Shown piece after piece: positions 1 through 64,000 of a stretch of 64,000 nucleotides of DNA (position 1 is its first letter; each line of letters opens with the position of its first letter). The notes below the pieces were generated by a model. The model was not told where the DNA came from. It did no database searches and saw only the letters and a program-made list of their open reading frames with translations. The translations under genes and the position numbers were made by a program. The stretch is from Jiangella gansuensis DSM 44835 (lineage in GTDB: Bacteria; Actinomycetota; Actinomycetes; Jiangellales; Jiangellaceae). The stretch lies in NCBI RefSeq assembly GCF_000515395.1, contig NZ_KI911782.1, forward strand, positions 496,001-560,000, read 5' to 3'.

Positions 1-939
1 CAGCGGTGACCCGGCGTCGGCGAGCGCCCGGGCCGGGGAGAGCCCGTCGGCGAGGTCCTGCTCGGTGGTGGGGCAGGCGCAGATCGCGGTGCGGGCGTCG
101 CCGAGCAGGCGGACGTCGGCCGCGTCGACGTGGTTGGCGTGCACGGCGGTGGTGTGCTCGGTGAGGGCGCCGTGGTCGGCCAGCAGGCCGGTGGGGGTGC
201 GTCCGTAGGCCGCGAGCGCCGCGTCGTTCTCGGCGATCTGCTCGGACAGGTGGACGTGTAACGGTGCGTCGTGGCGCTGGGCCCAGCCGGCTACGACGGC
301 GATCGCGTCGGGTGGGACGGCCCGCACCGAGTGGATCGCGGCGCCGAGCCGGAAGCCGTCGCCGTCTCCGGACAGCTCGTCGACGCGTTCGGCCCAGCGG
401 TCGGCGGTCCCGTCGCCGAAGCGCAGTTGGACGCCGTCGAGGGGACGGCCGATCCCGCCGGTCAGGTAGCAGGTGTCCAGCAGCGTGAGCCGCAGGCCGG
501 CGTCGGCGGCGGCCTGCCGCAGCGCGGCGGTCATCGTGTTGGGATCGTCGTAGCGCTGCCCGCCGGGGCCGTGGTGCAGGTAATGGAACTCGCCGACGAC
601 GGTGACACCGGCCAGCGCCATCTCGGCGTAGGCCGCCAGCGCCAGCCGGTAGTAGGTGTCCGGGGTGAGCCGGCCGGCCAGCGCGTACATGGCGTCGCGC
701 CAGGTCCAGAAGGACCCGCGACCGGTGTTCGTGCGTCCGCGCAGCGCCCGGTGGAACGCGTGCGAGTGCGCGTTGGTGAAGCCGGGCAGCACGATGCCGG
801 GCAGCCGACGGTCGCCGGGCTCCGGGTCGGAACCAGGCGCCACGGCGACGATGACGCCGTCGTCGCCGTGCTCGATGCGCACCCTGGCCCGCGGTTCGTC
901 ACCGATCCAGGCCAGCTCGGCCCAGAAGGCGCCGCTCAC
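1..939 (-). CDS. hutF: Formimidoylglutamate deiminase (3' end outside window)
   Basis: Amidohydrolase-superfamily enzyme that converts N-formimidoyl-L-glutamate to N-formyl-L-glutamate plus ammonia in histidine breakdown. At least 313 residues are present and the C-terminus lies beyond position 1. The metal-binding motif NAHSHAF is near residues 56-62, and a second histidine cluster (HVHLSEQ) lies about 150 residues later. The start is GTG at 939, overlapping the stop of the upstream M20 gene (GTGA), so the two are translationally coupled. Family assignment rests on the GFTNAHSHAFHRALRGR region and the FHYLHHGPGGQRYDDPN stretch, both typical of HutF. Confidence 0.88.
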   Translation of the reverse strand, partial: MSGAFWAELAWIGDEPRARVRIEHGDDGVIVAVAPGSDPEPGDRRLPGIVLPGFTNAHSHAFHRALRGRTNTGRGSFWTWRDAMYALAGRLTPDTYYRLALAAYAEMALAGVTVVGEFHYLHHGPGGQRYDDPNTMTAALRQAAADAGLRLTLLDTCYLTGGIGRPLDGVQLRFGDGTADRWAERVDELSGDGDGFRLGAAIHSVRAVPPDAIAVVAGWAQRHDAPLHVHLSEQIAENDAALAAYGRTPTGLLADHGALTEHTTAVHANHVDAADVRLLGDARTAICACPTTEQDLADGLSPARALADAGSPL

Positions 940-2120
940 CGGGTCAGCTCCGCGAGCACCGCCGCCAGCGCGTCGACACCGGCCAGGCAGTCGTCGCGCT
1001 CGGCGTATTCGGCGGGGGAGTGCGAGACGCCGGTCGGGTTGCGGACGAACAGCATCGCGGTCGGGACGCCGGCGGCGCTGAGGATGCCGGCGTCGTGCCC
1101 GGCCCCGGTGGCCAGCAGCGGTGCGTCATCGAGCAGCGCGGCCAGCCGGGCGGCCAGGGCGGCGTCGAACACCGTCGCCGGCGTCCACGACTCGCGGTGC
1201 GGCGCGTAACCGGCGAGGTCCGCGAGCACGGCGTCGACGGCTGCCGCGTCGGCGCCGCGGCAGTCCAGCCAGGCCCGGACCTGCGACGGGATGGCGTTGA
1301 CGCCGTTCGGGTCCACCTCGACCTTGCCGACGGTGGCCAGCACGCCGTGGGTTCCGGCCGCAGTCCGGGCGGCCGTGACCAGGGCGGCGAGGTCCAGCAT
1401 CGGGTCGACGCGGTCGGCGAGCGGCGTCGTGCCGGCGTGGTTGGCCTCACCGTCCAGCGTGACCCGCCAGCGTCCGTGCGGCCAGATGGAGGTGCCGACC
1501 GCGACCGGCCGGCCGAGGTCCACCAGCCCACGGCCCTGCTCGACGTGCAGTTCCACGAACGTGCCGATGCGGGCCAGGGCCTCAGGGTCCGGGCCCAGCC
1601 CGGCCGGGTCGATGCCGTCGCGGCGCAGCGCCTCGGCGAGGCTCACCCCGTCGCCGTCGGCGAGGGCCAGCGCCCGGTCCGGCGGCAGCACGCCGGTGAC
1701 GATGCGCGACCCCGCACAAGCCACCCCGAACCGGGCGCCCTCCTCGTCGGCGAAGCAGGCGACCCCGATCGGCCGCGCGGGTGCGTGATCGCGTTCCCGC
1801 AGGAGGTCGACGGCAGCGAAGGCCGAGACCACGCCGAGCGGGCCGTCGAAGGCGCCGCCGTTCGGCACCGAGTCCAGGTGGCTGCCCGCCACCACACCCG
1901 GCGTCCCGGCGGCCACCGCGGCATCCGGGTCGCCCCACCACGCCCACAGGTTGCCGGCGCGGTCCTGGGTGGTGTCCAGGTGCCGGCGACGTGCCTCGGC
2001 GACGAACCACGCGCGCAGCTCGGCGTCGGACCCGGTCCACGCGAACCGGCCGTACCCGCCGCGCGGGTCCCGCCCGACCGGCTCGAGGTCCGCCCACATC
2101 GAATCGAAGGTGCTGCTCAC
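936..2120 (-). CDS. M20-family amidohydrolase (AllC/carbamoylase-like) of the hut operon
   Basis: A 394-residue binuclear metallohydrolase of the allantoate amidohydrolase / N-carbamoyl-amino-acid hydrolase group. Visible motifs are GSHLDSVPNGGAFDGPLG (metal-binding His and Asp), ADEEGARFG (catalytic Glu pair), LHVEQG, and GAGHDAG near the C-terminus. The start is taken as GTG at 2120, preceded by GAGGAAT; the longer open frame to 2198 adds an unlikely leader. It overlaps hutF by four bases. Family names suggest allantoate or carbamoyl substrates. Coupling to hutF suggests instead that it hydrolyses the N-formylglutamate made by HutF; that is inference from context. Confidence 0.82.
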   Translation of the reverse strand: MSSTFDSMWADLEPVGRDPRGGYGRFAWTGSDAELRAWFVAEARRRHLDTTQDRAGNLWAWWGDPDAAVAAGTPGVVAGSHLDSVPNGGAFDGPLGVVSAFAAVDLLRERDHAPARPIGVACFADEEGARFGVACAGSRIVTGVLPPDRALALADGDGVSLAEALRRDGIDPAGLGPDPEALARIGTFVELHVEQGRGLVDLGRPVAVGTSIWPHGRWRVTLDGEANHAGTTPLADRVDPMLDLAALVTAARTAAGTHGVLATVGKVEVDPNGVNAIPSQVRAWLDCRGADAAAVDAVLADLAGYAPHRESWTPATVFDAALAARLAALLDDAPLLATGAGHDAGILSAAGVPTAMLFVRNPTGVSHSPAEYAERDDCLAGVDALAAVLAELTR

Positions 2121-2145
2121 AGATTCCTCATCGGTGTCTCCGGGT

Positions 2146-2719
2146 TCATCGGCTCGCCGCCAGGAGCAACTCGGCGTGCTCGACGAGCCTCGATGCACAG
2201 CGAAGCACGCTGGTCAGCCGCGACGCTACGAGCACGTCAGCGGAGTGGTGGGCCTGATCCTCGACCGCGAGCACCTTGGCGAGCTGCCTCGCGAGCTCGG
2301 TTCCGTCGGGCCTGACTCGTTCGAGGAGCTTGACGGCAGCTCGGTGGTCTTCGCCGGCATGGTAGAGGCCTAGGGGGTGTCTCGTGGATCTTCGGCGGCG
2401 CGGATCGACGCCCAGACGCCGACCAGCTGCGTTGTCGTCGTCGTTCGATGGCTCCGCATCGACCTCCTCCTCCGCCTTGCTGGACCGACGCCTGGACGCC
2501 GCCCGCATCCACCAAGATCCACGAGACACCCCCTAGTCGCAAACAGCAGATGGCATCGGCTGCCGCGACCGCGGCCAGTACCGCGTTGCCGGCGGCGGCG
2601 TTGTTCGCCGGCTTCCTGCCTTCGCCGGCCGCTAGCTCAGCCAGCTGTAGATATTCGCGAGCGATCGACGAGCGGGTCAGCGCCATGGCCCGGCTTCCCG
2701 GGCGATCACGCGGAGTCAC
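2146..2719 (-). pseudogene. HEPN-domain protein of an MNT-HEPN module, disrupted by a MITE
   Basis: The N-terminal half (from GTG 2719 or ATG 2686, MALTRSSIAREYLQ...) and the C-terminal half (LYHAGEDHRAAVKLLERV to stop at 2146) are separated by a 163-bp insertion with perfect inverted ends. Deleting the insert with one CTAG copy restores a continuous frame reading DAICCLRLGLYHAGEDHRA, which is typical of this HEPN family. 163 is not a multiple of three, so the gene is frameshifted. The GTG start overlaps the end of the upstream nucleotidyltransferase gene by 14 bases. In intact MNT-HEPN pairs the HEPN protein is the toxic partner; here it is presumably inactive. Confidence 0.8.
2370..2536. 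mobile_element. MITE with 23-bp perfect terminal inverted repeats
   Basis: The left end (2370-2392) is CTAGGGGGTGTCTCGTGG followed by ATCTT. The right end (2514-2536) is its exact reverse complement. The interior of about 120 bp codes for nothing recognisable. Both ends carry CTAG, and removing one CTAG with the interior rejoins the host reading frame, so the target duplication is TA, CTA or CTAG. It has no transposase and must have been moved in trans. An IS630-type parent (TA target) is possible but not shown. Confidence 0.85.
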
Positions 2720-3344
2720 GACGGCCCCGCAGGAGGGAGTGGACGGACGGCCCGAACAGGGTGATGCCGTCTCGGCGCCATTCCTCGACGATCGGTTCGT
2801 CGGTCGAGGTCATCCGGTGGAGATCTCCTTCGTCGAGTTCGAACCAGCTGACCCAGTTGCCGGTCCATCGGTGGATGGCCGAACCGGACCCGGCGAGTTG
2901 GTCATCCCAACGCTCGCGATGATCTGGTGTCGGGAAAGGCGGCTGGACGACCAGGATGTCCAGGTCGGAAGCGGTGCCGCCATCGCCGCGGGCGGCAGAA
3001 CCGAACACGGAAACGTGGAGGGCGGTCAACGGCCAGCCGGCGGTTTCGCGCCTGAGACGGTCCAGCAACGTCGATCGGAGGGTCGCAAGGGCGATCGCCG
3101 GCTCCGCCGCCAGATGCTCGTGGTTGAGCCGCACGTGCCGAGACCCAACGCGTTGGTCGACGTGGATGAGTCCGTGGTCCGCCAGGCGGTCGACGGCCTG
3201 GCGGGCACGGGTGGGCGATACGTTGGCCAGGCCGGCGAGTTCGCGGATGCTGAACGGCCCATCCGCCCCGGCTAGCACCCTCAAGACAGCTGCCGTCCCG
3301 TGTGACATGACCACACGTGCTGGTTCGGTCCAGTCCATGTGCAC
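2706..3344 (-). CDS. Nucleotidyltransferase (MNT-type) with N-terminal winged HTH
   Basis: A 212-residue protein. Residues about 10-75 form a winged-helix DNA-binding region (FSIRELAGLANVSPTRARQA). Residues about 105-140 carry the minimal nucleotidyltransferase signature GSAARGDGGTASDLDILVV, with both metal-binding aspartates present. In MNT-HEPN (type VII) systems the nucleotidyltransferase neutralises the HEPN partner by AMPylation, and here the HTH probably gives autoregulation. The gene overlaps the HEPN pseudogene by 14 bases. The start is ATG 3344, with ATG 3338 an alternative. Because the HEPN partner is broken, this looks like an orphaned antitoxin. Confidence 0.8.
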   Translation of the reverse strand: MHMDWTEPARVVMSHGTAAVLRVLAGADGPFSIRELAGLANVSPTRARQAVDRLADHGLIHVDQRVGSRHVRLNHEHLAAEPAIALATLRSTLLDRLRRETAGWPLTALHVSVFGSAARGDGGTASDLDILVVQPPFPTPDHRERWDDQLAGSGSAIHRWTGNWVSWFELDEGDLHRMTSTDEPIVEEWRRDGITLFGPSVHSLLRGRRDSA

Positions 3345-3473
3345 GCTCCATGCTGATGTGCGCTCATTATAGGCTCATCCGCGCTTAGTGTGAGTCCACG
3401 TGCGCTTGGAGGGAGACGCCACCGCCGGGTTGACGGGACGTTCGAATCGCCGGGGATGGGGCACGAACCGGGT

Positions 3474-4250
3474 ATGTCGGTGCTGGTGGGGACCTCGGGA
3501 TGGCAGTACGACTCGTGGCGTGGCGTGCTCTACGACTCGAAGCTGCCGCAGCGGGCCTGGCTGGAGCGCTACGTCGAGGCGTTCGCGACCGTGGAGAACA
3601 ACAGCGCGTTCTACCGGCTGCCGAAGCGTGAGACGTTCGAGTCGTGGCAGAAGCGGACGCCGGACGGATTCGTCATGGCGGTCAAGACCAGCCGGTATCT
3701 CACCCACATCAAGCGGCTGCAGGACGCCGAGGAGCCGGTGCGTCGTTTCGCGGGTGTCGCGGAAGGGCTGGGCGACCGGCTCGGTCCGGTGCTGGTGCAG
3801 CTGCCGCCGAACCTGCGGGCCGAGCCGGACCGGCTGGCGGCGTGCCTGCGCCTGTTCCCGCCCGGGGTCCGTGTGGCGGTGGAGCCCCGGCACGACTCGT
3901 GGTGGACCGACGAGGTTCGCGAACTGCTGACGGCCCACGGCGCGGCACTGTGCTGGGCGGACCGCAACAGCCGCCCGGTCGCGCCGCTGTGGCGCACCGC
4001 GGACTGGGGGTACCTGCGCCTGCACCACGGCGCGGCCCAACCGTGGCCGTCGTACGGCGACCAGGCGTTGCGCAGCTGGGCCGGCCGGCTCGCCGACACC
4101 TGGCCGGAATCGCAGGACGTGTTCGTGTACTTCAACAACGACCCGGGCGGTGCCGCGGTGCGCGACGCGGTCCGGTTCGCGGCGGCGGTGCGGCGGCGGG
4201 GCCGGAGCGTGAGCCGGACCCCCGCGCGGGACGAACTGGGAGTGAGCTGA
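3474..4250 (+). CDS. DUF72 domain-containing protein
   Basis: A 258-residue TIM-barrel protein of the DUF72 family. The family hallmarks are VGTSGWQYDSWRGVLY at the very N-terminus, ENNSAFYRLP near residue 40, and a C-terminal VFVYFNNDPGG. The biochemical role of DUF72 proteins is not firmly established. ATG 3474 is chosen because it places the conserved VGTSGW motif four residues in; ATG 3456 and an upstream GTG (3390) are alternatives. The stop overlaps the next start (TGATG), so it was co-translated with the damaged endonuclease gene that follows. Confidence 0.82.
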   Translation: MSVLVGTSGWQYDSWRGVLYDSKLPQRAWLERYVEAFATVENNSAFYRLPKRETFESWQKRTPDGFVMAVKTSRYLTHIKRLQDAEEPVRRFAGVAEGLGDRLGPVLVQLPPNLRAEPDRLAACLRLFPPGVRVAVEPRHDSWWTDEVRELLTAHGAALCWADRNSRPVAPLWRTADWGYLRLHHGAAQPWPSYGDQALRSWAGRLADTWPESQDVFVYFNNDPGGAAVRDAVRFAAAVRRRGRSVSRTPARDELGVS

Positions 4251-4511
4251 TGGCGATCCGGGTGGCCACGCTGAACATCTGGGGCCGGGACGGCGACTGG
4301 CGACGGCGTCGCGAAGTGCTCCGCGACGGGTTCCGGGCCCTGGACGCCGACCTGGTCGCTCTGCAGGAGACCGTGCTGGACGGCACCGCCCGGGTGGAGC
4401 GGTCCGGCTCTGCGGATCGCGTCGTGCTGTCGCCTTTTCGACCGGCCGGTCGGCGATGTGTGGCGCAGCGACCACTTCGGTGTGGTCGCCGACCTGGCCG
4501 TGGCGGACTGA
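4250..4511 (+). pseudogene. Endonuclease/exonuclease/phosphatase remnant (internal deletion)
   Basis: It begins with ATG overlapping the DUF72 stop and reads a clear EEP N-terminus: IRVATLNIWGR, then DADLVALQET, the catalytic Asn and Glu motifs. After about 60 codons the frame is lost, and a second frame ends with WRSDHFGVVADLAVAD and a stop at 4509-4511, which is the EEP C-terminal SDH motif. An intact family member is about 250 residues, so the central two thirds have been deleted with a frameshift. The gene is non-functional. Confidence 0.78.
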
Positions 4512-4568
4512 TCGCGCGGCGCGATCCCGGTCCGCCGCGGCCGCGGTCTGTGCGCGCGACGTGGAAGG

Positions 4569-4967
4569 TCAGGCCGCCCCAGCGTTCGGGTCCATCCACA
4601 TGACCTCCCAGTGATGGCCGTCGGGGTCGAGGAAGCTCCAGCCGTACATGAAGCCCTCGTCCTGCGGGTCCTTGGCCTTCTGCCCGCCGGTGGCCAGTGC
4701 CTTCTGGACCAGCTCGTCGACCTCCTCGCGGCTCTCGGCCGACAGCGCGTATGCGGCGCCGGTACCGGTCCAGGCGATGTGGTCGGTGACGATGGTCGAG
4801 AAGAAGCTCTCGGAGACGAGCATCGCGAAGAGCTGGTCATTGATCTTGACGCAGGCCGCCTGCTCGTTGGTGAAGTCCGGGACCAGTTCGAAGCCCAGCG
4901 CGGTGTAGAAGTCGGACGCCCTGCTGACGTCCTTGGTCGTCAGGTTGAGGAACAGCGTGCGGGACAT
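4569..4967 (-). CDS. VOC-family (glyoxalase/bleomycin-resistance fold) protein
   Basis: A 132-residue single-domain VOC protein: LFLNLTTKDVSRASDFYTALGF at the N-terminus and FLDPDGHHWEVMWMDP at the C-terminus. It has the compact form often annotated as an extradiol-dioxygenase-like or lactoylglutathione-lyase-like protein; its substrate is unknown. A strong ribosome site (AGGAGG) precedes ATG 4967. It is divergent from a TetR regulator with a palindrome between them, so it is probably that regulator's target. Confidence 0.85.
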   Translation of the reverse strand: MSRTLFLNLTTKDVSRASDFYTALGFELVPDFTNEQAACVKINDQLFAMLVSESFFSTIVTDHIAWTGTGAAYALSAESREEVDELVQKALATGGQKAKDPQDEGFMYGWSFLDPDGHHWEVMWMDPNAGAA

Positions 4968-5025
4968 GTGAAGCCTCCTGGTCGCGGTTTCGGTCGGTCC
5001 ACTGTTTCCGACGGTGATAGCTGTG

Positions 5026-5050
5026 TCCTACAGATACTGTTTCTGCAAGA
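5026..5050. promoter_or_regulatory. Imperfect palindrome, candidate TetR operator
   Basis: TCCTACAGA (5026-5034) and TCTGCAAGA (5042-5050) are inverted arms matching at 7 of 9 positions around a 7-bp spacer. They lie between the divergent VOC and TetR genes, in an AT-richer stretch likely to contain both promoters. Confidence 0.45.
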
Positions 5051-5095
5051 CTCAATTTTGGTAGAGTTTTGTCACCGGACGACGAGAGGGCACAT

Positions 5096-5815
5096 GTGAC
5101 GGACTCCGAACTGGCGAAGGACGGCACGATCGCGCTGCTGTGGGGCTTGCGAGAAGGGCCGACGCGAGGGCCGAAACCGCTGCTCAGCCTGGAGCGCATC
5201 GCCCGGACGGCGGTCCAGGTCGCCGACGCCGAGGGCATCGGCGCGGTCTCGATGCAGCGGGTCGCGCAGGAGCTCGACTTCACCAAGATGTCGCTCTACC
5301 GCTATGTCGCGGGCAAGGACGAGCTGGTCGCGGCCATGATCGACGTGGCTGTCGGCGCACCGCCCGACCCCGCCACCATGGCCGGCTCCGACACCGGCTG
5401 GCGGGCGCGTATCGAGGCGTGGGTGCGGCTGCTCGCAGAGACGTGGGAAGCGCATCCCTGGCTGCCGTGGGCCACCATGGGCGACCGGGTCATGGGACCC
5501 AACGAGGTCGGATGGACCGAAGCCGCCCAAGCCATCCTGCGCGATTCCGGTCTGCTCCCGGCGGAGCGTACGGGCCTGGCCCGGCTACTCGGTGGGCACA
5601 TCCGCACCACGTTGTCCACGGCCACCGCCGGAACCCAGCCATGGGCCAGCACGCAGCAGGCCGCCATCCTGCGCGAGTACGGCGACCGCTTCCCAGCCCT
5701 GATGGAGCTGGCCGACGGCGACGGTGACCTGCTGGCCGGTGCCGACCGCGAGTTCGGCCTGCGCATCATCCTCGACGGCGTCGAGAAGCTGCTCGCGGAG
5801 CGCACTGCCTCCTGA
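5096..5815 (+). CDS. TetR/AcrR-family transcriptional regulator
   Basis: A 239-residue repressor. The HTH lies at about residues 40-85: LERIARTAVQVADAEGIGAVSM then AQELDFTKMSLYRYVAGKDEL. A long ligand-binding C-terminal domain of the tetracycline-repressor type follows. GTG 5096 is preferred because it follows GAGAGGG at good spacing; the frame also opens at TTG 5069. It most likely represses itself and the divergent VOC gene. Confidence 0.88.
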   Translation: MTDSELAKDGTIALLWGLREGPTRGPKPLLSLERIARTAVQVADAEGIGAVSMQRVAQELDFTKMSLYRYVAGKDELVAAMIDVAVGAPPDPATMAGSDTGWRARIEAWVRLLAETWEAHPWLPWATMGDRVMGPNEVGWTEAAQAILRDSGLLPAERTGLARLLGGHIRTTLSTATAGTQPWASTQQAAILREYGDRFPALMELADGDGDLLAGADREFGLRIILDGVEKLLAERTAS

Positions 5816-5867
5816 CACTGCTGGCCGCGGCTGGCGGTTCGCCGGCACGGCAGTGACACTAGGGGGC

Positions 5868-6341
5868 ATGAGTGTCGAGGCCGGGACACAGGACGACCGG
5901 GCGGACGCGAGCCACCCCGCGGTGGAGCGCGCGCTGACGATGCTGCGCTCCGGCGGCCATCGCATCACCGGTGCCCGGCACGCCGTCATTGAGACCCTCG
6001 CCACCATCGACGGCCACCCCAGCGCGGAGCAGCTGTCCGAGCAGGTGCGCACCCTGCACCCGACGGTGCACCGCGCTACCGTCTACCGGACGTTGGAGAC
6101 GCTCGCCGCGCTGGGCGTGGTCACGCAGGTGCACCTGGCCGGCAACGCGACCACGTACCACCTGGCCGGCGACGCCACTGGGCACCACCACCTGCACGCC
6201 AGCTGCCGGGTCTGCGGCCGCATCATCGACCTGCCCAGCGACCTGCTCGACCCCATCACCCGCCGGCTGGCCGAGGAACGCGACTTCGCCCTCGACCCGC
6301 CACACATCGCGCTGTCCGGCACCTGCCACACCTGCCAGTAG
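5868..6341 (+). CDS. Fur-family transcriptional regulator
   Basis: A 157-residue metal- or peroxide-responsive repressor. The winged HTH contains HRITGARHAVIETLATIDGH and RATVYRTLETLAALGVV. The dimerisation domain carries HHHLHASCRVCG and a C-terminal CHTC, giving the two CxxC pairs of the structural zinc site. Whether it is Fur, Zur or PerR type cannot be decided from sequence alone. The start is ATG 5868 after AGGGGG; the frame is open to 5724 but that part overlaps the TetR gene. A hairpin repeat follows 14 bases after the stop. Confidence 0.87.
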   Translation: MSVEAGTQDDRADASHPAVERALTMLRSGGHRITGARHAVIETLATIDGHPSAEQLSEQVRTLHPTVHRATVYRTLETLAALGVVTQVHLAGNATTYHLAGDATGHHHLHASCRVCGRIIDLPSDLLDPITRRLAEERDFALDPPHIALSGTCHTCQ

Positions 6342-6354
6342 CGCAGCCTCCTCC

Positions 6355-6425
6355 AAATGATCACGTCCGGCATGGGTGTTCCCGCTCCACCACGAATGCC
6401 TGCCTGGTGAAGCGGGAGGAGACCT
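6355..6425 (+). repeat. GATCA-capped palindromic repeat, family A copy 1
   Basis: AAATGATCACGT (6355-6366) is followed by a hairpin: TTCCCGCTCCACCA, an 8-10 base loop, then TGGTGAAGCGGGAGG. Related copies lie at 39998-40082, 44503-44582, 53053-53127 and 55492-55562. It lies just 3' of the Fur gene. Confidence 0.8.
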
Positions 6426-6519
6426 CCAGGTGGACCTGCGCTACCGACGATCACGGGCAGTGCGCGCCGGCGGCCCAACGGCGCTGACGCCCGGCTGCGG
6501 CCGTGTAGGGTACGACGCC

Positions 6520-6789
6520 ATGTGCACCGGCTGCTTCACCCAGGTCGACGCGCTCGTCGCACAGAGCGCAGTGGCCGCGCTGCTCGCCAGATCCGGGTGG
6601 AACCGCCTGCGCGACCGGGCCGCCGGCCGGGACGCGCACGATCGGCGCCGCGACGCGTACCGCGAGAACGCCGCGTTCCTGACCGAGATCGGCCACGAGC
6701 CCGCCGACGTGCTGGGTGCGCCGCCGCTGCGGGATCCGTCCGCCGTTCCCTACGGCCGGCCGACCGGGGCCGTCGGCGTTGTCAGCTGA
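6520..6789 (+). CDS. Small hypothetical protein
   Basis: An 89-residue protein starting MCTGCFTQVDALV and recognised only as a conserved-looking actinobacterial small ORF. It has an N-terminal CxxC, a helical middle part (RENAAFLTEIGHE) and a proline-rich tail. There is no leader: GTGTAGGGT lies about 10 bases upstream of the ATG, so the transcript may be leaderless. It overlaps the following membrane-protein frame by 11 bases. No function is assigned. Confidence 0.55.
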   Translation: MCTGCFTQVDALVAQSAVAALLARSGWNRLRDRAAGRDAHDRRRDAYRENAAFLTEIGHEPADVLGAPPLRDPSAVPYGRPTGAVGVVS

Positions 6790-7012
6790 GACCGAGCCCG
6801 CCGGCCGTCGGCCACCCGAGTCCCTCGGCCTGGCCTGGTACGCGTTCGCGCTGGTCACGTATGTCGCCGCCGGTTACTTCTACAAGCCGGTGTTGATGAA
6901 CTGGACGCTCGGCCCGCTGTTCCTGCTGGTCGTCCTGTACGTGGTGCCGACCGTTGCGCGGGCGGCATGGAACCGGCTGCGGCCGAGCTCGCGTGCGGGG
7001 CGGCCGACGTGA
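6779..7012 (+). CDS. Small two-TM membrane protein
   Basis: About 77 residues with two predicted membrane helices: LAWYAFALVTYVAAGYFY and LGPLFLLVVLYVVPTVA, separated by a short KPVLMNW loop. The tail is basic. The best start is TTG 6779, inside the end of the previous gene; an ATG at 6716 would give an atypical 21-residue extension. Its stop overlaps the next GTG start (GTGA), so it is probably co-translated with the membrane-bound hydrolase that follows. Function unknown. Confidence 0.6.
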   Translation: MSAETEPAGRRPPESLGLAWYAFALVTYVAAGYFYKPVLMNWTLGPLFLLVVLYVVPTVARAAWNRLRPSSRAGRPT

Positions 7013-7872
7013 GCTGGGCGGCGCACGAGTTCGAGCTCTACTTCATCCAGAAGCACGTCGGCACGAAGGCGTCGTTCCTGGCTGTCGTCATCGGCACCCA
7101 GCTGCCCGACGCGCTGACGAAGTCGTTGGTCTACGCCGCCGACGACACCGCGCACTTCCACCGCGGCTGGCCGGGCGTCGGCTTCACCCACTCGCTGCTG
7201 TTCGGGGCGATCCTGGCGGCGCTCGTGCTGGCATTGACCCGCAGCCGCGGGTGGGCGTTGGGCATCCTGATCGGGCACTGGGCGCACGTGTTGACCGACA
7301 TCGCCGACACCGCCGGCGTGATGCTGTTCTTCCCGTTCTCCACCGAGCCGATCACCATCAGCATGTGGAAACACGCCGCCGTCGAGGGACGCTACGGTGA
7401 CGCGGCGGCCTACTACAGCAGCCTCGGTGGGGTCTGGGATCTGTTCTGGCTGGTCATGATGCTGATGTTCGCGTGGCGGACGTTGACGCCGGCGTACTTC
7501 CGCGACGTGGTGATCCCCGCCGACCCGCGCGTCTGGAGTTGGCTGCACCGCACCTTCCGGCTGCCCGAACGCGCGTTGCTGCTGCTCTACCAAGGCCTGC
7601 TCTTCTACGGCGTGGGCCGCATGATTACCTGGTTCCTCTACGCCAGGTTCGACGCGCGGACGCCGTTCGAGCCGTTCTGGGGTGGGCCGGAGTACATCGG
7701 CGGCAACGACATCTCCGACGCCGGCCTGGCGGAGGTGCTGGTGCGCACGGTCATCGGCGCGGTGCTCCTCGCCGTGTTCCTGTGGGCGTGCTGGCGGACG
7801 TTCGGCAAGCGGCTGTGGGAGCGCGGCTACGACGTGCCCGCGGCCGAGCCGCCCTTGCGAGCCAGCAGATAG
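7009..7872 (+). CDS. Membrane-bound metal-dependent hydrolase-like protein (YdjM/DUF457-like)
   Basis: A 287-residue polytopic membrane protein. It has the family's histidine-rich N-terminal part: VSWAAHEFELYFIQKHVG, IGTQLPDALTKS, HFHRGWPGVGFTHS and IGHWAHVLTDIADT, plus several hydrophobic helices. Members are annotated as inner-membrane metal-dependent hydrolases, but the reaction is uncharacterised. GTG 7009 is chosen because it overlaps the previous stop. The 3' end overlaps the convergent methyltransferase by 46 bases. Confidence 0.7.
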   Translation: MSWAAHEFELYFIQKHVGTKASFLAVVIGTQLPDALTKSLVYAADDTAHFHRGWPGVGFTHSLLFGAILAALVLALTRSRGWALGILIGHWAHVLTDIADTAGVMLFFPFSTEPITISMWKHAAVEGRYGDAAAYYSSLGGVWDLFWLVMMLMFAWRTLTPAYFRDVVIPADPRVWSWLHRTFRLPERALLLLYQGLLFYGVGRMITWFLYARFDARTPFEPFWGGPEYIGGNDISDAGLAEVLVRTVIGAVLLAVFLWACWRTFGKRLWERGYDVPAAEPPLRASR

Positions 7873-8498
7873 GCCTGCGGCGTCGGCTCCCGGCCTTCGG
7901 GCTCGCGCACCAGGGTGGCGAACACCGGTGTCCCGGCATCGGCGAGCAGACCGGCGACGGCGTCGGGTGACAGCCGGTAGGCGTCGAGCGCGAGACCGTC
8001 GTGACCGTAGCCCTGCTGGATGTGCCGCTTCTCGTTGCCCGTCTGGAACGCCAGCAGCAGATGACCGCCGGGAGCGAGCACCCGAGCGAACTCCGCGAAC
8101 ACCTCCGGCAGCAGCTCCGGCGGGGTGTGGATGACGGAGTACCACGCGACCAGGCCGCCGAGGGCGCCGTCGGCGATGGCCAGGTCGGTCATGGCGCCGA
8201 CAGTGAAGTCCAGGCCTGGGCGGTCGCGACGGGCCTGCTCGATCATGCCGGGTGACAGGTCGACGCCGAACGCCGTCAGGCCGAGCCCGTCCAGGTGCGC
8301 CGTGACCCGGCCCGGACCACACCCCACGTCGGCGACCGGCCTGGCCGTACCGTCGGAGCGCACCAGTTCGGCGAACGCAGCCAGCATGGCCCGGTCGAAC
8401 GGCTTGCCGGCCAGCTCGTCACGCAGCAGATCGGCGTAGTCGGCAGCGACGGTGTCGTAGGCGGCCCGGGTGGCGGTGAGGTACTGCGGCTCGGTCAT
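7827..8498 (-). CDS. Class I SAM-dependent methyltransferase
   Basis: A 223-residue Rossmann-fold methyltransferase. Motif I is VADVGCGPGRVTAHL, followed by the acidic ribose-binding GVDLSPGMIEQA, then a post-motif DLAIADGALGGLVAWYSVIH and VLAPGGHLLLAFQ. This is the Methyltransf_11/25 type; its substrate cannot be predicted. The start is ATG 8498. The open frame extends far upstream, but that part is the antisense of the neighbouring hydrolase gene. Confidence 0.85.
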   Translation of the reverse strand: MTEPQYLTATRAAYDTVAADYADLLRDELAGKPFDRAMLAAFAELVRSDGTARPVADVGCGPGRVTAHLDGLGLTAFGVDLSPGMIEQARRDRPGLDFTVGAMTDLAIADGALGGLVAWYSVIHTPPELLPEVFAEFARVLAPGGHLLLAFQTGNEKRHIQQGYGHDGLALDAYRLSPDAVAGLLADAGTPVFATLVREPEGREPTPQAYLLARKGGSAAGTS

Positions 8499-8544
8499 GC
8501 GGGAACGGTAAGCGGCGGGTCCGACACCGTCTTTCCCGCCGAGG

Positions 8545-9282
8545 TCACAGCCGCAGGGTGGCGACCACCGGCCAGTGGTCGGACGGCAGCCGGCCACCGG
8601 GCCGCTCGTAGGCGACCGCGGCGTCCGCGACCGTCCAGTGCGGGCTGACCAGGATGTGGTCGATGCGCCGGCCGTCGTGCCGGCCGGTGAAGCCGTGCGA
8701 GGTGCCGCCCTCGATCGGCACCCGGCGCAGCCCCACGGCGGCGAGCGGTTCGAACACGTCGGCCGAGCCCGGCGTTGTGTTGAAGTCGCCGAGGACGACG
8801 GCCGGGACATCGAGGTCCATCCAGCCGGCGAGCTGTTCGGCACTGGCGATGCGGTTGGCGTGGAGGTGCTCGTCGAGGTGGGTGTTGGCGACGGCGAACT
8901 CTCGTCCGCTGTGCTCGTCACGGCAGCGCAGCAACGTGACGATGCGCGGGAACGACGCACCCGGCAGCCGGCTGCCGGGAATGGCGGGGGCCGGCCCGAA
9001 CCAGGCGGTGCGGTGGTCGAGCACGGTCAGCCGTGGCGCCGCCACCACCAGCGGGCACTGCTCACCGGCCCGGCCTCCCTCGCGGCCCTGACCGTGCCAG
9101 CGGCGGCCCGGGAGGCGGCGGCCGAGGTAGCGGCGCTGGAAGTCGAAGACCTCCTGAAGGCCGATCACGTCCGCGTGCAGGGCCTCGATGGCAGCGGCCG
9201 TGGCGCCGCGACGGAACGGCCAGGAGTTCAGCCAGTCCAGACCCCAGCCGTTGCGGATGTTGAACGTCGCGAAGCGCAGCAT
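8545..9282 (-). CDS. Endonuclease/exonuclease/phosphatase-family hydrolase
   Basis: A 245-residue EEP-fold metal-dependent phosphoesterase with all signature motifs: FATFNIRNG, VIGLQEVFDFQ (metal Glu), ANTHLDEH, VVLGDFNTTPGS, RRIDHILV and SDHWPV (general-base His). It is intact, unlike the EEP remnant at 4250-4511. The substrate is unknown; relatives cleave DNA, phosphoinositides or other phosphodiesters. ATG 9282 follows a GGGGG sequence; ATG 9291 is an alternative. It is divergent from the MFS gene. Confidence 0.85.
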   Translation of the reverse strand: MLRFATFNIRNGWGLDWLNSWPFRRGATAAAIEALHADVIGLQEVFDFQRRYLGRRLPGRRWHGQGREGGRAGEQCPLVVAAPRLTVLDHRTAWFGPAPAIPGSRLPGASFPRIVTLLRCRDEHSGREFAVANTHLDEHLHANRIASAEQLAGWMDLDVPAVVLGDFNTTPGSADVFEPLAAVGLRRVPIEGGTSHGFTGRHDGRRIDHILVSPHWTVADAAVAYERPGGRLPSDHWPVVATLRL

Positions 9283-9377
9283 CGCCCCCATCGAAGCACG
9301 GCGAAGCGGGTCGCGATGAATTCCGGCGACTTTGTCGGTCCACACGGGCAGAATCACCTCTCGAAAGGACGTGAGGC

Positions 9378-10727
9378 ATGACCGAGACACCCGCCGGTGG
9401 CCGCCGTGGCCGTTCGCTGCCCCGGGCGCTGACGCCGTTCCGCACCGCGGCCTACCGGCGACTGGCGCTGGCGCTGGTGTTGTCCAGCTTCGCCTCGGGC
9501 GTGTGGATCGTGGCTCAGGTCTGGGAGGTCATCCGCATCGGCGGCGGGCCGGCGCAGCTGTCCGTCGTCACGACGGCGTCCGCCGTCGGCGTGCTGCTGC
9601 CGGCGCTGCTGGCCGGCGTCGTGGCCGACCGGGTGCCGCAGAAGTCCATCCTGCTGTGTGTCGCGACGGTCGAGCTGTGCGGTATGTCCGTGGTCGCCGC
9701 GCTGTCGCTCACCGGCGCCACCCAGCTCTGGCACCTGGCCGTCGTCGCGTTCGTCACCGGCGCGGGCCTGGCGTTCTACTTCCCGGCATACTCCGCGTGG
9801 CTGCCGGCGCTGGTCCCGGCCTCGGACCTGATGGCGGTGAACGGGTTCGAGGGCATGGTCAGGCCGGCCATCGGGCAGGCGCTCGGCCCGGCTGTCGCCG
9901 GCGCGGTCGTGGCGGCGGTCAACCCCGGTGCCGCCGTGGGAGTCGCCGCCACCGCCGCCGCGCTTGGCCTGCTCGCGCTCACCGCCGTGCCCAAGACGCC
10001 GGTCCGCCGCGAGCTGAGCGACGATGCCGCCGCGCATCCGGTGCGCACCGCGCTGGCCGACGTGCGCGAAGGCTTCGTCTACATGTGGCGCACACCGTGG
10101 CTGCTGGCCACGCTGCTGTTCGCCAGCGTGATGATCCTGGTCATGATGGGCCCGCTCGAGGTGCTCATCCCGTTCCTGCTCAAGGACCGGCTGGGCGGCG
10201 GCCCGGGTGACCACGCATGGGTCATGGGCGCGTTCGGCATCGGTGGTGCCGTCGGATCGCTCGCCATGGCGTCGCTGAAGAAGATGCCGCGCCGCTACCT
10301 GACGCTCATGAACCTCATGTGGGGCGTGGGCTGCCTGCCGCTGGTCGTCATCGGTGTCGCGGACGCCATCTGGGTGGTCATCGCGTCGGCGTTCGTGTTG
10401 GGTGTGCTGTTCTCCGCGCCCATGGTCATCTGGGGCACGCTGCTGCAGCGCCGGGTGCCGCCGGCGCTGCTCGGCCGGGTGGCCAGCCTCGACTTCTTCG
10501 TCTCGATCTCGCTGATGCCGGTGTCCATGGCGCTGGCCGGGCCGGTCTCCGAGGCGCTCGGGCTGCGCACCACGTTCCTCATCGCCGGGCTGGTGCCGGT
10601 GGTCGTCGCGGTGGTGGCGGTCGTGTGGGCGAAGCTGCCCGCCGACGAGATCGCCCACCCACTGGACGACGACTCCGAGCCGTCGCCGCCGGATGAACTG
10701 CTGGAGCCGGTCGCGGCCACCCGGTGA
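9378..10727 (+). CDS. MFS transporter (EntS/MFS_3-like exporter)
   Basis: A 449-residue, roughly 12-helix major facilitator protein. The loop 2-3 motif ALLAGVVADRVPQKSIL is the DHA-type GxxaDRxxrk signature, and GLAFYFPAYSAWLPALVP is typical of the MFS_3 (enterobactin-exporter-like) group. It is expected to export small molecules by proton antiport; the substrate is unknown. The C-terminus is acidic and cytoplasmic. A strong hairpin begins at its stop codon and is shared with the convergent reductase gene. Confidence 0.86.
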   Translation: MTETPAGGRRGRSLPRALTPFRTAAYRRLALALVLSSFASGVWIVAQVWEVIRIGGGPAQLSVVTTASAVGVLLPALLAGVVADRVPQKSILLCVATVELCGMSVVAALSLTGATQLWHLAVVAFVTGAGLAFYFPAYSAWLPALVPASDLMAVNGFEGMVRPAIGQALGPAVAGAVVAAVNPGAAVGVAATAAALGLLALTAVPKTPVRRELSDDAAAHPVRTALADVREGFVYMWRTPWLLATLLFASVMILVMMGPLEVLIPFLLKDRLGGGPGDHAWVMGAFGIGGAVGSLAMASLKKMPRRYLTLMNLMWGVGCLPLVVIGVADAIWVVIASAFVLGVLFSAPMVIWGTLLQRRVPPALLGRVASLDFFVSISLMPVSMALAGPVSEALGLRTTFLIAGLVPVVVAVVAVVWAKLPADEIAHPLDDDSEPSPPDELLEPVAATR

Positions 10728-10780
10728 TCGACAGGCAGCCGCTGGCCCCAGAGGGGTAATGACGCCTTGTCGATCACCGG
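10721..10780. terminator. Bidirectional hairpin between convergent genes (GATCA family B)
   Basis: CCGGTGATCGACA (10721-10733) is perfectly complementary to TGTCGATCACCGG (10768-10780). It lies between the 3' ends of the MFS gene and the convergent reductase, and has no U-tract. A related element lies at 57354-57414 in the same convergent setting. Confidence 0.7.
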
Positions 10781-10790
10781 GCCGCGGGCG

Positions 10791-11609
<819 letters not shown>

Positions 11610-11683
11610 CAGGGTTCCGTTCCTCGTGCGTCAGGATGTGTCGTGCAGCCGAGCCGAAGCTACGCTGGACGCTAACCATGCGT

Positions 11684-11696
11684 AAGTACGTACCTT
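11684..11696. promoter_or_regulatory. Palindrome in HxlR/reductase intergenic region, candidate operator
   Basis: AAGTACGTACCTT is a near-perfect palindrome around ACGT, 23 bases upstream of the HxlR start and 75 bases from the reductase start. Flanking GTAA and GTAAC repeats may be further half-sites. Confidence 0.45.
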
Positions 11697-11718
11697 GAGG
11701 TAACTACCGGAGGAAGAC

Positions 11719-12111
11719 GTGAGCCACGAGGTCATCGGTCATCCGGAGTTCCTCGACAGTGACGTGTTCGACATCAACTGCCCGTCGCGAGGTGTGCTGG
11801 AGCATGTGACGAGCCGCTGGGGCGTGCTGGTCCTGGCCGCCCTCGCGGAGGGTTCGATGCGCTTCAGCGAGCTGCATCGGCGCATCGGCGGCGTCAGTCA
11901 GAAGATGCTCGCCCAGACTCTGCGGACACTCGCGGCCGACGGCTTCGTCCATCGCGAGGTCACACCGGCCACGCCGCCGCAGGTCTCGTACCGCCTCACC
12001 GAGCTCGGGTCCGACGTCACCCAGCACGTCGTCGGTCTGGTCGGCTGGATCGAGCACAAGGTGCCGGAGATCCTCGAGGCCCGCCAAGCCAACGCGGCCG
12101 CCGACGCCTGA
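11719..12111 (+). CDS. HxlR-family transcriptional regulator
   Basis: A 130-residue winged-helix regulator. It contains CPSRGVLEHVTSRWGVLVLAAL with the conserved cysteine, then RFSELHRRIGGVSQKMLAQTLR and DGFVHREVTPATPPQVSYRLT, the full HxlR signature. It starts at GTG 11719 after GGAGGA. The single N-terminal cysteine is where related regulators (QorR, HypR) sense disulfide or electrophile stress. It probably controls the divergent reductase. Confidence 0.9.
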   Translation: MSHEVIGHPEFLDSDVFDINCPSRGVLEHVTSRWGVLVLAALAEGSMRFSELHRRIGGVSQKMLAQTLRTLAADGFVHREVTPATPPQVSYRLTELGSDVTQHVVGLVGWIEHKVPEILEARQANAAADA

Positions 12112-12128
12112 CGCCGGGGTGCGATGCG

Positions 12129-12184
12129 CATGATCATGGCGGGCTTCGTGCTGCCATAGCGACCACCGACGCGCCGTGATCATG
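12129..12184. repeat. GATCA-capped palindrome (single copy type)
   Basis: CATGATCATGGCG (12129-12141) and CGCCGTGATCATG (12172-12184) pair over 13 bases, with one pair a G-U wobble in RNA. The element follows the HxlR gene. It probably terminates that transcript or belongs to the same repeat class as the other GATCA elements. Confidence 0.55.
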
Positions 12185-12246
12185 ACCGTCGGAGAGCTCA
12201 GGAGGCATTGACACGTTTCAAGCGACGTCCTACGCTCGCCGCAATG

Positions 12247-12261
12247 TCGAACGAGCTTCGA
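12247..12261. promoter_or_regulatory. Palindrome upstream of IclR gene, candidate IclR operator
   Basis: TCGAA-CGAGC-TTCGA has perfect 5-bp arms and is centred 40 bases before the IclR start. IclR proteins commonly bind such short inverted repeats and autoregulate. Confidence 0.4.
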
Positions 12262-12293
12262 TATTACCGAACAGCGACGAACGGAAGCGACGC

Positions 12294-13127
12294 ATGCCAG
12301 ACGACGACGTCCCGCCTCTCGCCGCCGCTCCGCGTCCGGAGCCCCGCACGGCCATCCAGGCGATCGACCGCACCATGGCCCTGCTCGACGCTGTGGCCGA
12401 TGCCGGTTCGCACGGCGTCGCCCTGCGTGATCTGGCCGAGCGCGTGGGGTTGCCGGCATCGACGGCGCGGACGTTGCTGGCGTCGCTGGTGGCGCACGGC
12501 CTGGTCGCCCAGCTCGCCGGCAGCCGGCACTACCTGCTGGGTTCGCGCTTCTTCGAGTTGAACCGCCGGTTCGTCATGCAGACCGATCTGTCGGCCACGG
12601 CCGCGCCGGTGCTGCGGGCGCTGTGGCAGCGCTGTGATGAGACGGTGCATCTGGCCGTGCTGCACGGCTCGCGACGCGTCGACATCGCGGTGCTGGTCAG
12701 CTCGCAGTTGCTCACCATCGACCCCACGTCGGCGCGGTTCGTCGACGCGTCGGCGACGCCGTTGTACCGGACGGCGGCCGGCAAGGTGTTGTTCGCCGGT
12801 ATGCCGCGCCCGGACCGGCTGACCATGCTGCGTTCGGCGCCGTGGCACGACGCCCAAAAGCGTGACGAGGGCGAGCTGATGGACTCGATGGACGACGTCG
12901 CCGCGCGCGGCTACGCCACGAACGTCGAGGAGGAGGCGCCGGGCGTTTGCGGGGTCGCCGCACCGGTCCGCGACCACACCGGCCGGGTCGTGGCGGCCGT
13001 CTGCATCGGCTACCCGGCGGTCCGGCACACCGAGGCGCATGCCGCGACGCTGCGCGATGAGGTCGTGGACGCCGCCGGCGAGCTGTCGCTGCTGCTCGGC
13101 GCCGACCCGGGTGCGGTGAGCGCATGA
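12294..13127 (+). CDS. IclR-family transcriptional regulator
   Basis: A 277-residue regulator. The N-terminal winged HTH (AIQAIDRTMALLDAVADAG, then LRDLAERVGLPASTARTLLASL) is followed by an IclR effector domain containing LAVLHGSRRVDIAVLV, TPLYRTAAGKVLFAG and GVCGVAAPVRDHTGRVVAA. It overlaps the downstream FAD oxidoreductase start (GCATGAGC) and is the first gene of the operon running to 19682. It is likely the substrate-responsive local regulator. Confidence 0.88.
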   Translation: MPDDDVPPLAAAPRPEPRTAIQAIDRTMALLDAVADAGSHGVALRDLAERVGLPASTARTLLASLVAHGLVAQLAGSRHYLLGSRFFELNRRFVMQTDLSATAAPVLRALWQRCDETVHLAVLHGSRRVDIAVLVSSQLLTIDPTSARFVDASATPLYRTAAGKVLFAGMPRPDRLTMLRSAPWHDAQKRDEGELMDSMDDVAARGYATNVEEEAPGVCGVAAPVRDHTGRVVAAVCIGYPAVRHTEAHAATLRDEVVDAAGELSLLLGADPGAVSA

Positions 13128-14491
13128 GCACCGACTACGACGTCATCGTGGTGGGCGGCGGCACCGCCGGCGGACCTGCCGCGGCGCAGGCCGCCCGGCT
13201 CGGAGCGCGCACCCTGCTGGTCGAGAAGAACGGCGCCCTCGGCGGCACGACGACGGTGGCGGGTGTCTCACTGCCCGGGCTGTTCCACGCCTGGGGGAAG
13301 CAGATCATCGCCGGCATCGGCTGGGAGGCCGTCTCGCGGTCGGTCCGCGAGGCCGGGATGACCCTGCCGGATTTCTCCCGGTGGGCGGAGCTGCCGCATC
13401 ACCGCCTGCAGGTGCGGGTGTCGCCGGCGGTGCTCGCCGCGGTGCTCGACGACGTCGTGGTCGGTTCGGGCGCGGAGCTGCTGTTGCACACGATCGTCGC
13501 CGAGGCCGGCTGGGACGGCGACAGCTGGCGGTTGACGCTCGCGACGAAGGACGGGCTGCACCGGGTGCGCGCCGGCGCCGTCGTCGACTGCACCGGTGAC
13601 GCCGACATCGTCGCGCTGTCCGGGTTGCCGCGGTACACGCGGGCGCGCCGCCAGCCCGGCACCATCATGGTCCGACTGGGCGGCTACGACCTCGCTTCCA
13701 TCGACGTCGACGCCGTCCAGGCGGCCCACGACGACGCGGTCCAGCGTGGCGATCTGCTGCCCGCGGACCTCGCGCACAACCCCGTCGCGAAGTTCCTGCG
13801 GGTGCGGGGTGAGAACGCCATCCACGTCACTGGTGTGCAGGGCGGCACCAGCCGCGACAAGACCGCCGCCGAGCTGGCCGGGCGCCGCACGCTGCTGCGC
13901 ATCCTGCGGTTCCTGCGCCGGCAGCCGGGCCTGGAGGCCGTGCGGATCGATTCGTGGGCCACCGAGACCGGCATCCGCGAGAGCTGGACCATCCACGGCC
14001 ACGCCAGCATCACCGTCCAGGACTACGTCTCCGGCCGGGCCTGGCCGGATGCGCTGAGTTACAGCTTCTACCCGATCGACGTGCACCGGCCCGACGGCGA
14101 CGGCATCGACATCCGGCCGCTGCCGTACGGCACCCTGCCCACGATCCCGCGTGCGGCCATGGTCCCGCGCGGGTCGACCCGCCTGGTCGTGGCCGGCCGG
14201 GCCATCAGCGGCGACCAGGAGGCGTCGTCGGCGTACCGCGTCCAGGCTTCGTCGATGGCGATGGGCCAGTCCGCCGGTGTGCTCGCCGCTCGCGCCGTCG
14301 CGAGCGGGAGCGATGTCATGGACCTGCCGCTCGAGCAGGTCCGCGCCGACCTACGCGCCCATGGAGCGATCCTCCCCGGCGACGTGGTCGTGCCCCCGCC
14401 ACCCGACGCTCTTCCGGTTCAGGCCGGTCACGACCGCACCGCGGCGACCGCCGGGCCGTCCGATCCCTCGCCGACGAAGGAGTCAGCATGA
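13124..14491 (+). CDS. FAD-dependent oxidoreductase (FAD_oxidored / DUF12831-like family)
   Basis: A 455-residue flavoprotein. The dinucleotide-binding motif DVIVVGGGTAGGPAAAQAARLG is at residues 5-26, followed by VEKNGALGGTTTVAG. VDCTGDADIVALSG is diagnostic of the FAD_oxidored (PF12831) family, and the C-terminus has RLVVAGRAISGDQEA with RVQASSMAMGQSAG closing the FAD site. The reaction is unknown. Its position between an IclR regulator and an ABC importer suggests it oxidises the imported carbohydrate or a derivative. A paralogous enzyme is at 42384-43763. Confidence 0.85.
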   Translation: MSTDYDVIVVGGGTAGGPAAAQAARLGARTLLVEKNGALGGTTTVAGVSLPGLFHAWGKQIIAGIGWEAVSRSVREAGMTLPDFSRWAELPHHRLQVRVSPAVLAAVLDDVVVGSGAELLLHTIVAEAGWDGDSWRLTLATKDGLHRVRAGAVVDCTGDADIVALSGLPRYTRARRQPGTIMVRLGGYDLASIDVDAVQAAHDDAVQRGDLLPADLAHNPVAKFLRVRGENAIHVTGVQGGTSRDKTAAELAGRRTLLRILRFLRRQPGLEAVRIDSWATETGIRESWTIHGHASITVQDYVSGRAWPDALSYSFYPIDVHRPDGDGIDIRPLPYGTLPTIPRAAMVPRGSTRLVVAGRAISGDQEASSAYRVQASSMAMGQSAGVLAARAVASGSDVMDLPLEQVRADLRAHGAILPGDVVVPPPPDALPVQAGHDRTAATAGPSDPSPTKESA

Positions 14492-15819
14492 CCATCGACC
14501 ACACCCGGACCCGTCCGCTTCGGCCCCGTCCGGTCCGGGCCCGGCGGGCGGCCCTGACGACGCTGGCGGCGACGCTCGCCGCCTCCCTCACCGCGTGCGG
14601 ATTCGTCAACAGCGACGACAGCTCCACCGAAGACGGCGGCGGTGGTTCCGGCACCGTCACGGCGTACGTCAACACCGAGCAGAACGCCGGCCTGGCGCCG
14701 CTCGTCGAGGCCTACGAGGAGGAGACGGACAGCACCGTCGACGTCTCCTCGGCCAACACCGACGAGTTGAACCAGCAGCTCCGGGTCCAACTGACGTCCG
14801 GGACGGCCGCGGACCTGATCCGCGTCTCGCCGGGCAACTCGAGCCCGGTGGCCGCCGGCGTGCTGGGCGCCGAGGGTGAGCTGGCCGACCTGTCCGACGC
14901 TGCCTGGACGGCGGATCTCTCCGACGACACTCGTGCGCTCGCCGAGGTCGACGGCCAGGTGCTGGCCTTCCCGGTGAGCCGCAACGCCATCGTCATGGCG
15001 TTCAACAAGCAGGTCTTCGCCGACGCGGGGGTGGAGGTGCCGACCACCTGGACGGAGCTGATCGCGGCGTCCGAGGCGCTCGCGGCGGCCGGGGTCACCC
15101 CGATCGCGGCGCCGTTCCAGGGCGGCATCTACTTCCAGTTCTGGGTCTACGCGCTGGCCGGGACACTGGTCTATGCCGAGCAGCCGGGCATCGACGCGCA
15201 GATGGAGGCGGGTGAGACGACGTTCGCCACCAGCCCCGAGTGGGGCGAGGTGTTCGCGAAGATGGCCGACCTGCGCGACGCCGGCTTCCTCTCCGACGGC
15301 ATGCTCGGTCTCCCGCCGGACCAGGGCCTGCAGGCGGTCGCCACCGGCGAGGCCGCGATGGTGCTGATGGTCTCCGCCGGCCTGCCCCAGCTGTACGGCT
15401 ACGCCGAGGAGGGCGCCGAGGCGTTCGACGTGTTCGCCCTGCCGGCTACCGACGACGCCGGCGCCACCCGGGTGCCGGTCGCGCCGGACTTCCTGGCTGT
15501 CAACGCCGCCGGAGATCAGGAGGCGGCGATGGAGTTCCTGGACTTCCTCGCCCAGCCGGAGAACGTCGAGGAGTACGCGAACGAGATGGGTGTGCTGCCG
15601 GGGCTGGCCCTCGACGTCGACCTGGAGAACACCGCGCTGGACCCGATCCAGCCGCTGTTGTCCGAGGGGCGCAGCGTCGCCTACGCGAACTACCTGTGGC
15701 CCAACGGCGACGTCCAGCAGACCATGCTGCAGTCGGGCCAAGAGTGGCTCGACGGCGCCATCGAGACCGCCGACCTGCTCGGCCAGATGGACGCGGAGTA
15801 CGCCCGGGGCCGTTCGTGA
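14488..15819 (+). CDS. Sugar-type ABC transporter substrate-binding lipoprotein
   Basis: A 443-residue family-1 extracellular solute-binding protein. It has a basic N-terminus with many Arg, a hydrophobic stretch and the lipobox LTAC with Cys at about residue 37, then an acidic Gly/Ser linker. The mature part has VTAYVNTEQNAGLAPLVEAY and a QGGIYFQFWVYALAG central region. Its ATG overlaps the oxidoreductase stop by four bases. It binds an unknown sugar or oligosaccharide outside the membrane and delivers it to the two permeases that follow. Confidence 0.88.
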   Translation: MTIDHTRTRPLRPRPVRARRAALTTLAATLAASLTACGFVNSDDSSTEDGGGGSGTVTAYVNTEQNAGLAPLVEAYEEETDSTVDVSSANTDELNQQLRVQLTSGTAADLIRVSPGNSSPVAAGVLGAEGELADLSDAAWTADLSDDTRALAEVDGQVLAFPVSRNAIVMAFNKQVFADAGVEVPTTWTELIAASEALAAAGVTPIAAPFQGGIYFQFWVYALAGTLVYAEQPGIDAQMEAGETTFATSPEWGEVFAKMADLRDAGFLSDGMLGLPPDQGLQAVATGEAAMVLMVSAGLPQLYGYAEEGAEAFDVFALPATDDAGATRVPVAPDFLAVNAAGDQEAAMEFLDFLAQPENVEEYANEMGVLPGLALDVDLENTALDPIQPLLSEGRSVAYANYLWPNGDVQQTMLQSGQEWLDGAIETADLLGQMDAEYARGRS

Positions 15820-16751
15820 CCGTCACCCAGACCCGGTCCGCCGTCACCGGCGGGCCGGGCACGGAGCAACAGCGCCGCCGGCGTCGACCGCCGAATGTGC
15901 CGTACCTGCTGCTGGTGCCGGCGCTGGTGTTCTACGCGTTCGTGGTGCTGGTGCCGACGCTGAGCGGTGCCGGGTACGCATTCACCGACTGGGCCGGCCG
16001 CCGTGAGACCCCGGGGTTCGTCGGGCTGGACAACTTCACCGAGCTGTTCGCCGCGCCGGCGGCCCGCTCGGCGCTGCGCAACACCCTGATCATCGCGGTG
16101 AGCACGACGGTGGTGCAGACGCTCATCGGCTTGGCGCTGGCGCTGGCCCTGCATTCGACGCTGGCCAGCCGGAACGTGCTGCGCACCATGTTCTTCGCGC
16201 CGGCGCTGCTGCCACCGGTGATCATCGGCTTCCTGTGGCAGTACATCCTCACTCCAGCCGGGCCGCTGAACGACGCGCTCAGCTCGATCGGGCTGGGCGG
16301 GCTGACGCAGAACTGGCTGGGCGACTCGTCGGTGGCGCTGGCCAGCGTCATCGGGGTGATCATCTGGCAGAACGCCGGCCTCACCATGGTGATCTACCTG
16401 GCCGGCCTGCAGGGCGTGCCGCCGGAGCTGCACGAGGCGGCCTCGATCGACGGCGCCGGGCGCTGGCAGCGGCTGCGCAACGTGACGCTGCCGCTGCTCG
16501 CCCCGGCGACCACCATCGCGCTGTCGCTCACGCTGATCGGCAGTCTCAAGCTCTTCGACCAGGTGTACGTCATGACCAACGGCGGCCCCGGCTACGCGAC
16601 CGAGACGCTGTCGGTGGTCATGTACAAGGAGGCGTTCGTGTCCGGCCGCTACGGCTACTCCACGGCGATCGCGCTGGTCCTGACGATGATCGTCTTCGCG
16701 TTCGCGCTGCTCCAGCTGCGCGGACTGCGCCGGTACGAGGTGCAGCAGTGA
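15816..16751 (+). CDS. Sugar ABC transporter permease 1 (MalF/UgpA-like)
   Basis: A 311-residue permease with six membrane helices: a short basic N-terminus, VPYLLLVPALVFYAFVVLVPT as TM1, and the cytoplasmic EAA loop EAASIDGAGRWQRLRNVTLPLL near residue 210. The start is GTG 15816, overlapping the binding-protein stop. It pairs with the next gene to form the membrane channel. Confidence 0.9.
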   Translation: MTVTQTRSAVTGGPGTEQQRRRRRPPNVPYLLLVPALVFYAFVVLVPTLSGAGYAFTDWAGRRETPGFVGLDNFTELFAAPAARSALRNTLIIAVSTTVVQTLIGLALALALHSTLASRNVLRTMFFAPALLPPVIIGFLWQYILTPAGPLNDALSSIGLGGLTQNWLGDSSVALASVIGVIIWQNAGLTMVIYLAGLQGVPPELHEAASIDGAGRWQRLRNVTLPLLAPATTIALSLTLIGSLKLFDQVYVMTNGGPGYATETLSVVMYKEAFVSGRYGYSTAIALVLTMIVFAFALLQLRGLRRYEVQQ

Positions 16752-17626
16752 GCGCGGTCGAGGTGAGGGGGACGACCTCGGGCGTGCGGCCCGGACCCCG
16801 CCGGCGGCGCTGGACCCTGCCGCGCATCGGCGCCGAGCTGGGCATGCTGGTGGTTGCGGCGATCTTCCTGTTCCCGTTCTACGTGTTCCTGTCCGTGGCC
16901 CTGAAGACGCCGGCGGAGGTGGCCCGCTCGCCGCTGGCGTTCCCGACCGATCCGGCACTGTCGAACTTCGCCGAGGCGTGGGAGCGCGGCGACCTCGGCA
17001 CCGCGATGGTGAACTCCGTCGTGGTGGCCAGCCTGTCGGTGCTGATGCTGGTGGCCGCCGGGTCGCTGGCCGCGTACGTGCTGGCCCGCCGCGGGTCACG
17101 GCTGAGCTACGGGCTGTACCTGCTGTTCCTGCTCGGCCTGATGATCCCGCTGCAGCTGGGCATGGTGCCGCTGTACCAGCTGATGCGCGACCTGAACCTG
17201 CTGCAGACGTACACCTCGCTGATCATCTTCGAGGTCGGGCACCAGCTGCCGCTGGCGGTCTTCCTCTACGCGGGATTCCTGCGTGCGCTGCCGAAGGAGT
17301 ACGAGGAGGCGGCGCGGGTCGACGGCGCCGGCCCGCTCTCCGCGTTCGTGCGGATCGTGTTCCCGCTGCTGCGGCCGGTCACCGGCACGGTCATCATCCT
17401 GTCGGCCATCAACATCTGGAACGACTTCCTGACCCCGCTGCTCTACGTCGGCGGGAGCCCGCAGCAGACCCTGCCGGTGGCCATCTTCGCCTTCCGCGGT
17501 GAGTTCGCCAGCCAGTGGCAGATCATCTTCGCCGGCATGGGCATCGCGATCGTGCCGATTCTCCTCGTCTACTTCCTGCTCCAAAAGTACGTCATCAAGG
17601 GCTTCGCCAGCGGCGTCAAGGGCTGA
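16748..17626 (+). CDS. Sugar ABC transporter permease 2 (MalG/UgpE-like)
   Basis: A 292-residue permease. TM1 is LGMLVVAAIFLFPFYVFLSVAL, followed by an AFPTDPALSNFAEAW periplasmic motif. The EAA loop is EEAARVDGAGPLSAFVRIVFPLLRP, and the protein ends in FASGVKG. The start is GTG 16748, overlapping the previous stop. No ATPase gene accompanies the operon. Actinobacterial sugar importers often share a distant MsiK-type ATPase, which is the likely arrangement here. Confidence 0.9.
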   Translation: MSAVEVRGTTSGVRPGPRRRRWTLPRIGAELGMLVVAAIFLFPFYVFLSVALKTPAEVARSPLAFPTDPALSNFAEAWERGDLGTAMVNSVVVASLSVLMLVAAGSLAAYVLARRGSRLSYGLYLLFLLGLMIPLQLGMVPLYQLMRDLNLLQTYTSLIIFEVGHQLPLAVFLYAGFLRALPKEYEEAARVDGAGPLSAFVRIVFPLLRPVTGTVIILSAINIWNDFLTPLLYVGGSPQQTLPVAIFAFRGEFASQWQIIFAGMGIAIVPILLVYFLLQKYVIKGFASGVKG

Positions 17627-17684
17627 CCGGCCCGCTCACCGAGCCCACCTCGAAGGCCGCGGTGCGGCGGATAAGGAGGCACGT

Positions 17685-19682
17685 ATGACTGTCGGAGGCA
17701 TTCGACCCAGCCGGCGGACGGTGATCGTCGGCGGTCTCGCCGGCGTCGCCCTGGGCACCACCGCGGGCTCGGCCTGGGCCGGGCCGGCAAGGACCGGCGC
17801 CGGAGCCCGAGCCGTCGGGGCCAGGGACGCCGGAGCCGACCCTGGGAGTGGCCCGCTGCCACGGGTGGCCGCACTACCCGCCGGAGTGCCGCGGCGCGGC
17901 GACTTCGCGCCGGACGAGCAGCGCCTTGCCGCGTACCTGGTGACGCTGGCGGCGATGGTGAACGACATCGACGACTCCGACACCGAAGTGCGCGGCTACA
18001 TGGCCGGCGGCTGGTGGCGCACGCCCAGCGAGCCGTTCAACGCGCGGATCATGGAGCACGTGGCCACCCTGGCGTGGTTCCACGCCGCCGACCGGCCGTG
18101 GAACCCGTACCGCGGCGACCCCGCGCTGCTGGCCCGGCTGGACGCCGCCATCGGCTACTACCTGCGCCTGCAGCACGACGACGGCTCGTGGCCGGAGTAC
18201 TCGGTCGACGAACGGTCCCGGGCGGCGACGGCGTTCGCGTTGGGTTACCTGAGCAAGACCCTGGCGCACCTGCGGTCCATGGACGCCTTGCCGCGGCGGC
18301 GGGTGGAGATCACTGCGTCCCTGCACCGTGCCATGGTGTGGTTCCTCGACCCGGCCAACACCGGAATCTGGCAGGACGGCATGGTCGAGTTCGCCAACCA
18401 GCCCGCGGCCGGGCTGGCCGGAGCTGCCAAGGCGCTGGCGCTCGACCCGGACCCCGGCCTGCGCCGGCTGCTGGACGACCGGATCGCCTACTTCTCGAGA
18501 TATGCCCAGAGCCCGGCCGGGTTCCTGTACGAGCCGCGCGGCATGGACATCGCCTACAACCTCAATGTCACCCTCACGGAGATCCACGAGATCCACACCG
18601 AGCTGGGCAGCCCGGTGCTGCTGCCGATGGTCCGCCGCCTCGCGGACTGGTTCGGCTACACCGTGGTGCCGGAGCCGGACGGTGCCGGGCTGGTCTCGTT
18701 CGCCTCCGGCGCCGCCCGTACCCCCATGTACTTCCTGGACGCCGTCACGCCGGATCGCCAGCAACGCGACCTCGGCTCGGTGTTCTCCCGGTCGGTGCCG
18801 GAGCTGCGGGTGTTCTACCCGGCGCGTGAGGACCGGGCGGCGCAGCGCGCGGCTTGGGCGGCGTCGCCCGATCCGGTGGCGCCGCTCGCACCGGGCGACA
18901 CCAACCCGCGCATCCCCGCGAATATCCCGTATGGCGAGGGGTACCCGACCCGGCGGCAGCGCGAGGCCGCCATCGCCGGCCTGCCAGCGGTGCGGCACCA
19001 GCGGTTCACCGAGCTGCGCGCCGACCCGCTGGACCAGCACTACCTGTTCGTCCGGCGGCCGGCGTACTACCTGCAGGCGTTCCTCGGCACCCGGCCCAAC
19101 GGAGTGGTGCGGGCGGGCTTCGGGCTGCTGTGGCACCCGGCGGCGGGCACGTTCGTCCACGGCGGCCAGAACTCGAACACCGAGTGCTGGGCGACCGTGC
19201 TGCCGAACGGCGGCACCGACGGGGCGTCGAACCTCACCCCGTCGTACTTCGACGGCCCGGTCGCGGACGGAGCGGCGGTGCCGGCCGACGCGGTCCGGAA
19301 GGTCCGCGGCGACCTCGGCCTGCGCTGGACCACCGCCGGCGGCAACGTCACGGGTGCGGCGTTGCTCACGGACACCGGCGTGGTGCGCGAGATCACCACG
19401 ACGATGGACGGGGTCGAGCAGATCCCGCTGGTGCTGCGGCCCGACGACGACGTCCGGTGGTCGACCGGTGACGCCGTCGCGTACGGCGCGGCCGCCGCGG
19501 CGACCGCCACCGGCATCACAGTCACCCGCGGCGACGTCACGCTGGCCATCGAGTGGGGCGCGGCCGCCGCTGCCACCGTCACACCGGGCGCACGCACCTA
19601 CTTCCTGGACGCGTCGCGTCGGCTGCACATGCTGCGGGTGCCGCACGGGCTGGCCGGCCGGATCAGCTACACCTTCAGCTGA
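17685..19682 (+). CDS. Tat-exported protein with helical-toroid-like N-terminal region, function unknown
   Basis: A 665-residue protein with a Tat signal peptide (SRRTVIVGGLAGVALGTTAGSAWA; RR at residues 10-11). Residues about 65-370 are helical with an RLQHDDGSWPEYSVDERS motif, typical of (alpha/alpha) toroid enzymes of carbohydrate metabolism. The C-terminal third (FHGGQNSNTECWAT-like region through RISYTFS) looks beta-rich. This layout recalls polysaccharide lyases and heparinase-like proteins, but I do not recognise a specific family. AAGGAGG precedes ATG 17685. As last gene of the importer operon it may degrade the polymer whose fragments are imported; this is inference. Confidence 0.65.
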   Translation: MTVGGIRPSRRTVIVGGLAGVALGTTAGSAWAGPARTGAGARAVGARDAGADPGSGPLPRVAALPAGVPRRGDFAPDEQRLAAYLVTLAAMVNDIDDSDTEVRGYMAGGWWRTPSEPFNARIMEHVATLAWFHAADRPWNPYRGDPALLARLDAAIGYYLRLQHDDGSWPEYSVDERSRAATAFALGYLSKTLAHLRSMDALPRRRVEITASLHRAMVWFLDPANTGIWQDGMVEFANQPAAGLAGAAKALALDPDPGLRRLLDDRIAYFSRYAQSPAGFLYEPRGMDIAYNLNVTLTEIHEIHTELGSPVLLPMVRRLADWFGYTVVPEPDGAGLVSFASGAARTPMYFLDAVTPDRQQRDLGSVFSRSVPELRVFYPAREDRAAQRAAWAASPDPVAPLAPGDTNPRIPANIPYGEGYPTRRQREAAIAGLPAVRHQRFTELRADPLDQHYLFVRRPAYYLQAFLGTRPNGVVRAGFGLLWHPAAGTFVHGGQNSNTECWATVLPNGGTDGASNLTPSYFDGPVADGAAVPADAVRKVRGDLGLRWTTAGGNVTGAALLTDTGVVREITTTMDGVEQIPLVLRPDDDVRWSTGDAVAYGAAAAATATGITVTRGDVTLAIEWGAAAAATVTPGARTYFLDASRRLHMLRVPHGLAGRISYTFS

Positions 19683-20033
19683 TCGGCGAAGACGTGCAGG
19701 TAGGGCGGCCGCGGCTGGATCGGCTCCGCGGCCGCCGCCACCGCGAGCGCCAGCGCACCGGCGGCAGAGTCGCCGTCCGGTGCGACGAAGCGGGCCTCGG
19801 GAAGCCGCCGCCGGATCGTCTCCTGGAACGGCTCGAGCACCAGGTCCGCGGCGTCGAACAGCCGGCCGCCCCAGGAGAAGACCGGCTCCAGCCCGGTGGC
19901 GGCGGCGATGGCGGTCTCACCCAGCTGGCGGCCGGCCTCGTGCCAGATGCTCAGTGCGATCGGGTCGCCGGCCCGGGCCGCGGCGGCCACCGGCCGGGCG
20001 AACGACGCGAGCTCGTGCGCCGGCGACTCCGCC
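19667..20033 (-). pseudogene. BadF/BadG-type ATPase (sugar kinase-like), C-terminal fragment
   Basis: It encodes about 120 residues: ELASFARPVAAAARAGDPIA, LGETAIAAATGLEPVFSWGG and a DSAAGALALA end. This is the C-terminal ATPase half of the BadF/BadG/BcrA/BcrD (N-acetylglucosamine-kinase-like) family, usually about 300 residues. The N-terminal half with the phosphate motifs is absent. At about 20033 it abuts a permease fragment on the other strand. Its stop lies inside the end of the upstream secreted-protein gene (16-bp overlap). Confidence 0.7.
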
Positions 20034-20253
20034 ATGAGGCTCGGACGCGCCGGGGTGAGCGCCCGGTACCTGGTGTTGATCGTGCTGGCTCTGACGGTGC
20101 TGCTGCCATTCGTCAGCATCGTGCTGGCGGCGCTGCACGCACCGGGTGCACAGGTCAGCGGGTTCCCGCTGCTGGCAGCGGCCAGCCTCATCGTGTAGAT
20201 GACGTTCCAGCGCAGCTTCGTCAGCGGGATCACCCAGGGCGCCATCAAGGCTG
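20034..20253 (+). pseudogene. Carbohydrate ABC permease remnant
   Basis: ATG 20034 opens a typical permease N-terminus with TM1 (YLVLIVLALTVLLPFVSIVLAAL). After about 40 codons it jumps directly to the last helix and C-terminus: LLAAASLIV, an in-frame TAG at 20196, then TFQRSFVSGITQGAIK. The usual final KG-stop is lost by a one-base change (AAGGCTGA). An intact permease is about 280 residues. This is a relic of a second sugar importer. Confidence 0.75.
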
Positions 20254-20263
20254 ACCCGCCCCA

Positions 20264-20312
20264 TGATCATCAAGGGTTGACCTGCCATAATCGGGTCAAC
20301 CCTTGATGATCA
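20264..20312. repeat. Perfect 19-bp inverted repeat with GATCA ends
   Basis: TGATCATCAAGGGTTGACC (20264-20282) and its exact reverse complement (20294-20312) surround an 11-base loop. It ends 25 bases before the TetR start. It could terminate upstream transcription or serve as a regulator site; its ends match the GATCA class of elements. Confidence 0.75.
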
Positions 20313-20337
20313 ACGGGATTCGGGCATGCTGGAGGCC

Positions 20338-20892
20338 ATGACGACGCACGTCGACGGCCGCCTCGCCCGCGGCGCCCAGCGGCGCGGCGAGATCATCGAG
20401 AGCACGCTGCGCGAGATCGAGGAGCGTGGCGTCGCCGGCGTGACCCACCGCACCGTCGCGGCCCGCGCCGGCGTCCGCCCGTCACTGGTGGTCTACCACT
20501 TCGCCACCCTCGACGACCTCCTGGTCGCCGCACTGGAGTCCGCGGCCGGGCAGTACCGCGCGCAGTACACGTCGCTGGTCGCGGACGGCACGCCGCCGCT
20601 GGAGGCCGTCGCCGCGATCCTCGCCGACGCGCGCGGCCCGGGTCGGGCGCGTGCCCTGGCCGAGCGGGAGCTGATCCTCATGGCGGCCCGGCGTCCGGCG
20701 CTGCGGCCCCTCACCACGCACTGGTCGGACCTGGTGGCGGAGGCCGCCGCGGGTCACACCACCGACCCGGAGACCGTCCAGGTGCTGATCGCCGTCGCTG
20801 ACGGCATCTGCACCCGGATCCTGCTGGCCGACGAGCCCCTCGACCAGGCGGCCGTGCACGCCCTGCTGCTGCGGGTCCTCGACCGCTCGTGA
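20338..20892 (+). CDS. TetR-family transcriptional regulator
   Basis: A 184-residue TetR protein. The HTH is EIIESTLREIEERGVAGVTHRTVAARAGVRPSLVVYHF, followed by a short all-helical ligand domain (DGICTRILL...). ATG 20338 is chosen; ATG 20326 is upstream in the same frame. No obvious target gene adjoins it: upstream are gene fragments and downstream a broken ATPase on the other strand. Confidence 0.85.
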   Translation: MTTHVDGRLARGAQRRGEIIESTLREIEERGVAGVTHRTVAARAGVRPSLVVYHFATLDDLLVAALESAAGQYRAQYTSLVADGTPPLEAVAAILADARGPGRARALAERELILMAARRPALRPLTTHWSDLVAEAAAGHTTDPETVQVLIAVADGICTRILLADEPLDQAAVHALLLRVLDRS

Positions 20893-20901
20893 CGGTTCGG
20901 G

Positions 20902-22124
20902 TCAGGGCCCGAGGAGAGCCGCGGGCACGACGGCGACGCCGTCGGGGCGCCGATAGGCGTAGCGCCCAGTGGTGATGACGACTGCATCGGCGAGGACGTC
21001 GCCGACGCGGTCGCCCAGCCACCTGAGGTGCACGGTGTCGGCGTCGTCCACGGTGCGCGCGAGCTTGACCTCGATGGCCACGATGCGACCGTCGTCGCCC
21101 ACCACGACGAAGTCGACCTCGTGGTTGCCGTTGCGTTCGCGCAGGTGATACACGCTGGCCTCGGCAGCCTGTGCATAGACGCGAAGGCTCAATGCCGACA
21201 GCGATTCGAACAGGGGACCGGTCAGGTTCGAACGCCGTGGGCCACGGGTGTGTGACGCGCCCAGCAGAGTGTCGGAGTCGACCTTCAGCAGTCGGCGGCG
21301 AGGGCTGGATCGGCGAGGTGGTGCTTGGGGGACTGTGCCAGCCGGCCGAGCGGATTGTCGGCCGGTGACCAGCCAGGGATCGGGTCGAGCAGCCAGAGCT
21401 GGGCGAGGACGTCCCGGTACGTCATTGTCGTGGTATTGGCCGGCTTGCCGGATTCACCAGGCGTGGCCGCGTCCAGGATGGCGTTGTACGACGTCATGCT
21501 CGATGTGGCGGCCGCATATGCCTCCAGCCACGAGCGCAACGTCCCAGGCTTGCGCACTCGGTGGCCCTGGTCGCGGAAGTCCCGCGCGACCACCCGGGCG
21601 AGGTACCCGTCCAGCTGCGCGCGCCTGGCTTGAGGCAGCAGGCGGCGGATGGCGGAAACCCCGAGTTCACGATCTCGTCGACGTAAACCGGCAGGTCCAC
21701 CGACGTCTCACCCTCGATCGGATCCCACTGGCCGTTGAGGAGGTCGCGCAAGCTGATCGCTGGGACATCGAGGTCGCGCTCGACCAGGCTCATCGGTCGC
21801 CTGCGGAGCTGGACGATCCGTCCGGCCCCGGAATGAACCGACGCGTCGACGGGCGCCGCGCTGCCGGTCAGGATGAATCGTCCCGGACCGCCGGCCCCGG
21901 TCGACGTTACGGCGTACGGCGTCCCAGACGCCGGGATGGCGTTGCCTCTCGTCCAGGAGGATGGTGCCGGACCAGCGGCTCAGCCAGTTCGGGTCGGCTT
22001 CGAGAAGCTGACGCTGCTCCGCGACGTCCAGCTCGATGGCGATGTCAGCCCGCCGAAGCGCGGTGGCGGTTTTACCCACGCCCTTGGGTCCTTCGATGGC
22101 GAGGGGAACGCTACCGTTCGCACA
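20902..22124 (-). pseudogene. AAA+/DUF4143 ATP-binding protein with three frameshifts
   Basis: Fragments in order are: Walker A GPKGVGKT and Walker B TILLDERQRHPGVWDAVRR (to about 21895); then RFILTGSAAPVDAS through RDLLNGQWDPIEG; then RDFRDQGHRVRKPGTLRSWLEAYAA; and finally the C-terminal nuclease-like domain (NHEVDFVVVGDD, IAIEVKLART, GVAVVPAALLGP) ending at 20902. Frame breaks lie near 21895, 21645 and 21290. No start codon is in frame with the Walker A part. Intact homologues are about 400 residues. Confidence 0.8.
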
Positions 22125-22178
22125 GCTCCTAAGCTACCGTTAGCACAACGTCCAGGCTGCCGTTGGCATGTGTCACGG
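22110..22178. repeat. Three tandem 23-bp repeats (GCTRCCGTTNGCA...)
   Basis: GCTACCGTTCGCACA (22110), GCTACCGTTAGCACA (22133) and GCTGCCGTTGGCATG (22156) are spaced exactly 23 bp apart. The period is not a multiple of three, so this is not a coding repeat. It sits at the truncated 5' end of the ATPase pseudogene and may be an operator array or iteron-like remnant. Confidence 0.65.
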
Positions 22179-22195
22179 GCTGGGCGTTTGACGGT

Positions 22196-22777
22196 TCAGG
22201 GTGCGCTCATGCGCCTGGCCAGTTCGACGACGGCGGCACGTTGCGCCGTACGCCCGAGGCCGTCGGCGCCGACGGTCATGCGGACCACGTGCGGTGCGAC
22301 GAACCACCAGTCGACCAGGGCCATGATGCCGTAGAGCAGCTGCCCGGCGGAGACGGCCCGGGTCACCAGGCCGCGCTTCTGGGCGTCGGCGATGGCCGCG
22401 ACCTTCTCGTTCTGCAGTGCCGTGCGCTTGGCCGCCGCGACCGCTTCGCCGCCGGTGGCCAGCCCTTCCCAGTGCAGCAGCCGCAGGAAGTGTGGATGGT
22501 CCGTGTGGTGGTCGAACAGGCGGCCTGCGTATTCGCCGAGGTCGCCGGCCTGATCCGGGGTGAGCGGAACGGCTGCCGCCAGTCGCTGGAGTTCCTGCTC
22601 GAGCACCGCGCGGTACAACCCGTCCTTGTCGCCGAAATATTGGTAGATGCGTTCCTTGTTCACTTCAGCGGAGCGAGCGATCCGGTCGACCCGGGCGCCC
22701 GCCGGGCCGTGCTCGGCGAACTCCTCGACGGCGGCGTCGAGCAGGCGGCGGCGGGTGGCCTCGGTGTCCCAGGGCAT
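22196..22777 (-). CDS. TetR-family transcriptional regulator
   Basis: A 193-residue TetR protein. The HTH is RRRLLDAAVEEFAEHGPAGARVDRIARSAEVNKERIYQYFGDKDGL, with a TetR_C-type ligand domain after it. The start is ATG 22777. Two inverted repeats (22795-22812 and 22837-22854) lie between it and the divergent membrane protein, so it probably represses that gene and itself. Confidence 0.88.
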   Translation of the reverse strand: MPWDTEATRRRLLDAAVEEFAEHGPAGARVDRIARSAEVNKERIYQYFGDKDGLYRAVLEQELQRLAAAVPLTPDQAGDLGEYAGRLFDHHTDHPHFLRLLHWEGLATGGEAVAAAKRTALQNEKVAAIADAQKRGLVTRAVSAGQLLYGIMALVDWWFVAPHVVRMTVGADGLGRTAQRAAVVELARRMSAP

Positions 22778-22794
22778 GGGCCTACGGTAGCAAT

Positions 22795-22854
22795 CTCCAA
22801 CCAGATAGTTGCTTTTTCGGCTGCGGCGAGTAAAACTCCAACTATGCAGTTGGA
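22795..22854. promoter_or_regulatory. Two inverted-repeat sites, candidate TetR operators
   Basis: TCCAACT-ATGC-AGTTGGA (22837-22854) is a perfect 7-bp-arm palindrome. A diverged copy, CCAACCAGATAGTTG, lies about 40 bases upstream near 22798-22812. The first palindrome contains the ATG (22844) of the divergent membrane protein, so repressor binding would also mask its translation start region on DNA. Confidence 0.6.
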
Positions 22855-23152
22855 AACCTCGTCGACGTCTCCGTCGGCCACTCCCTCGGCGGCCGCACCC
22901 GCGCCGTCCGTGCCACCGCCGTCCGTCCACCGCCGTGCCCTGATCATCTGGCTGTCCATCTACCCGCTGGTGACGTTGGGGCAGTTGCTGCTGCGTCCGC
23001 TGATCAGCGACCTGCCGATCGCCCTCAGCACGTTGGTGCTGACGCTCATCGTGGTGCCGGTCGCCGTCTACCTCGTCGTCCCGGCGCTGACCCGCGTGAA
23101 CGGACGGGTCATGGCCGCACGAGCACGCCGCGCCCGACCAGCTCGATCGTGA
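22844..23152 (+). CDS. Small membrane protein
   Basis: A 102-residue protein. It has a Ser/Pro/Ala-rich N-terminus of about 30 residues, then two hydrophobic helices (RRALIIWLSIYPLVTLGQLLL and IALSTLVLTLIVVPVAVYLVV) and a very basic tail. The start codon lies inside a palindromic operator. The 3' end overlaps the convergent permease gene by 44 bases. The function is unknown; TetR control suggests a stress or export role, which is inference. Confidence 0.65.
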   Translation: MQLETSSTSPSATPSAAAPAPSVPPPSVHRRALIIWLSIYPLVTLGQLLLRPLISDLPIALSTLVLTLIVVPVAVYLVVPALTRVNGRVMAARARRARPARS

Positions 23153-23852
23153 CGGCCACCGCCAGCGCTTCCACGGCGACCAGCGCCACCAGGACGAACA
23201 GCTGGACCGCGCCGGCCTGGACCGGGCTGGCTCCACCGATGAGCATGCCCACGAACGCACCGGGGAGGGTGACCAGCCCGACGGTGCGGGTCTGGTCGAG
23301 CACTGGGATCAGGGCCGTCGTGGCCTGCGGCCGGGCGATCTCCAGGGCGGCTTCGCGGGGGAGCAGGCCGACCGAGAGCGCGGCCTCGACCTCGCCACGT
23401 CGGGCCGCGAGCTCGTCCAGGGCGCGCCGGCCGGCCAGCGCCGTCGCCGTCATGGCGCCGCCCACCAGGATGCCGGAGACCGGGATAACCGCCAGCGGAT
23501 CGGCCGGCAGCACGCCCGTGGCCAGTAGTCCGGCGACGACCGGTGCCGCGCCGGCCGCGATTGGCAGCACCGCCCACCGCCACGAGCGGTCCCGGGTCAT
23601 CCGGCGCCCGGCGGTCACCGTCGCCGTCGTCAGCATCACGGCCAGGAACGCGACGGTGAGCGGCTCCAATTCGACGACGGCGGTGAGCACCAGGGCGACG
23701 GCGGCGAGCTGACCGACGGCGCGCAGGGCGGCCGTGGCCATCGCCCGCGCATGTCCCAACCCGCCGACGACGCTCGCCACGATCGCGACGGCCACCAGCA
23801 CCACCATCGCGATCCCGAGCGCCGGGCCCACCGGCAGCAACGTGGACGACAC
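23109..23852 (-). CDS. FetB/UPF0014-family ABC transporter permease
   Basis: A 247-residue polytopic membrane protein. The family signature QTRTVGLVTLPGAFVGMLIGGASPVQAGAVQ is near residue 190, and MTATALAGRRALDEL precedes it. The E. coli homologue FetB, with the ATPase FetA, exports iron. No FetA-like ATPase gene adjoins here. The start is ATG 23852, 41 bases from the divergent adenosyltransferase gene. Confidence 0.82.
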   Translation of the reverse strand: MSSTLLPVGPALGIAMVVLVAVAIVASVVGGLGHARAMATAALRAVGQLAAVALVLTAVVELEPLTVAFLAVMLTTATVTAGRRMTRDRSWRWAVLPIAAGAAPVVAGLLATGVLPADPLAVIPVSGILVGGAMTATALAGRRALDELAARRGEVEAALSVGLLPREAALEIARPQATTALIPVLDQTRTVGLVTLPGAFVGMLIGGASPVQAGAVQLFVLVALVAVEALAVAVTIELVGRGVLVRP

Positions 23853-23893
23853 GGCCCGAGAATCCCACGTTCCCGCTCCGTAGTGTGGGTGTC

Positions 23894-24505
23894 ATGGTCA
23901 GGTTGACGAAGATCTACACCCGTACGGGCGACGACGGCACCACCGGGCTGGGCGACTTCAGTCGTACCCGCAAGACCGATCCGCGGTTGATCGCCTACGC
24001 CGACGCCAACGAAGCCAACGCCGTCATCGGCGTGGTCGTAGCGGCCGAACGTGCCGGAACGGGCGGCGGCGACCTGGGGCCGGACGTGCTCGGCGTGCTC
24101 GAACGCGTCCAGAACGACCTGTTCGACGTCGGTGCAGACCTCTGCCTGCCGCTCAAGCCGGAGTCCGAGTACAAACACCCACCGTTGCGAGTCCAGCCTG
24201 AATGGATCGCCGAGCTGGAGTCCGACTGCGACCGTTACAACGCCGAACTGGCCAACCTGACCTCCTTCATCCTGCCCGGCGGCACCGTCGCCGCGGCACA
24301 GTTGCACGTGGCGACGACGACGGTGCGCCGCGCCGAGCGGTCGGCCTGGTCGGCGCTGGAGGCGTACGGCTCCAGCGACGACGGCGGCGTCAACCCGCTG
24401 ACCGCCACCTACCTCAACCGGCTCTCCGACCTGCTGTTCGTGCTGGCGCGCTACGCCAACCGCAACGCCGGGGACGTCCTCTGGCGGCCGGGCGGCGGAC
24501 GCTAG
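23894..24505 (+). CDS. Cob(I)alamin adenosyltransferase (PduO/MMAB type)
   Basis: A 203-residue enzyme that transfers adenosyl from ATP to cob(I)alamin to make adenosylcobalamin. The N-terminal ATP-binding signature IYTRTGDDGTTGLGDFSR and the later VRRAERSAW (conserved Arg and Glu of the active site) are intact. Length is normal for the family. The start is ATG 23894, ten bases inside the TAGTGTGGGTGTC leader region. Neighbouring genes are not cobalamin genes. Confidence 0.9.
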   Translation: MVRLTKIYTRTGDDGTTGLGDFSRTRKTDPRLIAYADANEANAVIGVVVAAERAGTGGGDLGPDVLGVLERVQNDLFDVGADLCLPLKPESEYKHPPLRVQPEWIAELESDCDRYNAELANLTSFILPGGTVAAAQLHVATTTVRRAERSAWSALEAYGSSDDGGVNPLTATYLNRLSDLLFVLARYANRNAGDVLWRPGGGR

Positions 24506-24526
24506 GGGTACGCGTAGCCTCGATGT

Positions 24527-25156
24527 ATGAGGCTGACGAAGTTCGAGCACTCCTGCGTCCTCGTCGAGGACGGCGGCTCCCGTGTCCTCATCGACCCGGG
24601 CGCGTACTCGCACGGGTTCGAGCAGCTCACGGAGTTGACCGCGGTGCTCGTCACCCACCAGCACGCGGATCACCTCGACATCGACCGGCTGCGGCCGTTG
24701 CTCGACGCCAATCCGGATGCGGCGCTGCACGCCGACGCCGGTACGGCGGCCGTCCTGGCCGAGGCCGGCATCGCCGCGGCGGTGGTGCAGCCAGGCGACC
24801 ACCTCGCTCTCGGGACGACGGTGGACGTCCTCGGTGGGCACCACGCCGTCATCCACCCCGAGGTACCGGTCGTCCCGAACGTCGGCTACCTGGTCGGTGG
24901 CCGCTTCTTCCACCCAGGTGACTCCTTCACCATCCCCGACGTCGACGTCGAGATCCTCGGCCTGCCCACGGGCGCGCCCTGGCTCAAGGCCGCCGAAGCC
25001 GTCGACTAATTGCGCGCGGTCACCCCGCACGTCGCCGTCCCCATCCACGAGGCGGTGCTCGCGAATCCGGCCATGCACTACGGCCTGTTCGACCGGCTCG
25101 GGCCGGACAAGACGGAGTTGCGGGTTCTCGCGCCTGGTGAGGCCGTCGACCTGTGA
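24527..25156 (+). pseudogene. MBL-fold metal-dependent hydrolase (UlaG-like) with premature stop
   Basis: The metallo-beta-lactamase motif THQHADHLD (HxHxDH) is near residues 44-52, and the HPGDSFTIPDVD zinc-ligand region follows. At codon 161 an in-frame TAA (25007-25009) interrupts the gene. The remaining 48 codons (LRAVTPHVAVPIHEAVL...) continue in the same frame to TGA 25154-25156 and carry the last conserved histidine. TAC (Tyr) to TAA is the simplest change. It could also be a sequencing error. Confidence 0.78.
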
Positions 25157-25207
25157 CGCCGGGAGGCGGATGCGGGATTTCGCCGGCGACCGGGGGACAA
25201 TAGTGGG

Positions 25208-25834
25208 GTGACCGACGGCAGATCCGCGCCCCACCGGCGCCCCCAGCTGCGCGCCGAGCTGCCCGAGCTGCCCGGCGACCCGGACCCGGCCGACCGCACC
25301 GCCGTTGCGCACGCCACCGCCGCCGCCGTGCTCCAGGCCGCCCGCCACGACGACTCCAGGCCCGGCACCACCCGCCGCCTGCTCGACCTCGCCGACCGCA
25401 TCGGCCTGGACGAGATGGCCGAGCTGTGGCGGACCTCCGGGCCGGACACCCTGCCGGGCACCCTGTGGTCGCTGTACCTGCTGCGCAGCTGGGTGCACCG
25501 CAACGGGGCCGAGGCGGCCAGGGTGTTCGCCGCCGGCGAGCGGGTGGCAGAAGTGTCCACCGCGGTGGCCGGGGTGGCGCACCCACCCGGTCCGGCCGAG
25601 GTGGCCGCGCTCGGCGACGCCATTCTGACCAGCGCGTTCACCGGTGACTTCGCCGTGGCGCTGGAGCGGGCGTCGGCGTTCTGCCGGGTGGTCGCCGCGG
25701 GCCGGGCGCACACCGCCGACGACGTCGCCGACGACGAAGGGCAGCGGCAGACCCGGCTGGCCCGCGGCAACCTGCGCATGGCCGAGGAACTGGAGCATGC
25801 GGCCGCCCTGTGGCGCCGCCACGAGCTGCACTAG
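25208..25834 (+). CDS. Conserved actinobacterial protein of unknown function
   Basis: A 208-residue, all-helical, acidic protein rich in Ala, Glu and Arg. Stretches such as WRTSGPDTLPGTLWSLYLLRSWVHRNG and RGNLRMAEELEHAAALWRRHELH look conserved rather than random. There is no signal peptide or membrane helix. I do not recognise a family with a known role. It lies alone between the broken MBL gene and a 260-bp gap containing possible structured RNA. Confidence 0.7.
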   Translation: MTDGRSAPHRRPQLRAELPELPGDPDPADRTAVAHATAAAVLQAARHDDSRPGTTRRLLDLADRIGLDEMAELWRTSGPDTLPGTLWSLYLLRSWVHRNGAEAARVFAAGERVAEVSTAVAGVAHPPGPAEVAALGDAILTSAFTGDFAVALERASAFCRVVAAGRAHTADDVADDEGQRQTRLARGNLRMAEELEHAAALWRRHELH

Positions 25835-25869
25835 CGGCCCGCAGCGTTGGCGCCCGGGCGAGCCTCAGG

Positions 25870-26050
25870 TGCTGTCAAGGTGATCCTTCCCACGCCGTCC
25901 GGGTGGGAACACACGGGGAGATCAGGTAGTTTCAGGTACTGGCGACAGCCTTTCGGGGCTCTCGCTGGGCGGCGGGCCGCGGTAACCCCGGGTCCCACTT
26001 ATAGCCGCTACGAGCGGCCGTTGCGCCGAGAGGCGTTCCCGGCCCGGCGC
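25870..26050. other. Gene-free stretch with RNA-like hairpins
   Basis: No coding frame is convincing here. Hairpins include TTCCCAC with GTGGGAA around a 9-base loop (25887-25910) and AGCC with GGCT (near 25950). On the minus strand a TATAAGT box (25998-26004) could be a -10 element for a short transcript running leftwards. It lies between two convergent genes. It may be a small RNA; the class is not recognised. Confidence 0.3.
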
Positions 26051-26093
26051 CCGCACTTCTCTTTCGTCGTGCTCCGTGTGCTCCCGCGCGGCG

Positions 26094-26444
26094 TCACGCC
26101 CACCCGAGTTCGTGTAGCCGGTCGTCGTCGATGCCGAAGTGGTGAGCCACCTCGTGCACCACCGTCACCAGAACTTCCTCGACCGCGTCTTCCGGCGTGT
26201 CACAGATCCGCAGGATCGGCAGCCGGAACAGCCGGATGGTGTCCGGCAGCACGCCGGTGTACCACTCGCCGCGCTCCGTCAGCGGTGTTCCCTCGTACAG
26301 GCCGAGCAGCTCTGGGCTGTCGTCGGGGGCCTCGTCCTCGACCAGGATGACGACGTTGTTCATCATCGCCCCCAGCTCCGGCGGGATCTCGTCGATCGCC
26401 TCGGACACCAGCTCTTCGAACTCCGCCTCTGTCAGCTCCAGCAC
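26094..26444 (-). CDS. Zincin-like metallopeptidase family protein
   Basis: A 116-residue protein of the short bacterial minigluzincin-like family. It contains the VVHEVAHHFGIDDDRLHELGW motif (HExxH plus downstream Glu) at the C-terminus and NNVVILVEDE and RGEWYTGVLPDTIRLFR in the middle. The catalytic residues are complete. The substrate is unknown. The start is ATG 26444. Confidence 0.88.
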   Translation of the reverse strand: MLELTEAEFEELVSEAIDEIPPELGAMMNNVVILVEDEAPDDSPELLGLYEGTPLTERGEWYTGVLPDTIRLFRLPILRICDTPEDAVEEVLVTVVHEVAHHFGIDDDRLHELGWA

Positions 26445-26517
26445 GCCACCAGTGTCACGTGCCGGAGCCCGTCCGCGGGTATGCGGGGGCCAGATGTGTT
26501 ACCAACGGGGTGTGCAG

Positions 26518-28041
26518 GTGACGACGCAGACCGGCCAACCCGGCGACACGGCGTGGCGATCCAGGTGGCGGCAGCGGATGCGTCCCACCGCCTGGCCGTC
26601 GTGGTTGCGGCGTACGGTCTCCGTCCTGTCCCCGGTGGTGCTGGCCCTCGCCGGCGCGTGGGTGGCGCTCGCCGTCGCCGGTACGACGCAGGCCTACGCC
26701 GGGCCGTTGGCCATCGACGTCGCCTTCAAGCCGACACTCTCCGGTGAGTCGATCATTCACCTCGACCCGGTGGGCGCCGTCGTCCTCGACACTCACCACG
26801 CGCCGGTGACGCTCGACATCTCCGTCCGGCAGGTCGACATCGAGGGCCTGAACGGGATCGTGCAGGACCCGTACTCGCTGAGCACCCTGGACGAGCAGAT
26901 CACCAGCGGCATCCAGGACGTCCTGGTCGATGCCGCGGTGCGGGCCGCGCTGGCCGCCGTCATCGGCGCCGCGCTGGCCGCCGGGCTGGTGCTGCGGTCG
27001 GTTCGCCGGGCGCTCCTGGGCGCCGCGGTGGCCGCCGTCGCCGTCGTCGGCACGTACGGGCTCGCGGCGCTGAGCTACGATCCCGAATCCGTCGGCGAGC
27101 CGGCCTACACCGGGCCGCTGGCCGCGGCGCCGCAGCTCATCGGCAACGCCGAGGACATCGCCACCAACTTCGACGCCTACGCCGACCAGCTGGCGGGGTT
27201 CGTCTCCAACGTGGCCGCGGTCTACGACACCACGCTCTCCCTCGACACCTTCCAGCCCAACGACGACACCATCCGGGTGCTGCACGTCTCCGACCTGCAC
27301 CTCAACCCGGCCGCATGGGAGGTCATCGGCGCCGTCGCCGAGCAGTACGACGTCGACGTCATCGTCGACACCGGCGACATCGTCGACCAGGGCACCCCCG
27401 TGGAGAGCGCGTACGTGCGCCCGATCGGCGAGCTCGGCCGGCCGTACGTGTTCGTCAAGGGCAACCACGACTCGGTCGCCACCGCGGCCGCGGTGGCCGC
27501 CCAGCCGGGCGCCATCGTCCTGAACGGCGACGAGGTCGAGGTGGCCGGGCTGCGGATCGCCGGGGCGCCGGACCCGCGTTTCACCGCGGACAAGTCCACG
27601 CGGGGCGTGCCCGGCGACGCCATCCGCATCGGGACCGAGGAGTTCGCCGAGGAGGTGGCCGAGTTCGACCCGCCGCCGGACGTCATCGCCTTCCACGACC
27701 CCAGCCATGCCGAGCTGTTCGACGGCATCGCCCCGCTCGTGCTCTCCGGGCACGCCCACAAGCGCGACACCTACACGCTCGACGAAGGCACCCGAGTGAT
27801 GGTCCAGGGCTCCACCGGCGGCGCCGGGCTGCGCGGGCTCCGCGACGAAGAGCCCACCGCGGTGAACCTGTCCGTGCTCTACTTCGACCCCGAATCGCGG
27901 CGTCTGGTGGCCTGGGACGACCTCACCCTCGGAGGCCTCGGACGCACCAGCGCGGAGATCGACCGGCACCGCGCCGACGAGGACGAAGGGTCGGCCCAAG
28001 GGGACGAAGACCCCTCCCCAGCTCCCGATTTGGAGAACTGA
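26518..28041 (+). CDS. Membrane-anchored metallophosphoesterase
   Basis: A 507-residue protein. TM1 is LSPVVLALAGAWVALAVAGTT. An extracytoplasmic region of about 110 residues is followed by two more helices (AALAAVIGAALAAGLVL and LLGAAVAAVAVVGTYGLAAL). The calcineurin-like phosphoesterase domain has HVSDLHLN, VDTGDIVDQG, VKGNHDS and SGHAHKR, all metal ligands present. The tail is acidic. GTG 26518 follows ACGGGG; GTG 26512 and ATG 26578 are alternatives. Two tRNA genes follow. Confidence 0.85.
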   Translation: MTTQTGQPGDTAWRSRWRQRMRPTAWPSWLRRTVSVLSPVVLALAGAWVALAVAGTTQAYAGPLAIDVAFKPTLSGESIIHLDPVGAVVLDTHHAPVTLDISVRQVDIEGLNGIVQDPYSLSTLDEQITSGIQDVLVDAAVRAALAAVIGAALAAGLVLRSVRRALLGAAVAAVAVVGTYGLAALSYDPESVGEPAYTGPLAAAPQLIGNAEDIATNFDAYADQLAGFVSNVAAVYDTTLSLDTFQPNDDTIRVLHVSDLHLNPAAWEVIGAVAEQYDVDVIVDTGDIVDQGTPVESAYVRPIGELGRPYVFVKGNHDSVATAAAVAAQPGAIVLNGDEVEVAGLRIAGAPDPRFTADKSTRGVPGDAIRIGTEEFAEEVAEFDPPPDVIAFHDPSHAELFDGIAPLVLSGHAHKRDTYTLDEGTRVMVQGSTGGAGLRGLRDEEPTAVNLSVLYFDPESRRLVAWDDLTLGGLGRTSAEIDRHRADEDEGSAQGDEDPSPAPDLEN

Positions 28042-28111
28042 ACCGCGTCACCCTATGCTTTCACTCGTCCCCGACGGCGACGAGCCATGGGCCATGTCGT
28101 CCAGTGGTCTG

Positions 28112-28184
28112 GTCCCCATCGTCTAGCGGCCTAGGACTCCGCCCTTTCAAGGCGGCAACGCGGGTTCGAATCCCGTTGGGGATG
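28112..28184 (+). tRNA. tRNA-Glu (anticodon TTC)
   Basis: The cloverleaf is complete. The anticodon stem CCGCC/GGCGG encloses CTTTCAA (anticodon TTC), and the T-arm is CGGGTTCGAATCCCG. The D-arm is GTCTAGCGGCCTAGGAC, and the acceptor stem is GTCCCCA with TGGGGAT. CCA is not encoded. Confidence 0.93.
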
Positions 28185-28231
28185 CGGTACCCCTGCTCCG
28201 GCAGGGTGCTAGAAGCGCAACACCAATGCAA

Positions 28232-28306
28232 GGTCCTGTGGAGCAGCTAGGAGTGCTCGCCGCCCTGTCAAGGCGGAGGTCGCGGGTTCAAGTCCCGTCA
28301 GGACCG
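28232..28306 (+). tRNA. tRNA-Asp (anticodon GTC), integration target
   Basis: The acceptor GGTCCTG pairs with CAGGACC. The anticodon loop CTGTCAA sits on CCGCC/GGCGG, and the T-arm is GCGGGTTCAAGTCCCGT. The 3' half from the anticodon loop onward is duplicated at 38211-38254, marking it as the attachment site of the integrated element. Confidence 0.95.
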
Positions 28307-28308
28307 CC
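28265..28308. repeat. attL: 44-bp direct repeat inside tRNA-Asp
   Basis: It begins CTGTCAAGGCGGAGG and ends CAGGACCGCC, identical to 38211-38254. It is next to the integrase stop codon (16 bases). Confidence 0.92.
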
Positions 28309-28323
28309 CAGCAACACCGCAGC

Positions 28324-29583
28324 TCAGAGGTCATCCTCTGAGCTGTTTTCATGTCCGGGGCCGGTCTCGTCAGCGGGCCGAGGCAGCGAAAAGGCATCGA
28401 ACAGTCCCCTCACTCTGGTGCGAGCGCTTCCCGAGTCGTGCGTGTAGAGGTTGAGCGTCGTCGTCGCCTGCTCGTGTCCCATGACGCGCTGGACGTCGTT
28501 GACGGGCACGCCGTCGGAGACCAGCCAGGTCGCGTAAGAGTGGCGCAGGTCGTGGAACCGCAGCCCACCGGAGGCTCGGCGGGAGACCTCCTTGACGGCG
28601 GCGGCCTCGGTCTCGAAGGTTTCCGTCACCTCGCGGCCGGCGTCGTCCTGCCAGACGCCCCGGTAGACGCTCTCGGCCTCCTGGACCACCTTGCCCAGCA
28701 GTCCGGCCCGGACGAGCGCTGGACGCCACACCCGGACCCGGAACAGCGTGCGGCGGACCGGTCCCCCGACCTGGTTCGTGAACACCTCGCCCGCGTCGCC
28801 CTGTCCGTAAGTGCGACGGTGCTCGCGCAGAGCGGTCGCGACGAACGGCGGCAGCGGTACGACGCGGCGACCGGCACGCGACTTCGGGAACGGCTTCGTC
28901 GTGACGGCCCCGGCGACCTCGACCGCGACTCGCACGACGTGGACCTCCTCGGCGTCCAGGTCGACGGCATCCCAGCGGAGGCCGGCGCACTCGCCCCACC
29001 GCAGCCCGGTTCCGCCGGCCAGTGCCACCAGGGCGCGGTGACGCTCGGAGATGGCGGGCAGGAGTTGGCTCAGGAACACCTCGCGGCTGATCGTGCGCTC
29101 GTCGGTGTCCGAACGACGGATCGCCGGGAGCTGGACGCCCTCGCACGGGTTGAAGGCCAGCAGCCGGTCGCGGACGGCAAGGCGCATGATGCCCGCCAGG
29201 ACGTGGAAGCACTTCCGCACGGTGGCCGGTGAGCGGGTGGCGTTCAGCTCTGACACCCAGCGCTGGACCGACGAGTGGTCGATCTTGTCCAGCGGCACCG
29301 ACCCCCAGCGGGGCAACACGTGGGTCCGGAGCACCGAGTCGGTCCGCACGGTGGTCGTCGTCGCACTCGCCCGCCCAGCGACCCACGTCGCCGCATAGTC
29401 GCTCAGACGGACGCGCCCGGCACGAGGATCCACGTAGAGCCCGTGGTTCTTGGCCGACTCGACCTCGGCGAGAAATCGGGACGCCTCACGCTTGGTCGGG
29501 AACGACTTCGACCGCTGCGCTCCGGACGGATCACGCCATGAGGCGCGGTAGGTCCCGGCCGTCGTCTTGCGCACGAAGCCCAT
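28324..29583 (-). CDS. int: Tyrosine site-specific integrase
   Basis: A 419-residue phage-type integrase. The N-terminal AP2-like arm-binding part is GTYRASWRDPSGAQRSKSF, followed by a SAM-like core-binding domain (LSDYAATWVAGR). In the catalytic domain are Arg in GTGLRWGECAGLRW, HDLRHSYATWL (HxxR), GHEQATTTLNLYTH with the His and the nucleophile Tyr. It integrates the element into the tRNA-Asp 3' end. ATG 29583 overlaps the xis stop (TGATG). A longer frame to 29907 is only antisense-like leader. Confidence 0.95.
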   Translation of the reverse strand: MGFVRKTTAGTYRASWRDPSGAQRSKSFPTKREASRFLAEVESAKNHGLYVDPRAGRVRLSDYAATWVAGRASATTTTVRTDSVLRTHVLPRWGSVPLDKIDHSSVQRWVSELNATRSPATVRKCFHVLAGIMRLAVRDRLLAFNPCEGVQLPAIRRSDTDERTISREVFLSQLLPAISERHRALVALAGGTGLRWGECAGLRWDAVDLDAEEVHVVRVAVEVAGAVTTKPFPKSRAGRRVVPLPPFVATALREHRRTYGQGDAGEVFTNQVGGPVRRTLFRVRVWRPALVRAGLLGKVVQEAESVYRGVWQDDAGREVTETFETEAAAVKEVSRRASGGLRFHDLRHSYATWLVSDGVPVNDVQRVMGHEQATTTLNLYTHDSGSARTRVRGLFDAFSLPRPADETGPGHENSSEDDL

Positions 29584-29861
29584 CAGAACAGCCCGTCCTG
29601 GCCGGGGAGCAGCGGTCCGGGCTCCGGGTCGGGCTCGATGGTGACGTTCTCGAGCCAGTCGTGGAACGCCTGTTTGGGGATGACCCAGCGGCCGCCGAGC
29701 TTGCGTGCGGGGATGTCGCCTGATCGTACGAGGGCGTAGGTGCCGCCGAGGGCGAGGTTGAGCAGCTCGGCGACCTCGGCGACGGAGTAGACCAGAGCGT
29801 CGACGCGGGGCCGTTGTCCTGGCGGCCGATGGGCGTCGAGACGGATCACGTTGTCGGGCAT
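29583..29861 (-). CDS. xis: Excisionase, MerR-like HTH
   Basis: A 92-residue protein. The helix-turn-helix is YSVAEVAELLNLALGGTYALVRSGDIPARKLGGRWVIPKQAFHDWL, the form seen in actinomycete element Xis proteins. It bends DNA at the attachment sites so that Int excises the element. It overlaps rep upstream by 16 bases and int downstream by one base, giving a coupled rep-xis-int operon as in pSAM2. Confidence 0.9.
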   Translation of the reverse strand: MPDNVIRLDAHRPPGQRPRVDALVYSVAEVAELLNLALGGTYALVRSGDIPARKLGGRWVIPKQAFHDWLENVTIEPDPEPGPLLPGQDGLF

Positions 29862-31420
29862 GGCGGGGTTCCTTCCGGGGAGGACGGGTCGGTTGCCGAA
29901 ACATCACCGGACGGCGGTCCGGTGGCCTGTTTGGCGGCGTCGTACTGCTCGCGCCAGCGGCGGCGTTGTTCGATCGACTTCGCGACCGCCCACACGTACG
30001 AGGGCGCGTCGGGGTCGCCGGGACGGACCGGCGTCCAGACGTAGCGGGGTTTGCCGTCCGGTGCGGTGGCGGTGGCCGAGAGCTGGTCGTGGTCGTCCAT
30101 CTCGATCCCGGCTTCGGCGAGGACGGCCCGGACGACGGCGGCCCGGTCGGCGCGGTGCTCGGTCAGCGTCTTGCCGGTCCACTTGCGGGAGACGAGGACG
30201 CGGCGGCCGCCGAGCCCGAGGTGGTCGCGGTCGTGGGCCTTGGACGGGCAGCGGCCGGGTTCCATGCCCGGTCTGGCGTTCTTCGGCTGGGTGCCGTAGC
30301 GCAGCCAGTTCGCGCATGTGGGCGAGCACGGGAGCCAGCGGACTTCCTCGGCGAGCCGGTCGATGTGGGCGCGGCGAGCGGCCGAGATGCGGTTCGGATC
30401 GTCGATGTCGAGCGGTTCGGAGATGGACTTGGTCAGGTACTTCGTCAGGTAGCCGACGCGGCGGTCAGCGGCCGGCGTCCCGGCGAGAATGCCTTGCAGG
30501 TCGACCTGGACGCCGAAGCGCAGCACGTGCACCGGCTGCGGTTCCTCGCCGAAGTCGAGACCGTCGCCGTTGTCGACGTAGTCCATCGCCTCGTCCCAGG
30601 TCGGCAGCATCCAGCCGCCGTCGTCGACGTAGCCGCCCTGTTCGTCGTCCCACGCCGGCCGGCCGTCGCGGTAGTGGTGGACGTGGTCGATGCCGGGCCA
30701 CCAGACCTGGTGGTACGTGGCCGCCGTGACCTGCTTGATGAGCTTGCGCGGAACCGCACCACGAATGGCGGCGTGCAGGTGCGGTGCGAGACGCCGTTGC
30801 GGTTCGACGGCGGCGAAGTACTGCACGTTGTAGCCGGTGGCGCGGCGAAGGTTCTGCCAGAACCGGTCAACGAGCTTCGGGAAGTGCATCGCGTCCAGGG
30901 CGGCACGCCGGTAGTCGTACCGGTCCGGGTCGACCGGGACGCCCTCGTCGGTCACGCGCCCGTAGGACGGCATCGTCAGCGTGAGGAACATCGACGGCCG
31001 GTAGGTCTTGCCGTCCGGGGCCTCGAAGGTCCGTCCGACGGTGTGATCCGAGACCGGCAGCCGAGGCAAGTCAGGCACGTCCTCACGTCGCCGGGTGGAC
31101 CGCACGCGCCGTTCGGTCGCGTCGTCCTCGTCGTCGGCCGTGGGAGTCTCGTCGTCGCCCTCTGTGGCGTCGGGGTCGGCGAGCTCGGGTTCGGTGTCGA
31201 GGTGCCAGCCCTCGCGGCACTGCTGCATCCTCAGACGGCGAGCCCGTTCCGCGCACGAGGGGCAGACCGCCTCGCGGGTCGCGCCGCACGCGATCGTCAC
31301 GGTCCGCACCTCACCGGTCGTCGTGTCGGTCACCCGCGACAGGATCGGTCGCACGCAGGCGCCGACGAGTACGGCGGCACCGCGGACCAGCTCGTCGGAC
31401 AGGGCCGGGCCGAGCACCAT
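29846..31420 (-). CDS. repSA: Replication initiator, RepSA-like (HUH rolling-circle type)
   Basis: A 524-residue protein. Near residues 25-60 is a zinc-binding CxxC region (CPSCAERARRLRM). FLTLTMPSYG is rolling-circle motif 1, and APHLHAAIRG is the HUH motif. GYLTKYLTKSI (Y and K) is where the family's catalytic tyrosine region lies, and CSPTCANWLRYG follows. It nicks the element's double-strand origin to start replication after excision. ATG 31420 overlaps the upstream stop by one base. The long frame to 31804 is not used. Confidence 0.88.
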   Translation of the reverse strand: MVLGPALSDELVRGAAVLVGACVRPILSRVTDTTTGEVRTVTIACGATREAVCPSCAERARRLRMQQCREGWHLDTEPELADPDATEGDDETPTADDEDDATERRVRSTRRREDVPDLPRLPVSDHTVGRTFEAPDGKTYRPSMFLTLTMPSYGRVTDEGVPVDPDRYDYRRAALDAMHFPKLVDRFWQNLRRATGYNVQYFAAVEPQRRLAPHLHAAIRGAVPRKLIKQVTAATYHQVWWPGIDHVHHYRDGRPAWDDEQGGYVDDGGWMLPTWDEAMDYVDNGDGLDFGEEPQPVHVLRFGVQVDLQGILAGTPAADRRVGYLTKYLTKSISEPLDIDDPNRISAARRAHIDRLAEEVRWLPCSPTCANWLRYGTQPKNARPGMEPGRCPSKAHDRDHLGLGGRRVLVSRKWTGKTLTEHRADRAAVVRAVLAEAGIEMDDHDQLSATATAPDGKPRYVWTPVRPGDPDAPSYVWAVAKSIEQRRRWREQYDAAKQATGPPSGDVSATDPSSPEGTPPCPTT

Positions 31421-31749
31421 CACGGCCGCCCTGCCGGTCGCGGCGTGACCATGAACTCGGGCTCGTCGTCCTCCGGCCGGTACACGGGCAGGGGGCGGCG
31501 CAGCTCGGCGGGATCGACGGCGGGCGTGGCCTCCATCAGGCCGTGCACGCAGTGGCACGCGTCCAGCGGACCGAGCACGCCGAAGCCGTCGCAGTCGACG
31601 CATACGATCCACACCGACCTCTCGTGCAGGCCGACGCAGCGCGGCGACGCGCACCACCGGTAGCCGCACCAGATGCAGACCTGGGCGAAGTTCAGCCGCA
31701 GCGGGCGGAGCGTCGCCGCCGTGGCTGAGGCGAGTGTCTGGGTCGTCAT
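31420..31749 (-). CDS. Cysteine-rich (zinc-ribbon-like) protein of the element
   Basis: A 109-residue protein with CIWCGYRWCASPRC, CVDCDGFG and CHCVHG, enough cysteines and histidines for one or two zinc sites. GGAGG lies eight bases before ATG 31749. It is the first gene of the rep operon, overlapping rep by one base. Similar small cysteine-rich proteins precede rep in several actinomycete elements; their role is unknown and possibly DNA-binding. Confidence 0.72.
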   Translation of the reverse strand: MTTQTLASATAATLRPLRLNFAQVCIWCGYRWCASPRCVGLHERSVWIVCVDCDGFGVLGPLDACHCVHGLMEATPAVDPAELRRPLPVYRPEDDEPEFMVTPRPAGRP

Positions 31750-31799
31750 CGTGACCTCCGGGGATAGGGGATGACTCCATCCGGCACTCAGCACGTTCT

Positions 31800-31889
31800 A
31801 ACAAGTAGCACGACTGGACAACGTGGAATCCGACACGCCAGGCTGACCGCCTCAGTTACGCGGGTGACCGCCCAGGTGGAAGACTTGTT
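31800..31889. promoter_or_regulatory. Divergent control region with inverted AACAAGT/ACTTGTT sites
   Basis: AACAAGT (31800-31806) and ACTTGTT (31883-31889) are perfect inverted copies, one near each divergent start (rep operon and GntR). Their placement fits operators for the GntR repressor, as KorSA controls its own gene and the replication operon in pSAM2. Confidence 0.5.
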
Positions 31890-31912
31890 CTGTCGAGTAG
31901 AGGGGAGGGCCT

Positions 31913-32677
31913 GTGGCGGACTTCAGGGGTCGCCCTGCCTACCTGCAGATCGCTGACGACATCCGCAGCCAGATCCTCGACGGCACGTTGCAGGCCGAGG
32001 ACCGGTTGCCCAGCGAGACCGACCTCATGGCCGACTACGGCGTCTCACGCATCGTCGTGCGCAACGCTGTCGAAGTCCTCCGGTCCGAAGGACTCGTGGT
32101 CAAGCAGCAGGGGCGCGGCAGCTTCGTCCGCGCGCAGCGCCCCCAGCGCACCCGCGTCGTCGGCGACCTCTACAGCGAGCGTCCCGAAGGATCGCCGTTC
32201 GCGGCGTCAGCCCGAGCGTCCGGCCAGGTGCCGGAGTGGGAGTACCAGACGCGCCGCACAACCGCCTCGAAGACCATCGCTGACCGGCTCGGCATCGCGG
32301 CCGGCGACCCAGTGATGCGCACCAGCTACCGGTTCTTCGCTGACGGCGAGCCCGCGATGCTCTCCACCTCGTTCGAGCCGCTCGCCATCACCGAGGGCAC
32401 ACCTGTTGAGCAGCCCGAAGGCGGCCCCGTCACCGGCGTCGTGCCTCGTATGGACGCCATCGGCATCCACATCACCCACGTCGTCGAAGACGTCACCGGC
32501 CGATCAGCACGCCCCTACGAGGCCGAGACCCTCAAGGTCCCGGTCGGCGTGCCCATCCTCGCGATCGAACGCACCTACTACGCCAAGAGCCGGCCCATCG
32601 AGACCGCCGACATCGTCGTCTCCTCCGACCGCTATGTTCTGTCGTACCGGCTCCCCGTGCCACCCCGGCAGGAATGA
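31913..32677 (+). CDS. GntR-family repressor (KorSA-like, UTRA domain)
   Basis: A 254-residue regulator. The winged HTH at residues 8-75 reads PAYLQIADDIRSQILDGTL, RLPSETDLMADYGVSRIVVRNAVEVL and GRGSF; a UTRA effector domain follows (ASKTIADRLGIAAGDPVMRTSYRFFADG). GTG 31913 follows AGGGGAGGG. Divergent orientation to the rep operon points to control of element replication and excision. Confidence 0.87.
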   Translation: MADFRGRPAYLQIADDIRSQILDGTLQAEDRLPSETDLMADYGVSRIVVRNAVEVLRSEGLVVKQQGRGSFVRAQRPQRTRVVGDLYSERPEGSPFAASARASGQVPEWEYQTRRTTASKTIADRLGIAAGDPVMRTSYRFFADGEPAMLSTSFEPLAITEGTPVEQPEGGPVTGVVPRMDAIGIHITHVVEDVTGRSARPYEAETLKVPVGVPILAIERTYYAKSRPIETADIVVSSDRYVLSYRLPVPPRQE

Positions 32678-32701
32678 CCTCAGCTACCCGCCGAGGTACG
32701 T

Positions 32702-32986
32702 TCACTCGTAGCCAGTCGCCCCGACAAGCAAGCGCGCCAGGAGCGCCCAATCGAGCTGCGGCGGCTGATCTTCGCCGCGGTTGCGTAGCTGGTTGTCGAC
32801 GCTGTCGATGATGGCCGCGAGTGCGTCGAGATAGCGCTCAAGTGTGTGGTTCTCCCACTCCGCGGGATGGGCGTGAAGATCCGCCCGCATGGCCTGCACA
32901 ACCTGCGCCACGTCTCGATGATCACGTACCTCGTCGAGGAGTGCGCCGACCTCTGCGGAGCGACCGGTGTCCCACTGATGCGTCAC
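32702..32986 (-). CDS. DUF7660-like small protein
   Basis: A 94-residue acidic protein with PAEWENHTLERYLDALAAIIDSVDNQLRNRG and a C-terminal LVGATGYE, resembling DUF7660-type proteins. These are small, have no catalytic motif, and are often found alone in mobile regions; some neighbour SMI1-like immunity genes. The function is not known. The start is ATG 32986. Confidence 0.6.
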   Translation of the reverse strand: MTHQWDTGRSAEVGALLDEVRDHRDVAQVVQAMRADLHAHPAEWENHTLERYLDALAAIIDSVDNQLRNRGEDQPPQLDWALLARLLVGATGYE

Positions 32987-33184
32987 AACGCCAGCATGCC
33001 CTACATACGTCGTTGCGACTCAACTCAATGAAGGCCGCTCATCCGCTGACGTCGCCATTCTTGGCGTCGGGCCTAGTCGTTGAGATGCCCCTTCCGCCGC
33101 TAAGCCCAACTGTGTCCGGGCGAACGGGTACGGTACGCGGCGGGATCTGATGGTCCCGCAGGCACCACGAGAGGGCGCTTCTCG

Positions 33185-34048
33185 ATGCTGAACAACCGCG
33201 AATGGGCTCTGGTGATCTGGGGCGCTGTCGCCCTGGGTTTCGTGTTGCTCAAGCCCAAACCCCGGGAGAGCTTGGCAAAAGTCCTGCGCGCCATGCTTGC
33301 GCGACGGCTCGTCATTACCGCGATGCTCTACTTCGGATACCTGGCAACTGTGGTCAGCCTAGCTGCGTGGGCAAACGTCTGGGAACCGGCACTTATCAAA
33401 GACACGGTCATTTGGGCAATCGGGCCAGGCATGGTTCTGACATTCGGCATCATTAGCTCCAGCAAGAAGCACTATCTGCGGAATGCGCTCCTGGCCAGTT
33501 TCGAGCTGGCGGTGCTCATTCAGTTCATCACCAACCTATTTGTGTTGCCATTGCCGGCCGAACTCGCACTAACTCCCTTCCTCGTTCTCCTTGGTGTCAT
33601 AGGCGCCTACGCAGCCCAGCATCCCGAGCATAATCCGGTGGCTCGACTCGTAAACGTCCTGCTTGGCGCTATCGGTATCAGCCTGTTTATCTATGCCACA
33701 TGGAATCTCATAAATGGATGGCGCGAGCTTGACGCGACCGCACTTGCTGAAGCATTCGTACTGCCCATGTGGCTCACCGTCGTCGCATTGCCATTGGCCT
33801 ACTCGATGGCCCTCTGGGCAGGTTACGAAGCAGCGTTTCACATGATTGACTTCTTCGCCATGAAGGCTGGCACTCCCACGGCGGCGCGGCGAGCAAAGCG
33901 GGTACTGGCCTTGCGACTACACCTACGACGGACGGCTATAGCGACCTTTAAAGCCTCATGGACGCGGCAGATGGCACAAGCCGAGTCAACGGAGGACGCC
34001 AATGCCGTCGTGAGCGACTTCCTGAAGGCACAACGTCCGGCATCGTGA
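33185..34048 (+). CDS. Polytopic membrane protein, element cargo
   Basis: A 287-residue protein with about seven predicted helices (for example EWALVIWGAVALGFVLL, LVITAMLYFGYLATVVSLAAW, LVNVLLGAIGISLFIYATW, LTVVALPLAYSMALWAGY) and a basic C-terminal cytoplasmic tail. Codon use is less GC-rich than neighbouring genes, suggesting recent acquisition from another source. No family is recognised. TACGGT about 54 bases upstream could be a -10 box. It stands alone between the regulator and a structured non-coding stretch. Confidence 0.68.
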   Translation: MLNNREWALVIWGAVALGFVLLKPKPRESLAKVLRAMLARRLVITAMLYFGYLATVVSLAAWANVWEPALIKDTVIWAIGPGMVLTFGIISSSKKHYLRNALLASFELAVLIQFITNLFVLPLPAELALTPFLVLLGVIGAYAAQHPEHNPVARLVNVLLGAIGISLFIYATWNLINGWRELDATALAEAFVLPMWLTVVALPLAYSMALWAGYEAAFHMIDFFAMKAGTPTAARRAKRVLALRLHLRRTAIATFKASWTRQMAQAESTEDANAVVSDFLKAQRPAS

Positions 34049-34149
34049 CGCGGGTGGCACCCGGCCTTGGAGCAGCAAGCTAGTCGGCATACGGTTCCTG
34101 TTCGAGCGTCATCCCCGCGCCAAGCACTGAGTGCGCTGCTGGATTGAGC

Positions 34150-34400
34150 TATTGAGTGTCAAGCGGCGCGCTGCGCGCGCCGTGCCCGCCCGGCCTCCGG
34201 GCCGGGCGTGCGGCCTGGCGGCCGTTCCGGGCCCTGTCGGCCGGCGGGCACATCCGCCGACGCTCGACTCGTCCAAGCCTGCAAAGGTCACCCGGGCTGG
34301 CGTCCCCCTCATAGCGGCCATCCTTTGGCCTCCGCTCCACGCGTCAAGGGCGCCTCCGGCGTCACTACGTGATCGGCTACGCCGACCCTTGACCCGCTCC
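34150..34400. other. Structured non-coding region, candidate replication origin
   Basis: The 440-bp gap 34049-34489 has no credible gene but dense hairpins. They include GGCGCGC-TGC-GCGCGCC (34165-34181), GCCCGGCC-TCCG-GGCCGGGC (34188-34207), and GTCAAGGG (34343-34350) paired with CCCTTGAC (34386-34393) enclosing smaller palindromes. Rolling-circle elements need a nicking origin and a lagging-strand origin with such folding; the location within the element fits but is unproven. Confidence 0.45.
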
Positions 34401-34489
34401 GCTCCAGCCAACAACCGGCAGCTACGAGGACGACGCCTCAGAATGAGGCGCACAGTAGGACCAGAACAAGTCCCCAACGCGGCACCCGG

Positions 34490-35569
34490 CTAGTCGACGA
34501 AATTCAACCGGACGAACAAAGATTGCCCATGCGTCGGTGGCCATAGTTCGCGGCGATGAAGGCGGCCTACGACGATGCCAGGAGAGACGCCGATCTGCTC
34601 GGCAAAGGTGATCACATCATCTTTGGACGTTAGCAAGGAAAGATCAGGATCAAAGATGCTTGGTATCAAGGTTTCCTGAGCAAAATCGTTCGCCTGACGC
34701 TCAAACTCGCTATCCTTCCCGTCGATCCCTTCGACGAAAAGCTGATCGCGCGGATGCAGCAGAACATGGCCGAGTTCGTGAAACAGTGTGAACCAGAACT
34801 GGCCATCGTTCTTTCCACGCAAAGAAAGCTGAATTATCGGATGCTTGCGAAGCCATCTCGTCGCACCGTATGCACGACACCCCTCGACCTCAGGCACAGC
34901 AACCAGGATTACCCCGAGTTCCGCAAGCCTCGCGGAAAGAATCTCCGGGTAGTTCGTGGACCGAGATAGGGAGCGAATATCCTCCAGCGATTCTCTGAGC
35001 CTTGATTCGCTGTACTCTTTTGCATTAGGAAACTCGTCCATAGCTTCAAGCTCACCCATACGGAGCCATGTAGCCACAGATGCGACGTCAATCCGGTGCG
35101 CTTCAGATTGCCTGAAGGCGGCGACAGGCTTCTGCAGCTGTAGACTCAGTTGGTCCGCATCCCCGACACCAAAAAAGGCCATGATCTCCCGGAGAAGGAT
35201 GCCCGGCTTACGGCGAGTTGCGGTGACTATTTGGTGCTTCCGCAGGTATGCGGAACTCTTGGCTAGCTGGTCCAATAGGTCGGTACGAGAAGCTAACTCT
35301 TCCTCTTGACCGAGACGCTCGATGTCGGCACGGTACGTCCCCTCAAGAGCGAGCCACCGCGCCGCAGGAACACCCGTCACCAGTTGGAGTCGGTTGGCGA
35401 AGTCGGGCGTAAGTGGCGCTCCAGCGATCACCCGGTTGACGTGCTTCCTGGACATACCCATCTGCTGCGCCAACTCGCCTTGGCTCACCTCGTGGTCGTC
35501 TAGCCACTCAGTGATGAACTCGCCCGTGGGCACCGCGTAGTCCGTAGGTCCTTCGTAGTACGTCGTCAT
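34490..35569 (-). CDS. HigA-type antitoxin fused to ImmA/IrrE metalloprotease domain
   Basis: A 359-residue two-domain protein. Residues about 15-75 form an XRE-type HTH of the HigA group (FITEWLDDHEVSQGELAQQMGMSRKHVNRVIAGAPL). The C-terminal half is an ImmA/IrrE peptidase with FWFTLFHELGHVLLH (HExxH) and the later FERQANDFAQETLIP (zinc-ligand Glu region). It follows the HigB-like toxin gene by 22 bases. The protease may cleave the antitoxin part or another repressor under stress, as ImmA does; that role is inferred. Confidence 0.85.
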   Translation of the reverse strand: MTTYYEGPTDYAVPTGEFITEWLDDHEVSQGELAQQMGMSRKHVNRVIAGAPLTPDFANRLQLVTGVPAARWLALEGTYRADIERLGQEEELASRTDLLDQLAKSSAYLRKHQIVTATRRKPGILLREIMAFFGVGDADQLSLQLQKPVAAFRQSEAHRIDVASVATWLRMGELEAMDEFPNAKEYSESRLRESLEDIRSLSRSTNYPEILSARLAELGVILVAVPEVEGCRAYGATRWLRKHPIIQLSLRGKNDGQFWFTLFHELGHVLLHPRDQLFVEGIDGKDSEFERQANDFAQETLIPSIFDPDLSLLTSKDDVITFAEQIGVSPGIVVGRLHRRELWPPTHGQSLFVRLNFVD

Positions 35570-35591
35570 GAACCTGCCTCCTCCCTGGCGC

Positions 35592-35879
35592 TCAGTGGTA
35601 GTCCTCGATGCTGATGACTAGTGCTAGGGCTTCCTCTAGAAAGGACACGACCAGTCGAAGGGCCCCGGTCACCTCCGCGGCAACGGTCCCAGCACGGTCA
35701 CCGTGCAGCGGATGCCAGCGTCCTGGTCCCTCGAACAGGTCCCGGTAGGTCGTCGCCGACTCTAGTTCCTTGATCCGCCGCTTGAGGCGCCTTACGCCTT
35801 CTTCACCCAACTCGCGTCGGGCCTCACGTTCGTTCGTGCAGAGGGTCAGGACATCCTTGTCCGCATACACGATCTTCAA
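35592..35879 (-). CDS. HigB-like toxin, RelE/ParE fold
   Basis: A 95-residue protein with VYADKDVLTLCTNEREARRELGEEGVRRLKRRIKELESA, YRDLFEGPGRWHPLHGDRAG and a C-terminal FLEEALALVISIEDYH, the pattern of the HigB 'killer protein' family. It is expected to be a ribosome-dependent mRNA interferase. Toxin-first order with the antitoxin downstream matches HigBA modules. It stabilises the element by addiction. Confidence 0.82.
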   Translation of the reverse strand: MKIVYADKDVLTLCTNEREARRELGEEGVRRLKRRIKELESATTYRDLFEGPGRWHPLHGDRAGTVAAEVTGALRLVVSFLEEALALVISIEDYH

Positions 35880-36349
35880 CGGGTGCTACCCACTAGGTAA
35901 CAGTAGCCGAGCTTGCCGTGTTCCGGCCATAGGTGGCTGATGCGCGCGTCTGCCCCCATGTCAGCCCCTTCACCCCCCATGTCACGTATGGCGATGCCTG
36001 TCCGTTCGGATCACTGATCATGTTGCCTAGGTCCGGGTTCCGCAACTAGCCGGCGCACCGCAGCTCTAGCCCGGCCTTAGGCTCAAACCGCAGCGCGGAC
36101 GACCGGGGGACTGTACCGACAGGCTGGGACTCTTGCTTCCGCTCAAGTAGGGCTGCTAGCCCGGACAGACGCCGTTGATCCGCCACTAACGCCTGTGCCA
36201 ACACGAACCCCTGGACGACGGTAGATTGAGACGATGCCACCGGGTCCCCGATGGAGATGAGCGCAGCTCAGAGGATGTCTGTGGACGCTAACGGAGCACC
36301 GTTGGCCGCCTACGGATCAGATGCGGATCGCCCCAGCATTCGGCTGTTG
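35880..36349. other. 470-bp stretch without a convincing gene
   Basis: Only one short frame (36046-36240, minus, 64 codons, starting MASSQSTVVQGF) could be real; it lacks a clear ribosome site. The rest holds the probable promoter of the higBA operon near 35890-35960. No strong repeat was seen. Confidence 0.4.
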
Positions 36350-36727
36350 CTACACAGCGTGCAAGCGGATGGGCTTGTTCAAGGCGTCGGCCAAGTGGGC
36401 GAGGTCGCCTGGGTCACTGCTGACGACGAGGTCGCCGCGCGAGAGCGCGGAGATGACGACCGTGGCGTCAACAACATCGCTTGTTCTCGCGGCTGCGCAT
36501 GCGGCGCCGGCATCGCGGGCCAGTTGTTCGGTCATCGGCTCGATCTTGCAGCCACGTAGCAGGCGCGAGAGCTGGTGCTGTGGGCCGCCGCGCCATGCTT
36601 GCGCCAGGACGGCGGCGGGGACGACAGGGCGGATTTCGTGGCGTAGCGCGTCACGATGGAGCGCCCAGATGTCGACGCGGTTGGCTTCCGCCGCGACCAG
36701 GGCGCCGGTGTCGTAAGTGATGCCCAT
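36350..36727 (-). CDS. PIN-domain toxin (VapC-like)
   Basis: A 125-residue putative ribonuclease. The acidic positions are YDTGAL (Asp 6), TSDVVDATVV (Asp pair near 85) and VVSSDPGDL (near 103). The usual second acidic residue is replaced in VPAAVLAQAWRGG, which seems typical of this actinobacterial branch. The start ATG 36727 overlaps the antitoxin stop (TGATG). It forms a VapBC-type module with the upstream gene. Confidence 0.85.
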   Translation of the reverse strand: MGITYDTGALVAAEANRVDIWALHRDALRHEIRPVVPAAVLAQAWRGGPQHQLSRLLRGCKIEPMTEQLARDAGAACAAARTSDVVDATVVISALSRGDLVVSSDPGDLAHLADALNKPIRLHAV

Positions 36728-36981
36728 CAGTCAGTGATGACGCCCTCGCGGACCAGCACGTCGTGCGCCTTGCGTGCCTCGTCGGCGGGGATCGGTCCGT
36801 GCTCGGCCTCGAACTCCTCGACGGCGAGCAGGCCATCGAGGACGGCGGCGCGTTCGGCCGGCATGATGGCGGCCAGGCGCTCGCCGTGGTCGGTCAGGTA
36901 GATGACCTCCCCGGTGGACGTGGCTCGGCTGATCACCTCGCTGAGGTGATCCTTCGCGTCCTGCACCGGCATCTCGGACAT
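36727..36981 (-). CDS. Phd/YefM-type antitoxin
   Basis: An 84-residue antitoxin. The DNA-binding N-terminal part is VQDAKDHLSEVISRATSTGEVIYLTDHGERLAAIMP, and the flexible acidic C-terminus (FEAEHGPIPADEARKAHDVLV) would wrap the PIN toxin. ATG 36981 is preferred to 37014. It is co-transcribed and coupled to the toxin, and probably represses its own promoter. Confidence 0.83.
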   Translation of the reverse strand: MSEMPVQDAKDHLSEVISRATSTGEVIYLTDHGERLAAIMPAERAAVLDGLLAVEEFEAEHGPIPADEARKAHDVLVREGVITD

Positions 36982-37141
36982 AGTCCCAGCGTACGGCAGA
37001 AGCTCAGCAGACACAGCAGTCTCACTTTCGATCGAGACGACGCAGGCTCGGGAATGGTCGTGCGTCGTCGCAGCTCGTATGGGGATACGGCTGGTCCCGT
37101 CGCACCATCAGCGGACGCGACGAGACCAGCCGGCACAACTG

Positions 37142-37438
37142 TCAGAGGTCGTCGCGGCCGGCTCGTCGCCGGATGCGGTCGACGGCCTCGCGGATCGCCT
37201 CGTGCAGTAGCTCGGCCTCATGCCTCCCGAGGCGGACCACGGTGCTACGGCCATGACGCGGCACGGTCGTCAGCTCGACGCCGATGATCGAGCTGTGCGG
37301 GCGGACGACGTTGACGCCGAGCACCCAGCGTCCCGAGTCGGCCGGGATCGACTCCAGGTAATCCCGGTGGATGGTGTGCACGCCGGCCTCGTCGCACCAC
37401 TTCACGCCGCAGCTCTCGCGATCAGCGGCGGCGGTCAT
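37142..37438 (-). CDS. Hypothetical protein, element cargo
   Basis: A 98-residue protein with ESIPADSGRWVLGVNVVRP and a basic helical end (HEAELLHEAIREAVDRIRRRAG). ATG 37438 overlaps the upstream stop by four bases, so it forms a pair with the 174-residue gene. No family recognised; there is no signal peptide or membrane helix. Confidence 0.6.
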   Translation of the reverse strand: MTAAADRESCGVKWCDEAGVHTIHRDYLESIPADSGRWVLGVNVVRPHSSIIGVELTTVPRHGRSTVVRLGRHEAELLHEAIREAVDRIRRRAGRDDL

Positions 37439-37959
37439 GATGCGTTCTCCACGTCGGCGCGGTGGACCTTGCGCAGATCACCCACGACGGTCTCCAGCTC
37501 GCCCAGCGTTACACCGGCCGCCGACAACGCAGCCGCGATGCGGTCGACCAGCTCGCGATGGGCATCGGCGGTGAGGGCGTAGCCGTCCTGGGGGAACAGC
37601 AGACCGGATTCGAGCAGTTCCAGACCGTCGTCTCGCTCGGCCAGCCGCCGCAACTGCTCGATGATCTGCGCATCCGTCGCGCCGGGCAGGTAGCGCTCAC
37701 GGACATTGGCCAGCAGCCTCGGTGTCCACGTCGCCTGCTGCGCGACCTCGGCCATCCGCAGCAGCTCCAGTGCCGTCCGGCGGACCTCTTTCAGGTTCAG
37801 GCCGACCTTGGCGTACATGTCGGTCTCGATCGGCTTGATCTCCAGGTCAATGTGCGCGTTCCCGTGCAGCAGGTGCGCCACCATCTCACCGACCATCTCG
37901 TCGACGAACGGCGCGCGGGCGATGATCTCTCTCTTGTCACGTTCAGGTACGTTGACCAC
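37435..37959 (-). CDS. Hypothetical protein, element cargo
   Basis: A 174-residue, mostly helical acidic protein beginning (GTG) VNVPERDKREIIARAPFVDEMVGEMV. GGGAGAG precedes the start. It contains KVGLNLKEVRRTALELLRMAE and a C-terminal coiled-coil-like ALSAAGVTLGELETVVGDLR. It is coupled to the 98-residue gene downstream. No family recognised. Its position next to attR is where elements usually keep recently acquired cargo. Confidence 0.6.
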   Translation of the reverse strand: MVNVPERDKREIIARAPFVDEMVGEMVAHLLHGNAHIDLEIKPIETDMYAKVGLNLKEVRRTALELLRMAEVAQQATWTPRLLANVRERYLPGATDAQIIEQLRRLAERDDGLELLESGLLFPQDGYALTADAHRELVDRIAAALSAAGVTLGELETVVGDLRKVHRADVENAS

Positions 37960-38210
37960 GGGTCTCTCCCTGGCTAGCTCAGGTTGGGATCAAGTCCCCG
38001 GCCCGGTGTTCCAGCACCGGCCGGGGGCGACTAACTGATGAGGACGCGCAGGCACCAGGCGGGCCACGTGGCCGCGCAGCTAAGAGGCAGCGAAGAGGCA
38101 TCAGAACCCGCACCGCCCACGAACAAGGGCCAGTATCAGCCGCCATCCTGACCTGCGCAGATGGACCGCCAACGGCAACGGACGACAGCGGACGACGAGC
38201 CCGATCCGCA
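37960..38210. other. Gene-free right end of the integrated element
   Basis: It carries the promoter side of the 37959 gene and about 170 bp before attR. No coding frame or strong repeat is visible. Confidence 0.4.
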
Positions 38211-38254
38211 CTGTCAAGGCGGAGGTCGCGGGTTCAAGTCCCGTCAGGACCGCC
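38211..38254. repeat. attR: copy of the tRNA-Asp 3' half
   Basis: It is identical over 44 bp to 28265-28308 (anticodon loop to discriminator). The 5' half of a tRNA is missing here, so it is not a tRNA gene but the right attachment site. Confidence 0.92.
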
Positions 38255-38473
38255 AGCAAAACCCCGAGGCCAGGCGCTTGCCGCCTGGCCTTGATCTGTT
38301 TTGGTGGTCGGTTCGGTCCGCAGATCGTTCGCAGTTCGGGCGATCTCGTCGAGTCGGTCCGCCACAGGGTGGAGTCGTCCTCGAACAGATCGGCGTCATG
38401 GACGCCTTCGCACGCCCCAGCATCCGCTGCACGGCGTTCACGTTCGCCCCTACGAACACGGCTCGTCCTACGC

Positions 38474-38489
38474 ATACCCATATGGGTAT
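38474..38489. promoter_or_regulatory. 16-bp perfect palindrome, candidate ArsR-family operator
   Basis: ATACCCATATGGGTAT is fully self-complementary and ends 12 bases before the ArsR-family start. ArsR/SmtB proteins bind such AT-containing dyads over their own promoters. Confidence 0.65.
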
Positions 38490-38501
38490 ATGATTGCGGT
38501 C

Positions 38502-38846
38502 ATGGCACGAGCAGCGACGACGTCGGACGTCTTCAACGCGATCGCCGAGCCGCAGCGCCGGGAGCTCCTGGTGCTGCTGCGGGCGGGTGAGCAGCCGGTG
38601 ACCGAACTGGCCCAGGAACTAGGGATGACTCAGCCAGGGGCATCCAAACACCTGCGGGTCCTCCGGGAGGTCGGGCTGGTCCGGGACCGCAAGGCCGGCA
38701 AGCGGCGCCTCTACTGCCTGGACGCCCGCGGGCTTCGCACGATCCACGAATGGACCGGCGGGTTCGAGCAGTTCTGGAACGAGAGCCTCGACCGGCTGGA
38801 CGCGTACGCGCAGGAACTCAAGCAGGAAAGCAAGAGGAGTGGCTGA
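38502..38846 (+). CDS. ArsR-family (metalloregulator-like) repressor
   Basis: A 114-residue winged-helix regulator: SDVFNAIAEPQRRELLVLLRAGEQPVTELAQELGMTQPGASKHLRVLREVGLV, with no metal-binding cysteines. This is the subgroup paired with SRPBCC (AHSA1) genes. ATG 38502 is chosen; ATG 38490 is possible. It is the first gene of a three-gene operon with overlapping ends, preceded by a perfect palindrome. Confidence 0.88.
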   Translation: MARAATTSDVFNAIAEPQRRELLVLLRAGEQPVTELAQELGMTQPGASKHLRVLREVGLVRDRKAGKRRLYCLDARGLRTIHEWTGGFEQFWNESLDRLDAYAQELKQESKRSG

Positions 38847-39345
38847 TGAGCGAGACAGACAAGGAGCACCGGCGCCGTCCGCGGACCGGGAGATCATGAT
38901 CTCTCGGGTCATCGACGCCCCACGGGAGCTGGTGTTCGAGGCGTTCACCCAGGTGCGGCACCTGTCGCGGTGGTGGGGACCGGAGGGATTCACGACCACG
39001 ACACTGGGGTTCGAGTTCCGAGTCGGCGGGGAGTGGGACTTCGTGATGCACGGACCGGACGGGACCGACTATCCCGAGTGGATCACCTGGACCGAACTCA
39101 TCCCGCCGGAGCGGATCAAGTTCCTCCATGGCGAGTACCGCGACGACCCCGACGCCTTCGAGTCGGTCCTGACGTTCGAGTCCGTTGGGGCGGCGACCCG
39201 GATCGAGATGCGCACGGTGTTCGCCACCAAGGAGCTGCGCGACGAGGCGGTCGAGAAGTACCACGCGGTCGAGGGCGGGCAGCAGACCCTGAGCAACCTG
39301 GCGGTCTACGTCACAGCGCTTGTTCGTAACGGAGCGGAGGGCTGA
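38839..39345 (+). CDS. SRPBCC (AHSA1/START-like) family protein
   Basis: A 168-residue ligand-binding fold. EIMISRVIDAPRELVFEAFTQVRHLSRWWGPEGFTTTTL and FRVGGEWDFVMHGPDG are the AHSA1-type signature. The start is GTG 38839, overlapping the ArsR stop by eight bases. Such proteins accompany ArsR regulators widely in actinobacteria; the ligand is unknown. Its stop overlaps the next start (TGATG). Confidence 0.86.
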   Translation: MADERDRQGAPAPSADREIMISRVIDAPRELVFEAFTQVRHLSRWWGPEGFTTTTLGFEFRVGGEWDFVMHGPDGTDYPEWITWTELIPPERIKFLHGEYRDDPDAFESVLTFESVGAATRIEMRTVFATKELRDEAVEKYHAVEGGQQTLSNLAVYVTALVRNGAEG

Positions 39346-39965
39346 TGGCGGGGAAGGTGTTCTTCAGCGTGTCGATGTCGCTGGACGGGTTCATAGCGCC
39401 CGAATCCCTCTCGGAGTTGATGGGGCAGCAGTGGATGGAGCTGCAGGCGTGGATGTTCCCGCTGCGGTTCATCCGCGAGAACTTGAGTCTCGGCGAGGGC
39501 GGTGAAGAGGGGCGCGACAACGACATCGCGCGGGAGGCGTTCGACCGCACCAGCGTGAACATCATGGGCAAGCGCATGTTCGACGCCGGCGAGCAGATGT
39601 GGCCGGAGAACGCCCCGTTCCATACACCGGTGTTCGTCGTGACGCACGAGAAGCGTGACCCCTGGGAGCGGCCCGGCGGCACAACCTTCCACTTCGTGAA
39701 CGACGGCATCGAGTCCGCGCTCGAGCAGGCCCGCGAGGCTGCCGGCGACCGCGACGTGCGTATCGCGGGTGGCGGCGCAACGATCCTGGAGTACCTGAAC
39801 GCCGGCCTGGTCGACGAGTTCACGATCGCGCTCTCACCCGTGCTGTTCGGCTCCGGAATCCGCCTGTTCGAGGGCGTCGACGCCGCCCGCGTGGCCCTCG
39901 AGCCGCTACGTGCTGAGCCAACCGATCGGGTCACCCACCTGAGCTACGCAGTTCGAAAGCGGTGA
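39345..39965 (+). CDS. RibD C-terminal / dihydrofolate-reductase-fold protein
   Basis: A 206-residue protein. VFFSVSMSLDGFIAPES at the N-terminus, FDRTSVNIMGKRMFDAGEQMW, and VRIAGGGATILEYLNAGLVDEFTIALSPVLFG mark the RibD_C family with an NADPH-binding GGG loop. The reductase substrate is unknown. It is co-translated with the SRPBCC gene. Confidence 0.87.
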   Translation: MAGKVFFSVSMSLDGFIAPESLSELMGQQWMELQAWMFPLRFIRENLSLGEGGEEGRDNDIAREAFDRTSVNIMGKRMFDAGEQMWPENAPFHTPVFVVTHEKRDPWERPGGTTFHFVNDGIESALEQAREAAGDRDVRIAGGGATILEYLNAGLVDEFTIALSPVLFGSGIRLFEGVDAARVALEPLRAEPTDRVTHLSYAVRKR

Positions 39966-39997
39966 CGCACTCTTCATGTGCCGGCACCGGCCAGCGT

Positions 39998-40082
39998 TGA
40001 TCATCGACGATCCGGCACGCCACCAGGCGTTCTCCCGCTCCACCATGCCTACATACCTGGTGGAGCGGGAAGAAGCCTCGTG
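39998..40082 (+). repeat. GATCA palindromic repeat, family A copy 2
   Basis: TGATCAT (39998-40004) is followed about 20 bases later by GGCGTTCTCCCGCTCCACCA, a short loop, then TGGTGGAGCGGGAAGAAGCC. It is the same hairpin as in the other family A copies, placed between the convergent RibD and Nramp-like genes. Confidence 0.75.
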
Positions 40083-40126
40083 AGGTCCGCAACCAGCAGG
40101 CCGTGCACGAGCGGCTGAGCGGGGAA

Positions 40127-41452
40127 CTAGAAGAAGATCCCCATGATCGCCTGGTAGGACGCCCAGAAGCCGATGCCGCCGACGACGACCAGGGCGGCGG
40201 TCACCCACCACCGGTTGACGTACTGCGGCAGGACGAACCTGCTGCTGGAGGTCAGCACGATCACCGCGATGATGATGACCGGGGCGGCCACCGCGGCCAG
40301 GGCGTTGACGAGGATCGTGAGTTCCACGAACGACGGCATGGCCGGGATGGAGAACATCAGCGGCAGCACCAGGAGGAACCCTCCCTGCAGCCACCGGAAC
40401 GACGCCCTCTTCTCGAAGTCCGCGGCGGCGAGCTGCGTGGCCTCGTCGGCACTCGACTGGACGGTGTGGGTGACTCCGTCCATCAGGAGCTTCGTCTGCC
40501 CGTATGAGTACGCCGGGAACGTCGTGAACGTGATGAAGAACAGGCCCAGCCAGAACAGGACCTCGCCGAGCTGCCCGATCGTGTTGCCCAGCAGCATCGC
40601 GAGCGTGTTCACGTCGTCGATCGCGCTGCCGGAAACGTCCGCCTCCGCCGCGGTGACCCAGATCGCGAGGTTGATCACGAGGATCACCATGATCCCGACG
40701 AACAGGTCGATGAGCTGGATCTTGCGATGCCCAGGTGTGAGCCAGCCTTTGTCCTGCAGGAAGTAGTTGTACATCAGGTTCGTGGTCGACCCGCCGACGC
40801 CGCCGATGAGGGCGGCGACGATGACGAGGCTCTCGACGCCGCCCGTGCTCTCGGGAACCTGGAAGGCAAGGCCCTCCACGAACGCCACCGGGTCGAAGCC
40901 CTGGATGACGGCGACGGTGCCGAAGCTGACGAGCAGGATGATGGCCGCGGCGCGGGCGGTGAACTCCAAGGTCGCATACTGACGACGGGTGAACAGCAGA
41001 ACCAGCGTGATCGCCACGAGGCCCGCCGCTGAGTAGAAGACTCCCCATTCGGAGTCGCCCGGACGCCCGATGAGGTTGTAGAACGCGGTGCCGGCGCCTT
41101 TGATGATGTACGTCGCGTAGCCGAAGCCGAGAATGAACGCACACAGCCCCACGAGCAGCGGCAGAGGGCGCCAGAGCCGGCGGAACCCTTCCATGATCGA
41201 GTTGCTCGAGACGTTGTTGCACAGGACGTACTTCGCGATCGCGGAGACGAACACGTAGCGCGCGAGCAGCGACAGCACCAATGCCCAGATCAGGACGTAG
41301 CCGTAGTCGGCACCGGAGACCGACGAGGCGACGAGGTCGCCGGCGCTCATCCACGCCAGGGCCATGACGACGCCAGGCCCCAAGGAGCGCAGGTAGCCCC
41401 CAAATCCTTCCGGCACTGCGGCCACGGTGAGTCTGGATTCGGTGGCTACCAT
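40127..41452 (-). CDS. Nramp-related transporter lacking canonical metal-site motifs
   Basis: A 441-residue, 11-helix protein of the Nramp (SLC11) superfamily. The TM1 region LGPGVVMALAWMSAGDLVAS and the following GADYGYVLIWALVL align with Nramp TM1, but the metal-binding DPGN is SAGD. In TM6 the MPH motif is replaced (GGVGGSTTNLMYNYFLQDKGW). Mn/Fe transport is therefore doubtful, and another cation or a small organic substrate is more likely. It faces the FAD oxidoreductase across a shared control region and lies next to a GntR gene on the same strand. Confidence 0.8.
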   Translation of the reverse strand: MVATESRLTVAAVPEGFGGYLRSLGPGVVMALAWMSAGDLVASSVSGADYGYVLIWALVLSLLARYVFVSAIAKYVLCNNVSSNSIMEGFRRLWRPLPLLVGLCAFILGFGYATYIIKGAGTAFYNLIGRPGDSEWGVFYSAAGLVAITLVLLFTRRQYATLEFTARAAAIILLVSFGTVAVIQGFDPVAFVEGLAFQVPESTGGVESLVIVAALIGGVGGSTTNLMYNYFLQDKGWLTPGHRKIQLIDLFVGIMVILVINLAIWVTAAEADVSGSAIDDVNTLAMLLGNTIGQLGEVLFWLGLFFITFTTFPAYSYGQTKLLMDGVTHTVQSSADEATQLAAADFEKRASFRWLQGGFLLVLPLMFSIPAMPSFVELTILVNALAAVAAPVIIIAVIVLTSSSRFVLPQYVNRWWVTAALVVVGGIGFWASYQAIMGIFF

Positions 41453-41535
41453 GCGAGATCACTACTCCTCGTTGAGTACTGCTCCGGGTGCGGTCACTGC
41501 GGATTTCGGGTTCCTGGCGAGTCGGTCGGTGCTCA

Positions 41536-42225
41536 TCAAGGGAGGGGGCTGTCGCCGGCCAGGTGCGTTCGAAGGAAGCCGGCCCAGGTCGCCACGTGTG
41601 TGCGCATGGCGTGTTCGGCGCCGTCGGCGTCGCCGCGGCTGATGGCTTGCGCGATGGTGAGATGCTCTTCCGCGGCCCGCCGTGCCCACGATGGGGATGC
41701 GTGGCCGTAGGTCAGCCGTCGGCACAGCCGCACACGATCGTGGATGGTCGCGAGCAGTTCGATGACCGTGGCGTTCCGGCTGCCCTGGGCGATGGCGTCG
41801 TGGAAGTCGTTGCCGAGTGCGGACTCCTCGGCCGGGTCCATCGTGATCGACCTGTCGATCAGGCCTTTGAACTGCGCCATGAAGGGTTCGAGATAGTTCT
41901 CGTCGACACGTTCGGCGGCGAGCCGCGCGGCCATCCCCTCCAGGGCTTCGCGCGCCTGGTAGAGGCTCTGCATGTTCTCCGCGCTGAACTGACGGACCTG
42001 CGCGCCTCGCTGCGCGACGATGGAGACGAGCCCGTCCCGTTCCAGTTGCCGAAGCGCCTCACGTACCGGTACCCGGCTCACGGCCAGCTCGTCGGCGATC
42101 ACCCGCTCCGGAATGGGATGCCCGGGTTCGTAATGACCGCTGAGGATCCGAGCGCGCAGCTCCTGACGGATGGCCTCGTACTTGCGCGTGCCGCCTTCGC
42201 CACGGCTGTGCTTCGTCGCGGTCAT
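41536..42225 (-). CDS. GntR-family regulator, FadR/FCD subfamily
   Basis: A 229-residue regulator. The winged HTH is YEAIRQELRARILSGHYEPGHPIPERVIADELAVSRVPVREALRQLERDGL; the FCD effector domain carries LYQAREALEGMAARLAAE, NDFHDAIAQGSRN and EEHLTIAQAISRGDADGAEHAMRTH with conserved metal-site histidines. FCD regulators respond to carboxylic acids. Twin TGGTATACCR sites lie just upstream. It probably controls both the Nramp-like gene (83 bases downstream) and the divergent oxidoreductase. Confidence 0.88.
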   Translation of the reverse strand: MTATKHSRGEGGTRKYEAIRQELRARILSGHYEPGHPIPERVIADELAVSRVPVREALRQLERDGLVSIVAQRGAQVRQFSAENMQSLYQAREALEGMAARLAAERVDENYLEPFMAQFKGLIDRSITMDPAEESALGNDFHDAIAQGSRNATVIELLATIHDRVRLCRRLTYGHASPSWARRAAEEHLTIAQAISRGDADGAEHAMRTHVATWAGFLRTHLAGDSPLP

Positions 42226-42237
42226 CGGAACTCCGAG

Positions 42238-42268
42238 TGGTATACCAACATCGCGCTATGGTATACCG
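42238..42268. promoter_or_regulatory. Twin GntR operators TGGTATACCR
   Basis: TGGTATACCA (42238-42247) and TGGTATACCG (42259-42268) are centred exactly 21 bp apart, two helical turns. The motif matches the FadR/FCD-type GntR operator pattern. The pair lies 13 bases from the GntR start and 116 bases before the FAD oxidoreductase start. Confidence 0.8.
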
Positions 42269-42383
42269 GACCCAGGTCGAGTCAAGGTCTTGGCGGCTGA
42301 CGATTCCGGCGAGTGAGTTGGCGCTGCTCACCACGTCCGTGGCCCATCTGGCAACGCGTACGACGGCTACCGAAAGAGGAACC

Positions 42384-43763
42384 ATGGAGCATCTCGGCAC
42401 GTACGACACCATCGTGGTCGGAGCCGGAGTCACCGGCATCGTCGCGTCCGTCGCCGCAGCCCGGGCCGGCGCCCGCGTGCTGCTGGTGGAGAGCAGTGGG
42501 ATCCTCGGCGGCCTCATCACCGGTGGGCGCCTCACCAAGCCGACCGGCATCGTCCAACCCGGCGTGTACCTGGACCTGATCGAGCGGGCGGCTTCCTACG
42601 GAGGGGCCGACCCGAATGTCCAGGCCTCCCACTGGGGCACCTACAGCGGGGTGTTCGACACCGAGGTGATGCAGCGCGTCATCATCGAGACGCTGGAGGA
42701 GGCCGGGGTCGAGGTGATGCTGTTCGCTCATGTCACCGGCGCGCTACAAGAGGGCCACGTGATCCGCGGGGTCGAGCTGCACACCAAGGCGGGGCCGTAC
42801 CTGGCCACCGCCCCGACCGTGATCGACGCCAGCGGTGACGGCGACGTCGCGGCCCTGGCCGGCGTCAACTTCATGTACGGGCGTCCAGGCGACGGGCACG
42901 TCCAGCCCATGACCAGCTACTTCCGCATCTTGAACGTCCAGTTCTCGGAACTGGCTCAAGACTGCCTGGGCCACCCCGACGACATCCGTGAGCTGGTGAT
43001 CCCCGACGGCGCCGGCCGGGACAACGGCGACTACGTGCTGAAGTTCTACATGGCCGGATTCGAGCAGCGCATCGCGGACGCTCGTCGTGACGGCTTCGAG
43101 TGGATCATCCCCAAGTCACACCTGCACATGAAGGCGGGGCTCCTGCCCGGCGAGCTCAACGTGAACGCCACCCGCGTACAGGGCAATGCCCTCGAGCCCC
43201 GGACTCGTACCCGGGCGGCGATCGAGGTGCGGAAGCAGGCGTACTGCGCGTTCGACTTCCTGAAGCGTTACGTCCGCGGCATGGAGTCGGCCATCTTCCT
43301 CGACGTCGCGCCGGTTCTCGGAGTTCGCGAGACCCGCCGTATCGAGGGCGACTACGTGCTCACCGAGGACGACGTCCGTAAGCAGGCGCGGTTCCCCGAC
43401 GCCATCGGACTGTCGAACGCGCCGCTGGACATCCACGAGCCCGGCGGCGAAGGAGGCGCGATGATCGGCGTCGGCAGTGGCTACGGGATTCCCTACCGTT
43501 GCCTGCTGCCGCGCGGTGTCGAAGGCCTGCTGATCGCCGGCCGGTGCCTGTCGGTCGACGCGGGCGCGTTCGCTTCGACGCGCAACACGCCGGCCTGCGC
43601 GATCACCGCCCAGGCGGCCGGGGTTGCCGCTGCCGAATGCGCGCGCCGGAACGTCACACCGCGGGAGCTGCCGGCGCAGGTCGTCCAGGAGGCACTGACC
43701 GCGATCGGTGTCTCGCTGGGGAATCATGCATCCGATCGTGCCGTCGCCACCGTGACGTCGTGA
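42384..43763 (+). CDS. FAD-dependent oxidoreductase (FAD_oxidored family)
   Basis: A 459-residue flavoprotein, paralogous to 13124-14491. The N-terminus reads DTIVVGAGVTGIVASVAAARAG with ESSGILGGLITGG, the middle has VIDASGDGDVAALAG, and the C-terminus has GLLIAGRCLSVDAGAFASTR then ITAQAAGVAAAECARR. GAAAGAGG precedes ATG 42384. Regulation by a carboxylate-sensing GntR and pairing with an Nramp-like transporter suggest uptake and oxidation of one substrate; its identity is unknown. Confidence 0.86.
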   Translation: MEHLGTYDTIVVGAGVTGIVASVAAARAGARVLLVESSGILGGLITGGRLTKPTGIVQPGVYLDLIERAASYGGADPNVQASHWGTYSGVFDTEVMQRVIIETLEEAGVEVMLFAHVTGALQEGHVIRGVELHTKAGPYLATAPTVIDASGDGDVAALAGVNFMYGRPGDGHVQPMTSYFRILNVQFSELAQDCLGHPDDIRELVIPDGAGRDNGDYVLKFYMAGFEQRIADARRDGFEWIIPKSHLHMKAGLLPGELNVNATRVQGNALEPRTRTRAAIEVRKQAYCAFDFLKRYVRGMESAIFLDVAPVLGVRETRRIEGDYVLTEDDVRKQARFPDAIGLSNAPLDIHEPGGEGGAMIGVGSGYGIPYRCLLPRGVEGLLIAGRCLSVDAGAFASTRNTPACAITAQAAGVAAAECARRNVTPRELPAQVVQEALTAIGVSLGNHASDRAVATVTS

Positions 43764-43839
43764 GCGCCCGCTGCATCTCGTGGTGACGTCGCCGACGCTC
43801 GTCGCGGTCCGTCGCGGCACAAGCCCGCGGCCACGCCTG

Positions 43840-44573
<734 letters not shown>

Positions 44574-44582
<9 letters not shown>

Positions 44583-46346
44583 GAAGGTCGGGGCAAGCGG
44601 GTTCGCGACGGTGCCGACGGCGGAGATCACCGGGCGCTCGGCGTCGTCGACGTAGCCGCGCTCGAACAGCCGCAGCCGGTTGAGGCACAGCTTGGGGAAC
44701 GTGGGCGACTCGAGGTCGAAGAGCGCGAACCGGTCGCCCAGTTCACCGCGGAACCGCTGCTGATACGACGACAACACATCGCGCGCCGAACTCCAGAACG
44801 CCGTCTCCGGCACGCCCAGCCGGTCAGCCGCGATCTCCGCAAGGTAGCGGTACACGCAGATCAGCAGCCCGTTCTGCAGGTACTTGCGCAGCGTCTTCGC
44901 CTCCAGCGTGACGTCCGCCAGCGCCTCCCGGACGGACGACGGCAGCTCGGCGTGCTCGGGGATCCGCTCCGAGCAGATCGCCAGGTCGTCGACGAAGTCC
45001 TTGACGACCAGGCGCGTGGGTACGCCGGAGCGATGCACGATCATGCAGTTCTGCCCGTGCGGGGAGAACATCGCGCCGTACTGGTACAGCACGTGCAGCA
45101 GCGGCGGCAGGATCGCGGCGTGCAGCCGATCGACCCACTCCGCGGCGGACAGCCCGCTGCGGGCCACGAGTTCCGCCGCGAACGACCCGCCCTGCGGGTC
45201 CACGTGCAGCAGCGCCGCCAGCGACACCGCCTGTTCGCCGGGCTCCAGGTACGGCTGGACCGGCTCTCGCCAGATGGCGCCCAGCAGCTCTGTGTACTGG
45301 TACGGGACGCCGGGCAGCGCCTCGTACGCCGGGTGGGCGACACTGACGCCGGCCACCTCGCCGAGCAGGATCACCCCGGTCTCGCGCAGGAAAGCGTCGC
45401 CGTCGACCACCGACGCCAGCCACGAGGTCAGGGCCGGCGCCGCGAGCGTTCGCTCCCGTGGCAGCCCGCGATAGACCGACGTGTTGAGGATCGAGACCGG
45501 CAGCTTGAGGTACCTCCGCGATGGGTGATCGAGGTCGGTCATGGTGCGGATGGCCAGCTGCGGGCGGTACCGAGCGGGGCCCTCACCAAGGAACACCAGC
45601 GACCCGCGGGCCAGGTCCGCGGCGTGCAGCGGCACGATCCGGTGCGTCCACTGCCACGGGTGAACCGGCAGGTAGACGCAGGTGCCCGGGTCGAGGCCGC
45701 CGAGGTGGGCCCGGGCGCGCAGCCGATCCCAACCCGCCGGACCCACCTGCTCGCGCACGACGGTGTGGTGGTCCAGCCCGGGCACGGTCGCCACCTGCGC
45801 CACGGACGGATCGGCGGCCAACCAGAGCAGCCGCACGTCCTGGCCGGCTTCCGGCGGGTACGCCTCCAGGTCGCCGACGTCGAAGCCGACCCGCCCCTTG
45901 CTGGCGACGATCCACGGGTGACCGGTCAGCTGGCTCTCCACCAGCACCGGCTCCTGGTCGACGAACTCGGCGGTGGGACGCGCGGTGGCCAGGTGCAGCG
46001 CGTCGGAGAGCAACGTCGAGGACAGCTCCGCGATCGCGCCGGCGACGGTGGCCGCGTCGGCGTCGCGCAGCAGGTGCCGGAAGACGTCGACGGCGTCCGG
46101 CAGCGCCGCGTCACCGGATACGGCCAGCGACGACGGATCGACCCGCCACCAGCCCAGCTCTCTGCGGACCGCTCGTCCGGTCAGGAACCCCGGCGGCAGC
46201 TCGAGCCGCAGACTGCCGCCGTCGTCGACCGCCGGCGCGATGATCTCCTCGTACCAGAACTCGGTGAGCATCTTCGCGATCAGCTCGCGATTGGCCCGCT
46301 CCCAGTGGGAGGGCGTGAGGGCGGCCAGGATGGGACTGTCGTTCAT
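44574..46346 (-). CDS. IucC/RhbF-type NRPS-independent siderophore synthetase
   Basis: A 590-residue IucA/IucC family ligase. ATP and substrate motifs include HPWIVASKGRVGFDV, YLPVHPWQWTH, RTMTDLDHPSRRYLKLPVSILNTS and YGAMFSPHGQNCMIVHRSG with VVKDFVDD. It is expected to condense the second hydroxamate arm onto the citrate mono-amide. GAGGAGA precedes ATG 46346, 11 bases after the monooxygenase stop. Its closest named types are DesD and RhbF; the operon order argues for RhbF. Confidence 0.9.
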
Positions 46347-46357
46347 GCGGCTTCTCC

Positions 46358-47650
46358 TCAGCCCAGCTGGTCGGCGCCGAAGCGCTGGTAGACGGTGCGC
46401 TCCCGGACGGGGTAGACCTCGCGGCCGGTCAGCGCGTTGACGATGACGCTGTTGCGGTGTGCCCCGAGGCCGAGGTCGGGCGCTCCGACGCCGTGCGTGT
46501 GCAGCTCGGCGTTCTGGGCGTACAGCGTCGACGGCGCACCCGAGGCGAGCTCCAACCGGTAGTCGGCCGCGACCAGAGGCCGCCCGCGCTCGTCGCGCGC
46601 CAGCAGACCCGGCGCCACCGGCAGCGGGGCAGGCTCGTGTCCTGTCCCGAGCACCACGACGTCGGTGTCACGGGTGAACGTGCGGTCTTGGTCGCGGTGG
46701 TGCCAGGTGAGCCGCCAGCGCCGGCCCGGCCGCGGCGACGGTTCGATGGCGCGCAGCTCGCAGCCGCCGCCGTACGTGACCGGCGGGTCGTCGCGGTCGA
46801 TCGTCGCAGCGTAGAGAAGGTCGTAGATGCGTTCGCTGGTTTCGGCGGAGAGCCCCTTGTAGAGCAGATCCTGCCCGGCCCGGACGCGGTCGCGGACCTC
46901 CGGCGGCAGGCCGTGGAAGTACGCCGTGTACTCGGGCGTGAAGTGTTCGAGTCCGAGCTTCGAGTACTCCATCGGCAGGAACCCGCCCGAGCGGGTGAAC
47001 CAGTCCACCGTCAGGCCGCCGGGCAACCCGGTCTCCAGGAGGTCCGCCACGACCTCGCCGGCGCTCTGCCCGGACCCGACGACGGTGACGGCGCCCGCGG
47101 TCACCGCTTTCTCCCGGTAGGTCAGGTAGTCCGCGGTGTGGAAGACGGCGTCACCGACGACGTCGCGGGCGACGGCTGGCACCGACGGCCGGCTGCCCAC
47201 CCCGAACACGACCGAGCGGGCTCGATGCTCCTCGACGCCGTCGGACGTGCACACCCGCACCAGCCAGCGGCCGTCGCCCGCTGGCGTCACGGACTCCACG
47301 CGCGACCCGAACCGGCACGACGGCAGCGACTCGGCAACCCAGCGTGCGTAGGCGTCGAACTCCGCGCGCGGCACGTGGAACCGCTCGTAGAAGTAGAAGC
47401 GGTACAGCCGGCCGCGCTCGTGCAGGTAGTTCAGGAACGAGTACCGGCTGGTCGGGTCGGCAAGGGTCACCAGGTCGGCCAGGAACGGCACCTGAAGGGT
47501 CGTGCCGGGCAGCATCAGCCCGGGATGCCAGGAGAACCGGGGCGAAGCGTCGAAGAACCTCGCCTCGACGTCCGGCACCGGCGACAGCAACGCGGCCAGG
47601 CCGAGATTGAACGGTCCCAGCCCGACGCCGACGACGTCCAGCTCGCTCAC
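46358..47650 (-). CDS. N6-lysine/ornithine-type N-monooxygenase (RhbE-like)
   Basis: A 430-residue flavin N-hydroxylase. VVGVGLGPFNLGLAALL binds FAD, FSWHPGLMLPGTTLQVPFLADLV is the family substrate region, VVGSGQSAGEVVADLL binds NADPH, and VVLGTGHEPAPLP is the late D(x)3(L/F)ATGY-like motif. In this pathway it would hydroxylate 1,3-diaminopropane. GTG 47650 overlaps the acetyltransferase stop (GTGA). Confidence 0.9.
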   Translation of the reverse strand: MSELDVVGVGLGPFNLGLAALLSPVPDVEARFFDASPRFSWHPGLMLPGTTLQVPFLADLVTLADPTSRYSFLNYLHERGRLYRFYFYERFHVPRAEFDAYARWVAESLPSCRFGSRVESVTPAGDGRWLVRVCTSDGVEEHRARSVVFGVGSRPSVPAVARDVVGDAVFHTADYLTYREKAVTAGAVTVVGSGQSAGEVVADLLETGLPGGLTVDWFTRSGGFLPMEYSKLGLEHFTPEYTAYFHGLPPEVRDRVRAGQDLLYKGLSAETSERIYDLLYAATIDRDDPPVTYGGGCELRAIEPSPRPGRRWRLTWHHRDQDRTFTRDTDVVVLGTGHEPAPLPVAPGLLARDERGRPLVAADYRLELASGAPSTLYAQNAELHTHGVGAPDLGLGAHRNSVIVNALTGREVYPVRERTVYQRFGADQLG

Positions 47651-48291
47651 GATGCCTCCCCAGCCGCATGGCTGCGGGATCCGGGCTGCCCTGGCGTCCC
47701 GGATCCCGCAACCATCGGGTCCATGGACGCGGCGACGGCGGCCCGGTCGCCCGGCCAGCGCGCGTCGAACTCCGCTCGGGTGCAGGCGAGCACCGCGGCT
47801 CGCTTGTCCGGCAGGTCGGCCTCGCCCAGCGTCGTCAACCCCAGCCGGGCGCAGTAGGCGAGCATCCGGCCGTTGCGGACGTCCGGCTCGCAGACGGCCC
47901 GCGCGCCCCGGCCCAGCAGATACGCCAGCACCGCCCGGCCCATCAGCCGGGGCACCCCCGTGCCGAGCATCGACAGCGGCCCGGCCAGCAGGTGGAAGCC
48001 CACGTCGTCGGCGCGCGCCGGGTAGTACGCGGCCAGCGGGTCGTCCTGCACGCGGTAGGTCTCGACGTAGCCGAACGGGACTCCGTCGGCCGACACCACC
48101 CACGGCGCGAGGTGGGTGAGCCCGGCCAGGTAGTCGCGGATGGCCGGTAGCGGCTTGTCGAGCTGCCACCACGGGACGACGTGTGGCCGGTTCATCCAGT
48201 CGTGGACGAGCGCGGCGTCGGCGTCCGCCCGGGCTGGGGTGAACGTCAGCTCGACGGCGGCACCCGGGAGCGTCACGAACAACGCGCTCAT
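47647..48291 (-). CDS. GNAT N-acyltransferase (RhbD/IucB-like)
   Basis: A 214-residue acyltransferase of the siderophore group: VHDWMNRPHVVPWWQLDKPL, FGYVETYRVQDDPLAAYYPARADDVGFHLLAGP and the CoA-site region MLGTGVPRLMGRAVLAYLLGRGARAVCEPDVRN are diagnostic. It acylates the hydroxylamine to make the hydroxamate. ATG 48291 overlaps the upstream stop (ATGA). The C-terminal tail after SMDPM is unstructured. Confidence 0.9.
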   Translation of the reverse strand: MSALFVTLPGAAVELTFTPARADADAALVHDWMNRPHVVPWWQLDKPLPAIRDYLAGLTHLAPWVVSADGVPFGYVETYRVQDDPLAAYYPARADDVGFHLLAGPLSMLGTGVPRLMGRAVLAYLLGRGARAVCEPDVRNGRMLAYCARLGLTTLGEADLPDKRAAVLACTRAEFDARWPGDRAAVAASMDPMVAGSGTPGQPGSRSHAAGEAS

Positions 48292-50129
48292 GGGGCCACC
48301 CCCAGCAGCGGGTTGGGCAGCGTCACGTACACCGACTGGGTGGCGATGTCGCCGACCAGTTCGTCCATGTCGCGCGCCCGGGTGAGCAGGTTCGCCTTGC
48401 ACGGCCAGCGTTCGTCGTCGAGAAGCCGGTCCAGGAGCGTCGCCGGGTATCGCCCGCCGCGCCGGCGTTCCGATGTCAGCACCCGGCGCAGGTCCGCCAG
48501 CAGCAGCGACTCGTCGGCGCACGGGCCCAGCGCGTTCACCACACCGAGAGTCAGGTTGACGAACAGGTAGTAGACGAGCCGCTCGTCGGCCAGCGTCTCC
48601 GGGAAGATCGATTCGGTGGCTTCGCCCAGGCCGGGGACGACGGCGGTCAGGTCGCCGTGCGCCGCCTCGCGGTGGAAGTACCCCTGGCTGTCGCGGTACG
48701 CCCCGCGCACCGGCCAGCCGTCCTCCAACTCGACCAGCGTGTTCTGCTGGTGCGCCTCGAAGCACAGCCCGACGTCGAGGTACAGGCGGATCAGCGACCG
48801 GACGACGACGTCGCAGAACCGGCCGAACCACTCCCGGGCGACGTCGTCCTCGGCTCGGCCGGTCCGGGCCGCGATCGCCGCGACGATGGCCGACAGCCGG
48901 CTGCGTCCGCCGTACGGGTGGTCCTGGCACAGGGTGGTCAGCGCGGACACGTCCCGTGGCCCGCCGGTGCCCCACCGGTTCGACCTCAGCAGTACCGAGA
49001 AGCCGTTCAGGACGTCGTCGCCGCGGGTGACGGTGAGGTAGGCCGGGTCCTGGACGAGGACGAAGTCCGGCGCGGCCTGCGCGGTCCACTGCCCGACCAC
49101 GGTGCGCGCCAGCCGTGCGGACTCCACGGCGCGGTCCAGCTCCTTCGGCAGCGTGACCCGCATCGAGTTCGTGACCCGCACGTGCAGCGAGAACTTCAGC
49201 TGCCACGGCGACTCGGCCCGGTAGACGGTGCGGACGGACGTGGTGGGCAGGTACGGCGAGCCCCACTCTCCGAGGTCCACGACCGCGCCGCTGTCGAACA
49301 GGTCCGCGGTTTCCGGTGCGGTGGCCAGCCGGTCCGCCTCGTACGGGTGCGCCGGCAGCAGCATCCGGTCACCGCCGACGGCGCCGAGCGTGGCGTCCAG
49401 CGCGGCGGAGTCCACCGCGGGGTCCTCGCGCAGCAGCGCTTCGGCCAGGAGCGGCGCCGGGGTGTCCACCGCGCTGCCGTGCCGGATGAGGTCGGCGGAG
49501 ACGGCCAGCCAGCGCAGCGGGAACCGGCCGCCGGTCTCCGGGGAGTACCGCTGCCGTTCCGTGCCGCTCATCTCGCCGCGGCTCTTCGGGGTCGGGTGCA
49601 CCAGGTGCCCGAGCAGGAGTGCCTGTTCGGTCTCGCCGAAGGTCAGCGGCTCGGGCGACCAGAGCCGGTCGATGTCGCCGCCTCGGCGGGTCAGGTGGTC
49701 GGCGACCGCGGCGGCACTGTCGAGGACCCGGGTCAGCAGCGCTTCACCGCGGCCCGGTGCCTCGTCGAGCGTGTCGGCCAGCAGTACCGCCAGCGGCGCC
49801 AGCGCGATCGGCCGCGGCGCGGCGTCGCCGAGCTGGATCAGCGCCGGCAGCTCGAGCTGGTGCCGGAACGTCGCGGAGACACGCCGGACCCCGATCAGCA
49901 GGCGGCCGTTCCAGCGGGGCAGCGGCACGACGACGACCGGCTGATCGCCGCGGGTGTCCAGCGTCCAGCCGGGCAGCTCGCGCAGCCAGCAGGTGAGCAG
50001 CGCGTGCGCGCCGGCGTCGTCCGCGGCCTCCCGTGGCGACGGTTTCCGCGACTCCTGGAGAGTTATGCACCCTTCCGGAGCACTTTCAGCGTGCACAACT
50101 CTCCAGAAGTCGCGGGTGGGGGCGGTCAC
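48288..50129 (-). CDS. IucA/RhbC-type NRPS-independent siderophore synthetase
   Basis: A 613-residue IucA/IucC ligase. The body has LLPAHPYEADRL, LPTTSVRTVYRAESPWQLKFSLHVRVTNSMR and LCFEAHQQNTLVELEDGWP with RDSQGYF. It is expected to join the first N-acyl-N-hydroxy-diamine to citrate. GTG 50129 overlaps the decarboxylase stop. From about codon 6 to codon 28 the DNA is a 24-bp-arm palindrome encoding RDFWRVVHAESAPEGCITLQ, which looks like an inserted element. The family-like sequence starts only at REAADDAGAHALLTCWL. Confidence 0.88.
   Translation of the reverse strand: MTAPTRDFWRVVHAESAPEGCITLQESRKPSPREAADDAGAHALLTCWLRELPGWTLDTRGDQPVVVVPLPRWNGRLLIGVRRVSATFRHQLELPALIQLGDAAPRPIALAPLAVLLADTLDEAPGRGEALLTRVLDSAAAVADHLTRRGGDIDRLWSPEPLTFGETEQALLLGHLVHPTPKSRGEMSGTERQRYSPETGGRFPLRWLAVSADLIRHGSAVDTPAPLLAEALLREDPAVDSAALDATLGAVGGDRMLLPAHPYEADRLATAPETADLFDSGAVVDLGEWGSPYLPTTSVRTVYRAESPWQLKFSLHVRVTNSMRVTLPKELDRAVESARLARTVVGQWTAQAAPDFVLVQDPAYLTVTRGDDVLNGFSVLLRSNRWGTGGPRDVSALTTLCQDHPYGGRSRLSAIVAAIAARTGRAEDDVAREWFGRFCDVVVRSLIRLYLDVGLCFEAHQQNTLVELEDGWPVRGAYRDSQGYFHREAAHGDLTAVVPGLGEATESIFPETLADERLVYYLFVNLTLGVVNALGPCADESLLLADLRRVLTSERRRGGRYPATLLDRLLDDERWPCKANLLTRARDMDELVGDIATQSVYVTLPNPLLGVAP
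50047..50114 (-). repeat. 68-bp hairpin inside the 5' end of the siderophore synthetase gene
   Basis: The arms are 24 bases (50047-50070 and 50091-50114) around a 20-base loop. All 24 positions pair in RNA if two G-U wobbles are allowed. It lies 13 bases after the GTG start of the IucA-type gene. It is either an inserted palindromic element translated in frame or a control hairpin. Confidence 0.85.
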
Positions 50130-51574
50130 GCGGCCTCCTTGGCGGTGGTGACGACGGTGTCGAGCAGGGCGGCGATGTCGCCGGCCGTGGTCAGCGGATT
50201 CGTCAGGGTGAGCTTGAGCGCGACCCGTCCGCGGTGCCGGGTGCGGCCGACGACGGCGCGGCCGGACGCCAACAGGCGCCGCTGGACGGCCACGTTGAGC
50301 TCGTCCAGCCGGGCCTCGCCCAGCCCGGCCGCACGGCAGCGGAACAGCACCATCACCGTCTGCGGCGGCGCCAGCAGCTCCAGCTCCGGCCGGTCGGTGA
50401 CGGCGTCGCCGGCGGACGCGGCCAGGTCGACCAGGTGCTCGACCATCGCGGCCAGCCGGCGCCGCCCGGTCGCCCGCAGCGACACGAGGATCTTCAGCGC
50501 GTCGAACCGCCGCGACGTGTCCAGTGATCGGTCGACGAGGTTGAGCACGTCCGCGTCGTCGGTCCGGTTCAGGTAGTCGGCCGGTTCGCGCACGCTGCCC
50601 AGCAGCGCGGCGTCGCGGACCAGCAGCACGCTGGCGCCGATCGGTTGCCACCACAGCTTGTGCAGGTCGGCGGTGATCGAGTCGGCCCGCTCCAGACCGG
50701 TCAGAAGCGGCCGCAGCCGGTCGCTGAGCAGCAGCGCTGACCCGACCGCGGCGTCCACGTGGAACCACGCGCCGGCGTCCGCGGCCCGGTCGGCCAGGGC
50801 GTCGAGCGGATCGATCCCCCCGGTGTCGGTGGTGCCGGCCGTCCCGACGACGGCGATCGGCACGGCTCCGGTCTGCCGCAGCCCGTCCAGGCAGCGGTCC
50901 AGCGCGGGGACATCCATCCGGCCGGCGTCGTCGGTGGCCACCGCGACGACGGCGTCCCGGCCGAGGCCCAGCACGGCGGCCGCCTGCCGGACGCTGACAT
51001 GGGCCGCGGAGGAGGCGAGGATGCGCCACCGCGCGGCCACCGGCGGCAGCCCGTTGACGTTCGCGCCCCCGGCCGCGTGGTCGCGTGCGAGCAAGAGACC
51101 GAGCAGGTTCGACGCCGTCCCGCCGGCGGTCAGCACGCCCGACGCGGCGGCCGGCAGCCCCGCCAGCGTGCCCAGCCTGCTCACCAGCCGGTCCTCGACG
51201 TAGGTGGCGGCCGGCGCCTGGTCGAAGGAGTCCATCGACTGGTTGGTGACCGCGATGGCCAGCTCGGTCGCGGCCGCCGTCAGCAGCGTCGGCGGATGCA
51301 GGTGAGCCGCGCACCACGGATCGGTGACTCGGGCGCCGTTGGCCAGCACCTGCCGCCCGACGTCGGCCAGCACGTCGCGCAGCGGTTCGGCGTCGTCAGG
51401 CAGGGGTTCGACGGCGGCGGCCGCCGTTCGCAGCCCGGCCGGGTCCAGTGCCGGGAACGGCGGGCGGTCGTCGGTACCGGCCAGCACGTCCAGCACGTCC
51501 GCGACCGCCGCGCGCAGAGCGTCGTGCGAGGCGGCGCTGCCGTCGAGGAACAGCGGTGTGTCGTGGCCGGTCAC
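50126..51574 (-). CDS. PLP-dependent diaminobutyrate decarboxylase (RhbB-like)
   Basis: A 482-residue group II decarboxylase. PWCAAHLHPPTL, GVLTAGGTASNLLGLLLARD (phosphate and cofactor loop), AGAWFHVDAAVGSALLLS (cofactor Asp) and SITADLHKLWWQPIGAS (Schiff-base Lys) are all present. It is expected to convert L-2,4-diaminobutyrate to 1,3-diaminopropane. GTG 51574 overlaps the aminotransferase stop. Confidence 0.9.
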   Translation of the reverse strand: MTGHDTPLFLDGSAASHDALRAAVADVLDVLAGTDDRPPFPALDPAGLRTAAAAVEPLPDDAEPLRDVLADVGRQVLANGARVTDPWCAAHLHPPTLLTAAATELAIAVTNQSMDSFDQAPAATYVEDRLVSRLGTLAGLPAAASGVLTAGGTASNLLGLLLARDHAAGGANVNGLPPVAARWRILASSAAHVSVRQAAAVLGLGRDAVVAVATDDAGRMDVPALDRCLDGLRQTGAVPIAVVGTAGTTDTGGIDPLDALADRAADAGAWFHVDAAVGSALLLSDRLRPLLTGLERADSITADLHKLWWQPIGASVLLVRDAALLGSVREPADYLNRTDDADVLNLVDRSLDTSRRFDALKILVSLRATGRRRLAAMVEHLVDLAASAGDAVTDRPELELLAPPQTVMVLFRCRAAGLGEARLDELNVAVQRRLLASGRAVVGRTRHRGRVALKLTLTNPLTTAGDIAALLDTVVTTAKEAA

Positions 51575-52950
51575 CGCGGTTCGTCCCGGCTCGCCCGCAG
51601 CGCCGCGCCGAACGCGTCGACCACCCGGTCGACCTCCGCCGCGGTGATGATCAGGGGTGGCAGGAACCGCACGACGGCGTCATGCGTGCCGCCCACTTCC
51701 ACGATGACGCCGCGGTGCAGCATCTCCCGCTGCACCCGGCCGGCCAGCCAGCCGTCCGGCACCGGGACGCCGTCGGCGTCGATCACCTCCGGGTCGACCA
51801 GTTCGGCGCCGACCATCAGGCCGCGACCGCGCACGTGCCCGACCCGCGGGTCGTCGGACGCAACCGCCAGCAGGCCCTCGGTGAGCCGGCGGCCGACGTC
51901 GCGGGCGTGCTCGACCCACCCGGCCGTCGTGACCTCCCGGATCGTCGCCGCGCCGGCAGCCAGTGCCAGCGTCGAGCCGCGGAACGTGCCGGCGTGCGCG
52001 CCGGGCTGCCAGCCGTCCAGGGCACCCCGGTGGACGATGACCGCGAGCGGCAGCCCACCACCGATCGCCTTCGAGAGCACCAGGACGTCCGCCTCCAGGC
52101 CGACGGCCTCGCTGGCCCACAGGTCACCGGTGCGGCCGAGACCGGTCTGGACCTCGTCGGCGATCAGCACGGTCCCCGCCGCCCGGGTGGCCCGGCGGAC
52201 GGTGCCGGCGAACGCCGCCGGCATCGGGTGCACGCCGCCCTCGCCCTGCACCGGCTCGGCGATGACCGCGGCCGGCGCGGCGATCCCGCTGAGGTCGTCG
52301 GCCAGCGCCCACTCGACGACTCTGCCGGCCATGCCCGCGGCGTCGTGCAGGCCGAACGGCGAACGGAACGCCGTCGGGAACGGCAGGTGGTGCACGTCCG
52401 GCAGCAGCGTGCCCAGCGGCTCCTTCGCCGAGCGGCGGCCGGTGAGCGCCAGCGTGCCCTGGGTCATGCCGTGGTAGGCGCCGCCGAAGGCGAGCACCCC
52501 GGACCGCCCGGTCGAGGTGCGGGCCAGTTTGACCGCGGCCTCGACGGCGTCGGCGCCGCTCGGGCCGCAGAACAGGATGCGCCCGTCGCGCAGGTGTTGC
52601 GGCAGTACTTCGAACAGCTGGGTGACGAAGCCGTCGCGGACCGGCGTCGGCAGGTCCAGCGTCGACAGGGGCGCACCGGAGTCGAGAGCGTCCCGGATCG
52701 CCTGCACCACCACCGGATGGTTGTGGCCGAGGGCCAGCGCACCGGCGCCGGCCAGGCAGTCGAGGTAGGCGTTGCCCTGCCGGTCGCGGACCGTGCACCC
52801 GCGTGCCTCGACCAGGGCGATGGGCAGCCGCCGGGGATAGGAACGGGCCGACGACTCCCGGCGGCGTTGCCGTTCGAGCAGCTCGTCGTGGGGTTCGGTC
52901 GTTCCGGTTGCTGGTGGATCGGCGAGCTTGACACCCTCGTGGTACGCCAC
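51571..52950 (-). CDS. Diaminobutyrate-2-oxoglutarate aminotransferase (RhbA-like)
   Basis: A 459-residue class III aminotransferase. FCGPSGADAVEAAVKLAR, FGGAYHGMTQGTLALTG, EPVQGEGGVHPMP, LIADEVQTGLGRTG and VLSKAIGGGLPLAVI (PLP Lys) are present. The N-terminal RRRESSARSYPRRLPIAL is typical of the diaminobutyrate branch. It makes L-2,4-diaminobutyrate from aspartate semialdehyde and glutamate. The start is GTG 52950. It is the first gene of the six-gene operon, 37 bases after an iron box. Confidence 0.9.
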   Translation of the reverse strand: MAYHEGVKLADPPATGTTEPHDELLERQRRRESSARSYPRRLPIALVEARGCTVRDRQGNAYLDCLAGAGALALGHNHPVVVQAIRDALDSGAPLSTLDLPTPVRDGFVTQLFEVLPQHLRDGRILFCGPSGADAVEAAVKLARTSTGRSGVLAFGGAYHGMTQGTLALTGRRSAKEPLGTLLPDVHHLPFPTAFRSPFGLHDAAGMAGRVVEWALADDLSGIAAPAAVIAEPVQGEGGVHPMPAAFAGTVRRATRAAGTVLIADEVQTGLGRTGDLWASEAVGLEADVLVLSKAIGGGLPLAVIVHRGALDGWQPGAHAGTFRGSTLALAAGAATIREVTTAGWVEHARDVGRRLTEGLLAVASDDPRVGHVRGRGLMVGAELVDPEVIDADGVPVPDGWLAGRVQREMLHRGVIVEVGGTHDAVVRFLPPLIITAAEVDRVVDAFGAALRASRDEPR

Positions 52951-52987
52951 GGGCGCGGTCCTTTCACGGAGAATGATCTGCAGTCAA

Positions 52988-53006
52988 CTAGGTTTGCCTA
53001 ACCTAA
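52988..53006 (-). promoter_or_regulatory. DtxR/IdeR iron box
   Basis: TTAGGTTAGGCAAACCTAG on the minus strand matches the 19-bp consensus TTAGGTTAGGCTAACCTAA at 17 of 19 positions. It overlaps the expected promoter of the siderophore operon, giving repression by iron-loaded DtxR/IdeR. Confidence 0.88.
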
Positions 53007-53052
53007 CTCAGACCGCAAGTGCCTCCGTGATGCTGCTTGCTGTGCACCCCGA

Positions 53053-53127
53053 AAATGATCACGTCCACCATGGGTGCACCCGCACCACCATGGATGCATG
53101 CCGCGTGGAGCGGGAGAACGCCTGGGG
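53053..53127 (+). repeat. GATCA palindromic repeat, family A copy 4
   Basis: AAATGATCACGT (53053-53064) is followed by a degenerate hairpin GGGTGCACCCGCACCACCA, a loop, then CGTGGAGCGGGAGAACGCC. It lies upstream of the siderophore promoter and downstream of the convergent septum-formation-like gene. Confidence 0.75.
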
Positions 53128-53212
53128 GCGGCCGGCAGTTCGACCCGAAGACCGCCCGGCCGGGCGGCGAGCGGAGCGGCTGCGGCGGAATCGACGCGCC
53201 GCCGCTCCGTCG

Positions 53213-53962
53213 TCAGGTCTGGGCCCGCTCCGCGAGCGTCCCCGTCAGCGGGCCGTTCGGCGACATGGCGATGCAGATGATCTCGCGGCTGGACACCCAG
53301 CGATCCTCGGCCGGGTAAATGTAGGTGAACCCGATGGTCATGTTCTGGGCCGCCGAGGGTGCGTAAGCCCACAGCAGGTCATTGCACCTCTGGTCAGCCT
53401 CCGCGAAGACCGCATCCTCGCCCGGGTAGGGTCCACGCTCCAGCTCGACGATGCCGAACACCTCGCCTTCGTGCGGCTGCGCGCACGGCACGGCAGGCAG
53501 TGAGAAGACCCTGGTCGTCTCCTCCAGGTCGTTGACGCAGTCGCCGACCCCCAGCTTCTCCGGCGCGAGATCCCCCGCCTCGGTGACGCGACCCGACTCG
53601 TCGCGGTCGGCCCGGTCCGTGGTGCCGACCGCGCTCAGGGTGATGATGAGCGTGAGCCAGACGCCGGACGCCACCAGCCCGCCGATCGCGTGCTTCTTGC
53701 CGGGCTGGTTCCGGTCGCTGAGCTGGACCAGCGCGATGATGGCGCAGGTGATGGCCAGCGGGAAGACGGCGAAGACCCCGAACAGCAGCGCGGCCACGGC
53801 GAGCTTGTTCGTGGACGGGTCGCGTGGCGGCCCCTCTTCGGCAGCCCATGGGTTGTACGGGCCGGGTGTGTAGGGCCGGGGTTCGAAATACGGCCGCGGC
53901 TGCGGATGGGGCTGCGGCGGTTGTGCTGGCTGGGCGTACGGGTCCGCCCCGGGATCGGACAT
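53213..53962 (-). CDS. DUF4190/septum-formation-like membrane protein
   Basis: A 249-residue protein. A Pro/Tyr-rich cytoplasmic N-terminus (about 45 residues) precedes two membrane helices (LAVAALLFGVFAVFPLAITCAIIALVQL and IGGLVASGVWLTLIITLSAVG), the DUF4190 layout. The extracytoplasmic part carries KLGVGDCVND, VPCAQPHEGEVFG and a further Cys pair, the Septum_form domain. Such proteins are common in actinobacteria; the role is not defined. ATG 53962 is preferred to 54016. Confidence 0.82.
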   Translation of the reverse strand: MSDPGADPYAQPAQPPQPHPQPRPYFEPRPYTPGPYNPWAAEEGPPRDPSTNKLAVAALLFGVFAVFPLAITCAIIALVQLSDRNQPGKKHAIGGLVASGVWLTLIITLSAVGTTDRADRDESGRVTEAGDLAPEKLGVGDCVNDLEETTRVFSLPAVPCAQPHEGEVFGIVELERGPYPGEDAVFAEADQRCNDLLWAYAPSAAQNMTIGFTYIYPAEDRWVSSREIICIAMSPNGPLTGTLAERAQT

Positions 53963-54117
53963 GGTGCGGACGGTAGCGCCTCGGCCGGACAGATGCCTCA
54001 CAACATGACATTGCATAGGTCTCGTGCGGAACGTAACGCGGCGATAACCTCTGCCCTACATCGGCCGATCTTCAATGGTCGAGCTTGTGCCCTGTCGGTC
54101 CCGGAGAGGAACGCGTC

Positions 54118-55464
54118 ATGAGGCTTACCGATCAGCCCCGTTCGAAGCGCCGCCTGGTGGTGGCCGCCGCTGCCGCCACGCTCGCGCTGACGGTCGTCGC
54201 CGTCCCGCCCACCGTCGGCGCCGCGGAGTCGAGCCTGCCCAGCGGCAACACCGAGTACCGCACGCTGGCCGACTACGAGGCGGACATGGCGGAGCTGGCC
54301 ACCGAGCACCCGGACCTGGTCAAGCCGATCACGTTGCCGTACGCGACGACGTCCGGCCGCACCGTCCACGGCATCGAGATCAGCCGCGACGTCGACGTCG
54401 ACAACGGCAAGCCGGTCTTCGTCAATGTCGGCATGCACCACGGCAACGAGTTCCCCAGCGGCGAGCTGACCATGGAGTTCGCCATCGACCTGGTCGAGAG
54501 CGCGGCCGCCGGCGACCCGTACGTCACCCGGCTGCTCGACGAGGCCCGCGTCGTCGTCGTGCCGGTGGTGAACGTCGACGGCTTCGTCCGCGGCCGCCGC
54601 CAGACCGACACGAACACCGACATGAACCGCAACTACGGCCTGGGCTGGCTGCCTATCTCCACCGGTGGCGCGGCGGCATGGTCGGAGCCGGAGACCCGCA
54701 ACATCGAGTGGTTGCTCTCCACCCGGCAGGCCACCGTGTTCAACACCCAGCACACGTGCATCCAGGTGGTGCTCTACCCGCCGCTGCAGCTCGAGGCCGG
54801 CCCGGCCCAGGACGTCGACCGGCTGCACGCGCTGGCCTCGCAGGTGGCGGCGGCGTACGGCCCCAATTACAAGGCGCTGCCGTCGGCGGAGGACTACGAG
54901 ACCACCGGAGAGGCCATCGACTGGGCGTACTTCGCCACCCGTGGCCTGTCCATCACCACCGAGACCTGCCCGGACGCGGGCGTGGCGCGCACCTACCAGA
55001 CGCAGGTGCTGGACGTGTACGACGAGCACCGCCAGGCCGCGTTCACCATGCTGGAGACGGCGGCCGACCCGGCCGAGCACGCCGTCATCGCCGGCCAGGC
55101 ACCGAAGGACGCGGTGTTGCGCATCACCAAGTCGTTCGACATGTACACCAGCCCATATCTCCAGGCGGACGGCTCGACCCGTCCGTCGTCGTTCACCACC
55201 ACGCTCACCGACGATCTCGACATCGCCAGCCGCAACGGCAAGTTCGAGTGGTCGGTCAACCCGTCGTACCGGCCGATCCCCGCCTACCAGGCCAGCGGTG
55301 TCGAAGGGAACCAGACGGGGTTCTACACCGAGCCGTGGATCCTCACCTGCGAGCGGCCGGACGGCACGGTGCTGCAGACCGTCCCGGTGAACGTCGACCT
55401 AGGCGAGCGGGTGACCGTCGACCTCAAGGAGTGCCGCCGCGAGTTCCACCGCGACCGCAGCTGA
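54118..55464 (+). CDS. Secreted M14-family zinc carboxypeptidase
   Basis: A 448-residue exoenzyme. The signal peptide is RRLVVAAAAATLALTVVAVPPTVGAAE. The peptidase domain has MHHGNEFPSGE (zinc HxxE), VVPVVNVDGFVRGRR, TDMNRNYG, NTQHTC (third ligand) and TTETCPDAG (catalytic Glu). The remaining 120 residues form a beta-rich domain. It releases C-terminal amino acids outside the cell. GGAGAGG precedes ATG 54118. Confidence 0.88.
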   Translation: MRLTDQPRSKRRLVVAAAAATLALTVVAVPPTVGAAESSLPSGNTEYRTLADYEADMAELATEHPDLVKPITLPYATTSGRTVHGIEISRDVDVDNGKPVFVNVGMHHGNEFPSGELTMEFAIDLVESAAAGDPYVTRLLDEARVVVVPVVNVDGFVRGRRQTDTNTDMNRNYGLGWLPISTGGAAAWSEPETRNIEWLLSTRQATVFNTQHTCIQVVLYPPLQLEAGPAQDVDRLHALASQVAAAYGPNYKALPSAEDYETTGEAIDWAYFATRGLSITTETCPDAGVARTYQTQVLDVYDEHRQAAFTMLETAADPAEHAVIAGQAPKDAVLRITKSFDMYTSPYLQADGSTRPSSFTTTLTDDLDIASRNGKFEWSVNPSYRPIPAYQASGVEGNQTGFYTEPWILTCERPDGTVLQTVPVNVDLGERVTVDLKECRREFHRDRS

Positions 55465-55491
55465 CATTCGCCCCTCCCTTCTCCGACCCGG

Positions 55492-55562
55492 AAATGATCA
55501 CGTTGCGTTGGGGTTCTCCCGCTTCACCAGGGATGCTTGCCTGGTGAAGCGGGAGAACGCCT
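55492..55562 (+). repeat. GATCA palindromic repeat, family A copy 5 (best copy)
   Basis: AAATGATCACGT (55492-55503) is followed by arms 55511-55530 and 55541-55560, complementary at 19 of 20 positions around a 10-base loop. It lies 28 bases after the carboxypeptidase stop. Confidence 0.85.
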
Positions 55563-55638
55563 GGTGTCGGGTCGCCGCGCCCACCCAACCCGAGCCATAC
55601 CGGCCCGGGTTGTCGGCCCGGCGTGTGAAGATGGCGGC

Positions 55639-56328
55639 ATGGGTGAGGACCGCTCCGCACTGAGCCGGCCGGACGCCTCCGCGGCGGTGTCCCATCTCGG
55701 CTGGCGTTATCTGCTGGGCCGGTTGCACACCGGCGTCGCCGTCGGGTCCCTGGCCGAGGCGGCCGAGGTCGCGACGACGGCGGCGCAGGCGGCCGGCACG
55801 TCGGCGAGCCTCTCACTCGACCTGCGCCGTGACCGGGTGCTGCTCGCCGTCCAGGACCCAGCGATCGCCGACGTCACCCCGGCCGATGTCGAGACGGCCG
55901 GACGCATCACGACGGCGTTGCTCGCGGCCGGCCGGCACTCCGACCCTGGCCTCGGAGAGGGCGGCCGCGTCGTGCAGTCCCTCGAGATCGGCATCGACGC
56001 CATCGACATCCCGGCCATCCGGCCGTTCTGGAAGGCAGTCCTCGGCTACACCGACGAGCCGGGGCACGAGGGTCCGGAGGACCCCCTGGTCGACCCTCGC
56101 GGCCAGGGTCCGGCCGTGTGGTTCCAACAGATGGACGCACCGAGACCGCAGCGCAACCGCATCCATCTCGACGTGACGGTCCCGCACGACGAAGCGGAGA
56201 ACCGGCTGCGGGCAGCGCTCGCCGCCGGTGGCCGGTTGGTGTTCGACGCCATGGTGCCGGCGTTCTGGGTGCTGGCCGACCCCGAGGGCAACGAGGCGTG
56301 CATCTGCACCTGGCAAGGGCGGGACTGA
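55639..56328 (+). CDS. Pterin-dehydratase-like / VOC two-domain protein
   Basis: A 229-residue fusion. Residues 1-100 resemble a 4a-hydroxytetrahydrobiopterin dehydratase-like fold (HLGWRYLLGRLHTGVAVGSLAEAAEVAT, DLRRDRVLLAVQD, VTPADVETAGRIT). Residues about 110-229 are a VOC domain (IGIDAIDIPAIRPFWKAVLGY, RNRIHLDVTVPHDEAENRL, WVLADPEGNEACICTW). The dehydratase's catalytic histidines are not all apparent. The reaction is unknown. The downstream PHP gene starts two bases after its stop. Confidence 0.8.
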   Translation: MGEDRSALSRPDASAAVSHLGWRYLLGRLHTGVAVGSLAEAAEVATTAAQAAGTSASLSLDLRRDRVLLAVQDPAIADVTPADVETAGRITTALLAAGRHSDPGLGEGGRVVQSLEIGIDAIDIPAIRPFWKAVLGYTDEPGHEGPEDPLVDPRGQGPAVWFQQMDAPRPQRNRIHLDVTVPHDEAENRLRAALAAGGRLVFDAMVPAFWVLADPEGNEACICTWQGRD

Positions 56329-56329
56329 G

Positions 56330-57361
56330 GTGAGCGCCGACGCCAACCCGGGCGACGTCCTGCGGCGCATCGCGTACCTGCTGGAGCGGGCGCGCGAGCC
56401 GACGTATCGAGTACGCGCCTTCCGCACCGCGGCGGCCGCAGCGGACACCGTCGGCGGGGCGGAGCTGGCCGAACGGGTCGCCGCAGGCACTCTCACCGAG
56501 CTGCGTGGCATCGGCAAGGTCACCGCCGAGGTCATCACGGAGGCGCTGGCCGGTGAGGTTCCGGTCTACCTCCGTCGCCTCGAAGCCACCGCCGGGCAGC
56601 CGGTCGCCGAGGGTGGTGCCGAGGTCCGCGCGGCACTCCGCGGCGACCTGCACACCCATTCGGACTGGTCCGACGGCGGCAGCCCGATCCCGGAGATGGT
56701 GCGTGCGGCGGCCGGGCTCGGCCACCAGTACATCGCGCTGACCGACCACTCGCCCAGGCTCACGGTCGCCAACGGGCTGTCCGTCGAGAGGCTGCGCCGT
56801 CAGCTCGACGTCGTGGCCGAGCTGAACGAGCAGTCCGACGGCATCCGCATCCTCACCGGCATCGAGGTCGACATCAACGAGGACGGGTCGTTGGACCAGA
56901 CCGACGAGCTACTCGGCCGGCTCGACGTCGTCGTCGCGAGTGTGCACTCCAAGCTGCGGATGCCCGCGGACGAGATGACCCGCCGTATGGTCACGGCGAT
57001 CGCCAACCCGCACGTCGACGTGCTCGGGCACTGCACCGGCCGGCTGGTCACCGGCGGTCGCGGCACCCGGCCGGAGTCCACCTTCGACGCCGAGCTCGTC
57101 TTCGCCGCGTGCGAGCGGTTCGGCGTCGCGGTCGAGATCAACTCCCGGCCGGAGCGGCTCGACCCACCGAAGCGGCTGCTGCGACTTGCGGTCGAGGCCG
57201 GCTGCTCGTTCGCCCTCGACACCGACGCCCACGCGCCCGGCCAGCTGGACTGGCAACCGTACGGGTGTGAGCGGGCGGCCGCGTGTGGCGTCCCGGTCGA
57301 GCGCATCGTCAACACCTGGGCGGTCGACGACCTGCTGGCCTGGACCGGCCGCTCCCGGTGA
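56330..57361 (+). CDS. PHP-domain protein with PolX-like helix-hairpin-helix N-terminus
   Basis: A 343-residue protein. Residues 1-75 form a DNA-binding helical region as in PolX (IAYLLERAREPTYRVRAFRTAA, LTELRGIGKVTAEVITEAL). The PHP phosphoesterase domain has GDLHTHSDWSDGG, YIALTDHSPRL, GIEVDINEDG, VVASVHSKLRM, VDVLGHCTGRL and FALDTDAH, the full set of metal ligands. The polymerase domain of PolX is absent. It is probably a DNA-repair phosphoesterase. The start is GTG 56330 after ACTGAGG. Confidence 0.86.
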   Translation: MSADANPGDVLRRIAYLLERAREPTYRVRAFRTAAAAADTVGGAELAERVAAGTLTELRGIGKVTAEVITEALAGEVPVYLRRLEATAGQPVAEGGAEVRAALRGDLHTHSDWSDGGSPIPEMVRAAAGLGHQYIALTDHSPRLTVANGLSVERLRRQLDVVAELNEQSDGIRILTGIEVDINEDGSLDQTDELLGRLDVVVASVHSKLRMPADEMTRRMVTAIANPHVDVLGHCTGRLVTGGRGTRPESTFDAELVFAACERFGVAVEINSRPERLDPPKRLLRLAVEAGCSFALDTDAHAPGQLDWQPYGCERAAACGVPVERIVNTWAVDDLLAWTGRSR

Positions 57362-57414
57362 TCAACAGGGAGTTGCTACCGCTGGAGGGGGCGTAGCTTC
57401 CTGTCGATCACGGG
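57354..57414. terminator. Hairpin between convergent genes (GATCA family B)
   Basis: CCCGGTGATCAACAGG on the left pairs imperfectly with CCTGTCGATCACGGG (57400-57414). It matches the 10721-10780 element in layout. The stop codons of the PHP gene (57361) and the convergent MFS gene (57362) are adjacent within it, and the last 18 or so MFS codons are encoded by the element. Confidence 0.65.
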
Positions 57415-58591
57415 ATGCTGGATCCCGCCGACGGGTCGCGGCGAGGCCGAAGCCGAGTGCCAGCGCCGCCATGGCCGCGCATCCCCACAGTGCTGCCGTC
57501 GGTCCGGCTCCGTCCACCAGCACGCCGAGCACACTCGTCGTGCCGGCGGCGATGCCGATGCTCAGCCCGAGCGCCACCCCGGACGCCAGCCCAGCGTGCC
57601 TCGGCAGAGCGTCCTGGGCGACGATGACCAGCGGATACACGCTGCCCTCGATGGCCAGCCCGATCAGCACCAGCAACGCGACCGCCATGACCGTCGTCGA
57701 CAACGGCAACATCGCCGTCAGCGGTAGCAAGACCGCCACCGAGACCACGATGACCGGGCGGCGGCCATGCCGGTCGCCTAGCCACCCGCCTGCATAGGTG
57801 CCGACGGCACCGGCCACCAGCATCGCGGTGACGGCGGCGCTGCCGAGACCGACGCCCGCGCCGAGCACCTCGTCGAACCACACCGGCGCGAACGCCATCA
57901 GGCCGAAGAGCACCGCGGTGGCGGCCGTCGCACCGGCTGTCGCGTACCCGAACGTCCGCCAGTCGCTGGGGAGACCGGCGAACTCGGCCTCGGTTGCGTC
58001 CGACGCGGGACCTGACGCGTCGATGCCGCGGCCCAGGAGCAGCGCGCCGGCCAGCGGGATCACGGCGACCGCGGCCACGGCCGGTAGCCCGAACGCGGCA
58101 CCGAGCGGCACCGCCAGGGCCGGGCCGAGCGCGAAGCCGATGTTGCCGCCCAGTGCGAACACGCCCAGGGCCGAGCCGGGGCTGTCGCCCGCCGCCGCGC
58201 GGGTGGCCCGGATCGCCTCCGGGTGGAAGACCGCTACGCCCAGGCCGCCGGCCAGCAACGCCACCGCGATGGCGGCGAACGACTCCACCGCGGTCGCCAG
58301 CGCCAACCCGCCGGCGGCCATCACCAGGCCGAGCGGCTGCAGCCATGCCGCCCGTACGCGGTCGCCGACCAGCCCGGCGACCGGTTGCATCACGGAGGAG
58401 GCAAGGCTGCCGGCCAGCACGAGCAGCCCGGCGTCGGCGTAGCTCATGCCGCGGTCGGCGACAAAGAACGGGACCAGTGCCGGGACAGCGCCCTGGAAGA
58501 GGTCAGCGCCCACATGTCCCACGGTCAGCCGGGCCACCCGGCCGCGGTGGACGCCCTGACCGGGCAGCACCCGGTCGAGCACGGCGGTCAT
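57362..58591 (-). CDS. MFS transporter (fosmidomycin-resistance-like)
   Basis: A 409-residue, 12-helix exporter: VGHVGADLFQGAVPALVPFFVADRG at the N-terminus, VMQPVAGLVGDRVRAAW, GLGVAVFHPEAIRATR and, in the second half, GWLGDRHGRRPVIVVS, the DHA signature. The AVFHPEA motif is typical of the Fsr group. Its start ATG 58591 overlaps the TetR stop by four bases, so regulator and exporter are co-translated. Substrate unknown, probably a toxic compound. Confidence 0.87.
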   Translation of the reverse strand: MTAVLDRVLPGQGVHRGRVARLTVGHVGADLFQGAVPALVPFFVADRGMSYADAGLLVLAGSLASSVMQPVAGLVGDRVRAAWLQPLGLVMAAGGLALATAVESFAAIAVALLAGGLGVAVFHPEAIRATRAAAGDSPGSALGVFALGGNIGFALGPALAVPLGAAFGLPAVAAVAVIPLAGALLLGRGIDASGPASDATEAEFAGLPSDWRTFGYATAGATAATAVLFGLMAFAPVWFDEVLGAGVGLGSAAVTAMLVAGAVGTYAGGWLGDRHGRRPVIVVSVAVLLPLTAMLPLSTTVMAVALLVLIGLAIEGSVYPLVIVAQDALPRHAGLASGVALGLSIGIAAGTTSVLGVLVDGAGPTAALWGCAAMAALALGFGLAATRRRDPASRDRQEATPPPAVATPC

Positions 58592-59163
58592 GGGAGCAGC
58601 CCGTTCAGGGCGAGATCGAGAACGGCGCCGGTGGCCCGCTGCGCCGGCCACCGGTGCTCGCGGCGCAGGTGCAGGTACGTCTCGGTGACCTGGACGTACA
58701 GCACGGTCGCGGCCTCCTCGGGGTTGTCGAAGGTGCGCAGCGAGCCGTCCAACGCGCCGTCGCGCAGCAGCCGCACGATGGGCGCGGTGAACTCCGCCCG
58801 GGTGAGGGAGTCGTCTCCCGGCTCGTGGTAGATCGCGTTGAGTGCGGCGTCGTCCAGTCCGCTCAGCAGGTCGGAGCGTTCGTCGGTGAGCGCGCACACG
58901 GCCTCGACGAGCGCGGTCAGCCGGGTCCGGGCGTCGCCGTCGGCGGCCAGGATGGGCAGCAACCGTGCGCTCTCCTCGCGGACCAGTTCGTCACGCAGGG
59001 CCGCCAGGATGGCCGTTCTCGTCTCGCCGCGTCGGTACAGGGTGACGCGGGTGATGCCGGCCTCCTTGGCGATGTCGGCCATGGAGGCGGTGCGTAACTC
59101 CTGACGCTCGGCGAGCCGCTTGGCGGCTTCGAGCACATCCTGAGACACCCTGTCGTCATTCAC
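58588..59163 (-). CDS. TetR-family regulator of the adjacent exporter
   Basis: A 191-residue repressor. The HTH contains SQDVLEAAKRLAERQELRTASMADIAKEAGITRVTLYRRGETRTAIL; a helical ligand domain follows. GTG 59163 is chosen because it immediately follows a palindromic operator and removes an atypical 65-residue extension. It is coupled to the MFS gene. Confidence 0.87.
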   Translation of the reverse strand: MNDDRVSQDVLEAAKRLAERQELRTASMADIAKEAGITRVTLYRRGETRTAILAALRDELVREESARLLPILAADGDARTRLTALVEAVCALTDERSDLLSGLDDAALNAIYHEPGDDSLTRAEFTAPIVRLLRDGALDGSLRTFDNPEEAATVLYVQVTETYLHLRREHRWPAQRATGAVLDLALNGLLP

Positions 59164-59178
59164 GATACAAGGTGTATC
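59164..59178. promoter_or_regulatory. Palindrome at the TetR start, candidate operator
   Basis: GATACA-AGG-TGTATC has perfect 6-bp arms and abuts the GTG start of the TetR gene. This position suggests a leaderless or short-leader transcript under autorepression. Confidence 0.65.
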
Positions 59179-59299
59179 ACAGGATTCGCGGTCGAGGAAG
59201 ACTGTCAGCGGTACGAACGGGTGGTTTCCGGCCTGGTTGCGTGTCGCGGTGGGGGCACATCGCCAGGCGATGGCAGGGGAGCGCGTACTCTCTGCGCGC

Positions 59300-60001
59300 A
59301 TGGACATCATCCTGATCCCGGGCTTCTGGCTCGACGGCTCGTCGTGGAGCCAGGTCACGCCGGTGTTGGAGCAGGCGGGTCACCGGGTGCGCGCGCTCAC
59401 GCTGCCAGGGCTGGAGTCAGTCGGGGCTGATCGCAGCGGCATCGGGCTGCGCGATCACGTCGCCGCCACGGTCGCCGCCGTGGACGAGGTCGACGGCCCC
59501 GTCGTGCTGGTGGGGCATTCCGGTGGGAGCGCCATCGCGCACGGTGCCGCCGACGCTCGGCCGGACCGCGTCGCGCGGGTGATTCACGTCGACTCCATCC
59601 CGCTCGCCAACGGTCAGCCGATCAACGCCGCGCTGCCCGTGGTGGACGGCGAGATCCCGCTGCCCGACTGGTCGGAGTTCGCGGTCGAGGACATGCGGGA
59701 CCTGGACGACGACCTGCGCGCGGCGTTCCGCGCGCGGGCCATTCCCGAGCCGACGGGCGTGGCCTTCGACCCGCAGGTGCTCACCGACGATCGGCGCTAC
59801 GACGTCCCGGCCACGGTCGTCGCCTGCGAGTTCACCGGCGAGCAGCTGCGGGAGTGGATGGCCGAGGGTGACCCGGATCTCGCGGAAGTGGCCGCCCTGC
59901 GCAAGGTCGAGTACGTCGACGTGCCGACCGGCCACTGGCCGCAGTTCACCAAGCCCGCCGAACTCGCCCAGGCCATCCTCGGGGCGCTCGACCGCACCTG
60001 A
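59300..60001 (+). CDS. Alpha/beta-hydrolase fold protein
   Basis: A 233-residue hydrolase. IILIPGFWLDGSSWSQVTP holds the oxyanion region, LVGHSGGSAIAHGAA has the nucleophile Ser in GHSGG, and GHWPQFTKPAELAQAI supplies the catalytic His. It resembles salicylate-esterase-like actinobacterial hydrolases; the substrate is unknown. The start is ATG 59300. It is transcribed away from the TetR/MFS pair. Confidence 0.86.
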   Translation: MDIILIPGFWLDGSSWSQVTPVLEQAGHRVRALTLPGLESVGADRSGIGLRDHVAATVAAVDEVDGPVVLVGHSGGSAIAHGAADARPDRVARVIHVDSIPLANGQPINAALPVVDGEIPLPDWSEFAVEDMRDLDDDLRAAFRARAIPEPTGVAFDPQVLTDDRRYDVPATVVACEFTGEQLREWMAEGDPDLAEVAALRKVEYVDVPTGHWPQFTKPAELAQAILGALDRT

Positions 60002-60027
60002 CGTGCGGTCCGCGAGGCGACGAGCGC

Positions 60028-61404
60028 TCAGCAGGGTGCCGGGGCGATGTTCGCGTTGAGCCGGAACAGGTTGTCCGGGTCGTAGCGCCGCTTCACCTCG
60101 GTCAGCCGGTCCCAGGTGGCGCCGGGATAGGCCTCCCGGATGCGCGCCGGGGCGTCGTCGCCGAGGAAGTTGACGTACGCGCCGGGGCCGCCGTTCTGGA
60201 TCCGCTCGGTGAGCTGGACGACCCAGGCCTCGCGCTCGGTCCGCGTCTCGGGGCCGTCGACGAACGCCGCGACGTTGACCATGAAGCCGCGCCGGCGGTG
60301 GGCGTACGCGGTGGCGTCGTCGGGGACCCGCGCGATGGCGCCGCCGAGCGGCCGCAGCTGGGTGACCCGCATCGGAGCCGGGGCCGACGCGAGTTGCTCG
60401 AGGATGCCCTCGACCAGCGGCCGGTCGATCTGGTCGGCGAAGAGCGTGCGGGCCACCGCGACCGGGTGGTAGTCGTTGTCCTCGGGTGGGAACATCGCCG
60501 CGTACGTCATGGGCTGCACCATGTCGACGATGGGCGTGGCCAGGGCCCGGATAGGGGCGAGCACCTTCTCCGCCTCGTCGACGGGCCCTGCGTAGCAGAC
60601 CAGCGCGAACGCCACCATGGTGCCGTGCAGTTCCTCCGGCACGAAGGGCATCGGCGGCGCCGGCATGAGGTTGACGATGACCGACAACTCGTCCGGAGCG
60701 GCAGCGGCCTCGGTGAGGAAGCCGTGCACGACGTCCGCGGTGGCCGGGAGCATGAGCATGCCGCCCACGATGCCCGGCAGCTCCCGCACCTGGTACTGGA
60801 ACCGGGTGACGACGCCGAAGTTGCCACCGCCGCCGCGGATGGCCCAGAACAGCTCGGGATGGTTCTCGGCGTCGACCACCAGCACCTGGCCGTCGGCAGT
60901 GACGACCTCGGCCGCCACCACGGCGTCGATGGTGAGGCCGTACTTGCGGGACAGGAACCCGACCCCGCCGCCGGTGGTGATGCCGCCGATGCCGACAGTG
61001 CCGGTGTCGCCGAAGCCGAGGACCAGCCCGTGCTCGGCGAGCGCCGTGGTGACCTCGCCCGCCGTCAGGCCCGTCTGCGCCCACACGGTGCCGCCGGCGA
61101 CGTCGACGTCGAGGTCGCGCAGCGCCGCGAGGTCGAGGGTGATGCCGCCGTCGCTGACGCCGTGGCCGACGGCGCTGTGCCCACCGCTGCGGACGGAGAG
61201 CTCCATGCCGGTGTCGCGAGCCAGGGCGACGACGGCGGCGACCTCCGCGGTGTCGGCGGGGCGAATGACGACGGCGGGGCGGTGGTCGGCGCCGCCGTAG
61301 AAGACGGAGCGGGCGGCATCGTAGCCGTCGTCACCCGGTGCGATGACCTCGCCGGCGAAGTCGGAACGGAGCCGGTCGAGGGAGAGAGTGGTAGGCGTGC
61401 TCAT
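60028..61404 (-). CDS. FAD-binding oxidoreductase of the BBE (berberine-bridge-enzyme-like) type
   Basis: A 458-residue flavoprotein. The PCMH-type FAD domain has VVIRPADTAEVAAVVALARDTG, LSVRSGGHSAVGHGVSDGGITLDL (His for covalent flavin), FGDTGTVGIGGITTGGGVGFLSRKYGLTIDAVVAAEVVTAD and LFWAIRGGGGNFGVVTRF. The C-terminal BBE motif is YPGATWDRLTEVKRRYDPDNLFRLNANI. It oxidises an unknown alcohol or sugar with O2. ATG 61404 is chosen over the frame opening at 61524. Confidence 0.9.
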   Translation of the reverse strand: MSTPTTLSLDRLRSDFAGEVIAPGDDGYDAARSVFYGGADHRPAVVIRPADTAEVAAVVALARDTGMELSVRSGGHSAVGHGVSDGGITLDLAALRDLDVDVAGGTVWAQTGLTAGEVTTALAEHGLVLGFGDTGTVGIGGITTGGGVGFLSRKYGLTIDAVVAAEVVTADGQVLVVDAENHPELFWAIRGGGGNFGVVTRFQYQVRELPGIVGGMLMLPATADVVHGFLTEAAAAPDELSVIVNLMPAPPMPFVPEELHGTMVAFALVCYAGPVDEAEKVLAPIRALATPIVDMVQPMTYAAMFPPEDNDYHPVAVARTLFADQIDRPLVEGILEQLASAPAPMRVTQLRPLGGAIARVPDDATAYAHRRRGFMVNVAAFVDGPETRTEREAWVVQLTERIQNGGPGAYVNFLGDDAPARIREAYPGATWDRLTEVKRRYDPDNLFRLNANIAPAPC

Positions 61405-61648
61405 GCGGTCAGGGGTCTCCTTCGCGTGTCGTGGCGCCGTGGCCGGTACGACCCGGGCAGCGTGTCGGGTACGACACTGCCCGGACGCGCTGACAGATCG
61501 CTCACAGAACGGTGTCAGCGCCACGCGCCGGCTGGGCCTCGGACTCCATTCAAGCCGAAGCCACCGACAAGGTCGGAACGGTTTTCGCGCACAGCTCGAC
61601 CGGCCGGGGCGCGTGGAGCGGGCCGGACGGACTGGGTAGCCTGTGCCC

Positions 61649-61722
61649 GGGGCCTCTAGCTCAATTGGCAGAGCAGCGGACTTTTAATCCGCGGGTTCAG
61701 GGTTCGATCCCCTGGGGGCCCA
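61649..61722 (+). tRNA. tRNA-Lys (anticodon TTT)
   Basis: The acceptor GGGCCTC pairs with GGGGCCC; the D-arm is GCTCAATTGGCAGAGC. The anticodon loop CTTTTAA lies on a GCGGA/TCCGC stem, and the T-arm is CAGGGTTCGATCCCCTG. CCA is not encoded. No element is integrated here. Confidence 0.95.
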
Positions 61723-61860
61723 CCTCTGGTTCGGAGACTTCGCATACGACCGATCCGCAGGTTCACGGTTCGAGGTCATCGTCATGACGAGTGCCTTCAG
61801 AGGTCCACGTGATTCGTGCGCGGCACCAGCACCGTCGCCCTGGTCTCCGGGGCGGCAAGC

Positions 61861-61893
61861 GACGTGTCGGCCCTTGGCTCGAACCGACACGTC
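61861..61893. promoter_or_regulatory. Perfect 10-bp-arm hairpin upstream of the GAF-ANTAR gene
   Basis: GACGTGTCGG (61861-61870) and CCGACACGTC (61884-61893) surround a 13-base loop. The rest of 61723-62077 holds no credible gene. ANTAR proteins act on paired hairpins in leaders; this single hairpin could be a terminator or part of such a site. Confidence 0.4.
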
Positions 61894-62077
61894 TAGCCGA
61901 AGCTCCGTCGCGCGCCGAAACGGCGGCTTGCTGTAACGTACCCGCTCGACGAATTGACATGTGCCCGCCTGCGTGTTCTACAGGCATGGGGCGACGAACG
62001 ACCTGTCGCTGCGTTTCCGTGGTGAAGTCTCGTTGGGATCGCCGACACCTTGAGGGCTGTGGGAGGGGGCAACCGAG

Positions 62078-62773
62078 GTGATGGACCGCTATCAGTTCAA
62101 CCGACTCTTGGCCGAGGCAGCGCGCGACATGGCGGACGAGCCGGGCACGCAGCTCACATTGGACCGGGCTGTTCTGATGGCCACCGACATCATCGAGAAC
62201 TGCGACCTTGCCGGAATCTCCCTCGTCCACCGGAGCGGGATCGACACCCCCGCCGCCAGTCACAAACAACTCCGGCAGATCGACGAGTTGCAGTACGAGC
62301 TGAACGAAGGTCCCTGCCTCGATGCTCTGAAACAGACCGACGTGTTGGCCGTCACCAACCTGGCCGAAGACCCCCGCTGGCCGAACTGGGGGCCCCGCAT
62401 CGCCGCCGAGCTCGACATCCACTCCTCGATGAGCTTCCGGCTCTTCACGACCGGCGAGAACCTGGGTGCGCTTAACCTCTACGCCACCAAGATCGACGCC
62501 TTCAGTCACGAGGATCTCCTCGACGGGCTCGCGTTGGCCGCTCACGCAGCAGTCGCGCTGGCGGCGGCCGTCGAGGAGGACCATCTGCACCGAGCGTTGG
62601 ATACCCGCCGCATGATTGGCGAGGCGACCGGCATTCTCCGCGAACGCTACGGCCTCACCACCGGCCAGGCATGGGGCGTCCTGCGCCGCATCTCCTCCCA
62701 TCACAACATCAAGCTCCACCAGGTGGCCGAGCAACTCGTCGACATCGGCACTCTCCCCGACAGCAGCGGATGA
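62078..62773 (+). CDS. GAF-ANTAR regulator (RNA-binding antiterminator)
   Basis: A 231-residue protein. The GAF sensory domain spans about residues 25-160 (CDLAGISLVHRSG, ELNEGPCLDALKQTDVLAVTNL, FRLFTTGENLGALNLYATK). The C-terminal ANTAR domain is ALDTRRMIGEATGILRERYGLTTGQAWGVLRRISSHHNIKLHQVAEQLVDIG. ANTAR domains bind hairpin RNA to prevent termination. GTG 62078 and ATG 62081 are both usable starts. No partner histidine kinase is nearby. Confidence 0.9.
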   Translation: MMDRYQFNRLLAEAARDMADEPGTQLTLDRAVLMATDIIENCDLAGISLVHRSGIDTPAASHKQLRQIDELQYELNEGPCLDALKQTDVLAVTNLAEDPRWPNWGPRIAAELDIHSSMSFRLFTTGENLGALNLYATKIDAFSHEDLLDGLALAAHAAVALAAAVEEDHLHRALDTRRMIGEATGILRERYGLTTGQAWGVLRRISSHHNIKLHQVAEQLVDIGTLPDSSG

Positions 62774-62927
62774 TCGGATGGCTCGAACCGAGCCAGCAGG
62801 TGTGCGCCAGAATCTCGGCCGCGTTGAGCGAGGCGGAACGCACTCTCATGCCGATGACCGGCGGGGCCCTCTGACGGTCCACGCTGGTTGAGGCTGGTTC
62901 GACCGACAGAGACGGGCCCAGCTCAGA

Positions 62928-63992
62928 TCATGGGAGCAGTCGGTAGAAGCGCCAGTAGTCGGTGTCGATCGGCAGGGTCTGCACATCGCGGAAGCCTGCC
63001 TGGAGGGCATAGTGACGAAGCACCGAGGGGCGCATCACGGCCCCGGTGGCCGCGGTCTGAGGGTCTGCCATGGCGCCGGGTAGGCAGGAAACCACGCTCC
63101 AGCCGTACTCGGTTCGTTCCCGGAGCGAGGCGGGTGCGGCGAACTCCTCGTTGACCAACCCGTCGACCACGAGCATGATCCCGTCCTGGGCGAGGATCTG
63201 CCGGGCGGCACCGAGCGCGTCGACGGGCCGCGACATGTCGTGCAGGGCCTCGAAGATGGTCACCAGGTCATACCCGCCCGGATTCCCGAGGTTGGCGGCG
63301 TCAGCGACTGAGAACGTCACGCGATCGGCCACGCCGGACCGTTCGGCATTCCGGCGAGCGGCGGTGATGGCGTCGGGGTCGAGGTCAACGCCGTCCACGT
63401 GGACGCTGGGGTACGCGCGCGCCATGGCGATGCTCGACCAGCCGGTGCCGCACGCCACGTCGGCGACCCGTGCCGGCGGTTCTGCCCGTAGCCGGACGTC
63501 GACGTCGGCGATCGCGGGAAGCCATTCGTTGCCGAGCAGGTTGATGAACCGGGACCGGTTGGGGTCCGCCCGACCCTCCGGCTCCCACGGCAGGGGCGGC
63601 GGCGCATTCCCAGCTCGGAACGCATCCACCAGCTGCGGAAGCCGGCGCCCAGCGCGCACGAGGTCCACTGCGACGTGGGCCTCGTACCGGACATCGTCGG
63701 GGTCGGCGAGGACAGGGATGTGCTCCGCCGGCAACCGGTACCGCCGAACGAGCGGGTCCGCCCGCGGTTCGTCGACATCGATGAGTCCGCTCACCGCGTG
63801 CTGCTCGAGCCATTCACGTGCGTAACGCTCGGCTGTCCCCGTCCGGTCGGCAAGCTGCGAGGAGCTGGCCGGACCACCCTCTGCCAGCGCCCGGTACAGC
63901 CCGAGCCGTACGCCGAGGTAGATCGTGTACAGCTCCAACGCCGCAACGGCACTGTTGGACATCCGCTCGCGCAGGGCCTCCGTGCGGTCCAC
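62928..63992 (-). CDS. Class I SAM-dependent methyltransferase with N-terminal winged-helix domain
   Basis: A 354-residue enzyme. Residues 15-95 form a winged-helix dimerisation-like domain (YTIYLGVRLGLYRALAEGG, SQLADRTGTAERYAREWLEQHAVSGLI). The Rossmann part has RVADVACGTGWSSIAMARAYP (motif I), VDGVDLDPDAITAARRNAE, YDLVTIFEALHDMSRPVDAL and ILAQDGIMLVVDGLV. This architecture is shared with SAM methyltransferases acting on small molecules. The start is ATG 63992, close to the window edge. Confidence 0.87.
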   Translation of the reverse strand: MDRTEALRERMSNSAVAALELYTIYLGVRLGLYRALAEGGPASSSQLADRTGTAERYAREWLEQHAVSGLIDVDEPRADPLVRRYRLPAEHIPVLADPDDVRYEAHVAVDLVRAGRRLPQLVDAFRAGNAPPPLPWEPEGRADPNRSRFINLLGNEWLPAIADVDVRLRAEPPARVADVACGTGWSSIAMARAYPSVHVDGVDLDPDAITAARRNAERSGVADRVTFSVADAANLGNPGGYDLVTIFEALHDMSRPVDALGAARQILAQDGIMLVVDGLVNEEFAAPASLRERTEYGWSVVSCLPGAMADPQTAATGAVMRPSVLRHYALQAGFRDVQTLPIDTDYWRFYRLLP

Positions 63993-64000
63993 GCCGGGAC

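Follow-up and report, generated by a model that had tools for sequence, protein, structure and literature searches.

Jiangella gansuensis is a desert actinobacterium whose genome (G000) forms one contig of 5,585,780 bp. The stretch analysed here, hereafter the window, comprises 64,000 nucleotides of that contig (G000:C1:496001-560000). A full-length asymmetric palindrome lies on its plus strand at 55492..55567. It opens with the end motif AATGATCACGT (55493-55503), passes through the two arms of a hairpin (55516-55531 and 55540-55555) and closes with a second motif at the 3' end, GCCTGGTG (55559-55566). A covariance model built from 31 copies scores it at 102.3 bits. The copy at 6355..6430 (plus strand, 86.7 bits) lies 14 nt past the stop codon of a gene that ends at 6341, and the one at 53053..53128 (plus strand, 81.3 bits) has two minus-strand genes either side of it. 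A further copy, at 44504..44579 on the minus strand, contains an internal TGA (44574-44576) that serves the minus-strand gene 44574-46346 as its stop codon. This confirms the claim of the original prediction that copies are intergenic or at a stop codon. Gene calls here and below come from a home-made codon-usage caller.

The original prediction listed five copies. Those at 6355 (plus), 44504-44579 (minus), 53053 (plus) and 55492 (plus) stand, each with an exact AAATGATCACGT, whereas the fifth was given the wrong place and the wrong orientation. The TGATCAT at 39998 appears to be a hexamer that arose by chance. The true copy is on the minus strand between convergent genes, at 40020..40073; it is end-truncated, corresponds to model positions 23-76 and has lost its GATCA end. 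On rescoring, the minus strand reaches 47.7 bits vs 40.2 bits for the plus strand. Rfam models identify tRNAs alone in the window and have no match in the element-bearing loci, other hits being sub-threshold miRNA matches only. As a separate observation, window positions 38206-38254 are 98% identical to the 3' part (28260-28308) of the tRNA at 28232-28306; perhaps this is a tRNA fragment at an integration junction.

The common J. gansuensis unit is about 76 nt long. It runs from AATGATCACGT through a variable stretch into a 16-bp hairpin (CTCCCGCTTCACCAGG / CCTGGTGAAGCGGGAG) and on to GCCTGGTG. A minority form is a symmetric unit of 86 nt with AATGATCACGT at each end, and in these symmetric copies the terminal inverted repeats match at 11 of 11 bp. 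J. gansuensis has 24 units with exactly this spacing and J. asiatica 5K138 (G005) has 67. Haloactinopolyspora alba DSM 45211 (G018) has 44-nt perfect palindromes too, and longer doublets occur in other genomes. The ends are nearly constant. In a set of 101 copies, conservation is 99-100% in columns 2-12 vs 44-72% in columns 13-16, and the other interior columns vary; the set was filtered for near-intact ends, which removed about six copies of some 110. If every position drifted like the interior, few copies would retain all 11 bases. The same ends enclose unrelated interiors in J. asiatica, in H. alba and in genomes from further families, where the 75-nt spacing between motifs often recurs, and the interiors of J. 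asiatica and H. alba are specific to each species. In short, the unit is REPIN-like: it has a near-invariant 11-nt end and a variable hairpin interior, and it is completed either by a 3' GCCTGGTG or as an 86-nt symmetric dimer.

Two variations on this theme were seen in J. gansuensis. One is a longer 3' extension, TGGCCGCCTGGCCGCGTGCGACGGTTGCCCGGCT or similar, common to the copies at L157:6752, L146:14163, L165:19427 and L159:14898. The other is a separate palindrome, with a 22-bp stem and the ends CATGATCATGTTC/GAACATGATCATG, at about L178:17038-17112, which is orthologous to the intergenic L210:5010-5164. Perhaps it belongs to a second element family with a variant end.

The prediction of a genome-wide, REP-like intergenic family has been borne out. 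Exact AATGATCACGT occurs 227 times in the J. gansuensis genome and not once in a reversed control, and the covariance model finds at least 150 full-length matches genome-wide, each of at least 63 bits. A 1.26-Mb sample picked for copy richness contains 112 non-overlapping copies. The family therefore consists of well over 100 small elements in this species. In the sample, 116 of the 122 motif sites fall inside copies recognised by the model, so the motif exists almost solely as the end of a long element, and a reading of it as an uptake sequence (DUS-like) was dropped. Beyond J. gansuensis the motif is patchy: four congeners (G003, G008, G009 and G010) have 0-3 occurrences, seven others have 26-275 and H. 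alba has 84. A class-wide sample of genomes has it at background level save for a few. One of these, G029, is from another family and carries 14 motifs, several as pairs 75 nt apart. The G029 elements (L346, L347, L349 and L350) have paired TGATCACGTNNACGTGATCA dyads at their ends, which resemble an operator with 11-bp half sites. The gansuensis-type pattern had no match in the named genomes, in keeping with a species-specific interior.

Copies are located where terminators sit. In the J. gansuensis sample 101 of 112 are intergenic and 5 lie within called genes, compared with 85% of random points. The AAATG end points toward a stop codon in 79 of 101 copies, and in 16 of the 101 the TGA of the motif is the gene's own stop codon. 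Convergent gene pairs are in excess around the copies (41/101) and divergent pairs are rare (6). The idea that most copies occupy the loop of an older terminator was rejected, since in 111 J. gansuensis copies the flanks are complementary no more often than chance would give; complementarity does exceed chance in a pooled set of symmetric copies, unlike in J. gansuensis alone.

What if the host itself selects for these elements? They might serve at 3' ends as bidirectional terminators or mRNA stabilisers, with a host protein binding the end motif, selection retaining them beside certain genes and ordinary gene conversion homogenising the interior. The location right behind stop codons and the bias toward convergent genes are what this would predict, as is the conservation of occupied sites across genera described below. 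Some copies also have strong hairpins. The one at 55492 has the best RNA fold of the window copies (-49.2 kcal/mol, z -6.6), and the folds at 55492, 44504 and 40020 are all well beyond those of shuffled sequences (z -5 to -6.6). However, the fold at 53053 is marginal and that at 6355 is no better than shuffles (z -0.3), and a scan of 45000-64000 for rho-independent terminators, GC-rich hairpins with a U-tract behind them, found none at the 53053 and 55492 copies. Pairing is also weakly maintained. In the 101 full-length copies each hairpin arm pairs with its own partner at 81.5% of positions vs 79.9% with swapped partners. None of 2000 shuffles reaches the own-partner value (z=4), so the compensatory changes claimed in the original prediction are real, but they were overstated, because the effect is this small and some 18% of the pair cells do not pair. 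With own-partner pairing barely above swapped-partner pairing, selection for the fold is weak at best, and recent common ancestry explains most of the likeness among copies. Finally, four congeners are nearly copy-free, which argues against an essential role. Selection by the host is, on this balance, a rather unlikely explanation.

The nearest known systems in architecture are the REPINs of Pseudomonas fluorescens SBW25, which are REP doublets that form hairpins with a 71-bp spacing and are associated with RAYTs (PMC3116915). Both families have inverted, invariant ends about 71-75 bp apart around a spacer constrained in length and hairpin, and both occur as extragenic singlets and doublets in hundreds of copies (PMC3116915). 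There are further parallels with the GTAG and CGTC REPs. The stop codons provided by GTAG REPs are TAG (Di Nocera et al., 2013, PMC3733652), and those provided by the Jiangella elements are TGA. Both are found near gene ends with an excess of convergent and tandem arrangements, and some GTAG/CGTC REPs lie inside larger palindromes (PMC3733652). The CGTC type has been left without a transposase (PMC3733652), much as no RAYT was found here. The differences are that those units are 20-40 nt long vs 76-86 nt here and that neither tag is found here. The word actinobacteria does not appear in the main text of PMC3733652.

Such parallels in architecture, spacing, gene-end location and stop-codon supply are the attraction of the idea that the Jiangella palindromes are REP or REPIN elements mobilised by a RAYT (Y1 HUH) transposase, and a RAYT gene had been proposed. 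It fails on the enzyme: Y1 (PF01797) has no match in J. gansuensis or in any other of the 22 family genomes searched, while the positive-control genomes were matched. In an alignment of 31 copies the base of the hairpin likewise carries no GTAG tag, the conserved end being the 11-mer AATGATCACGT instead of a GTAG-tagged hairpin. Nor is there a CGTC tag beside a stem of 8-9 bp with a loop of 4-5 nt; ACGTC is present in a subset of copies only, and both stem and loop are longer. The one gene found to be flanked repeatedly by elements (see below) is not a RAYT. Mobilisation by a RAYT is accordingly very improbable. The family works like REPINs but by these criteria is not a member of a RAYT-mobilised family, and it differs from the SBW25 case also in that interiors differ between species at orthologous sites. 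A search for Y2 (IS91-type, PF04986) found no match, and its control was likewise silent.

The next clue comes from these orthologous sites. The stop of window gene 44574-46346 was compared in 12 species. J. gansuensis and G004 carry a gansuensis-type element there, the elements of G002 and G011 share its ends but enclose another interior, and the other congeners have no element. In a two-gene tree the carriers do not form a single clade. Occupancy was also scored for 100 orthologous intergenic regions of J. asiatica, H. alba and other Jiangella against the sampled J. gansuensis. J. gansuensis is occupied at 19 of 25 sites filled elsewhere vs 7 of 75 empty elsewhere (Fisher p=5e-10), a contrast within loci that were picked for copies (the J. 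gansuensis blocks) or for containing one (the others). The contrast holds in tandem-gene regions alone (11/13 vs 1/42, p=7e-9) and for H. alba alone (4/5 vs 1/20). Several of the 'empty' sites proved on inspection to be degenerate elements.

Occupied sites are thus shared, and their contents are not. Interior identity is 0.52 for the same locus across species, 0.56 for different loci across species and 0.72 within species. This combination suggests that elements are replaced in place. One J. gansuensis element, L152:7444 on the minus strand, has a J. asiatica-like interior and is orthologous to the L270 site; it is likely a relic. At the 55492 locus, 9 of 10 other species carry a different strong palindrome shortly past the same stop, which is consistent with replacement. 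A plain hairpin is not a general feature of empty sites: in the small set available, hairpins there are no stronger than background, so the case for replacement of plain terminators comes from one locus, 55492. No copy was seen to move, and the intergenic flanks have diverged too far for any exact filled/empty pair to be aligned. The mobility role that had been proposed nevertheless gains indirect support from the patchy orthologous sites, the sharing of ends around different interiors and the lack of target-site duplication.

That last point is relevant to another possibility, that these are classical MITEs of a DDE transposase which strike shared hot spots independently in every lineage. The terminal inverted repeats, the high copy number and the species-specific interiors all fit this. 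Against this, no target-site duplication was found in 68 symmetric copies pooled from several species, where direct repeats are at chance. The hot spots would have to persist even in tandem-gene regions amid surrounding divergence. Moreover, the genes between inward-facing pairs in the sampled J. gansuensis blocks are ordinary by inspection and none is transposase-like. This makes MITEs an improbable explanation. The flanks of the same 68 copies do form inverted repeats more often than swapped pairs (7.4% vs 0.3% for 8-mers), although the effect is not significant in the J. gansuensis set alone.

Is there a candidate partner? The sole recurrent one between two ends, in the sampled part of the genome, is a gene for a protein with an AbiEi domain. 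Among clusters of the proteins encoded in the sampled loci, the AbiEi_4-domain cluster most often adjoins elements (6 of 8 members; p=0.001, uncorrected for the many clusters compared), and genes flanked by elements on both sides number 15 of 1989 in the sample. A pair of inward-facing elements encloses the AbiEi gene at L368 in J. gansuensis, L298 in J. aurantiaca, L229 in J. rhizosphaerae and L307 in another Jiangella locus, making a unit of 1207-1229 bp. In J. gansuensis this is L368:1037-2265 (G000:C1:2958036-2959264), with the protein encoded at L368:1218-2174. In H. alba (L253) one flanking side is visible before the stretch ends. The site is a convergent mshC/PAC2 junction wherever both neighbours are in view, and the flanking elements are of the interior type of their host. 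The J. gansuensis unit is inverted relative to four other Jiangellaceae loci, as though recombination between the inverted elements on its two sides had turned it round.

Actinobacteria commonly carry AbiEi genes. Since occupied sites are conserved, the flanked cases within Jiangellaceae amount to about one event, and site conservation alone could explain them. A further case is G029, in which a 40%-identical homologue is likewise flanked at another site, between diacylglycerol-kinase-like and helicase-like genes; we estimate a p of order 0.004 for it after rough correction. The protein carries the winged-helix domain AbiEi_4 (PF13338, E 1e-10), the AbiEi antitoxin 6y8q is a fold match for its N-terminal part (E 7e-5) and the PADLOC AbiEi models match too. 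It shares these features with other AbiEi-domain proteins, but here the gene stands alone between inverted elements with no adjacent AbiEii toxin gene seen, and the C-terminal part has a conserved pattern, E...D...ExDGxxKY...RED, outside Pfam recognition. We take this pattern to resemble DUF559/Vsr-type nucleases. From its residues the domain looks nuclease-like, an identity that Pfam, a PDB sequence search and AlphaFold (pLDDT 50) did not confirm. No relatives of the protein are encoded on viral contigs. It is a candidate trans-acting partner of the elements.

The explanation that we favour, and to which we would give about an even chance, is that the palindromes are mobile, REPIN-like elements of a non-autonomous kind. 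Their invariant end AATGATCACGT would be recognised by a protein acting in trans, and the remainder of the unit would need only to keep its length and hairpin. The partner would likely be the AbiEi-domain protein of the element-flanked 1.2-kb unit. A new copy would tend to replace an existing palindrome, which could be an element already resident or, at a gene end, simply a terminator hairpin. In this way the set of occupied sites could be kept while the interior sweeps to a new species-specific type, and copies would be tolerated because they lie directly behind stop codons. The route might be palindrome-replacing transposition or nuclease-triggered ectopic conversion, in which the ends would be cut and then repaired from other copies. 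A precedent for the first is IS1272 of the IS1182 family, which inserts by replacing a palindrome without target duplication (PMC5678879). Its target palindrome is lost in the process (PMC5678879), as a resident palindrome would be in the scheme proposed here. The difference is that IS1272 is an insertion sequence with its own transposase, whereas for the present elements the mechanism is an inference.

A bolder version is possible but doubtful. It holds that the elements represent a new class of bacterial palindromic mobile element, whose AATGATCACGT ends are acted on by an AbiEi-like protein that binds DNA and has a PD-(D/E)XK-type domain, and not by a transposase of the HUH or DDE kind. This protein would drive the exchange of one palindrome for another, such that dispersed copies would show concerted evolution at fixed addresses in different species and genera.

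It is an open question in the field how palindromes scattered through a bacterial genome remain similar to one another, and so is what mobilises REP-like families without a RAYT. Because the Jiangella elements have the same addresses and the same ends with unrelated middles in different species, replacement in place can be tested directly in them, and the AbiEi-domain gene is the obvious candidate partner to examine.
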